The position numbers were made by a program, and so were the translations under genes. This document shows, piece after piece, positions 1 through 35,097 of a stretch of 35,097 nt of DNA. The DNA is from Methanobacteriota archaeon (GTDB taxonomy: Archaea; Thermoplasmatota; Poseidoniia; Poseidoniales; Poseidoniaceae). The stretch lies in NCBI GenBank assembly GCA_018701175.1, contig JABIWF010000076.1, positions 1 to 35,097 on the forward strand, in the 5' to 3' direction. The notes under the pieces are model-generated. The model saw only the letters and a list, made by a program, of their open reading frames with translations. It was not told where the DNA came from and made no database searches. The first letter of the stretch is position 1. Each line of letters begins with the position of its first letter.

Positions 1-2
1 CC

Positions 3-965
3 GGTGTTGTTTCCGCCAGTATTGTTTCCGCCTGAGTTGTTTCCGCCGTTGTTTCCTCCACCGTTTGTTTGGTTCAAGACAGTGAATGTGTCATAGTCCG
101 TATCCAGTTGTGTCCAAGTTTGGTTGGCATCATAATAGCCAAGAACAGTATAGAATCCATACGTTCCTGATTGGGTGAGGGTCGTGTTCCAAATTTCATT
201 GGTATAGTTTGAGTTGCTTGCGATCCAGGACATGTTTCCTGAATCAACGGTGGAGTTTGATGAGTCAAGAATCGAGTAGTCAAGGGTCATGGTCATGTTG
301 GCAAGTCCACATTGAACGCTCATGATACCGGTGAAGGTGTCGTTCACATAGTAATACGACGAATACGAGTAGGCGTAGAGCGAAGCGTATGCCGCATCGT
401 TACCACAGCCAGTGTTGTTTCCGCCACCGGTGCCGCCATCTGTGTCTTCGGTTGCATCGCGGCATCCGTCTCCATCAGCGTCGGTCGTGTTTGATGAAAA
501 CCAACCAAGGTCACCAAGCATACATGAGTCATCGAGATCCAATACTCCGTCATTGTCATCATCCAAATCTTCAGACGAGTCTTGGCAACCATCAGAATCG
601 TAATCGGTCGTGTTTGAAGAAATCCAACCAAGGTTACCGAGCATACATGAGTCGTAGGCATCAACTAGTCCGTCGTTATCGTCGTCCATGTCTTCAGTCG
701 AGTTGTCTTGGCAACCGTCACCGTCATGGTCAGTCATGTACGAAGAGGTCCAGTTTGTAGTTCCGTTTGGACAGTCGTCATTGGTATCGTATATTCCATC
801 ACCGTCTGTATCAGTGGTGTTGTTCGAAGACATGACTATGCTTGGTGAATCAAGTTCTGTGGCACGTTCTCCGCCTGGGATTTGGTTCAAGTGGCCTGTG
901 AAGGCTTGTCCCAGTAAAAGGAGCATGAAGAGAAGCGAAACTGCGGAAGCAGGCTTGTGTTGCAT
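3..965 (-). CDS. Secreted calcium-binding (thrombospondin type 3-like) repeat protein, C-terminus cut by window edge
   Basis: The minus frame is open from an ATG at 965 to the left edge, giving 321 residues without a stop, so the C-terminus is missing. Residues 1-22 form a signal peptide (MQHKPASAVSLLFMLLLLGQ). Residues 51-175 hold three Asp-rich repeats of about 41 residues with DxDGDG and DDDNDGxxDxxDSC cores and a conserved LGWxSSNTTD segment; paired Cys recur in each unit. This is the thrombospondin type 3 pattern, which binds Ca2+ in known proteins. Residues 205-298 look like a beta-rich extracellular domain rich in N-glycosylation sequons (NxT/S). The visible end is a Gly/Asn linker (GGNN repeats, residues 302-321), which usually precedes another domain or anchor. 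Probable role: cell-surface or exported structural/adhesion protein; the exact function is unknown. Confidence 0.85.
   Translation of the reverse strand, partial: MQHKPASAVSLLFMLLLLGQAFTGHLNQIPGGERATELDSPSIVMSSNNTTDTDGDGIYDTNDDCPNGTTNWTSSYMTDHDGDGCQDNSTEDMDDDNDGLVDAYDSCMLGNLGWISSNTTDYDSDGCQDSSEDLDDDNDGVLDLDDSCMLGDLGWFSSNTTDADGDGCRDATEDTDGGTGGGNNTGCGNDAAYASLYAYSYSSYYYVNDTFTGIMSVQCGLANMTMTLDYSILDSSNSTVDSGNMSWIASNSNYTNEIWNTTLTQSGTYGFYTVLGYYDANQTWTQLDTDYDTFTVLNQTNGGGNNGGNNSGGNNTGGNNT
470..840 (-). repeat. Three tandem Asp-rich coding repeats (about 123 bp unit)
   Basis: Within the secreted protein the same coding block recurs at about 481, 604 and 730 on the plus coordinates, a 123-126 base period (41-42 residues). 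The two downstream copies are nearly identical in protein sequence (DDDNDG, DSCMLG, LGW, SSNTTD). The N-terminal copy is more divergent (DDCPNGTTNW). This suggests internal duplication of a Ca2+-binding unit. Confidence 0.7.
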
Positions 966-1005
966 GCTACCGCTACACCCTTACGACTTAAATGGGTACG
1001 GGTGG

Positions 1006-1018
1006 TTTATATTTTTAA
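1006..1018 (-). promoter_or_regulatory. Probable TATA box of the secreted repeat protein
   Basis: The minus strand reads TTAAAAATATAAA, a good archaeal TATA element, centred about 47 bases upstream of the ATG at 965. A start of transcription about 25 bases downstream would leave a leader of roughly 20 bases. The remaining spacer up to the radical SAM stop codon (966-1071) also has an AT-rich block near 1036-1046 but no gene. Confidence 0.5.
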
Positions 1019-1071
1019 CAAGTCTATTCGTAGCGAATATATATTCATTCATTTCGGGTAAAAGGGTGTTT

Positions 1072-2847
1072 TCATTCGAAGTAAAGAGAATAATCCTCGC
1101 TCCAATCGATGGACGTCGCCTTGAACCAATCTTTGGCAGAATCATACGCTTCTTGCCCCGGATTCTTTCTTTTACGCTTGGCCCGCTGGGAAATGAGTTT
1201 CCAAGCTGTTTTCTCACCTATGCCTGGAATCGCTTCTAACTGCTTTTGAGAGACTTTTTCAGCCTGAAGACCAGTTTCAACTCCAGTAATCGAACGTGCA
1301 CCGTGTCCAGTGACGATGACGGAGGATTGAGTTTCGAGTGGAATGTGGTATTCTACACCAATAAGGATCGGGTAAGCACCGATTTGCCTGCCAAAAGTGA
1401 TGCCCGCTTTACCTCTACACGACTCCGCAGTATGCGCTTCATCAAGGTGTGCAGTGAGCCGTGTTCGTCCGTCATGCGTCTCCCAATGCACATCGGATAA
1501 TTCTTCACCCATAGGGAATAATTCTTCGAGGAGAGGGCCATCAATGGTATCTCGTACATTGTTTTTGAACGTATTGAACGCTTTTTGCGGGATGTCTTGG
1601 AATCCTTCGCCTTCTACCTGCCGAATGTTGATTCGGCGCAATAACAGGCCTTCACGGCGGATTTCGTGCAGTAAATCAAGATTCATTTGGTAACTTGCTT
1701 CAGTTTCACCGTTTAAGCCAGCAATGAAATTGAGTCCAGGTAGTAACTTTGGCAAACCTCTTTCTCCGCGAACTGAGCCGTGTTTGTTGATGAGTCGTAT
1801 CGCTGATTTGAGTTGTGCAGGGTCGCAGTTGAGCCAATTTGCCTCATGAACTGAAGGGTCTGCCGATTCAAGGCCAAACGAGAGTACAGCGCCATCAGAC
1901 AGCGTTTCCACGAGAGTTTTGGTAATCGCTTCTGATTCTTCGAGGTTTTCAGCGATGATGGAAGGATTCCCATTATCGGTGTGAAGGATTCCTAATCGGT
2001 CATCATCGCGTAAACCGTGCAACAACTTGGCAATCGGCTCAGGGTTTGGGACTGGATATTCCATTTCTTTAACCCCGTCTGCCATATAGGTGTAGGTATC
2101 GGTCATGCCTCCAAGTCGAACATGTTCGACGCCAACATCGTGCGCTCGACGTACTTCTTCGATGATATCCTCAGGTGTCCGCCATATCGGTATGCCCTTT
2201 TTTGGTTCGATACAGAATTTACATCCACGTTTGTAACGTACGCATCCTTGGTACACTTCCACTTCGTAAGTGAGTGGTCCTTTCTTATCTTCAGTGCCGA
2301 GGTCTGGGTGCGTGGTGACTGCTTTACTTGCTGCTCCAGCCTGGGCCCAATTTGTCCATTGCTCGGCATTTCTTCGGGTATGCTTCCATTCCCCGGTGTT
2401 GAGATACGTGTGCAGTGTAGCATCCGTGTCCTGAACGGCCAAAAACAGATTCTTCCGGAGCGGTGTCCAACCTTGTTGCCTCCAACCACGGATCGCCCAT
2501 CCTCCGAAGAGTGCAGGAATCCCATGCGGGAGATCGCGAATCAGGTTACGGGTTTCCTTTAGCGACAATGGAGTTCCACGAAGGTAACGGCCAGGGACCA
2601 CAGCGCCAGCAATGCAAGCAAACCCTTCAAGAGTTGAAAGTCGGTTTCTTGCCCAATCTTCGCCGTTGCTGCGAATTAGGTCTCTCCACTGATCGATGGT
2701 GAGATAATCGTAGTCGATATTTGCTTCCTCGAGCACTCCGCAAAGGTAGCGAATGTGGAACCCGACGTAGGGTGGAACTCCAAATGCAGCAGGTTCGTCT
2801 TCATAGCCGTCAAGAATCAACCATTTGGGTGAATGTTGTTCGACCAT
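1072..2847 (-). CDS. Radical SAM enzyme with C-terminal helix-hairpin-helix (COG1031-like)
   Basis: The 591-residue protein begins LILDGYEDEPAAFGVPPY near its N-terminus. It carries a cysteine cluster GCVRYKRGCKFCIEP at residues 201-215 (C202, C209, C212), which should bind the [4Fe-4S] cluster that cleaves S-adenosylmethionine. The spacing is C-x6-C-x2-C rather than the common C-x3-C-x2-C. A helix-hairpin-helix (PGIGEKTAWKL, about 541-551) and a basic segment at the C-terminus suggest nucleic-acid contact. This architecture matches the archaeal COG1031 family, whose reaction is not established; an RNA modification role is only inferred. The frame also opens from a TTG at 2877 that overlaps the stop of the upstream gene. 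The ATG at 2847 was preferred because it leaves the usual short N-terminus before LILDGY. It lies downstream of the Csl4-RRM gene in the same direction. Confidence 0.85.
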   Translation of the reverse strand: MVEQHSPKWLILDGYEDEPAAFGVPPYVGFHIRYLCGVLEEANIDYDYLTIDQWRDLIRSNGEDWARNRLSTLEGFACIAGAVVPGRYLRGTPLSLKETRNLIRDLPHGIPALFGGWAIRGWRQQGWTPLRKNLFLAVQDTDATLHTYLNTGEWKHTRRNAEQWTNWAQAGAASKAVTTHPDLGTEDKKGPLTYEVEVYQGCVRYKRGCKFCIEPKKGIPIWRTPEDIIEEVRRAHDVGVEHVRLGGMTDTYTYMADGVKEMEYPVPNPEPIAKLLHGLRDDDRLGILHTDNGNPSIIAENLEESEAITKTLVETLSDGAVLSFGLESADPSVHEANWLNCDPAQLKSAIRLINKHGSVRGERGLPKLLPGLNFIAGLNGETEASYQMNLDLLHEIRREGLLLRRINIRQVEGEGFQDIPQKAFNTFKNNVRDTIDGPLLEELFPMGEELSDVHWETHDGRTRLTAHLDEAHTAESCRGKAGITFGRQIGAYPILIGVEYHIPLETQSSVIVTGHGARSITGVETGLQAEKVSQKQLEAIPGIGEKTAWKLISQRAKRKRKNPGQEAYDSAKDWFKATSIDWSEDYSLYFE

Positions 2848-2873
2848 GATGGCTAACCTCGAGTCGGTTGCCT

Positions 2874-4367
2874 TCAATCCTTCTTCTCGCGTCGACGTCG
2901 AGGGCGCTTCTTTGAATCCTCTTCCTCTTCACGAAGTGCTTGAATTTCACGGGATGATTTCCCGCCAGAGTTGTCAGAACCACGCTTATCACGGTTGTTG
3001 CCGCCTTTCTTCCCGCCTTGCGACACATCAACCTTGATGCGTCGACCGAGCAATTCGGAACCGTTGAGTTTGGAGACGATTTCTTCGCCCTTGTCCATTT
3101 CCTTGATGAAGGCAAAAGCAAATCCCTTTGGTTTTCCGTCACCACTGGTAGCAACAACAAGTCCGTTGACGGTTGCAATGCCATCGAACATGGCTCGTAT
3201 GTTCTCTTCAGTTGCCTTGAATGGGAGATTTCCAATGTAGAGTTTGAGCCCTTCTGGGTCCTTGCGCTTTTCTCGCTTGCCCTTCTTGTCATCGCTGTCT
3301 GCATCTCGCACACCGATTTTTCGGCCGTTGATTTTGTGGCCGTTGAGTTTTTCAGCTGCAGCATCTGCTTGAGATTTTTCAGAGTAAGTGACGAAACCGA
3401 ATCCTCGGTTGACACCGTTATCATCGGTCAGTACAATGCAGTCGGTCATGTCGCCGTGCTCAGCGAACAGAGCACGAAGTTCTTCAGTTCCAACTTCACG
3501 TGGCAAGCCACCGACAAACAAACGGCAACCTGGTGCGTTTCGTGGCCGACGTTCTTTGCCACCGCTTTCGCCTTCGAATCGGAAGTAAGTGCGTTCACGG
3601 CCGTCTTCACGGACATCTGCAGCGATGAAGGTTGCTCGACCAGCAGGTCCCTTGCCAAACATGGCTTCTGCAGCAGCGCCCCAGCGCTTGCCGGAGTTGT
3701 TGAGTGAACTTGCTCCTTGCTCTACCTCAGCCCAGCCTGCGCCGTAGTTGTCTGCAAGGGCTCGATAAGATTGGTAATTGCATGTTGGGCATCGGACGTT
3801 CCAGTCGCCGTCAAGATCAGCAGACAATACGTCACCGCATGATGGGCAGATTGCATGGAGTACGCCGCAGTCATCACGGTCTCGGAAACTGATGCGTAGA
3901 ACAGGAGATGTTTCTTTGACTTCTGCTCGACAGACATCTCGTCGTCGTACAGCGTCAGAAGTTTGGTGCATGTATCGGTCGACAATCCCCGTAACGTGGA
4001 ATTGACCGTAGAGGTGTTCAGGCAGGACGCTACCAGGCTTGCCTTCGATGCAAATAACTTGAGCCTCTCCGTTTTTTTCGTTGAGTTTGACAATTTCACA
4101 AAGCACGGTATCACCGACTTCTGGTGTGACAATTTCCTTCTGAGCGGCAACGATTGCGATGCCATCTTGAATTGAAAACATGCCAGTTGCGGTTGCTAAA
4201 ATCGATCCATTGACTTCAATGGTTCCATCTCCAGCCTCGCATTCTGATGAGGTTGATACTTGTGTTCCGGGGGTGACGAGGCTCGGCGTCATATTTTTCA
4301 TTCCTGTAGCAAACATGGCCTGATGTAGGTCGCATGCTGTTTCGCTTGATTGAACCGGTGTGTTCAC
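2874..4367 (-). CDS. Exosome Csl4-like protein fused to two RRM domains
   Basis: The 497-residue protein has the Csl4 layout at its N-terminus: an N-terminal domain with GDGTIEVNGSILATATG (47-63), an S1-type OB fold (about 85-160), and a zinc ribbon with C174/C177 and C193/C196. In archaea Csl4 caps the RNA exosome and recruits substrate. After a linker (about 205-280) come two RRM domains. RRM1 (281-356) has RNP2 LFVGGL and RNP1 RGFGFVTY; RRM2 (374-447) has RNP2 LYIGNL and RNP1 KGFAFAFI. The C-terminus (450-497) is Gly/Lys/Arg-rich and basic. The frame is uninterrupted, so the fusion is not an assembly join of two reading frames. The start is uncertain: GTG at 4367 is the longest, but ATG at 4301 or 4292 fits the usual Csl4 N-terminus better. 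It lies 35 bases after the METTL5-like gene. Confidence 0.9.
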   Translation of the reverse strand: MNTPVQSSETACDLHQAMFATGMKNMTPSLVTPGTQVSTSSECEAGDGTIEVNGSILATATGMFSIQDGIAIVAAQKEIVTPEVGDTVLCEIVKLNEKNGEAQVICIEGKPGSVLPEHLYGQFHVTGIVDRYMHQTSDAVRRRDVCRAEVKETSPVLRISFRDRDDCGVLHAICPSCGDVLSADLDGDWNVRCPTCNYQSYRALADNYGAGWAEVEQGASSLNNSGKRWGAAAEAMFGKGPAGRATFIAADVREDGRERTYFRFEGESGGKERRPRNAPGCRLFVGGLPREVGTEELRALFAEHGDMTDCIVLTDDNGVNRGFGFVTYSEKSQADAAAEKLNGHKINGRKIGVRDADSDDKKGKREKRKDPEGLKLYIGNLPFKATEENIRAMFDGIATVNGLVVATSGDGKPKGFAFAFIKEMDKGEEIVSKLNGSELLGRRIKVDVSQGGKKGGNNRDKRGSDNSGGKSSREIQALREEEEDSKKRPRRRREKKD

Positions 4368-4402
4368 CCCTTTTCAACCCCTCATACGGAGCGGTCGTGA
4401 CC

Positions 4403-5056
4403 TCAATCCTCTTCCTCGAGTAACTTCGCATCTCCGGGAAGATGAAAGCGCCAACACAGCACAGTGGTAGCAGCCTTGCGCTTTGTGTGGTGCTGGTAGG
4501 TTGGGGGAAGGCGGAAATTCGTTTCCAGCATTGCTTCAGATTCGTAACCGTACTCCCTGCCGAGTGCTTGCAAATGTTTGGATTTTGAACTGTGCAGTAC
4601 ATGGACGACCGGCGCACCGAGCGAAAAGGCGTATTCAAGCAAAGGCCGGTCAGCCTTTGGAGTTTGCACACCCCACGGAGGATTCATCACGACAATGTCC
4701 GGGATTTGGGCGGGTTGTGCAGTTTCTTTGGTCACGTGTTCGTGCACCACTTCGCCGCTACCGATGCAACGTTGGTTCACTTCCTCGGTATTCATTCGTG
4801 CCACTTCCACGACTTCGAGGTCTGCCTCCATCATGGTGACTTGTTCTGCCCCGAGGAGTAAACAACCGCAGCCAAGGACTCCGTTGCCGGCTCCAAGGTC
4901 AAGGACTCTTTTCCCTTCAAGTCCGTCAACCTGGTCGATTCCAAGAAGCCAATACGAAGCGAGGTCACCCTCGGTTGCGTACTGTTCGAGTTCCACGGAT
5001 GTACAAGGGTGCGGTGATAATTTGGACAATTCAATGGCCAAATGCTTGGGACGCAT
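4403..5056 (-). CDS. METTL5-like N6-adenine RNA methyltransferase (COG2263)
   Basis: This 217-residue class I SAM-dependent methyltransferase has LEQYATEGDLASYWL (23-37), the SAM-binding motif I VLDLGAGNGVLG (51-62), an acidic motif II (MEAD, 76-79) and the catalytic NPPWG (125-129), typical of N6-adenine methylation. The order LEQY, VLDLG, NPPWGxQ, DRPLLEYA matches the archaeal/eukaryotic METTL5 family, which methylates an adenine of small-subunit rRNA in eukaryotes. The target here is inferred. The ATG at 5056 is only 4 bases after the zinc-ribbon gene, suggesting co-transcription. The gene precedes the Csl4-RRM protein, giving a small RNA-processing neighbourhood. Confidence 0.85.
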   Translation of the reverse strand: MRPKHLAIELSKLSPHPCTSVELEQYATEGDLASYWLLGIDQVDGLEGKRVLDLGAGNGVLGCGCLLLGAEQVTMMEADLEVVEVARMNTEEVNQRCIGSGEVVHEHVTKETAQPAQIPDIVVMNPPWGVQTPKADRPLLEYAFSLGAPVVHVLHSSKSKHLQALGREYGYESEAMLETNFRLPPTYQHHTKRKAATTVLCWRFHLPGDAKLLEEED

Positions 5057-5060
5057 TCAA

Positions 5061-5273
5061 TCACCAGCGGGGCTGTTGATTGTACTGGTTTTGTTGATAC
5101 TGCTGTTGCTGCTGTTGCGCAAGAGCTTGTGCTTGAAGGCGCATGTAGTGGATCTGTTCAGCCTCATGGCGAAGTCGGGCAAGCAATTGCTCTCCAGGTT
5201 GTTGATTTCCACAAAACCTGCAGAATCGAATGCCATCTTGGTGTTGTTGTCCGCAACTGATACAGAATCCCAT
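5061..5273 (-). CDS. Small double-CxxC zinc-ribbon protein with Gln-rich tail
   Basis: This 70-residue protein starts MGFCISCGQQ and contains two CxxC knuckles (CISC at residues 4-7 and CRFC at 17-20), forming a minimal zinc ribbon of the kind found at the ends of many archaeal proteins. The middle is helical and charged; the C-terminus is a run of Gln, Tyr and Asn (QQQQQQYQQNQYNQQ). The ATG at 5273 was chosen over longer in-frame options because GGAGG lies at 5281-5285, 7 bases upstream, and because longer versions would run into the preceding gene, which ends at 5320. Function is unknown; a role as adaptor or nucleic-acid-associated protein is only a guess. Confidence 0.75.
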   Translation of the reverse strand: MGFCISCGQQHQDGIRFCRFCGNQQPGEQLLARLRHEAEQIHYMRLQAQALAQQQQQQYQQNQYNQQPRW

Positions 5274-5280
5274 GCGCTTG

Positions 5281-5285
5281 CCTCC
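5281..5285 (-). promoter_or_regulatory. Shine-Dalgarno GGAGG setting the start of the zinc-ribbon gene
   Basis: The minus strand reads GGAGG 7 bases upstream of the ATG at 5273, an ideal ribosome-binding site that decides this start over longer in-frame options. Confidence 0.7.
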
Positions 5286-5319
5286 ATACAGTCCTTGAGT
5301 CGAATCAACTTGAACCTTC

Positions 5320-6462
5320 TCATTGCATGGATGCCAATTGCAGGAACACTGGCCATGTTTCGAATCCTTCTGCAGTTGCTCTTTCGTTGAGGTTTTCCCA
5401 CCGAGGGTCATCCATGATATCGGACGCAGCAACACCAGCGGCTAACAGTCCAGTCACAAGTTCACGGAACTCACGCTCGACTTCAGACATTTCAGGTTCG
5501 GGTTCTGGTTCAGGTTCAACCTCAGGAATGGGTATGCTTGTTGGGGTTTCTTCAACCGAAGTTTCAGCAGGCAGATTCATTTCGACTGGCGTTGGTTCAG
5601 TTTCCGTCACTTGGGTGCCAGGTGGCAGAGGGACAAAGGCGTGTTCGATAATTTCCGGCGACGTTTCAACTTCAGGTTCTGCTGCCGGCAACTCCACGTG
5701 TTCAGTGTCCTCATGCCCCGCATCTTCAGTCATTTCGGTAAGCATGTTGGTTGAGAAATCATCCATCATTTCATCCATGTTCGCTTCGGACTTTTTGGTC
5801 TTCACCGGGGGCGTAACAGGGATGTCTTCGGGAGCAGCTTCTGTTATTTTCACCTTCTTTTGAAGTCGGCCAACACCCAGAACTTCCGCTTGCTGTCGAG
5901 CAAGTTCCGCAGCTTGGCGCCTTGGCAGGCTGACGAAACATTTCCCCGGTACGGAGGTCGGTGGGAAGGGGAGGAAATAGGTCTCAAGGGGTGGCAAGGA
6001 CGGATGACGGAAGCATAGAATCCTCTGCGACTCGAAAGCCCGTTGACTCGGCAAATTCATTGAGAACGGTACTGGAGCAATCTGAATCGAACTGCGTAAC
6101 CACTGTTCGTTGGTGATGAGGTGCTGCATCCATGGCCCCAAATCAGGGCTTGCTAAGTCGACGAATTGAAACGAAGCATATCGAGGGTTGAAGTTTTGCT
6201 TTTCAAGCAAAGGTGCCTCTTGCCGAGGTCGGTGGAATACGGTGAGTACGGGCTGACCATGTTCGACCATATCGCCGTGCAATTCCATGAGTTTGCGCTC
6301 TTTACGAGGGCACATGAGAAGAATGAGCATTCGAGCAGCATTCTCGTCCCAAATTTCTCCCCATCGAGCCTCAGCCTCGTTGGTGAGTTGTCCAAGTGTC
6401 ATGTCTGGAATCATTGCAGTAATACCCATGTCCGCACCAAACCGAGGGTGCGGTCGGGGCAT
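5320..6462 (-). CDS. Acidic protein of unknown function with Pro/Glu-rich linker
   Basis: I do not recognise this 380-residue protein. Residues 1 to about 215 look globular and contain no known catalytic motif (for example DLGPWMQHLITNEQWLRSS and FLPFPPTSVPGKCFVSLP). Residues 215-325 form a low-complexity acidic segment rich in Pro, Glu, Thr and Val, including PEVEPEPEPEPEMSEVE, expected to be disordered. The last 60 residues again look folded (EREFRELVTGLLAAGVAASD, then DDPRWENLNERA) and are weakly reminiscent of small helical protein-interaction domains. There is no signal peptide or membrane segment. It lies between asd and the zinc-ribbon gene with short spacers (20 and 46 bases), so it is probably co-expressed with them. 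The ATG at 6462 is the longest start; an internal ATG at about residue 12 is possible. Confidence 0.7.
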   Translation of the reverse strand: MPRPHPRFGADMGITAMIPDMTLGQLTNEAEARWGEIWDENAARMLILLMCPRKERKLMELHGDMVEHGQPVLTVFHRPRQEAPLLEKQNFNPRYASFQFVDLASPDLGPWMQHLITNEQWLRSSIQIAPVPFSMNLPSQRAFESQRILCFRHPSLPPLETYFLPFPPTSVPGKCFVSLPRRQAAELARQQAEVLGVGRLQKKVKITEAAPEDIPVTPPVKTKKSEANMDEMMDDFSTNMLTEMTEDAGHEDTEHVELPAAEPEVETSPEIIEHAFVPLPPGTQVTETEPTPVEMNLPAETSVEETPTSIPIPEVEPEPEPEPEMSEVEREFRELVTGLLAAGVAASDIMDDPRWENLNERATAEGFETWPVFLQLASMQ

Positions 6463-6482
6463 TTATGCCTACTGATGTTTCG

Positions 6483-7574
6483 TTACGATTCTGAGAATCG
6501 CCCTTCGATAAGCGCGAGTTCAGCAAGCAGAAGTGTTCCACCAGCAGCACCACGAACAGTGTTGTGAGAATACCCTGAGAAGGCGACCGTATTTTTTCCA
6601 ACCAGTTCAATATCGCCAACCACAACAGCCATGCCGGTTTTCAAATCGAGACACGGGTCCGGTTTCGAGGCGAATTGGATACCGTTGGACCACAAATGTT
6701 CGGAGACATCGATATGTTCGACCACATGCAACGGGCGAAGCGGTGCGCTTGGACAAGATTTTGTAATCTGGTCCCAATCATGCGAATGAAACGAATTGGT
6801 AACCGCTTCAATGGAAACAGATTCCGATAGCTCGACCTCGACGAAGACTTGATGACCATCAGTTCGTGAAACCCTCTGGCAGGTAACGTCGACATCAAAT
6901 TCGGCCGGGATAACTCGCTCATGTGCCATTGTACCAAACACATGAAGCAATTCATCTCTCACTTTCTCGGCCTCTCCCGGAATCTCAGGATCGACACGAC
7001 CATCGTTCGCCTCTTGGTTGAAGAGAAGTCTCCAGCCTGCCCCAGAGAGCGCTTGTTCACTCCTCATGGTTACTTTTTGAATGCCGAATTCACGTAACGC
7101 AGCGAGTGGGACGGCCAATGGGATGAGGGTACAATTGGTTCCGCATGCATGGTTTCCCTTGATTGTGCCAAATACTGACAATTGCTCATGATTGATATCG
7201 GGGATGACCAATGGTATTCCTTCTTCAGCACGATGGTGGCTTGCATTGGAAAAAACAGCAATTCCTGCCCGTGTGAGCGAGGACTCGATTTGAGCAGCAA
7301 CATCGCTTGGAAGGCAAGAAAAGGCAACTTCAATGCCAATGTCAAGCATGTCTTGAACGAAGGAAGGGTTGAGTACATCTGCGACACGAAGTTCCGGGAG
7401 AGGAGGGCGTGTCTCCTCAAGACGCCATGGGACATCGCTTAACGGCGTGCCAGCAGTTGACGCACTACCCCCAACCGCCTTCAATTCAAACCAAGGGTGG
7501 TTGCTCAAGCGTTGTTGCATTCGCTGACCGACCAATCCTGATGCCCCAAGAATGACAGAAGGTCTGCGTCGCAT
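6483..7574 (-). CDS. asd: Aspartate-semialdehyde dehydrogenase
   Basis: This 363-residue enzyme reduces aspartyl phosphate to aspartate semialdehyde with NADPH, the branch point to Thr, Met and Lys. The N-terminal dinucleotide-binding loop is GASGLVGQ (10-17). The catalytic Cys is C148 in GTNCTLIPLA and the catalytic His is H241 in RTDGHQVFVEVEL. An Arg-containing substrate loop (TMRSEQALSGAGW) precedes it. The length and the pattern fit the archaeal/fungal type of the family. The ATG at 7574 follows the GT2 gene by 39 bases in the same direction. No other amino-acid biosynthesis gene is adjacent, so the operon is mixed. Confidence 0.9.
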   Translation of the reverse strand: MRRRPSVILGASGLVGQRMQQRLSNHPWFELKAVGGSASTAGTPLSDVPWRLEETRPPLPELRVADVLNPSFVQDMLDIGIEVAFSCLPSDVAAQIESSLTRAGIAVFSNASHHRAEEGIPLVIPDINHEQLSVFGTIKGNHACGTNCTLIPLAVPLAALREFGIQKVTMRSEQALSGAGWRLLFNQEANDGRVDPEIPGEAEKVRDELLHVFGTMAHERVIPAEFDVDVTCQRVSRTDGHQVFVEVELSESVSIEAVTNSFHSHDWDQITKSCPSAPLRPLHVVEHIDVSEHLWSNGIQFASKPDPCLDLKTGMAVVVGDIELVGKNTVAFSGYSHNTVRGAAGGTLLLAELALIEGRFSES

Positions 7575-7613
7575 GTTCTCCCCTCCCTTCCAAATGATTT
7601 GAGTCCTTGTATC

Positions 7614-8348
7614 TCATTGGATGTTGAGGTTGCCATCACCAAGTCGAGTTTGATGCGGTGTTGTAAACAGTCGTCGAACCAAGAGTTTTCTGAAAATATT
7701 CCAGCCATCTTTGACTGAACCAAGTTTGGCTTCACCCAGCCGTTTACTGTAGCGGATTGAAAGGTGACCGATGTCCAGTTCCTCAGCAGCACATGAAGTG
7801 TACATTTCTGCTTCAATTTCAAATCGCATTGAGTTCAATTTCAACAGCGAAATGGCTTGTCTTGAAAACCCCCAATAGCCAGAACAAAGGTCGTTCATGG
7901 GGACACCATAGAGGGCGACTGCAATCCAAGTTAATACGTGGTTTCCAAAGTAATTTGTCCGGGTCATGGCATCTGGGTCCATCGCTCCGCGCAACCGATC
8001 TCCGATGACGACATCGGCATTCTCAAGTTTTTTCAAGAAAAGAGGAATCTCCTCGGGATGGTACGTCCCATCTGGGTCGAGCATGATGAGTGCATCATCA
8101 CCGGACTGAAGGAATCTCAGAAAGCCAAGTCGCATAGCAGCTCCCTTCCCTTTACCTTGCTGTTTGAGCACCGGACACCCGTTTTTTTGTGCTACCGAAG
8201 TGGTCAAATCCTCACTGCCACCATCGACGATGAGTACATTTGCTTCCCATCCGAGTTCAGCCATCTCAGATATCGGCAAGCGAGGTAATACATCAGCTAA
8301 CCCTTCCTCCTCATTCAAGGTAGGAAGCAGTATGGTGACTCGCTTCAT
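7614..8348 (-). CDS. Family 2 glycosyltransferase (dolichol-phosphate sugar synthase type)
   Basis: The 244-residue protein starts MKRVTILLPTLNEEEG, the typical GT2 entrance. It carries IVDGGSEDLT for nucleotide-sugar binding and the metal-binding LDPDGTYHPEEIP. GDRLRGAMDPDAM and GYWGFSRQA match the DPM1/dolichyl-phosphate glucose or mannose synthase group. There is no C-terminal membrane domain; one hydrophobic stretch (LTWIAVALYGVPM) may sit at the membrane. The likely role is transfer of a sugar from a nucleotide donor to a polyprenyl phosphate for surface-glycan or N-glycan assembly. A longer in-frame start at 8456 would overlap the upstream gene and lacks homology, so the ATG at 8348 is chosen. 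It lies 37 bases after the GT-C-like membrane protein, which may use its product. Confidence 0.85.
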   Translation of the reverse strand: MKRVTILLPTLNEEEGLADVLPRLPISEMAELGWEANVLIVDGGSEDLTTSVAQKNGCPVLKQQGKGKGAAMRLGFLRFLQSGDDALIMLDPDGTYHPEEIPLFLKKLENADVVIGDRLRGAMDPDAMTRTNYFGNHVLTWIAVALYGVPMNDLCSGYWGFSRQAISLLKLNSMRFEIEAEMYTSCAAEELDIGHLSIRYSKRLGEAKLGSVKDGWNIFRKLLVRRLFTTPHQTRLGDGNLNIQ

Positions 8349-8385
8349 ACATGGAGGATACACAGTTTGGTTTTCATGACTTCGC

Positions 8386-10716
8386 TCATTCTTCAGCCAA
8401 CGGCTTTGTTTCCAGCCAATGCAGCCGTATTCCACTTGAGTCCAACACCACATCACTCCTACCAGATAGCCCCAGTGGATTCAACCACAGTTGCGCTGAC
8501 GCAGATTTTGGCCATACAATCTCAAGTGTACCCGATGATACGTTGATGGAATCTTCAAAGCAAACGGAATGCCATCCGGCCGTAAAAGATCTCGAGATTG
8601 ATGTGGTATTTGTTGCATCGGCTAACAGAAGGTTTACTTCATCGAGATTTCCAATCGCTTCAAGCGCCAAACACGCTTTTCCGTTGGCAGAATCAGTGGA
8701 ACTGAATGCTAAGCCAGCGTTACTCCCTTCAGCAATAAATGCACGATCAGAGCCAAGTTTGAGAGGGTCTCTAAACCGATGCGCCGACCAGGGGTCCGGT
8801 CGCAGTTCACATCCATCGGCGCATGTCGATTCAGTAAAGGTTGCAAACGTTGAAACATCTGATGTGCCAGTGGGGTCTAGTGCCCACAACATGCTTCCTC
8901 GCACATCAACAATCGAACTCCAATACGGTGACTGCGATAAAAACCAACCAACTGTTCCAAGTGGTGAAGACAGTGCATGAGTGATGTTGAGTTTCTGAAG
9001 CGCCGAAATTGAATCCATGTAAACGGCTGTGGTTGCGTTGGCTTGGATGCTTGTCTCAATTTGTATTAAGCCAAGCGTTGGAATGCTGGTGGTCGCAATG
9101 TTTGGTGGTGCAGCGTGAACGTATCCCCAGTGCGAGTTTTCGGTGTAAACAATACTTCCATCCGGCAACAATGCCATTTCGTCATACAGTGCTGAATCGC
9201 CTGCTGCGTAGGCTTTGAGTTCTTGATGCTCGGAAACCTGAAAGAGAATTATGTTGCCAAACAAGACTCCCATCAGGAGCGCTACCGAAAGAGTGGCTGT
9301 GAGGTATCGATGCATGTGTGGGTCCCACCCTACGGTGAGCAGGTTGTGATTCTCATCGATTGAGGTGAGACACGTTGTTTGACTCCACCATAACGCAACC
9401 AGAGCCGCTAGTGGGATGTGGAATGCGTGCAGGCCCATTGAATACAGCGTGTATGACAGCAACGAAAGCACAGGGATTTGTTCAAGCCCCTCAATCAGAT
9501 GGATCGTAGTCAACAACCATAATCCAGTAAACCAGACTGCCAGTAAGCGTCCCTCAATCGTTTGACGTAACTTCCAAGCGCTGCATAATCCGAGGACAAG
9601 GAGAATGCCGTTGTACATGAGCATTGGACGCCCACCTTGCCACCCATACTCGGCAAAAACTGCAGCATCGAGCATACGTGGGGCTAGAATCACGAGGGCA
9701 ATCGCAGCAGCGATGGTAAGCAGGATTGAACTGGTGAGGAGGAGTTTTTTGATGTTCTCACCATGCTTCTCGCTCAAACTCAAACCAATCAAGAGATGCG
9801 CTAGCATGAGCATGCCGAGGTATGTGGCGCCCGTTGGGTGAATCATCAGCACACAGAAAAACGCCATGACAAATCCAGTTGTGTGATGCTTTCCTCGAGT
9901 TGAACTCGGCCTTAGTAGCACCAATAATCCAACGACCAGTCCAAGTTGACTTGCGACGGTTGGATAGCCTGAATCAAAGGTTTTTGCAAAAAGTCCTGCC
10001 CCTAATGCCATCGCTAATATTCCATTTGCGCCGGCGCCGTGGCGGTCCATTGCTCCACCGATGCCGAGAAGAAGAACAGCGAGCGTGTAGTGCCCGAGCG
10101 TGAACACTGCTTCACTTGGATCGAGATTCAAGGATTCCTGCATCCAAGCAGCGAGTGAAGGAAATCCGGGAGGATAGGTCCAAAATCCAGTGTTGGTGCC
10201 GGAGAGTGAGAGGTCACCGACCGAAGAAATTTGATGAGTGAGTGTCGAGAATCCAATCCAGTCAACGCCAAAGGGCGAATCCATCAGCAGAGGGAGCGTG
10301 AAGCAACTGAGGAGGACTGTAGAGGCGAATGCCAGCATCCATGGATTCCGCTGATTTTGCAACCATCGTTGTGCGGCTACTTCGTCACTTATTGCTTCTT
10401 CAGGAGTACCGTAAACCTCTCCGTGCATGGCCCGTTCCAACTTTTGCCAAGAAGTGAGAGACTGAGCAACTCTTTTTCTTGAACGTAGTTGGGAAATTGC
10501 AAGCGTGTTCAACAGTAAAAAAAGAGCACACATCAACCCCCAAGTCCACAACCCAGACAGCAGGACAATGCCAGATAACCCATACACAAGCAGTAGGCCA
10601 AGAGCTGGTGCGAGCATAAATTTCCGAAGTTTGTCCGCACTCGCATCGAGTACCCTGCACAGGGCGTATCCGGGTAGGAAGGTTACCGACAGCAGAAGGG
10701 CCGCTGTCAGGAACAT
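8386..10716 (-). CDS. GT-C-like polytopic membrane protein with large exported C-terminal domain
   Basis: The 776-residue protein has about a dozen hydrophobic segments over residues 1-500, followed by a soluble region of about 270 residues without further membrane spans. Between the early spans is an extracytoplasmic loop with D152 (VDWIGFSTLTHQ) and H161, then YPPGFPSLAA (181-190). Loops of this sort, an acidic residue in the first loop followed by a YPPG segment, are common in GT-C fold enzymes that take lipid-linked sugars. The exact donor and acceptor cannot be read. It lacks the WWDYG motif of archaeal oligosaccharyltransferase AglB, so it is not AglB. Its neighbour is a dolichol-phosphate-sugar type GT2. 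The ATG at 10716 lies 47 bases from the divergent M23 gene. Confidence 0.7.
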   Translation of the reverse strand: MFLTAALLLSVTFLPGYALCRVLDASADKLRKFMLAPALGLLLVYGLSGIVLLSGLWTWGLMCALFLLLNTLAISQLRSRKRVAQSLTSWQKLERAMHGEVYGTPEEAISDEVAAQRWLQNQRNPWMLAFASTVLLSCFTLPLLMDSPFGVDWIGFSTLTHQISSVGDLSLSGTNTGFWTYPPGFPSLAAWMQESLNLDPSEAVFTLGHYTLAVLLLGIGGAMDRHGAGANGILAMALGAGLFAKTFDSGYPTVASQLGLVVGLLVLLRPSSTRGKHHTTGFVMAFFCVLMIHPTGATYLGMLMLAHLLIGLSLSEKHGENIKKLLLTSSILLTIAAAIALVILAPRMLDAAVFAEYGWQGGRPMLMYNGILLVLGLCSAWKLRQTIEGRLLAVWFTGLWLLTTIHLIEGLEQIPVLSLLSYTLYSMGLHAFHIPLAALVALWWSQTTCLTSIDENHNLLTVGWDPHMHRYLTATLSVALLMGVLFGNIILFQVSEHQELKAYAAGDSALYDEMALLPDGSIVYTENSHWGYVHAAPPNIATTSIPTLGLIQIETSIQANATTAVYMDSISALQKLNITHALSSPLGTVGWFLSQSPYWSSIVDVRGSMLWALDPTGTSDVSTFATFTESTCADGCELRPDPWSAHRFRDPLKLGSDRAFIAEGSNAGLAFSSTDSANGKACLALEAIGNLDEVNLLLADATNTTSISRSFTAGWHSVCFEDSINVSSGTLEIVWPKSASAQLWLNPLGLSGRSDVVLDSSGIRLHWLETKPLAEE

Positions 10717-10739
10717 AGCATTTACTTTCGGTCTTAGGT

Positions 10740-10764
10740 TTTGATTGTTCGGCTAACAATCAAA
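10740..10764. promoter_or_regulatory. Perfect inverted repeat in the divergent promoter region (candidate operator)
   Basis: Arms TTTGATTGTT (10740-10749) and AACAATCAAA (10755-10764) are exact reverse complements separated by CGGCT. The right arm touches the ATG of the plus-strand M23 gene (10764), and the left arm lies 24 bases upstream of the minus-strand ATG at 10716, where a TATA box would sit for a leaderless transcript. A dimeric regulator binding here could control both genes. It could also form an RNA hairpin in a minus-strand leader. No consensus TATA box is obvious in the spacer. Confidence 0.5.
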
Positions 10765-11408
10765 TGAAAGTGGCCGGTCACAGTGGCATGGTCAAACCAC
10801 CGTTGGGCTTTCATGAGATTATTGAACTGCCTGATGAGTATTGGGTGTTTGATTTTTCCAAGGGCCCGCAAACAGATTTTGAAAATCCATTTCCGTATTC
10901 GATTGGCAAGTACGATGAGCGACGGCCAGGAATGTACACAGCACCTCTCTTTGGCGGGGTTAGAAACCATCACGTTGGTTTGGATATCGGTGCGCCAGCC
11001 CATACACCGGTTCACGCCTTCAGTGACGGAATCATCCATTCTTTCGCGGACAATGCTGAAGATGGCTCCTACGGCCCAACCATCATCACAGAGCACATCG
11101 TCGCTCTTCCCCAGCATGTAGGTTCGAGTCAAAGTGCGGAGGCTGCGAAGATTTGGGTACTTCATGGGCACCTCTCAAGGGAAAGTCTCAACGGTCTAGA
11201 AATCGGTCAGCACATCAATGGTGGCGAACAAATCGCCACGCTTGGCGCGAAGCATGAAAACGGAGGTTGGGCGCCACATCTCCACTTGCAATTGTCGAAC
11301 TCTGAGCCAACTGAAAAGGATTTACCAGGAGTCGTAGATGAGGAGGGACGGTCGCAAGCCTTGCTCGACTATCCGGACCCGAGGCTGATTGTTGGGCCGG
11401 TTTATTGA
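10764..11408 (+). CDS. Cytoplasmic M23/LytM-type metallopeptidase-like protein
   Basis: This 214-residue protein has the M23 zinc-binding pattern: H70-x3-D74 in NHHVGLDIGAPAHTPVHAF, H134/H136 in VLHGHLSRESL, and H172-x-H174 in GGWAPHLHLQL. There is no signal peptide or membrane segment. The surrounding sequence (SFADNxxxxSYGPTIITEH, HGHLSRESLNGLxxGQ, ENGGWAPHLH, DLPGV) closely resembles, from memory, the central M23 module of bacterial three-domain proteins that combine an aminoglycoside-phosphotransferase-like domain, M23 and a class III aminotransferase. Here that module stands alone. Its substrate is unknown, and peptidoglycan is not expected in this archaeon. It overlaps the convergent PGI/PMI gene by 7 bases. 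The ATG at 10764 has no Shine-Dalgarno sequence, so a leaderless transcript is likely. Confidence 0.8.
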   Translation: MKVAGHSGMVKPPLGFHEIIELPDEYWVFDFSKGPQTDFENPFPYSIGKYDERRPGMYTAPLFGGVRNHHVGLDIGAPAHTPVHAFSDGIIHSFADNAEDGSYGPTIITEHIVALPQHVGSSQSAEAAKIWVLHGHLSRESLNGLEIGQHINGGEQIATLGAKHENGGWAPHLHLQLSNSEPTEKDLPGVVDEEGRSQALLDYPDPRLIVGPVY

Positions 11409-12535
11409 ACCGATTCCAAGTGCGCTTTGAGTGCAGTTATTGGACCGATAGCGGCAGGATCTTTTCCGTGAAGAAAGGCGAGAGCAATCGAAATCCAATC
11501 CATCAAGATGCACAAATGCAACATTGATTCAAGCAACGTGTTGCCTTCACCAGCAATCTTCCATGCAAAATCTGTCGTCGCGTGAGCGACCATCCAATCC
11601 ATACGCTTGGAAACTTGGCGATGCATACCCTGCCATGTGAGTAACATCAACACGTGCTCGGAAGAAGACGCATCTTGGTCCGATCCAACTCCACCCCATG
11701 CCACACTTTCGTTGTGATTCATTTCAGGGATGACGCCGACGCGGGCAAACCGAGCCGAATTCTCGTTGAGTTGATTTTTGAAGCGATTGAGAGCCGGTTG
11801 AAGTTCGGTTGGGCCAATCAATGCAATTGGCCGTTCGAGCATGCAGAGCGCCAACTGAGCGACATCCCCTTCGGGGTCATTCACGATGTCAAAGCCCTCT
11901 ACTGCCAGTTGGAGTCGGTCAAACATTGCCTCGTCTGCCCCTTCTCTAGGTTGTGGCAAAACGCCAATGTTTCTCAGTAAACCGAGTTGGCGACTGAAGA
12001 TGTGTCCAAATGCAGTACGGGGTGGTTGCCCACCCACGGAGGGTAAGAGGAAGCATTTTGGATATATCTCGGGAAGTCCAGAAAGGATTCCTCCGGTCGA
12101 AATGACAACGGTTGTAGCCCCCATCTTCAGTGCAGTTTCAGTTGCTTCAAGTGCTTCTTCTGTGTTGCCACTGTGAGATGTAGAAATGACCAGCCAATCT
12201 GTGTTCCACCATGACGGTAAAACATAATCGCGTTGAACGAGAATGGGTACAGTTCCTTGGAAACTTGAAAGGGCCGAGATGAAATCTCCACCTACTGCTG
12301 AACCGCCCATTCCCAAACAGAGAATTCCGCTCCATTTTGTCTTTTCAAGATGATTCATCCATGGTAAATGTTCAGGTGTAGCGTGGACGATTCCACTGCG
12401 CAAGTCATTGACAAACGCTCGGGTGAGGTCGACAATTCCTTGGTTGTCCAGTGCCTTTGCAAGGTCGGCTAAACTCAATTCCTGCGGGGACTTATCGTTC
12501 TCCTCCATCGAGTTATGAGTATCGTTCTTCTTCAT
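11402..12535 (-). CDS. Bifunctional phosphoglucose/phosphomannose isomerase
   Basis: The 377-residue SIS-domain protein interconverts glucose-6-phosphate or mannose-6-phosphate with fructose-6-phosphate. Sugar-phosphate-binding motifs are CLGMGGSAVGGDF (73-85) and STSHSGNTEEAL (118-129). R173 in GGQPPRTAFG, E258 in NQLNENSARF and H274 in PEMNHNE match the catalytic residues of the archaeal PGI/PMI family. The ATG at 12535 overlaps the stop of nmd3 as ATGA, indicating coupled translation. An alternative ATG at residue 10 would also keep the whole domain. It supplies hexose phosphates for central metabolism and, with GlmS in this window, for amino-sugar synthesis. Confidence 0.9.
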   Translation of the reverse strand: MKKNDTHNSMEENDKSPQELSLADLAKALDNQGIVDLTRAFVNDLRSGIVHATPEHLPWMNHLEKTKWSGILCLGMGGSAVGGDFISALSSFQGTVPILVQRDYVLPSWWNTDWLVISTSHSGNTEEALEATETALKMGATTVVISTGGILSGLPEIYPKCFLLPSVGGQPPRTAFGHIFSRQLGLLRNIGVLPQPREGADEAMFDRLQLAVEGFDIVNDPEGDVAQLALCMLERPIALIGPTELQPALNRFKNQLNENSARFARVGVIPEMNHNESVAWGGVGSDQDASSSEHVLMLLTWQGMHRQVSKRMDWMVAHATTDFAWKIAGEGNTLLESMLHLCILMDWISIALAFLHGKDPAAIGPITALKAHLESVQ

Positions 12536-13581
12536 ATCGACTTCCTCCCATCCTCTTCATCGCAACCGAGTTTGTGCAGTGCCAACCATTCTCCATCGAT
12601 TCGAGCAAGTCGGAGTTTCTGCCGTGGAACATGGTCCCATGCGACCCGTACTTCTGCCATATTCCAACTTGTGGGGTCAAGAAATTCTGCGACCGAAGAA
12701 TCTTCGTTAATGATGTCTGCAACCACATGGTCTTTCATTTGCGATACAACGTTCGAGGATTCCAAATCTCTCCATGTAGCACCGGTCCTTTCTTGGCGGT
12801 CGATGCGTGACATAATCGCTCCGTCTTTCGTCCAAGTTGCCGGTCGCCAATACTTGTCTCTCCACCGCAAGACATCACCAAGGTCGTAGCCAGGTTTACG
12901 ATACAGCAGCGTCAATCGGGTCACGTCGATCCCATCTTTTCGCCCAACAGTTGAATTTGATTCTGCAACGTGCCCACCGTATTCGCTAACCAAGTGGCGA
13001 CCCCATGTTCGAGCGAGGCCTTTGCTACCAAGAACGACATCGTATCCTCCAGTGACAGGGCCTTCTGAAGTGATGAAGAACATTGGGTCATCAGAGAGGT
13101 CTTCGATGACTTTGTCAAGTGTTTGACGCAGTACGGTAAACTCTTCTTCTAAAAGGCGACGACCGGTTGAACGCAACTGCACGGTTGCTTCGAAATAGTT
13201 ACCCGCCCTGCGTGTACAGGTGAGGCAGACGCCATTTGCCATCCGCGCACGCATAGTATGTTCTTCTTGGAAAAGGAGGTCTTCAATGACCCCTTCAACT
13301 TGCAAATACAGTAGAGTGTGGCGGTCGGAAACGGTCCTTGTCTCCAAAGCCAAGCTAACATCTTCCGCATTCTTGTGGAACTGCACGTGCCGTTGAATCA
13401 GTTCGTCCCAGATTTCTTCTTCTGAGATGTGTACCCACTTTCCTTGGATTTCGACAATACCACACCGTGCGCAACGCACCCAGGGGATGTTTTCGGGGAC
13501 TTCTACCAGTTTGATTCTCTTCCTGACGCACGGTTCACACATCCGATCGCCGTACAGTGGAGGGTCGGCTCCACAGACCAA
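12532..13581 (-). CDS. nmd3: NMD3 family 60S/50S ribosome-associated protein
   Basis: The 349-residue protein carries the NMD3 zinc-finger region (VCGADPPLYGDRMCEPC, then WVRCARCGIV) and the hallmark CLTCTRRAGNYFEATVQLR. Archaeal NMD3 is thought to act in late large-subunit assembly; eukaryotic NMD3 is the 60S export adaptor. As in other archaea the nuclear shuttling C-terminus is absent. The start is problematic. The only canonical start near the N-terminus is the TTG at 13581, which would drop the first zinc-finger Cys, encoded at 13582-13584 (FCLVCG). The frame stays open to 13617, where the only candidates are ATT (13614) or ATC. The stop overlaps the PGI/PMI start (ATGA). It lies downstream of the ccm genes. 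Confidence 0.9.
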   Translation of the reverse strand: MVCGADPPLYGDRMCEPCVRKRIKLVEVPENIPWVRCARCGIVEIQGKWVHISEEEIWDELIQRHVQFHKNAEDVSLALETRTVSDRHTLLYLQVEGVIEDLLFQEEHTMRARMANGVCLTCTRRAGNYFEATVQLRSTGRRLLEEEFTVLRQTLDKVIEDLSDDPMFFITSEGPVTGGYDVVLGSKGLARTWGRHLVSEYGGHVAESNSTVGRKDGIDVTRLTLLYRKPGYDLGDVLRWRDKYWRPATWTKDGAIMSRIDRQERTGATWRDLESSNVVSQMKDHVVADIINEDSSVAEFLDPTSWNMAEVRVAWDHVPRQKLRLARIDGEWLALHKLGCDEEDGRKSI

Positions 13582-13645
13582 ACAGAAATCTCGTCCTAGT
13601 CCTTCGATAGCAATCCCTCAAGTTGATGGGTGAATCCATCCGCTT

Positions 13646-13864
13646 TCAATCTGTAGCATCATCTGATGTCTCAGCAACGGATTGCTCGGCCACATTATCT
13701 GCTTGCTCAGCATCCAATCCGATACTGTCTTCAACTGCTGCGAGCCGTTGCTCAATCGAGCGGCTGCGAACCACGACCGTCCATGTCCAGATGGCAAGTC
13801 CAGCAATCATTCCAAGATAAGCGACAGTGAGATAGACAGTTCCTTCCAAATTAATTTCCTCCAT
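13646..13864 (-). CDS. CcmD-like small membrane protein
   Basis: This 72-residue protein starts MEEINLEGTVYLTVAYLGMI. It has one membrane span (about residues 9-31, ending VVVRSRS), then a charged helix IEQRLAAVEDS and an acidic Ala/Glu/Asp tail. This single-span plus R..E..L..LE layout is the form of CcmD, the small protein that binds CcmC and helps release holo-CcmE in bacterial system I. The call rests mainly on shape and on its position right after ccmC. The ATG at 13864 overlaps the end of ccmC by 14 bases, so translation is probably coupled. A longer in-frame start exists at 13900 but lies well inside ccmC. Confidence 0.6.
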   Translation of the reverse strand: MEEINLEGTVYLTVAYLGMIAGLAIWTWTVVVRSRSIEQRLAAVEDSIGLDAEQADNVAEQSVAETSDDATD

Positions 13865-14555
13865 CAAGTGATTTTTGTACGCTCTCAAGCCGCTGCTCAA
13901 GGTGAGTTATTCTCATGGAAATGAGCATGTGGCCGATGATGAATACCGTAAACGACAGTGCCCCAATCAACAACACAAGAGACATCTCCGACTGCAAAGA
14001 ACCACTGTCGTCACCCGCTGCAATCACTGGTCCAGGATGCCGAATTTGCCAAATCCGGGTTGCGATATAGGTGAGTGGAACCAGCACAAAACCGAATAGG
14101 CCAAACGTCGAAAACGTATCCCTTGTTTCAACACCGTCAGGTTGGCTTTGCCGTCCAAGCACTAAGAACAAGGCCAGAAGGGTAAGCAGTCCGAAGGTAT
14201 TGAGTCGAACATCGGTCCAATCCCAAGGAGTACCCCATTCTGCAGCACCCCATACGCATCCCGACCAAACAGCCATCAGGCCGCAGGCCAAACTTGCTTC
14301 AGTTCCTGCTACATGCAGGCGCCATCCCATTGGGCTGCGCTTGAAAAACCACAATGCAGAGCCAACAAAGAGAACACCAAAGGCAATGAATGCTGCCCAT
14401 GCGGATGGGACGTGCCAGTAAAATATTCGCTGTGCTGCGGGTGATTCGAAGGCATTGATTGAGACACTGGGAGCCCAGTTTAGGCCGAGATAAAGCGTGG
14501 TCATAATTCCGAGAAAACCCACGCCGAGCAACATTTCTGGAACTCGACCTCGCAT
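13851..14555 (-). CDS. ccmC: CcmC heme-handling protein of cytochrome c maturation
   Basis: The 234-residue protein has six hydrophobic spans. FYWHVPSAWAAF (46-56) carries the first conserved His (H48). The tryptophan-rich WGAAEWGTPWDWTDVRLNT (102-120) is the CcmC heme-presentation motif in variant form. IRHPGPVI (171-178) carries the second conserved His (H173). CcmC binds heme at the outer face and passes it to CcmE. The ATG at 14555 is supported by GGAG at 14564-14567, 8 bases upstream, and by homology starting here; a longer frame up to 14768 lies inside the upstream gene. It sits between the ccmAB-like fusion and the ccmD-like gene. CcmE and CcmF are not in the window. Confidence 0.85.
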   Translation of the reverse strand: MRGRVPEMLLGVGFLGIMTTLYLGLNWAPSVSINAFESPAAQRIFYWHVPSAWAAFIAFGVLFVGSALWFFKRSPMGWRLHVAGTEASLACGLMAVWSGCVWGAAEWGTPWDWTDVRLNTFGLLTLLALFLVLGRQSQPDGVETRDTFSTFGLFGFVLVPLTYIATRIWQIRHPGPVIAAGDDSGSLQSEMSLVLLIGALSFTVFIIGHMLISMRITHLEQRLESVQKSLDGGN

Positions 14556-14593
14556 GGTAAACTCTCCGCGCTCTCCTTCTTGAACTTGGGTGT

Positions 14594-15808
14594 TTAGAGC
14601 GTTGCTGTATATTCGGTTACCAAGGCCCAAGGAAGAATCAGTATCGGTAAAAGAAGCCGCAGAAATACGGCATTTGGTCGGGCAAGACGGAGGGTATTGA
14701 TTTCGATGAAACGGACGGAGGCCATCGTAAACCAAAGCACAAATGCGCCGATGAGTGTTACTTTCCAATCGAACGCTTCAAGGAAAACCACTGTTCCAAT
14801 GGCCGTAAAGGCTACACCCGTGAGCGGTGCGAACAAGTCTGCAGATGGCAAGCGTTGAACATTGGCTCTCCACCAGTCAACAGCTCTCTGTTCTCGTAGC
14901 AAGTAAAGCACGGGGTCGCCAGCAAGGCCAGCTGCAAACGGGGCAGAGAGCGTGAGACCTACGAGCAGTGTTCGATCTGAAATTGTACTCGGGTCGATGA
15001 AAGCCATCATTGTGCCGAGGACCAGCAATGCAGTGAGCCCGTTACGAGCAATCCCTGCACGAGTCGAACGAAGATAGCGTTGACCTGCCTTTGTTGCGAC
15101 AAACGACTGCGATTCGGGTTGCCCGATTGCCTTCCAGGCATTATCATTGGATGGTTTGTTCACGACCTCTTTTTTGAGGTCATGAAGCCGAGTTGCACAC
15201 TCAAGCATTGCCGGATGGTGAGAGGCGATGAGGAATCCATGGCCGGCTTGACGCAGTTGCCCGATGGTGGATACCAGTGTGCGAACAGCGGATTGGTCAA
15301 GGCCAGTTGCGGGTTCATCGAGCAAAACCAACCGAGGTTTTTCTGAGAGCATGGCGGGTAAAAGCCCAGCAATCACGGCGACCTTTCTCGCTTGACCACC
15401 CGACAGTTGCCCGATGCGGTCATGTCTTCGGTGTGCAAGGCCGTACGATTCGAGAAGAGGTGTAAGATCCGCTGTCATTTGAGAAAGAGCACAAACGGTC
15501 ATGAGATGATTTTCAACAGTTTCATCTCCGACCAGCCCGTTGCTCTGCAAGGTGAGTCCGAAAGGATGAACTGGACGATTCCGCCGTCCTTCGTGGTCCA
15601 GCACCAACGCCCCGTGATGGGAAACTGAGCCCTTCTCAAGTGGCAGAAGACGTGCGCTGCATTCGATGACCGTCGACTTACCAGCGCCGTTTTCGCTGTG
15701 CAGTACTACGACGTCACCTGAATTGATTTCAAGCTGGAAGGCAGACAAAACCTTGTTCATGCCCCGTGAGACCTCAAGGTCTTCGAGTCGAAGCAATGTT
15801 TCTGCCAT
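14594..15808 (-). CDS. ABC transporter: CcmA-type ATPase fused to a CcmB-like permease
   Basis: Residues 1-220 of this 404-residue protein form an ABC ATPase: Walker A SENGAGKST (38-46, with Ser in place of the usual first Gly), signature LSGGQ (135-139), Walker B LVLLDEP (160-166) and H-loop ASHH (195-198). Residues 250-404 contain about five hydrophobic spans. In bacterial cytochrome c maturation CcmA and CcmB are separate proteins that power release of heme-loaded CcmE. Here ATPase and membrane parts lie in one chain, next to ccmC and a ccmD-like gene, so a CcmAB fusion is the best reading. The membrane part is shorter than usual CcmB and was identified by context rather than by a clear motif. 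The ATG at 15808 is divergent from the rhomboid gene. Confidence 0.75.
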   Translation of the reverse strand: MAETLLRLEDLEVSRGMNKVLSAFQLEINSGDVVVLHSENGAGKSTVIECSARLLPLEKGSVSHHGALVLDHEGRRNRPVHPFGLTLQSNGLVGDETVENHLMTVCALSQMTADLTPLLESYGLAHRRHDRIGQLSGGQARKVAVIAGLLPAMLSEKPRLVLLDEPATGLDQSAVRTLVSTIGQLRQAGHGFLIASHHPAMLECATRLHDLKKEVVNKPSNDNAWKAIGQPESQSFVATKAGQRYLRSTRAGIARNGLTALLVLGTMMAFIDPSTISDRTLLVGLTLSAPFAAGLAGDPVLYLLREQRAVDWWRANVQRLPSADLFAPLTGVAFTAIGTVVFLEAFDWKVTLIGAFVLWFTMASVRFIEINTLRLARPNAVFLRLLLPILILPWALVTEYTATL

Positions 15809-15898
15809 GGATGTCCGAGATTGCGAACCGACATCAAACCTCCCATTCCTTCGCAGATTCCCAATGGACTCAAATGAGTGGCCTTCCTAGCGTTTTCT

Positions 15899-16936
15899 AT
15901 GAGCACCACGATGTCCCTGTTCGGCGCATCGGAATGGTTCTTGCTCAGCTTCTGGCTCATCGCCCTATTTTGGCCCATTTTCTATGCTCTTCGACATAAG
16001 ACCTCTCTTGCTCTATCCATTACAGTGAGTTTGCTTCTTGGATACCTCATCCAATATTTTGCATCCTTCGCCATCACGAATGGATGGATTGGCGGATGGC
16101 TGTGGTGGGATTTTGTTCTCATCCCAAACAGAGCAGTGGATTTTGCGTGGTTTCACACGTTCTTCTCCGCAGGATTCCTTCACGGTGACGCACTGCATGT
16201 CTTGGGTAATATCCTCGTTATTGCATTGGTCGGTGTTCCCCTGGAGCAACGGTTGGGTGTACGCCGATTTGCGACAGTCTATGCGGTTGGGTTGTTCGGA
16301 GGCTCATTCGCTTGGTATCTGTTTAATTCCGCATCAAGCACACCCTCGCTTGGCGCCTCTGGCGCAGCGTTTGGTTTGTTCGGGGCATATTTGGCCGGAT
16401 GGCCGAAGGACGAGATTCCCTTTCCATTGATTCTCATACGCAAGTGGCCTGTGCTCTACATCGCAATGTTTTATTTCGGAATGGAGATTTATCGGGCCTA
16501 CACCACAATGGGGCTCAATCAAGCCAGTGACGTTGCACATATGGCTCACCTTGGTGGTTTCCTTGCAGCATATTTACTTCTGCCTAGCATCGCTAAGAAT
16601 GGCCCCTATGAACTCGGCGTCGAAGATGGTGGTCCGTCCTCCACCGACAGTGAACGGTCGAGGCTGAATCGAATCAAGAGTTCGATGGTCGACATGTCGG
16701 ATTTACAAGACCCATGGACATCCCGTGGATTGGAGATTCCACGCGCTGTGAGAGACCCGCTTCAAAGCCTCATGGCTTCATCTGACGAACCCGAAACCCG
16801 TATCGCTTGGATGGAGCATCTTGCTGATACAGCGAAGTGTCCAACCTGCAGTGCACCACTTGGCGTCGTAGAGCGCAAAAACGGCCCTCAGATGCAATGT
16901 TCCAGTGAACCTGGACACTTCTTCTGGCCGGAGTGA
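15899..16936 (+). CDS. Rhomboid family intramembrane serine protease with C-terminal zinc ribbon
   Basis: The 345-residue protein has about seven hydrophobic spans. It shows the rhomboid HxxxN region (GDALHVLGNILVIAL), the catalytic Ser in LGASGAAFGLFGAYLAG (S154) and the catalytic His in VAHMAHLGGFLAAYL (H217). The serine protease thus looks active. After the last span (near residue 230) a hydrophilic region of about 75 residues leads to a terminal zinc ribbon: C314, C317, C334 and H340. Numbering is from the ATG at 15899; a GTG at 15878 would add seven residues and an ATG at 15911 would remove four. It is followed on the same strand by the giant subtilase, which also ends in a zinc ribbon. 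Rhomboids release membrane-anchored proteins; the substrate here is unknown. Confidence 0.88.
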   Translation: MSTTMSLFGASEWFLLSFWLIALFWPIFYALRHKTSLALSITVSLLLGYLIQYFASFAITNGWIGGWLWWDFVLIPNRAVDFAWFHTFFSAGFLHGDALHVLGNILVIALVGVPLEQRLGVRRFATVYAVGLFGGSFAWYLFNSASSTPSLGASGAAFGLFGAYLAGWPKDEIPFPLILIRKWPVLYIAMFYFGMEIYRAYTTMGLNQASDVAHMAHLGGFLAAYLLLPSIAKNGPYELGVEDGGPSSTDSERSRLNRIKSSMVDMSDLQDPWTSRGLEIPRAVRDPLQSLMASSDEPETRIAWMEHLADTAKCPTCSAPLGVVERKNGPQMQCSSEPGHFFWPE

Positions 16937-16944
16937 TGGTCAAC

Positions 16945-16974
16945 CTCCCCTAGCCCCCTTAGGGGGCTGGGGAG
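16945..16974 (+). terminator. GC-rich stem-loop between rhomboid and subtilase genes
   Basis: CTCCCC, then AGCCCCC, pair with GGGGGCT, then GGGGAG, around a TTA loop, giving 13 base pairs with one bulged T. It starts 8 bases after the rhomboid stop. No T-run follows, so it is not a classical intrinsic or archaeal poly-T terminator. It may act as an mRNA 3'-end or processing structure. The rest of the spacer (16937-17005) has no other element except a purine-rich AAAGGAG just before the subtilase start. Confidence 0.5.
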
Positions 16975-17005
16975 TGGACAGTTGAAGGATAGGCTCAAAG
17001 GAGTG

Positions 17006-20000
17006 ATGCTGGTGCACAATACGGAAGTGAGTCAATTGCAACAGTCATTGTCATGGAAATCGCGACGAATTTCTTTCTTCTTGGTTCTCGTTTTTTTGAT
17101 TGCAGACCTTGGTGTTTTGGCGAACGACTCGGAACAAGAGGTAATTGTAGAATTATCCCCTGAATATGCAGAGCCTATCCTTGTTGAAGGATTGCCGCCT
17201 TTGATGTGCGGTGAAGAAATCTGCCTTCGTCCGGTCCGAGACATTGATCGTAACGGGCGCATCTCTGCAGAAGCAGACCAATGGTGGCAATCCTATGGCC
17301 CCGATTTGGACTGGAACGGAATGGACGACCGGCTTCAGAGGGTTCTCGCTGGCTCTGAGTCCGTTTCTCCAACGGCTATTATTGGGCCAGATGGGCGTAA
17401 AACGGTCGCTGTTGTCGTCGATTACGCTTGGCGAGCAAACGATGCCGAAATCGAGACGTTGCGCTCAGTTCTTGATGCTCATGGCTGGGTTGGCGAAGAC
17501 GGCGGCGCATGGTTTCAACAACTCGAAGATATCGATTCTGTTGCCGTCGATAAGGTGCCGGTGTCGGCGCTGATGGACCTCTATTCACTCCACGGAGTTG
17601 TCGTTATTGAAATGCAAAACGTCATGATTCCATCCAACGATGTTGCTGCTAAAGCCTCTCGTGCACGACCGTCAGATGTCTATTCAGCAACCGCCTACGA
17701 GCGCGATTACATCGGCGATGGCGTTGTTGTTGCCGTTCTTGACACCGGTGTCGACAATGAGCACGAATCACTCAATGATTTTGACGACGAAAACGATGCA
17801 CCGGATGAAGACCCACTCTCCTACAATGACCATAAATGGGTGGCAGGATACGATGCTACTTCCTCAGCTTCAAGCATCGATGGAACACAAGATCCTGATG
17901 ATGGAAATGGGCATGGAACACACGTTGCAGGTTCAGCAATCGGTACAGGTGACAGCAGCCGTGTTCATATGGGCACTGCTCCGGGTTCGTACCTTGTTGA
18001 TATCAAGGTTCTAACCGATTCGGGAGGCACCAATTCACAAGCTTCACTTAACGGAATTCAATGGCTCATCAACAACCAAAATACAGATTGGGGCCATAAT
18101 TCTTCAACTCGAGGTATTCAAGTCGCTTCGATGTCGTTCGGCTCTGCCTCAACTCCATTGAATCCCGGTGACCAAGGTGACAACGGCAGCGGTTCCGAGG
18201 CTCGTCTCGTGAACGACGCAGTCAACGCATCCATCGTCTGCGTGATTGCCATGGGTAACGACGGTTCGAACCGTGTACCTTCTCCCGCAAGTGCTGACAG
18301 AGCAATTTCTGTTGGTGCTGCTACAGACCGTGGCACAATCAACCGCACCAATGACAATGTCGCAGATTATTCGAACACCGGACCTCGCATTGACGATAAC
18401 GATGACGATGAGTGGGACGAACTCAAGCCTGACATCACTTCTTTCGGTTCGGGCATCATGTCAGCAACTGCACAAACCGGCTCCTCATTCCCAGGGCAAC
18501 CTGCGAGACCTTTGGCAGGTTCAGATTACGACGAGAAAGACGGAACGAGTATGGCAACTCCAATCGCTTCTGGAATTATAGCGCTCATGCTACAAGCAGA
18601 CCGCTCTCTTGAACCACAGGAGATTAAAGACATCTTGCGCAATTCATCTGAGGCACGAGGTACGGCATCTGAACCAAGCATCTCCGATAGGTGGAACGAC
18701 GAATGGGGCTTCGGACTTATCGATGCTTCATGCGCAATTGACACTGTTCTCAACAAGGCATGTACACCGCTTGAAGGCGGCGGAGGCCTCATCGACCCAC
18801 CACCATCTGGGAATGGGACCAGTTTCGACGTGGACATGTCGAAGCCTAACAACGGTACGTGGTGGATTGAAGGTGATTTTGCCCGCATTGCTGGTACAAC
18901 AGATGAAAATCAAGACGGAGACGAATATACAAAGGTACAGGTTCGTATTGAACAATACCTTGAATCGGGAACCGTCCGTGAACTCCAAAATTGGGTGGAT
19001 GCAGGTGGCGATGTCTCCTCATGGTATCTCGATGTTTCAGTGAAAGACAATTGGGTTCGTCAAGACGAAGATTATGCTTTAGTTCTTGCACGGGCCATCA
19101 ACGATGAAGGAGAAGAGTCCGCCCTCGATGCACGCTGGATTAACATTGCTCGAATGGCGGTTACCATTGCTGGTCCTGCAGTCGGTACCGCACTCCAAGG
19201 ATCTGTGGATTTCAGCGGAACGGTCGAAGGTGTAGAACACGACATACTGGAATACAAAGTTGATAACGGCGATTGGCTGGTTGGCGAACAGCTCGATGAG
19301 ATGGAAATTGGCACACAAGACTGGTCTTTTTCTTGGAACTCAAACTCCGTAGATGACGGTTCACACCGCATCAACTTCCGAATGGTCAATGAAAGCGGAG
19401 TCGCGACCGATGAAATACGTCGAACGTACACCGTGGACAACCAGCCTGCTGCCCCCGATTTCCAGTTCCAAGGTAGCGTCGAAATCATGGACCAAGACCT
19501 TCCGGTTTACTCCGCAGTTGCCGGAACTGTACTCGAAGTCGATTTCAGTGTAATCAATGTGGGCGATCTTGACGCAAACGATGTCTTTGTTCAACTCAGT
19601 GCAGTGGGCAGTCAATCGGAGACATACCCTCGAGAGACACGAATTTCCACGCTTGCTGAAGGCGAAAGCCAACAGGTTACCCTGTATTGGTGGGCCACAC
19701 AAGCAGGCACCCAGGACGTTACGATAACCATCGACCCAAACAATCAGCAAGGGGATCCAAACCCTTCCAACAACGTTTACACTTTTTCGTTCGAAGTCGA
19801 AGAACGTCCTGTAGAGGCAATGCTGAGGTTCTTGCCCGGTGCAGTCACAACCGACCCTCGAATCCCTCTTCCGGATACCCCATTCAACATCGATGTGCGA
19901 ATCGATAACCTTGGTCAAACTGAAGCAACACAACTGAATGTTCGCTTGGAACGCTGGACTTCGAACGGTTGGGACCAAATTGCTACCGACCAGATCTTGT

Positions 20001-21970
20001 TCATTGTCGGGTCTGAAACCGACTCCGGAAACGCTTACGTCGAATTCTCAGAAGTGGGCCATTCGATTGGAGGTGTGAAGTATCGCGTTGTGATTGAGGG
20101 CAACGGTGTAGAACCCGAGTTTAGCGATCATCGATTTACGGTCGTCGTTGACGATGCAAGTTTAGGTTCAATCGTCGGCATCTCCCTTTCACAAGGTGAA
20201 GTGCCGATTGATTTCATTGGAATGGCCGATGGTGGGCTGCTGTTTACAACCCGTGATGGAGAACTTCATGTTCGTTCAATTACCGATAAAATGATCCTGC
20301 AAGCAGATGTGCTTCTCGAAGAAAAATGGGGCGGTGAATTAGCCACAACGCTCCGTGAAGATGGCCTTGTCCACGCTGTATGGAATCGAAAAACCATCAG
20401 CCCTGACGGCTATACCCTTACCGACTTATCGTTGACATCGCTGACGCGACTTGGAGAAACGACTCCAATCGTTCATCAAATGCCGGCAATCAAACTCTCC
20501 GAAGGCTCGTACTGGGGGCTTGCACTCACTGAATACGATGGAGATATGATACTCGCTGGATACCACCGAGATATTTCCACCGGTGGTTCTTGGCAAGATA
20601 TCACATCGATTTTCACAATTGTGTCCTCAAACCCAGACAGCACTTCGTCATGGAACGCTCCGAACATTGTTCTCTCCGATATTGATATCCGACCGTCTCA
20701 AGGTGACAATTTAGCCATTGGTATGGGTGAGGAAAACATGCACATTTTGTATCAAGAAATCAGAGACGATGTAACTGGACTCGATCGAGTCGGTTTGATG
20801 TATACTCACGGCGACCCGACTTTGACATCTTGGGGATTCCAATCCTCAGTGGGCGACGAGGCTCAAAATGCTCGGATGGTTGTTCTCACCAACGGTAGCG
20901 ATGATGTCTTGGTAGCAGCATGGATTGAAGGTCGTGGCAAGAGTGCTTCCGTGGCTCATGTGGTAACCGATAATTCATGGTCAGATGACGCAGCTCGCAT
21001 CAACGCTCCAGGCGTTCAAAATATCGAATTGAATCCGACTTCTGACGGTATTCAGATCTACTATGATGAGATTAACATCTACGGTCCAGTAACGCGCTAT
21101 GGCTTACTTTCTGATTCATCGAAGGGGCAATCGGTTGCTCTGTCAAACATTCTGGCAGAAGGCTTCCTGCAAGACCAAGCGGGTCTCGAGTTCGATGGTA
21201 TTTTGCTGCTTTCAAGTGCCAGTGGTTCACTTAAGATGCGTACTGTTGCTGACATCAGCAACAACAACAACGACGAAGAAGAATCTCCGGGTTTACTCGA
21301 CACGATTCTTGCACCTCTCCCAGGTTCTAAAGACACTAAAATGTTGATTCTTGCGGGTACTTCGACACTGTTCTTCATCTTCCTTCTCGTCATCGTCGTA
21401 TCAGTACGCTCTTCTCGAAAGGAAGAGGAAGAATTACTCGCCGTGATAGAATCAAGCGACGAGGTAATTACAGATTCACTTGAGTTGATGATTTCTCCAG
21501 TTGGTGACCAAGGACCTCTGTTGGCCATTGACACCGAAACGGAAGATCTCGTAGTGGAAATGCCAACTCCCGGAGTGGAAGTTGAAGATGAAATCAGTTT
21601 ATCGGCCTCACTCGAAGCAAAGAGCGATGCTGGCGAAGGAAACTCTCGCCTTGAGCGCCGTATGAGGCGTAAGCAACAGCGAGAAGTTTCAGAGATGGTT
21701 CAAAAAATCCCTCTGCCGCCTTTGCCAAACGCTTTGCCTCTACCAGCAGAACAACCAGCGGTGATTATTGCCGAACTCGAACCTGTTTTGCCAGCTCTAC
21801 CTGCATTGGATGGCTCGCTTCCACCGCTGCCGGGCCTTTTGCCGCTGCCGATGATTGCACCCCCTCAACGAGATGTAACATGCCAGGAATGTCAAGCAAA
21901 GTTCACGGTGAAGGACATGACATTGTCTCGAGTTAAATGTCCGATTTGTTCGGCAAACGTTCAATTCTGA
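17006..21970 (+). CDS. Giant membrane-anchored subtilisin-like (S8) protease with Ig/CARDB domains and zinc-ribbon tail
   Basis: This 1654-residue protein has an N-terminal signal or anchor segment (KSRRISFFLVLVFLIADLGV). A propeptide-like region precedes an S8 domain with D246 (VAVLDTGVD), H303 (GNGHGTHVAG) and S515 (GTSMATP), so the triad is intact. Ig-like and two CARDB-like modules follow (each with a VIN/RIDN..G.T.A motif), then a long beta-rich region. A membrane span near residues 1445-1468 (ILAGTSTLFFIFLLVIVVSV) is followed by a cytoplasmic tail that is acidic, then basic, then Pro-rich. It ends in a zinc ribbon C1626/C1629 and C1645/C1648. Probable role: cell-surface protein degradation for feeding on marine protein. 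Start: ATG at 17006 preceded by AAAGGAG; TTG at 16982 and GTG at 17012 are alternatives. Confidence 0.9.
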   Translation: MLVHNTEVSQLQQSLSWKSRRISFFLVLVFLIADLGVLANDSEQEVIVELSPEYAEPILVEGLPPLMCGEEICLRPVRDIDRNGRISAEADQWWQSYGPDLDWNGMDDRLQRVLAGSESVSPTAIIGPDGRKTVAVVVDYAWRANDAEIETLRSVLDAHGWVGEDGGAWFQQLEDIDSVAVDKVPVSALMDLYSLHGVVVIEMQNVMIPSNDVAAKASRARPSDVYSATAYERDYIGDGVVVAVLDTGVDNEHESLNDFDDENDAPDEDPLSYNDHKWVAGYDATSSASSIDGTQDPDDGNGHGTHVAGSAIGTGDSSRVHMGTAPGSYLVDIKVLTDSGGTNSQASLNGIQWLINNQNTDWGHNSSTRGIQVASMSFGSASTPLNPGDQGDNGSGSEARLVNDAVNASIVCVIAMGNDGSNRVPSPASADRAISVGAATDRGTINRTNDNVADYSNTGPRIDDNDDDEWDELKPDITSFGSGIMSATAQTGSSFPGQPARPLAGSDYDEKDGTSMATPIASGIIALMLQADRSLEPQEIKDILRNSSEARGTASEPSISDRWNDEWGFGLIDASCAIDTVLNKACTPLEGGGGLIDPPPSGNGTSFDVDMSKPNNGTWWIEGDFARIAGTTDENQDGDEYTKVQVRIEQYLESGTVRELQNWVDAGGDVSSWYLDVSVKDNWVRQDEDYALVLARAINDEGEESALDARWINIARMAVTIAGPAVGTALQGSVDFSGTVEGVEHDILEYKVDNGDWLVGEQLDEMEIGTQDWSFSWNSNSVDDGSHRINFRMVNESGVATDEIRRTYTVDNQPAAPDFQFQGSVEIMDQDLPVYSAVAGTVLEVDFSVINVGDLDANDVFVQLSAVGSQSETYPRETRISTLAEGESQQVTLYWWATQAGTQDVTITIDPNNQQGDPNPSNNVYTFSFEVEERPVEAMLRFLPGAVTTDPRIPLPDTPFNIDVRIDNLGQTEATQLNVRLERWTSNGWDQIATDQILFIVGSETDSGNAYVEFSEVGHSIGGVKYRVVIEGNGVEPEFSDHRFTVVVDDASLGSIVGISLSQGEVPIDFIGMADGGLLFTTRDGELHVRSITDKMILQADVLLEEKWGGELATTLREDGLVHAVWNRKTISPDGYTLTDLSLTSLTRLGETTPIVHQMPAIKLSEGSYWGLALTEYDGDMILAGYHRDISTGGSWQDITSIFTIVSSNPDSTSSWNAPNIVLSDIDIRPSQGDNLAIGMGEENMHILYQEIRDDVTGLDRVGLMYTHGDPTLTSWGFQSSVGDEAQNARMVVLTNGSDDVLVAAWIEGRGKSASVAHVVTDNSWSDDAARINAPGVQNIELNPTSDGIQIYYDEINIYGPVTRYGLLSDSSKGQSVALSNILAEGFLQDQAGLEFDGILLLSSASGSLKMRTVADISNNNNDEEESPGLLDTILAPLPGSKDTKMLILAGTSTLFFIFLLVIVVSVRSSRKEEEELLAVIESSDEVITDSLELMISPVGDQGPLLAIDTETEDLVVEMPTPGVEVEDEISLSASLEAKSDAGEGNSRLERRMRRKQQREVSEMVQKIPLPPLPNALPLPAEQPAVIIAELEPVLPALPALDGSLPPLPGLLPLPMIAPPQRDVTCQECQAKFTVKDMTLSRVKCPICSANVQF

Positions 21971-21973
21971 GGT
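21969..21973 (+). promoter_or_regulatory. Shine-Dalgarno GAGGT of glmS overlapping the upstream stop codon
   Basis: GAGGT lies 6 bases upstream of the glmS ATG and overlaps the TGA of the subtilase gene (21968-21970). This supports the start and suggests that the two genes are read on one transcript. Confidence 0.6.
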
Positions 21974-21979
21974 ATTGCT

Positions 21980-23800
21980 ATGTGTGGAATTTTTGGATAT
22001 CTTGGACCCCAACAAGCATCACCAATTCTTCTTGACGGATTGCGCCGTCTGGAATATCGTGGCTATGATTCCACAGGTATTGCAGTCAAAAAAGGAAGTA
22101 TTCGTATCCACAAGAAAGTTGGAAAAGTTGGTGATCTTGAATCCATTCTGCCAGATGAGATACCAGGGACAGAAGGCATCGCACACACTCGATGGGCCAC
22201 CCATGGGGGGGTCACGGACGCGAATGCCCACCCTCATGAATCCGCCCAACGAAAGGTGGTCATCGTTCACAACGGAATAATCGAAAACACTCGGCAATTA
22301 CGTACCTCGTTGACGGTTCAAGGTGTTGAACTCCAAAGCGATACAGATTCCGAGGCGCTCGCACACATTATCGAACGAGAGTTAACCATCGATAACAATC
22401 CTGAGAATGCAGTTCGTAGAACATTGCAACAAGCTCGAGGGACATGGGGATTGTGTGCTCTGTTTTTGGAACACGATGTCATCGTTTGCGCCCGCAACGG
22501 TTCACCTCTCATTATTGGGAAGGGAGACGGTGAGATGTTTGTTTCCAGTGACCCGCATGCGTTAACACCTTACACGCAGCGTGTTGTCTTCCTTGAAGAT
22601 GGTGAAATGGCGACTCTAACTCGAGATTCGATGAAACTCTCAACCCTCAAAGGCAAAAATTTCGATGCCAGCATCACCGTTTTGGAGCAAGGTTGGGGCG
22701 AGACCGAACTCGGCGAATTCCCACATTTCATGCTCAAAGAGATTTACGAACAGCCTGACGCTTTGCGTCATTGCATCAGCGGGCGACTCGACCGCGTTCG
22801 GGGGAACGGTCGTCTCGGCGGACTCAAACTTGAACCTCGAGACTTAGCCAATATCCCTCACGTACGGCTTCTTGGCTGTGGCACTGCATACAATGCAGCA
22901 GAAATAGGGCAAATAATGATTGAGAAAATGGCTCGTATCCCTGCCGTCGCCCACATTTCCAGTGAATTCCGGCATAACGATCCCGTGATTAATCCAAACG
23001 CTTTGTATTTTGCAGTAACCCAGTCGGGTGAAACTGCAGATACATTGTCCGCTGTAAAAGAAATCCACCTCAAGGGGGGAAGTGTCTATGGCGTGGTCAA
23101 CGTTGTCGGCTCGTCGATTGCTCGGGAATGCGGTAAAGGCGTGTACATTCATTCCGGGCCTGAACAAGCCGTTGCTTCCACGAAAGCATTCTCAAATATG
23201 GTCGCAGCGCTCTCGATGTTTGCTTTACAAGTTGGGCGCTCAAGAGCAACGAGTAAGGAACAGGGTCGTGATTTAATCAACGGACTCCAAGAGATTCCTC
23301 ACTTAATTGAAGAGTACCTGAATAACCAAGGGCCGATTCTTCAGGCAGTTGAAATGATTAAAGATGCCAAAAGCGTACTCTTCCTCGGAAGAGGTATTTC
23401 GGCACCTGTTGCTAAAGAGGGTGCTCTCAAATTGATGGAAATCGCTTACATCCCCTGTTTGGCATATCCTGCCGGCGAGATGAAACACGGCCCAATCGCT
23501 CTGCTTGAGGAAGGAAGCCCGGTTGTTTTCATTGCTCCAAACGACCATGTCAAAATTAAGACAATTTCTGCAATCCATGAATGCCGTGCTCGTGGGGCTA
23601 GAATCATCCTCATCCACGAAGAAGGCGATGAAATCGCCGAAGAAGCAGATATCAGCATTCCAGTGCCTCGAGTTCACTCGATGCTCTCACCGTTGCTTAC
23701 CGTTATTCCGACGCAATTGATCGCATACCACACCGCACTTGCGCGTGATTGTGATGTTGACCGTCCTCGCAATCTTGCGAAGTCGGTAACTGTTGAATGA
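21980..23800 (+). CDS. glmS: Glutamine-fructose-6-phosphate aminotransferase (isomerizing)
   Basis: The 606-residue enzyme makes glucosamine-6-phosphate from fructose-6-phosphate and glutamine. The N-terminal glutaminase domain begins MCGIFGYLG with the catalytic Cys at position 2; LRRLEYRGYDSTGIAV and HTRWATHGG bind glutamine. Two SIS domains follow (GCGTAYNAAEIG and TQSGETADTL in the first; FLGRGISAPVAKEGALKLME and GEMKHGPIALL in the second). The C-terminus NLAKSVTVE is the family's closing motif that carries ammonia to the sugar site. The length is standard. It lies 9 bases downstream of the subtilase gene. Together with PGI/PMI it feeds amino-sugar synthesis for surface glycans. Confidence 0.95.
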   Translation: MCGIFGYLGPQQASPILLDGLRRLEYRGYDSTGIAVKKGSIRIHKKVGKVGDLESILPDEIPGTEGIAHTRWATHGGVTDANAHPHESAQRKVVIVHNGIIENTRQLRTSLTVQGVELQSDTDSEALAHIIERELTIDNNPENAVRRTLQQARGTWGLCALFLEHDVIVCARNGSPLIIGKGDGEMFVSSDPHALTPYTQRVVFLEDGEMATLTRDSMKLSTLKGKNFDASITVLEQGWGETELGEFPHFMLKEIYEQPDALRHCISGRLDRVRGNGRLGGLKLEPRDLANIPHVRLLGCGTAYNAAEIGQIMIEKMARIPAVAHISSEFRHNDPVINPNALYFAVTQSGETADTLSAVKEIHLKGGSVYGVVNVVGSSIARECGKGVYIHSGPEQAVASTKAFSNMVAALSMFALQVGRSRATSKEQGRDLINGLQEIPHLIEEYLNNQGPILQAVEMIKDAKSVLFLGRGISAPVAKEGALKLMEIAYIPCLAYPAGEMKHGPIALLEEGSPVVFIAPNDHVKIKTISAIHECRARGARIILIHEEGDEIAEEADISIPVPRVHSMLSPLLTVIPTQLIAYHTALARDCDVDRPRNLAKSVTVE

Positions 23801-23803
23801 TGC

Positions 23804-24523
23804 TCAAAGAATTGAGAAACGCTGTTCTTCTTCTTTCCAATTGAACGGCTTGTAACCGAGTCTGTGGTTTGTGTGGCGCATTTTGACGACACCAAGTTTC
23901 CGAGCAACGTCATCTCCGGAGCGCTCCATCACCAAGTGGACAACGCCGTCGGCCAAGTAATCTTCAACGCCGTATTCTCCGAATTGCTTGTGGTCATCAC
24001 CGGTCATCTCACAGATGAAGAACGAGGTGAGTCCAAGCCGTCGAACAGCTTCGAAAAGTCTAAAGATTTCGTCACGGGGATTCTCCATCTTTGTTAATGT
24101 AAAGAATGCGCCTAGCGAGTCAAACACGAGCAGTTCAAACCCAATTGATTCACGGTACGATGTCAATTGTTTGATGAGTTGTCCCATCCAATCTACACGG
24201 TTACTCATTCCCTGTTCATCAAGTTGAACACGCAAATCGGACAAGTCAATAATCGCAATTCGATTGCTAACTCGCTTGTCCTCAATGTTCATGCCCATGT
24301 TGGACATATGTGATCGGAGCGAATCCTTTCCTTGCTCAAGCGTGACATAAATCCCACTCGTTTCTCCGTACAAAACGGCATTGTAGAGCATAGAGAACGT
24401 GAGGCTAGATTTCATTGCACCGGACGCACCTGCGACAATGCAGATGTGTCCTTCAGGAATACCACCTTGCATATTTTCATCTAATCCTTCAATATGTGTT
24501 GGGATTCTTGCAATCTCGCTCAT
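23804..24523 (-). CDS. KaiC-like RecA-superfamily ATPase
   Basis: This 239-residue protein resembles one KaiC domain (COG0467). It has IEGLDENMQGGIPEGH before the nucleotide site, a P-loop GASGAMKSS (32-40), a Walker B ELLVFDSLGAFF, and a C-terminal VVKMRHTNH that is typical of KaiC-like proteins (VxKxRxxxH). The P-loop has Met where GxxxxGK[ST] has Gly, so nucleotide hydrolysis may be altered. Single-domain KaiC-like proteins are common in archaea, where some act in signalling or in motility (ArlH); the role here is unknown. The ATG at 24523 is the first canonical start, but the same frame is open for 28 more codons upstream without one. The gene is convergent with glmS (3-base spacer) and divergent from the Maf gene. 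Confidence 0.8.
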   Translation of the reverse strand: MSEIARIPTHIEGLDENMQGGIPEGHICIVAGASGAMKSSLTFSMLYNAVLYGETSGIYVTLEQGKDSLRSHMSNMGMNIEDKRVSNRIAIIDLSDLRVQLDEQGMSNRVDWMGQLIKQLTSYRESIGFELLVFDSLGAFFTLTKMENPRDEIFRLFEAVRRLGLTSFFICEMTGDDHKQFGEYGVEDYLADGVVHLVMERSGDDVARKLGVVKMRHTNHRLGYKPFNWKEEEQRFSIL

Positions 24524-24633
24524 GTCGGCACCAGTTGGTGGTATACCGTATGGCTCTTCAACCTCACCCTTCGATTCGATGAAGGTAACGCTACGGAGCG
24601 CAAAATCCTAAGACATCACTTCATGTGGTAGAG

Positions 24634-25221
24634 ATGGGGAGTTTCGTGAACGTATGGCTTGCATCACAATCTGAGCGACGTGCAGCGATGCTTCAATCGC
24701 TTTTCACATCGCTGGAATGCAAAGGGTTTGTTGGACTTGATGAAACGCCGCTTCCGGGCACCGTCGACCAACAAGTTCTGTCGATTTGTCATAAAAAAGC
24801 AGCAGCAGTCAAGGATGGACATGGCTATGACATGGTCGTCGTGAGCGACACTTTGCTTGCAGACCCCGATGACATGGAGCACACTTTGGGCAAGCCAAGT
24901 GACTCAGTAGAAGCAGCAATGATGCTTCACCGTCTCTCGGGACGGCGCCATCAAGTTTGGTCAGCAACAGGAATCCAACTTATGGGCAAATGGAGTTTCT
25001 TTGTAGAGCATTCGATTGTTGAATTTGAAGACCTTTCCGATGAACGTTTGGTCGAACTTGTTCTAAACGAATCATGGAAAGGCAAGGCAGGCGGCTATGA
25101 TTTGGCTGGGCCAATGGGCTCCCACGCCTCGCTTATCGAGGGTAATGAATCGACAGTCTTAGGCATCGCTGGTGAGGCCATGGAACTCCTTCATACCATC
25201 TCAAAGAGTAACTCGCTCTAA
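24634..25221 (+). CDS. maf: Maf/YhdE family nucleotide pyrophosphatase
   Basis: The 195-residue protein shows the Maf signature near its N-terminus, WLASQSERRAAML (family form LASxSPRRxxLL). VVVSDTLLADP is in the place of the ADTxV catalytic Asp segment. GKPSDSVEAAMMLHRLSGRRH and the late GKAGGYDLAGPMGSHASLIE complete the pattern. Maf enzymes hydrolyse non-canonical or canonical nucleoside triphosphates and arrest septation when overproduced in Bacillus. Start choices are GTG 24625, ATG 24634 and GTG 24646; the last has GGGGAG four bases upstream and gives the tightest family N-terminus (VNVWLASQS), while 24634 is kept as the only ATG. It overlaps the convergent SepF-like gene by 4 bases. Confidence 0.85.
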   Translation: MGSFVNVWLASQSERRAAMLQSLFTSLECKGFVGLDETPLPGTVDQQVLSICHKKAAAVKDGHGYDMVVVSDTLLADPDDMEHTLGKPSDSVEAAMMLHRLSGRRHQVWSATGIQLMGKWSFFVEHSIVEFEDLSDERLVELVLNESWKGKAGGYDLAGPMGSHASLIEGNESTVLGIAGEAMELLHTISKSNSL

Positions 25222-25817
25222 TCTGAGAGCAGAGATTGCAAGCCGAGTTCATGCCGCCCGACATCGACAACAACGTCTTTGCCAGGCAAGAGGAGTAATT
25301 TATCTTCAGCGTCGAGAGCGAACACTCCAATTCCTGCTTCATTGCCCATTTGCTGCAATTCTCTGCGGCATACGTTTTGATGTGTATCCATGTGAACCAT
25401 TGGTCGCAGGTCAACAATTACCGAATCACCCTGTTGGACTCTTTTCGCCATCTCTCGGGTTGGAATGCGGTTCATCGAGTCTGGTGCTACATACCGCAAG
25501 GCGCGCCGAGGTATGGCGTTACGTAGACGTGTATGGGCGCCAAGGTCATGAAACGGTTCACCTTCTGCAGTGACGGGTCCCTTCCAATTTGGAGGTGGTA
25601 TTTTCATACTCATTTCAATGGCTGGAGTATCTTCAACACGGTTTTTCAACTGAGTCGGTGAAGGCGCAGCAGGTTGCTTAGTAATGCTCGTTTGAGGTCT
25701 TTTTTGCAACGGTGCAGCCATTGGGGTAGATGCAGCAGGAGTTTGCAGTGCAGGCTTCGTTTCAGCAGATGGACCGTCGGGGTTTGGTAGTCCAAAGAAT
25801 TGCCATAAACTTGCCAT
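25218..25817 (-). CDS. SepF-like cell-division protein
   Basis: The 199-residue protein has three parts. The first ten residues (MASLWQFFGL) look like a short amphipathic membrane-targeting helix. Residues about 12-95 are a Pro/Ala/Thr-rich linker. Residues about 105-190 form a SepF-like domain: an N-terminal P..MNRI segment, then QQGDSVIVDLRPMVHMDTHQ, and GIGVFALDAEDKLLLLPGKD. Archaeal SepF anchors FtsZ to the membrane, with this same order of membrane-binding helix, linker and globular core. The core match is by pattern, not by alignment, so the call is moderate. It is 12 bases downstream of a giant surface protein gene, so it may share that transcript, and its end overlaps maf. Confidence 0.6.
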   Translation of the reverse strand: MASLWQFFGLPNPDGPSAETKPALQTPAASTPMAAPLQKRPQTSITKQPAAPSPTQLKNRVEDTPAIEMSMKIPPPNWKGPVTAEGEPFHDLGAHTRLRNAIPRRALRYVAPDSMNRIPTREMAKRVQQGDSVIVDLRPMVHMDTHQNVCRRELQQMGNEAGIGVFALDAEDKLLLLPGKDVVVDVGRHELGLQSLLSD

Positions 25818-25829
25818 ACACTTTCACAC

Positions 25830-28800
25830 TCACAGGTCGAGATCATCAAGGAATCCGGACATATCTGTGCTTGCAGAAGTGCTTGGGGTATTGGTAGTTG
25901 TCGGCTGAGCAGATGCCGGCTGGCCCATTTGTGCAGACAGATACTGTTCACCATAATGTTGCCATTGTTCCATTGTCCAGCCTTGCGGTAATCCACTGGA
26001 AGGTAGCGGTGGACCTGCTTGTGGAGCAGGTGCCGCAACGGGTTCTACGGGTTGTTGAGCGACTGGTTCTGAAAGAGCAGACAGTGCTGCTAGAGCGTCG
26101 TTGGCTTGTTGCGTTGGTGCTGGGTTGTAGGCTGCATAAGGGTCGGCTGCAGGCTGCGCATAGGGGTCGGCTGCAGGCTGCGCATAAGGATCGGCTGTCG
26201 GCTGTGCCGCATACATGTCGGTTTGTGCAGGTGCTTCAGCAGCGTAACTCGGCTGTTGGGTGGCATAGTCCAGTTGTGTTGCAAGACCCGGCGGCTCCAT
26301 TGTCGGTACGGCAGTAAATGCGGAATACTTGTCTTCAACTGCTTCGGGTTTCGAACGGGTGATGAGCAAGAATGCTGCCAACACCACGACGATGAACGCA
26401 AGGATACCGATGATTGCAGTGGGTACAGAACCAATCGCTTCACTGACGGTTTCAATGAATCCGTCTGCAGGTTGTTCTGTAACCGTGAGCGTAATGCTCG
26501 AAGATGATGTTTCTCCGTCGTCATCGGTGACGGTTAGTGTGAATGTCCACTGGCCTGGCTCAAGATTTGTTAGCGTGTATTCCATACCACTGTAATCAAT
26601 TTCACCGGTCATTTGGCCATCAAGGTCACTGTCGATTAAATCACTGTCCCAGTCGTATTGGAGAATGAGTTTGTCGCTCGTAGTTTCACGAGATGTTACA
26701 CCTGAAAGCGTTATGTTGTCACCCTCCATCAGTTCAAACACGTTTGATGAATTGGTAATCGTGGCAGATGGGGCAAGGTTCTGAACGCTTACATTCACTG
26801 ATGTTAGTGCTTTAGCACCGTCATCATCAGTTACAGTTGCCGTGATTTGGCGTATACCTCGAGTTGCCCAAGACATGGTCATCTCAGTACCTTGCGCTTC
26901 ACAATCATTGACCATGTTTCCGTCGCTATCACTGTCGATCGTCGAATCTGTATCCCAGCAAACTTCCAATGAATCAAGGTCAGATGCTGTATCACTTACC
27001 TCGACACTGAGCGTGAGGTTATCGTCCTCGAATATTGGAATACTTGAGCCTAGCCCAGAGATGGTCGGCGCTACGTTGTTCACTTTGACCATAGCAGTTC
27101 GTACATCCGACCGTGCGCCATCGTTGTCGTAAGCTGATACCTGAATGGTATGCACGCCTGAAAGAGGCCATGAGACGGTTGCTGCGGACGATGGTCCCTT
27201 GGTGACTTCGCTCCAATTCTCAATTAAATCGGATGGAATCCATTCAATGTTTAAATCGTCACGGTCAGAGAGCGTATCGCTTCCAACGATTCTCAGTAGT
27301 GCAACTTCGTCTTCATTGAGCTCCCACATCCCTGCGGAATCTGGCGTCATGTTCATTCCACCGAGGTAGAGTTCGGGGTAGGCCAGTGTTGGGGCAATGT
27401 TGAGGACATCCAGCGTGCTGTTGACGGTTGTTGTCGCTCCGTCATCGTCGGTTGCTACTGCAGTAATGAGGACCGGTCCTTCACCCATTGGAGTGAAGGT
27501 GCATGTTGGCTGAGTCAGCCCTTCTTGGCAGTTGAGATTTGGCCATGAGACCGTAACTTGTTGTCCAGACGGAGAGATGCTGTCAATGTCTCCACTGTCG
27601 GTGGCATCAATGGTGATTTGGGTTTCGACATCGATGCTGTCGAGCATGCTGAGGTTGAGGTACGGTGCACGGTTGAGTACGGTTACGTTCGTTTCAATGA
27701 TGTCTTCGTCGAGTTCTTCATCGAAAACGATGACTTTGACCATCCAATCACCGTCATCGGTCCAGTTCCAGTGAGTAACGCAGTTTGGTGCTTCAAGTAC
27801 TTCAAACAAGCCAGGCTTTGACTCCAATTCAAATCGACAACTAACGCTGCCTCCATCCTCGTCAAAACTTCCAGTTGCATCGAGGGTAATGTTGTCAAAA
27901 GTATATTCGCCTTCATCATAGGTAAACGATGCTGTTGGAGCGCGACCAATGAAAATGTCTACACTCGCATCATTGTTTGACCGATTCGCATCTTCAGTGA
28001 CCAGTTCATCTGGGTCGACTGTAAACGATAGAGATTGGTTTCCAATTGCTGCATCCGCGGGTACAGTCCAGTTTACTGTTATACGTTGTTCGCTGTACGA
28101 AGGAATTGCTGGAACAGATTCACGTATGTTCGTTCCATCTGGTGTGATGACTTCGATTTCTGTCGCAGGAGAACTAAGTACCCCTCGGTTTTGTGCAGGA
28201 ATAGAAAACGTAAGTACATCTCCTGGAAGAGCCGCATATCCAATGGCTTGGTTCAGAGTGACAGTATCAGTTCCTCGTGTACGAGTGACAATTATTGAAT
28301 CGGATTGTGCCACCAAGTCGATGGCAACCACATTGAGGTCGATGACAACGGTAGTTGCGCCGATTATTTTGTTTACAGGATCCCAAACGATGACTCCGTT
28401 GCTTGAATAATCATCGCTGGACGGCGTTGTATCCATTCCACCGGATACATTCAGTGTGTAATTTACAATTCCAGATCCATCAGTCATAGGATTGGCAAGA
28501 AGATTTGTGGATTCATAACGCACTTGCATGTTTGTATTTGCTTGGGGGACAGCTCCAGGAGACGTCTCATAGGTTGCGGTAAGCATTTGCTCAGAATCAG
28601 GTAATGTGGCAAGGAATTGCAAATCAATATCTACGGCCAAATTCCGTGTACCGGGTGTTGAGGTTTCGGTAAAACCGTAGGAATCTGCAGGGTTGTATGT
28701 TTTTAATAACCAATCGATTGTAAATCCAGCAGCATTTGAAACCCTCATCCAAGAGTTGTATCGAACGGCGGGGCAATACCAGTTGTATCCTTGGGCAACG

Positions 28801-29603
28801 CCAGTTTCGTTCCATTCGTTAATTTTGAAAGAATCATCACATCCCGTATATTGAATGTTATTTGTTCCGTCTGTTGGCACACCCTCGGCAGTAATCTGCC
28901 AACTGTTGTTTTCGGGACCGGCAGTGTCAAATGTGTCCGGATCAAAGTAATCCGAAGTGCCGCTCACTGTTGTGGAAGAGAAGAATGGCATGTACCACTG
29001 GTCTCCAACATGGAGTGGGAAATCATACTTTTCTTTTGCCGGAGAGTAACTTGTATCGAAAGTAATGACTCCAATATTCTGGGTGAGGAACCCTGCAGGG
29101 AATCCAAATATACATGGGACGAATTTGACATCGAGGGTGAATTTCGAATTGATGACTCCGAGGTCTCGAACACGAATTAAATCATCTCCACTGTAATCAA
29201 TATCCAGCCTGCCTGTAGTTCCATCAAGACTCGCTCCACATGGGTCGCTGTTTGTTGAACTTGAGAATTGACCTTCAATCAACAACTGATACGCCAAATT
29301 CTGTGTTCCGCTCGTAGAGATGAAGAGCGTATTGTTCAACGTGTAGGTTGTGTCACCAGTAAGTGTGTTCAATGATGCGGAAACATTAGCTTGTGCAATC
29401 AGTTGAGCGACATCAAACTTGGTTTCATAGACCCACTCATCGCCAATACGCCAGGTAGGTACATCGATGTCTTTGTCCCATCCTTCAGCATGCTGAATGT
29501 TTTGCTCTGAAAGTTCCAGAGCTTGGTACGTTACCATGCTGGATAATGGTGCAGCAAACATAAGAAATATCAATCCAATGACTACTGGGCCTATTCGATT
29601 CAT
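25830..29603 (-). CDS. Giant PKD/Ig-domain surface protein, membrane anchored, paralogue A
   Basis: The 1257-residue protein starts MNRIGPVVIGLIFLMFAAPL, a signal peptide. A conserved N-terminal domain (DVPTWRIGDEWVYETKFD) follows. Then come CARDB-like and PKD/Ig-like repeats (for example FDEDGGSVSCRFELES, TAVATDDDGATTTVNS, VTDDDGAKALTSVNV, VTDDDGETSSSSITL). A membrane span near the C-terminus (AIIGILAFIVVVLAAFLLITRSK) leads to a cytoplasmic tail with Tyr/Ala/Gln/Pro repeats (ADPYAQPA), the motif GLPQGWTMEQWQHYGEQYL, and an acidic end (FLDDLDL). The function is structural or adhesive by family; the ligand is unknown. The start at 29603 was chosen over a TTG/GTG-extended frame to 29714 because of the signal peptide and GGAG at 29608-29611. 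It is a tandem paralogue of the next gene upstream. Confidence 0.85.
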   Translation of the reverse strand: MNRIGPVVIGLIFLMFAAPLSSMVTYQALELSEQNIQHAEGWDKDIDVPTWRIGDEWVYETKFDVAQLIAQANVSASLNTLTGDTTYTLNNTLFISTSGTQNLAYQLLIEGQFSSSTNSDPCGASLDGTTGRLDIDYSGDDLIRVRDLGVINSKFTLDVKFVPCIFGFPAGFLTQNIGVITFDTSYSPAKEKYDFPLHVGDQWYMPFFSSTTVSGTSDYFDPDTFDTAGPENNSWQITAEGVPTDGTNNIQYTGCDDSFKINEWNETGVAQGYNWYCPAVRYNSWMRVSNAAGFTIDWLLKTYNPADSYGFTETSTPGTRNLAVDIDLQFLATLPDSEQMLTATYETSPGAVPQANTNMQVRYESTNLLANPMTDGSGIVNYTLNVSGGMDTTPSSDDYSSNGVIVWDPVNKIIGATTVVIDLNVVAIDLVAQSDSIIVTRTRGTDTVTLNQAIGYAALPGDVLTFSIPAQNRGVLSSPATEIEVITPDGTNIRESVPAIPSYSEQRITVNWTVPADAAIGNQSLSFTVDPDELVTEDANRSNNDASVDIFIGRAPTASFTYDEGEYTFDNITLDATGSFDEDGGSVSCRFELESKPGLFEVLEAPNCVTHWNWTDDGDWMVKVIVFDEELDEDIIETNVTVLNRAPYLNLSMLDSIDVETQITIDATDSGDIDSISPSGQQVTVSWPNLNCQEGLTQPTCTFTPMGEGPVLITAVATDDDGATTTVNSTLDVLNIAPTLAYPELYLGGMNMTPDSAGMWELNEDEVALLRIVGSDTLSDRDDLNIEWIPSDLIENWSEVTKGPSSAATVSWPLSGVHTIQVSAYDNDGARSDVRTAMVKVNNVAPTISGLGSSIPIFEDDNLTLSVEVSDTASDLDSLEVCWDTDSTIDSDSDGNMVNDCEAQGTEMTMSWATRGIRQITATVTDDDGAKALTSVNVSVQNLAPSATITNSSNVFELMEGDNITLSGVTSRETTSDKLILQYDWDSDLIDSDLDGQMTGEIDYSGMEYTLTNLEPGQWTFTLTVTDDDGETSSSSITLTVTEQPADGFIETVSEAIGSVPTAIIGILAFIVVVLAAFLLITRSKPEAVEDKYSAFTAVPTMEPPGLATQLDYATQQPSYAAEAPAQTDMYAAQPTADPYAQPAADPYAQPAADPYAAYNPAPTQQANDALAALSALSEPVAQQPVEPVAAPAPQAGPPLPSSGLPQGWTMEQWQHYGEQYLSAQMGQPASAQPTTTNTPSTSASTDMSGFLDDLDL
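26132..26203 (-). repeat. Three tandem 24-bp repeats encoding AQPAADPY-type units
   Basis: Three consecutive 24-base units (26132-26155, 26156-26179, 26180-26203) differ at only a few positions and encode Tyr/Ala/Gln/Pro octapeptides in the cytoplasmic tail of surface protein A. Such in-frame repeats can change copy number by slippage. Confidence 0.75.
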
Positions 29604-29645
29604 AGTACTCCGAAAGCGTTCTCCTACTTGAGAGGCTTGATTCTC

Positions 29646-29660
29646 CGTCCCGTAGGGACG
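29646..29660. repeat. Short hairpin between the tandem surface-protein genes
   Basis: CGTCCC and GGGACG form a 6-base-pair stem around GTA just after the stop of surface protein B (29663-29665). It lies in the 59-base spacer before the start of surface protein A. It may be a weak mRNA processing or 3'-end structure; there is no T-run. Confidence 0.3.
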
Positions 29661-29662
29661 AT

Positions 29663-32600
29663 TCAAGGATGAGATGCTTGCGCATCGAGATATTGTTGCC
29701 CGTAATGTGACCATTGTTCCTCAGTCCATCCTTCGGGCAACCCGGTTTCTGGAATCGGTGGGCCTTGTTCGATGAGCGGCACGGTGACCGGTTCTTCTGT
29801 TACAGGAAGGGTTGGTATTGGATCGTTGATTTGAACAATCTCTTCACCGGTTGAAAACATTTGAGTTGAAGGGGGAGTTGCTGGTCGTCGAGATTGCACT
29901 TGGTCGAGAAGTGCCTGAGTTTCAAATTCACGCTCAGTAGGGTCTTCACCAGTGATTTCTGCATTTTGCCATGGGTCGTCCGATTCCTTCTTTTTCCTTC
30001 GGCGTGTCAAGAGTGCCAAAACGAACAATGCTGAAAGCAGTAAGCCAAGTTGAGCAAGAGGATTTGCGTCTTCGCCGATGAATGCGGCACTCACTTGTTC
30101 AATTGATGTTCGCTCAGGTGGTGCAACAACGATCGACATGGTGGATTGCCCCGGACGTTCCGGGTTTTCATCCCACGCCATGGCTTTCACACGAACAGTG
30201 CCCGAATCTCGGAAGGTATGGGTCACTGAAGAGCCGATCAAATCCGCATCGTTGTCTTTGATGCCGTCGCCGTTGCTGTCAACGGTGATGTCCAAATCCC
30301 ACACAATGGTAAGACCGGCAAGGTCATTCAGTGAGTCGATGGTTCGATCTGCACTCAGATAACATTCTCGGTATGCAACGCATTCTGTATTTTGCAATCT
30401 CACTATTGGAGGCATGTTCAACACTTCGATGACAAGCACTTCGTTGGATTGTGCTCCGTCATCATCTGTAACGTGGTAGATGATGGTATGAGAACCGCTT
30501 CTGTTCCATGCATAGGTCAAGATATCTCCATTGATGTCGCAATCATCGTCAGCGCCTCCGATGTCATCGCTGTCGATACCTGGGTCGATGTCCCAACATT
30601 TGACAAGAGAATCAATGTCGCTTGCTGTATCGGTAGAGTTGCCTTCAATCGTTATTGATTGCCCTTCAGCAATCGGGAGCAAGGACACCAACGGTTGAAT
30701 CACTGGGGGGACATTTCGAATGTTAATCCAGCGTTCCTCAATCGTACTTGCCTCTCCGTCGTTATCACGAACTTCCAAGCGGATTGTGTGGAGTCCCGCA
30801 GTGTTCCATTGCATTGGGAACGTCGAAGTTCGTCCGCTGAACGTATACATCAACGACGGTTGCTCACCGTCAGGCCACCATGTATGCGTCAGAGATTCCA
30901 AATCATCAACTGAATCGAGTGCTTGCCCTTTGACAACAATGGTTTCATCTTCATCTAAGTGCCAGATTTGCTGTTCATCACTTTCGAGGAATTGGTTGTT
31001 TTTCTGCAATGCAATGGAAGTTCCGTGAGGCGCTATGTTTGAGAATAGGATTTCAATAGTGGCAGGTGTTATTGCGTTGTCATCATCAGTGGCTACGGCA
31101 GTAAATGTGTGCAAGCCTTCTGTTGGAGCAGTCGTGGTACAAACTCGAGTGTAATATCCTTCGTTACAAAGGGTATCTGGCCAATGGACATCGACGGCTC
31201 CTGGCCACACATCTTCCGAATCGGAATCGTTGGCAAAGGCATAGAGAGTAATCGGGTGTTCTACTTTCACCTCAGTTCTCGAACTGAGGATTTGAATTTC
31301 TGGATTTCTATTGGCGATGAGGACATTCATGATTGCCGTTTGTTCATCTTTTTCTTCATCAATGACAGTGATTTCTACGGGATAATTACCATCGTCAGTC
31401 CATGTCCAATTGACTGCACAAGAGGCGGAAGGGACGGTTTCCCATGCCCAATTCCTTGAACCATCATCGAAGGGGATTTTGAATTCGCAGAACACAACAC
31501 CTCCGTCCTCGTCAAAACTTTCACCGGCTGAGAGTTGAAGTTCCTCCAATGTCATTGCGTTTGGGTCGCTGAACACTGGCGTTGGCAGTCGGCCAACAAA
31601 CATGGAGATGAATGCTTGGTTATTGGTCGAGTTCGCATCTGCACTGTTGATACCACTCGGGTCAGCTTGCCATGATACTGGTACAATTCCAATCGCTTGC
31701 TCGCTGGGGACCGTCCAAGTGAAATTCACTTTGTGAGCCTCATAGGTGGCCAATGAAGGGAGTGGATGGGATGAGGTCTGTCCATCTGGCTGTGTTATGG
31801 ACATCGTCGTCGGAGTGCTGGAAGAAAGTCCTCTGTTTTGGACAGCGACTTCGATAAGCAATTCATCACCCGGCAATATATTCCAACCTGAAAGGGAATT
31901 CAATTCAGTACGTACTCCACTTCGATTTCGCAGAACTTTGCCAAAATCCTCACTTGCAATCAAATCGAGTCCAATCAGGTATTCATCAAGTGTAATTGTG
32001 GTCGAGCCAACAGCAGTTCCAAACGATGAAGTTGCACTTGGTTGAATTCTTGCGACGATACCGTGGCTCGCCCAATCAAATGCTGACTCTGAAGCATCTT
32101 TTTTATCGCCCATGTCCATTTCGAAAAATGCACTTCCATTGCTTTCAGTAGTTGCTAATTGCACGAGGCCTGTTGCTTCATGATGAACCTCAACAGGTAT
32201 TCCGTTCGTAGTTGAAAAGCAGCTTGCTGATGCATTTACCCAAACGCCGATGGGAGTGTTGAGTGCGGTGATTTCGCTTTCCAGTTCGACCATCAAGCAT
32301 TCGTCCCGAGTTCCAGGATTGTTGTACTGATCAACTCCCGTAGAATCAAGTGGGATGTATTGTTTAAGTCGGAAATCAATGACAAGACCAATATCATCTT
32401 CAGTGTGTAACCAAGCAAAGTTTCTCGCTTCAGGGCAATACCAACGGTAACCACTTGCCTCCCCATCGCTGTTCACTGAGGTCAGTTCGTAGGAAGCGTT
32501 GCATCCGCCGTACCCGATGGTTTGCCCATAGTCGTTACGAGGTCTTCCTGTATTGGTGACTTCCCAAGTAGTGCTGTTGGTGCCGCTTGTCGGAACTGGA

Positions 32601-33244
32601 AACGGTGTAATGTAATCGCTTGAGCCGGACCAAGCAGTCGATGCAGTCGTGGTTGTAGTCCATTGTTCATTTGCTCGAATTGGGAAATCATAGATTTCGT
32701 TTACTGGACTGTACGTGTTGGTAATGGTAATGTCCCCAAGAACTTGGGCGAGGCTTGAAAGTCCGTAAGGGACGAACCGAATGTACAATTCCAAATCACT
32801 ACGCATGGACGATAGATCGCTTACTCTGAGGTATTCAGTTTGCTTGAATGTGATAAATACGTTTCCAGTGTATCCCTCAAGTGATACCCCCGACTTGTCA
32901 TAGTTTGCGGAAGTCTGTAGGGTATACGCCAAGACAGATATGTTGTCAACAGATCGCTCTGTAATGGCCATTACCTGAACGGTGGTATCGCCGTAAATCT
33001 CACCTACAGTTGCTTGAACTCCAGAATCGGTAACCAGTTTTGTTGGGTCAAAGGTTCCTGAATATATCCACTTGTCACCAACTTTCCATGTCGGTACATC
33101 ACTTACTCCAGGGTTTTCAGATGAAAACTGGGGTGACTCGGCCTTGTCCAACAACGGTTGCGATAGCATTGGTTGAGTTGTTGCTAAGCACAGCAATGCC
33201 ACAAGCATCAAAGGAGATGCCAGGCGGAGCGACCGTGTGCCCAT
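29663..33244 (-). CDS. Giant PKD/Ig-domain surface protein, membrane anchored, paralogue B
   Basis: This 1193-residue protein begins MGTRSLRLASPLMLVALLCL, a signal peptide. It shares the N-terminal domain with paralogue A (DVPTWKVGDKWIYSGTFD), as well as CARDB-like (QNRGLSSSTPTTMSI) and PKD/Ig-like modules (FDEDGGVVFCEFKI, VTDDDGAQSNEVLVI) and DSDxDG-type acidic loops that may bind Ca2+. A membrane span (LGLLLSALFVLALLTRRRKKK) leads to a cytoplasmic tail ending GLPEGWTEEQWSHYGQQYL near the C-terminus. The order of domains is the same in both proteins, consistent with tandem duplication followed by divergence. The ATG at 33244 was chosen because it gives a clean signal peptide; TTG codons at 33256 and 33262 would add 4 or 6 residues. 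Stated role: surface structure or binding; specific function unknown. Confidence 0.85.
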   Translation of the reverse strand: MGTRSLRLASPLMLVALLCLATTQPMLSQPLLDKAESPQFSSENPGVSDVPTWKVGDKWIYSGTFDPTKLVTDSGVQATVGEIYGDTTVQVMAITERSVDNISVLAYTLQTSANYDKSGVSLEGYTGNVFITFKQTEYLRVSDLSSMRSDLELYIRFVPYGLSSLAQVLGDITITNTYSPVNEIYDFPIRANEQWTTTTTASTAWSGSSDYITPFPVPTSGTNSTTWEVTNTGRPRNDYGQTIGYGGCNASYELTSVNSDGEASGYRWYCPEARNFAWLHTEDDIGLVIDFRLKQYIPLDSTGVDQYNNPGTRDECLMVELESEITALNTPIGVWVNASASCFSTTNGIPVEVHHEATGLVQLATTESNGSAFFEMDMGDKKDASESAFDWASHGIVARIQPSATSSFGTAVGSTTITLDEYLIGLDLIASEDFGKVLRNRSGVRTELNSLSGWNILPGDELLIEVAVQNRGLSSSTPTTMSITQPDGQTSSHPLPSLATYEAHKVNFTWTVPSEQAIGIVPVSWQADPSGINSADANSTNNQAFISMFVGRLPTPVFSDPNAMTLEELQLSAGESFDEDGGVVFCEFKIPFDDGSRNWAWETVPSASCAVNWTWTDDGNYPVEITVIDEEKDEQTAIMNVLIANRNPEIQILSSRTEVKVEHPITLYAFANDSDSEDVWPGAVDVHWPDTLCNEGYYTRVCTTTAPTEGLHTFTAVATDDDNAITPATIEILFSNIAPHGTSIALQKNNQFLESDEQQIWHLDEDETIVVKGQALDSVDDLESLTHTWWPDGEQPSLMYTFSGRTSTFPMQWNTAGLHTIRLEVRDNDGEASTIEERWINIRNVPPVIQPLVSLLPIAEGQSITIEGNSTDTASDIDSLVKCWDIDPGIDSDDIGGADDDCDINGDILTYAWNRSGSHTIIYHVTDDDGAQSNEVLVIEVLNMPPIVRLQNTECVAYRECYLSADRTIDSLNDLAGLTIVWDLDITVDSNGDGIKDNDADLIGSSVTHTFRDSGTVRVKAMAWDENPERPGQSTMSIVVAPPERTSIEQVSAAFIGEDANPLAQLGLLLSALFVLALLTRRRKKKESDDPWQNAEITGEDPTEREFETQALLDQVQSRRPATPPSTQMFSTGEEIVQINDPIPTLPVTEEPVTVPLIEQGPPIPETGLPEGWTEEQWSHYGQQYLDAQASHP

Positions 33245-33299
33245 GTTGGGCCACAATCGCAATAGGACATCAAGACTTCTCTCAAACTCTTAGGCGAAC

Positions 33300-33914
33300 T
33301 CAGAGAAGGTCAGCCAATTCGTCCTTGATAATTTCAACGGCTTCGAGGATTTCGTCCTTGTGACGTGCACCGGTGATAACCATTTTTCCGCTGCCGAAAA
33401 TCAAGCAGACAACCTTCGGATAGTCAAGTCGGTAAATCAAGCCTGGGAATTGTTCTGGTTCGTACTCGACCTTATCGAAGGGCAAGTGGAAGGTGAGGTT
33501 GTTGAGGTTGAGTTTACGAGGGACTCCGGCGAGTGGTTCGTTGGTAAACTTGTCGTTTCCATCGTAGTCTTCTGGGTAGTGAAGTGCATAGGTTGCAACC
33601 ATGTTTTGAACTTCAATTTCGACTTGGTCCAAGTCCCAAGTTTCAATTCCAGCATCACGGAGGTCTGCAATCATTCTTTCGATTCCAGTTTCGATGTTTG
33701 CTTCGTCTTTACCACCGGTACAAACTGCACGACCGGATCGGAACATGAGGATTGCAAGTTTAGGATCGGTGACACGGTAAACGACACCAGGGAATTGCTC
33801 TGGCTCGTATTCACAATTGAGCTGGATCGCAATATCCGGCAAATCGAGTTCTTCAGCGACACGGGTACTCGCTACAACATTCACTACAGTTAGACGTTCT
33901 TCATCGGTTGTCAT
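33300..33914 (-). CDS. tbp: TATA-binding protein (TBP)
   Basis: The 204-residue protein consists of the two direct repeats of the TBP saddle. Repeat 1 has YEPEQFPGVVYRVTDPK with FRSGRAVCTGGK, and repeat 2 has YEPEQFPGLIYRLDYPK with FGSGKMVITGAR. It binds the TATA box and recruits TFB and RNA polymerase. The N-terminus (MTTDEERLTVVNVVAS) fits other archaeal TBPs. The frame is open to 34037, but the ATG at 33914 is chosen because the extension overlaps mevalonate kinase, has no homology, and a strong TATA box lies about 27 bases upstream of 33914. That spacing indicates a leaderless transcript. Confidence 0.97.
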   Translation of the reverse strand: MTTDEERLTVVNVVASTRVAEELDLPDIAIQLNCEYEPEQFPGVVYRVTDPKLAILMFRSGRAVCTGGKDEANIETGIERMIADLRDAGIETWDLDQVEIEVQNMVATYALHYPEDYDGNDKFTNEPLAGVPRKLNLNNLTFHLPFDKVEYEPEQFPGLIYRLDYPKVVCLIFGSGKMVITGARHKDEILEAVEIIKDELADLL

Positions 33915-33935
33915 GATAGGCCCATATATAACGAC

Positions 33936-33945
33936 TATATAAAAA
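33936..33945 (-). promoter_or_regulatory. TATA box of the tbp gene
   Basis: The minus strand reads TTTTTATATA, centred about 27 bases upstream of the tbp ATG, the position expected for a leaderless archaeal transcript. A second TATA-like block (TTATATATGGG, about 33921-33931) lies close to the start of transcription. The spacer 33915-33997 holds nothing else that I can recognise. Confidence 0.7.
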
Positions 33946-33997
33946 GAAGGCAGGCACCTTACCGCATTCTTGCAGCAAAAAGAGCCTACTGCGACGG

Positions 33998-35095
33998 TTA
34001 TTCTTGTCCAGTTGCCCACAGAGGCATATTCTCGCACTCGTCAACGGTTAAGCCGGCGTTGCCAAACTTGGAAATCAGTGTCCTTCCCCCAGCCAATTCA
34101 ATCGCTTCACTGGTTTGTTTTGGGTGTCGTGTGAGTGCAACCATGCATCCACCTCCACCCGCCCCAGTGAGTTTAGCGCCGAGTGAAGTGGGTGCTGCCG
34201 CTCGGATGAGTGATTCGAGTTCAGGACACGACACGCCAAGGCCCTGAAGCATAATCTGATTCTCCATCATCGCTCTTCCCACTGCCTCATAATCACCTTC
34301 TTTGAGCGCTTGAATACCTCTCCGTGCAATCACTCCAATGGTTTGAATTTCTTTGATACGCTCAGGTTTTGCTGCGATGGCTGCAGCGACCTTTGCCACT
34401 TGGTTTGATGTTGGAGCGTAAACGCCTGTGTTTCCGATAACCAGGTACAAGTCTTCAGTCGAGTTTGGCAAGTTGACCGAGTGAAGATGCCATGTTCGTT
34501 CTCCATCCTCCATGTTGAGACGGCGTGTGTACAGGTACTCGACATCATTCTCCACGGCATCGCTTAGCAGCACTACGCCGCCATGAGCACACGTTGAGGC
34601 ATCCATCGGCGAAGCCCTGCCGGCTTGAGCCACCGCTTCAACAGCGTGAGCGAGTAGGGCGCATTCATCGAGAGATGTGACTTCTTTGCCGTGGACATAA
34701 TACTTCATCGATGAAACAGATTTTTGCGACGAAAGTTCGCGATTTTCTGCCGTGTATACATCGCTGTTGTCAATCGAACTCGAATAGCCTTCTGCCCATG
34801 TCGCTGGATTTTGTAAGTCATCGATCGATGTGAACCAGCGACCCCGAGCGCATCGTAACGCCGCACTTGCGGCAACTGAAAGGGCGGCTGATGAGCCAAG
34901 ACCTGATGCTGGAGGGATGTCTCCATTGACTTGGATGGTGACGCCTGGTGCGCCCTGGGATGTTTGCCAAAGGCGATTACGCAGTGCCTGAACATGGGGA
35001 TGTTTTCTCGAATCAAATTGCATTCCATCAATTTTCCAAGGAGTTTCACCGGTTTGAACGGATTCGAGCGTCACAGAAATGCGTTGCTCGATTGC
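33998..35095 (-). CDS. mvk: Mevalonate kinase, 5' end outside the window
   Basis: This GHMP kinase phosphorylates mevalonate for isoprenoid lipid synthesis. The ATP-binding loop PPASGLGSSAALSVA is followed by the catalytic Asp segment GRASPMDASTCAHGG and the C-terminal GAKLTGAGGGGCMVAL. The frame is open to the right edge (AIEQRISVTLES precedes the GTG at 35074), so that GTG is an internal Val codon and the N-terminus is missing. The distance between the ATP-binding Ser and the catalytic Asp is about 97 residues, where I recall roughly 45-60 in characterised enzymes. The extra block (FTSIDDLQNPATW to YYVHGKEV) is therefore an apparent insertion. The next gene downstream is tbp, in the same direction with its own promoter. 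Confidence 0.9.
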   Translation of the reverse strand, partial: AIEQRISVTLESVQTGETPWKIDGMQFDSRKHPHVQALRNRLWQTSQGAPGVTIQVNGDIPPASGLGSSAALSVAASAALRCARGRWFTSIDDLQNPATWAEGYSSSIDNSDVYTAENRELSSQKSVSSMKYYVHGKEVTSLDECALLAHAVEAVAQAGRASPMDASTCAHGGVVLLSDAVENDVEYLYTRRLNMEDGERTWHLHSVNLPNSTEDLYLVIGNTGVYAPTSNQVAKVAAAIAAKPERIKEIQTIGVIARRGIQALKEGDYEAVGRAMMENQIMLQGLGVSCPELESLIRAAAPTSLGAKLTGAGGGGCMVALTRHPKQTSEAIELAGGRTLISKFGNAGLTVDECENMPLWATGQE

Positions 35096-35097
35096 AA

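Follow-up and report, generated by a model that had tools for sequence, protein, structure and literature searches.

The Csl4 exosome subunit of Poseidoniales is fused to RRM domains, a candidate built-in RNA-capture arm

Introduction

Substrate choice by archaeal exosomes is poorly known. Poseidoniales are an archaeal order abundant in the surface ocean. In eukaryotes, Nrd1 is one of the exosome adaptors that have an RRM. RBM7 of NEXT is another RRM protein linked to the exosome, and in the part of PMC5322736 drawn on here it is described as a separate adaptor reached via other factors, not as a subunit of the cap. The solved archaeal cap protein closest to the one reported here is A. fulgidus Csl4 (AF_0206, PDB 2BA1), which has the same N-terminal domain, S1 domain and zinc ribbon. 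Its solved chain, 179 residues long, stops after the zinc ribbon, whereas our protein continues for 286 further residues that contain two RRMs.

In the Sulfolobus exosome RNA capture is supplied by DnaG. According to the sections of PMC4227792 used here, Rrp4 and DnaG confer a preference for poly(A) there, and DnaG also binds rRNA. These sections also describe an engineered chimera, Csl4-NT, in which the RNA-binding N-terminal domain (NTD) of DnaG is fused to the C-terminus of Csl4 and speeds degradation of A-rich RNA by the exosome. The chimera resembles the protein reported here in having an extra RNA-binding module at the Csl4 C-terminus; it is man-made, uses a different RNA-binding domain and has a measured function, that of the natural fusion being predicted. 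Both parts, Csl4 and the RRM, are already known. For their combination, literature searches (titles and abstracts, few subscription papers covered) gave no description of a Csl4, or of any archaeal exosome, that carries an RRM.

Results

The window, that is the whole stretch of 35,097 nucleotides analysed (contig JABIWF010000076.1, assembly GCA_018701175.1), encodes the fused protein in a single intact minus-strand frame with its stop at 2874 and a conserved start ATG at 4292 (MTPSLVTPG; Table 1). The first-pass annotation had proposed one uninterrupted frame at 3027-4301. The frame was borne out, while its ends had to be moved: the in-frame ATG at 4301 lies three codons before the conserved start, and an end at 3027 cuts off the last 50 residues, a charged Gly/Lys/Arg tail. 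Such a tail was predicted after the RRMs and is present, with 17 K+R versus 10 D+E among 48 residues. The listed TTG start of the downstream radical-SAM gene overlaps the csl4 stop by 4 nt, which makes co-transcription of the two genes probable; the radical-SAM protein shows similarity to MiaB-like and B12-SAM families only below cut-off. Four further large proteins are encoded at 8386-10716, 16982-21970, 25830-29714 and 29663-33262. The first, of 776 aa, matches no family in Pfam (E<=0.01) or NCBIfam (E<=0.001), the second is a CARDB-containing subtilase of 1662 aa, and the remaining two are PKD/CARDB proteins of ~1200-1300 aa.

Table 1. Features of the fused csl4 gene and its neighbours (positions in the window)
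Feature	Position	Strand	Basis or remark
csl4-RRM-RRM gene	2874..4292	-	472 aa + stop; ORF, profile matches, start conserved in relatives
Csl4 core: N-terminal domain, S1/OB fold, zinc ribbon (residues 1-186)	3735..4292	-	NF034126; 2BA1_A
Inter-domain segment (residues 187-254)	3531..3734	-	Conserved; low model confidence
RRM1 (residues 255-332), RNP2 LFVGGL, RNP1 RGFGFVTY	3297..3530	-	PF00076, model, alignment
RRM2 (residues 348-424), RNP2 LYIGNL, RNP1 KGFAFAFI	3021..3251	-	PF00076, model, alignment
Charged Gly/Lys/Arg-rich tail (residues 425-472)	2877..3020	-	Composition; low-confidence predicted helix
MTS-type methyltransferase, NPPWG motif, upstream of csl4	4403..5056	-	
Radical-SAM protein, downstream of csl4, weak C-terminal HhH match	1072..2877	-	Listed TTG start

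In profile searches the window protein scored 103.7 bits with the NCBIfam Csl4 model NF034126 (cut-off 90), and it matched the A. fulgidus chain 2BA1_A with E=2.8e-15 over query residues 5-186 and chain residues 3-177; Pfam ECR1_N alone gave 23 bits, below its 27-bit cut-off. In an alignment of the window protein with 56 relatives, the zinc-ribbon cysteines C149, C152, C168 and C171 are invariant, so that the proposed succession of Csl4 N-terminal domain, S1 fold and four-Cys zinc ribbon is confirmed. The Csl4-RRM-RRM protein of one further locus (L089, genus g17) has lost the second cysteine of each zinc-ribbon pair. Full-length matches to the Csl4 core, contig-cut ones left out, scored about 75-128 bits in Poseidoniales versus 133-204 bits outside the order; by these scores the core has diverged in Poseidoniales.

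Gene order points the same way as the profile. A gene with an NPPW/F motif lies just before csl4 on the same strand at 15 of 22 loci outside the order, namely all five in the other order of the class (L083-L086, L095) and 10 of 17 others (L066-L082; at one more it is on the opposite strand), as well as at six of the eight Poseidoniales loci examined (L087-L094). The counterpart was judged solely by the NPPW/F pattern, and several misses have little upstream DNA. Since this neighbour precedes csl4 outside the order too, it supports orthology, and profile, solved chain and upstream neighbour together argue that the window gene is a genuine Csl4 ortholog.

The RRM model PF00076 matched the window protein in two stretches, with 109 bits, above its gathering score. 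Both domains have the beta-alpha-beta-beta-alpha-beta order and RNP1/RNP2 aromatics. Two RRMs with complete RNP1 and RNP2 motifs had been claimed; the two RRMs stand, and the motif claim is slightly generous for RRM2, which lacks the final RNP1 aromatic and has Ile, Val or Leu at this position in 56 of 57 sequences (undetermined in one). Both RNP1 phenylalanines and the RNP2 aromatic are identical in 57/57 sequences, in both RRMs. An AlphaFold2 model of the single chain has a mean pLDDT of 62 and a pTM of 0.31, which is a modest confidence. The Csl4 half is rich in beta strands in this model and two RRM-like parts can be recognised; the relative placement of domains should not be taken from it. 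It is confident over much of 11-100 and 121-140, poor at 101-120, and of low confidence at 104-116, in parts of the zinc ribbon and at 177-254, 336-345 and 426-472. The best solved matches in Foldseek were tandem RRMs (Sxl, HuD, HuR, hnRNP A1/A2), with 2BA1_A at rank 18.

Between the Csl4 core and RRM1, segment 187-254 is without Pfam or NCBIfam match. Its mean pairwise identity is 79%, versus 70% for the Csl4 core (57 sequences), and its LN..G.RW...AE core is also found in the other family of Poseidoniales; the segment is possibly a binding site for another partner. Median dN/dS was calculated for the window protein and 17 close relatives (18 sequences, 153 pairs). It was lowest in RRM1 (0.028), followed by the segment (0.045), RRM2 (0.058), the Csl4 core (0.070) and the tail (0.193). 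Synonymous sites approach saturation and saturated pairs were excluded, so that the values can be used only relative to each other. They point to strong purifying selection on the RRMs.

The fusion is widespread in the order. Among 59 genomes from the genus and the order, including that of the window, 54 gave a clear Csl4 match. The best matches lie in frames of 301-615 aa, a length well beyond that of a Csl4 without additions; the remaining five (G011, G013, G016, G033, G042) gave only a weaker, Rrp4-type match. A model of the fusion made from 16 rows (A1) matched at most 222 of 243 Poseidoniales genomes, an upper figure that includes some partial or weak matches (e.g. G016, 6e-11), and these represent 22/22 genera. 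Among order genomes at least 90% complete the count was 34/35, and each of the matches listed (E 1e-205 to 3e-150) occupies a single frame of 394 aa or more. The named collection held 253 matching stretches, of which 202 encode a relative; at 78 of the best 80 of these 202, Csl4 and two RRMs share one frame, and the other two (L140, L171) run into a contig end. A search for a frame break between the halves thus found none in independent assemblies. The matching records are titled Poseidoniales, Poseidoniaceae, Poseidonia or unclassified euryarchaea, and include the MG-II chromosome CM001443.1.

Both sampled families of Poseidoniales have the fusion, in two forms. In the window's family the order is Csl4, segment, RRM, RRM and tail. 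In the other family Csl4 and the segment are followed by a treble-clef CxxC-x17-CxxC zinc finger, one RRM and a mostly RG-rich tail. This zinc finger is PF23477/TIGR04272, above cut-off in 3/3 proteins tested, and loci L003, L006 and L016 carry the zinc finger with one RRM. Extra short RRM matches, in frames of 90-111 aa, occur in two order genomes (G161, G255).

The window's genome (1.90 Mb, 149 contigs, about 86% complete) yielded the fused protein as its sole Csl4 and the source of its sole RRMs in profile searches. The first-pass annotation had asked for a separate, ordinary Csl4; none was found, the only other NF034126 match (32.7 bits) being Rrp4, though at this completeness a second copy could conceivably have been missed. 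Rrp4, which was identified by inspection of the sequence (an S1 part, a KH-like part) and by its position, lies directly before Rrp41 and Rrp42 on contig C148 of this genome, and the genes ahead of this row are presumably proteasome-alpha-like and SBDS-like. DnaG, on contig C134, scored 364 bits in all against a cut-off of 300, with its C-terminal part weakly matched (19 bits). As DnaG is retained, the RRM arm would add to it and be no simple replacement.

Other candidates for an ordinary Csl4 were sought in relatives. Matches of the Rrp4 type to NF034126 in order genomes scored 22-45 bits, mostly 28-45, and were read as Rrp4 in the window's genome only. Nine weak extra matches opened in relatives contained no ordinary Csl4. 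Those in G001, G006 and G015 (L179, L180, L183) proved on reading to be another protein, which we take to resemble the tRNA-Ile2 agmatidine synthetase TiaS; that in G026 (L182) is Rrp4, followed by Rrp41; and those in G036, G043, G044 and G048 (L188, L187, L186, L185) are another, S1-containing protein, presumably similar to initiation factor aIF2-alpha. The ninth, L184 (G046:C27), is a second, contig-cut Csl4 fused to a zinc finger and an RRM in a genome whose full copy is L028. It is followed by a radical-SAM gene, like the one downstream of csl4 in the window, and is either a duplicate or the product of a mixed bin. Similar matches of 15-19 bits, outside the nine read, are also present in G040, G045, G046 (contig C12, 36.9 kb), G055 and G057.

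For comparison we used genomes of this phylum, mostly incomplete and metagenome-assembled. An RRM was found in 85 of 243 genomes drawn from it: 63 of 64 in Poseidoniales (the exception is G042), 5/5 in the class's other order and 17 in the rest of the phylum. Outside Poseidoniales the RRMs are all stand-alone, each in a protein with one RRM and no Csl4 encoded by a frame of 81-158 aa. The NCBIfam model of such stand-alone proteins, NF058537 (Rbp_regulator), also matches the window RRMs, over two stretches with 92.3 bits, below its cut-off of 100. The first-pass annotation called RRMs rare in archaea; in this phylum they are not absent outside the order, where 22 of about 179 sampled genomes encode a small stand-alone RRM protein.

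None of the 21 Csl4s read outside Poseidoniales, all from the same phylum, carries an RRM; the search for the same domain order in other proteomes thus found it throughout the order and not in these 21. Of 28 genomes outside the order searched for Csl4, 21 had one over the cut-off, G206 gave a contig-cut piece, G067 reached 35 bits only and five gave none at the limit used. In the other order of the class Csl4 is bare (frames of 185-214 aa, four read) and a separate small RRM protein is encoded as well. Most of the remaining outside Csl4s stop within a few residues of the zinc ribbon. Three from other Thermoplasmatota (L068, L074, L077) have a long RGG-rich tail and no RRM. Like the fusion, they have a C-terminal extension of RNA-binding type, but of low-complexity RGG only, which suggests more than one origin of RNA-binding extensions on Csl4. 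In five genomes outside the order (G078, G094, G099, G110, G132) a stand-alone RRM protein is encoded and the Csl4 model finds nothing at E <= 1e-5.

Discussion

We read the fused protein as the single genuine exosome Csl4 of Poseidoniales, equipped with an RNA-capture arm that was added in the ancestor of the order, and give this reading a probability of about 0.72. The Csl4 N-terminal domain would anchor the protein on the Rrp41/Rrp42 ring, with the S1 domain and zinc ribbon near the pore, and the conserved segment would project the tandem RRMs and the charged tail outwards. RRMs and tail could then take hold of single-stranded RNA and direct its 3' end to the active sites of Rrp41; the arm may raise affinity and bias substrate choice alongside Rrp4 and DnaG, and since the cap has three positions, several RRMs could be present on one particle. 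The protein is read as an RNA-capture arm because it has the design of the engineered chimera, an N-terminal anchor and a C-terminal RNA-binding module, of which it would be a natural version. That the cap has a built-in RNA-binding arm, as first proposed, is well supported: from gene structure, orthology, domain identity, conservation and the presence of the rest of the exosome, we infer assembly on the exosome, RNA binding and recruitment.

How selective the arm may be is a separate matter. In the earlier proposal, a sub-case that overlaps with RNA capture, the arm would be a recruiter of strict sequence specificity that singles out certain mRNAs for decay. The top Foldseek matches are tandem RRMs of the Sxl/HuD/hnRNP A1 type, which bind defined sequences, and this speaks for strict specificity; degenerate sequences and poly(A) are bound by RRM pairs as well, which speaks against it. 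In Sulfolobus, moreover, the poly(A) preference is conferred by Rrp4 and DnaG (PMC4227792, in the sections used), and we regard strict specificity as possible but somewhat doubtful. Equally tentative is the idea of a self-recruiting exosome, whose cap bears a number of sequence-selective RRMs (up to three Csl4 on each ring, with two RRMs apiece in the window's family) and serves as its own mRNA-selection factor, a covalent counterpart of RBM7-type adaptors derived from a captured stand-alone RRM gene of the kind that is still free in the other order of the class.

The RRMs might instead serve mainly for protein docking, in which case they or segment 187-254 would tether the exosome to a partner such as a helicase or the ribosome. 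The RRM of RBM7 is bound by ZCCHC8 in eukaryotic NEXT (PMC5322736, in the part drawn on), and the higher conservation of the segment than of the Csl4 core suggests a binding partner. The RNA-contact aromatics of both RRM sheets are nevertheless identical in all 57 sequences, as expected for RNA binding, and docking as the main role seems unlikely. Still less credible is that the fused protein no longer belongs to the exosome and works on its own as an RNA-binding regulator retaining the Csl4 fold. Divergence of the core and the two zinc-ribbon cysteines lost in one genus (L089) would fit such a regulator, but the protein is the only Csl4 found beside Rrp4, Rrp41, Rrp42 and DnaG in the window's genome, its core is still under strong purifying selection by the dN/dS estimate, and the upstream neighbour is kept at most of the order loci examined. 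The records are mostly metagenome-assembled, and an assembly or frame artefact joining two genes might be suspected; this is refuted by the conservation of the one-frame architecture across loci from many projects, among them the MG-II chromosome. If the RNA-capture reading is correct, the Poseidoniales exosome probably grabs its targets with an arm of its own, beyond separate helper proteins alone, and as this arm is covalently attached to the cap, substrate choice becomes directly testable by domain deletion and CLIP-style assays.

As to origin, the inter-domain segments of the two families align by hhalign with a probability of 90.7 and a score of 36.0, versus a maximum of 15.0 in 20 column shuffles (38 columns aligned; 66 rows from the window's family and 7 from the other, of low diversity). 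Homology of the segment between families favours a single ancestral extension of Csl4. An RRM tree (58 rows from 43 loci, 57 of them different, and 82 columns, with several long end branches and a bootstrap that had not settled) separates stand-alone from fused RRMs (97/89) and places RRM1 in one group (99/96); RRM2 does not form a single group (2 changes), and one of its rows stands beside RRM1 and other-family rows. Together with the bare Csl4 and free RRM protein of the other order, the data suggest a stepwise gain, from these two to the Csl4 fusions of Poseidoniales with either a zinc finger and one RRM or two RRMs. A viral origin of the fusion was considered and rejected, as the fused protein has no PHROGs family and tblastn against phages matched 3 of 50,697 records, with the RRM part only, at 29-36% identity. 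In Microcystis phage MaAM05 (MW495066.1), a hypothetical protein encoded at 176822-177355 is 29% identical to query residues 246-422, the two-RRM stretch.
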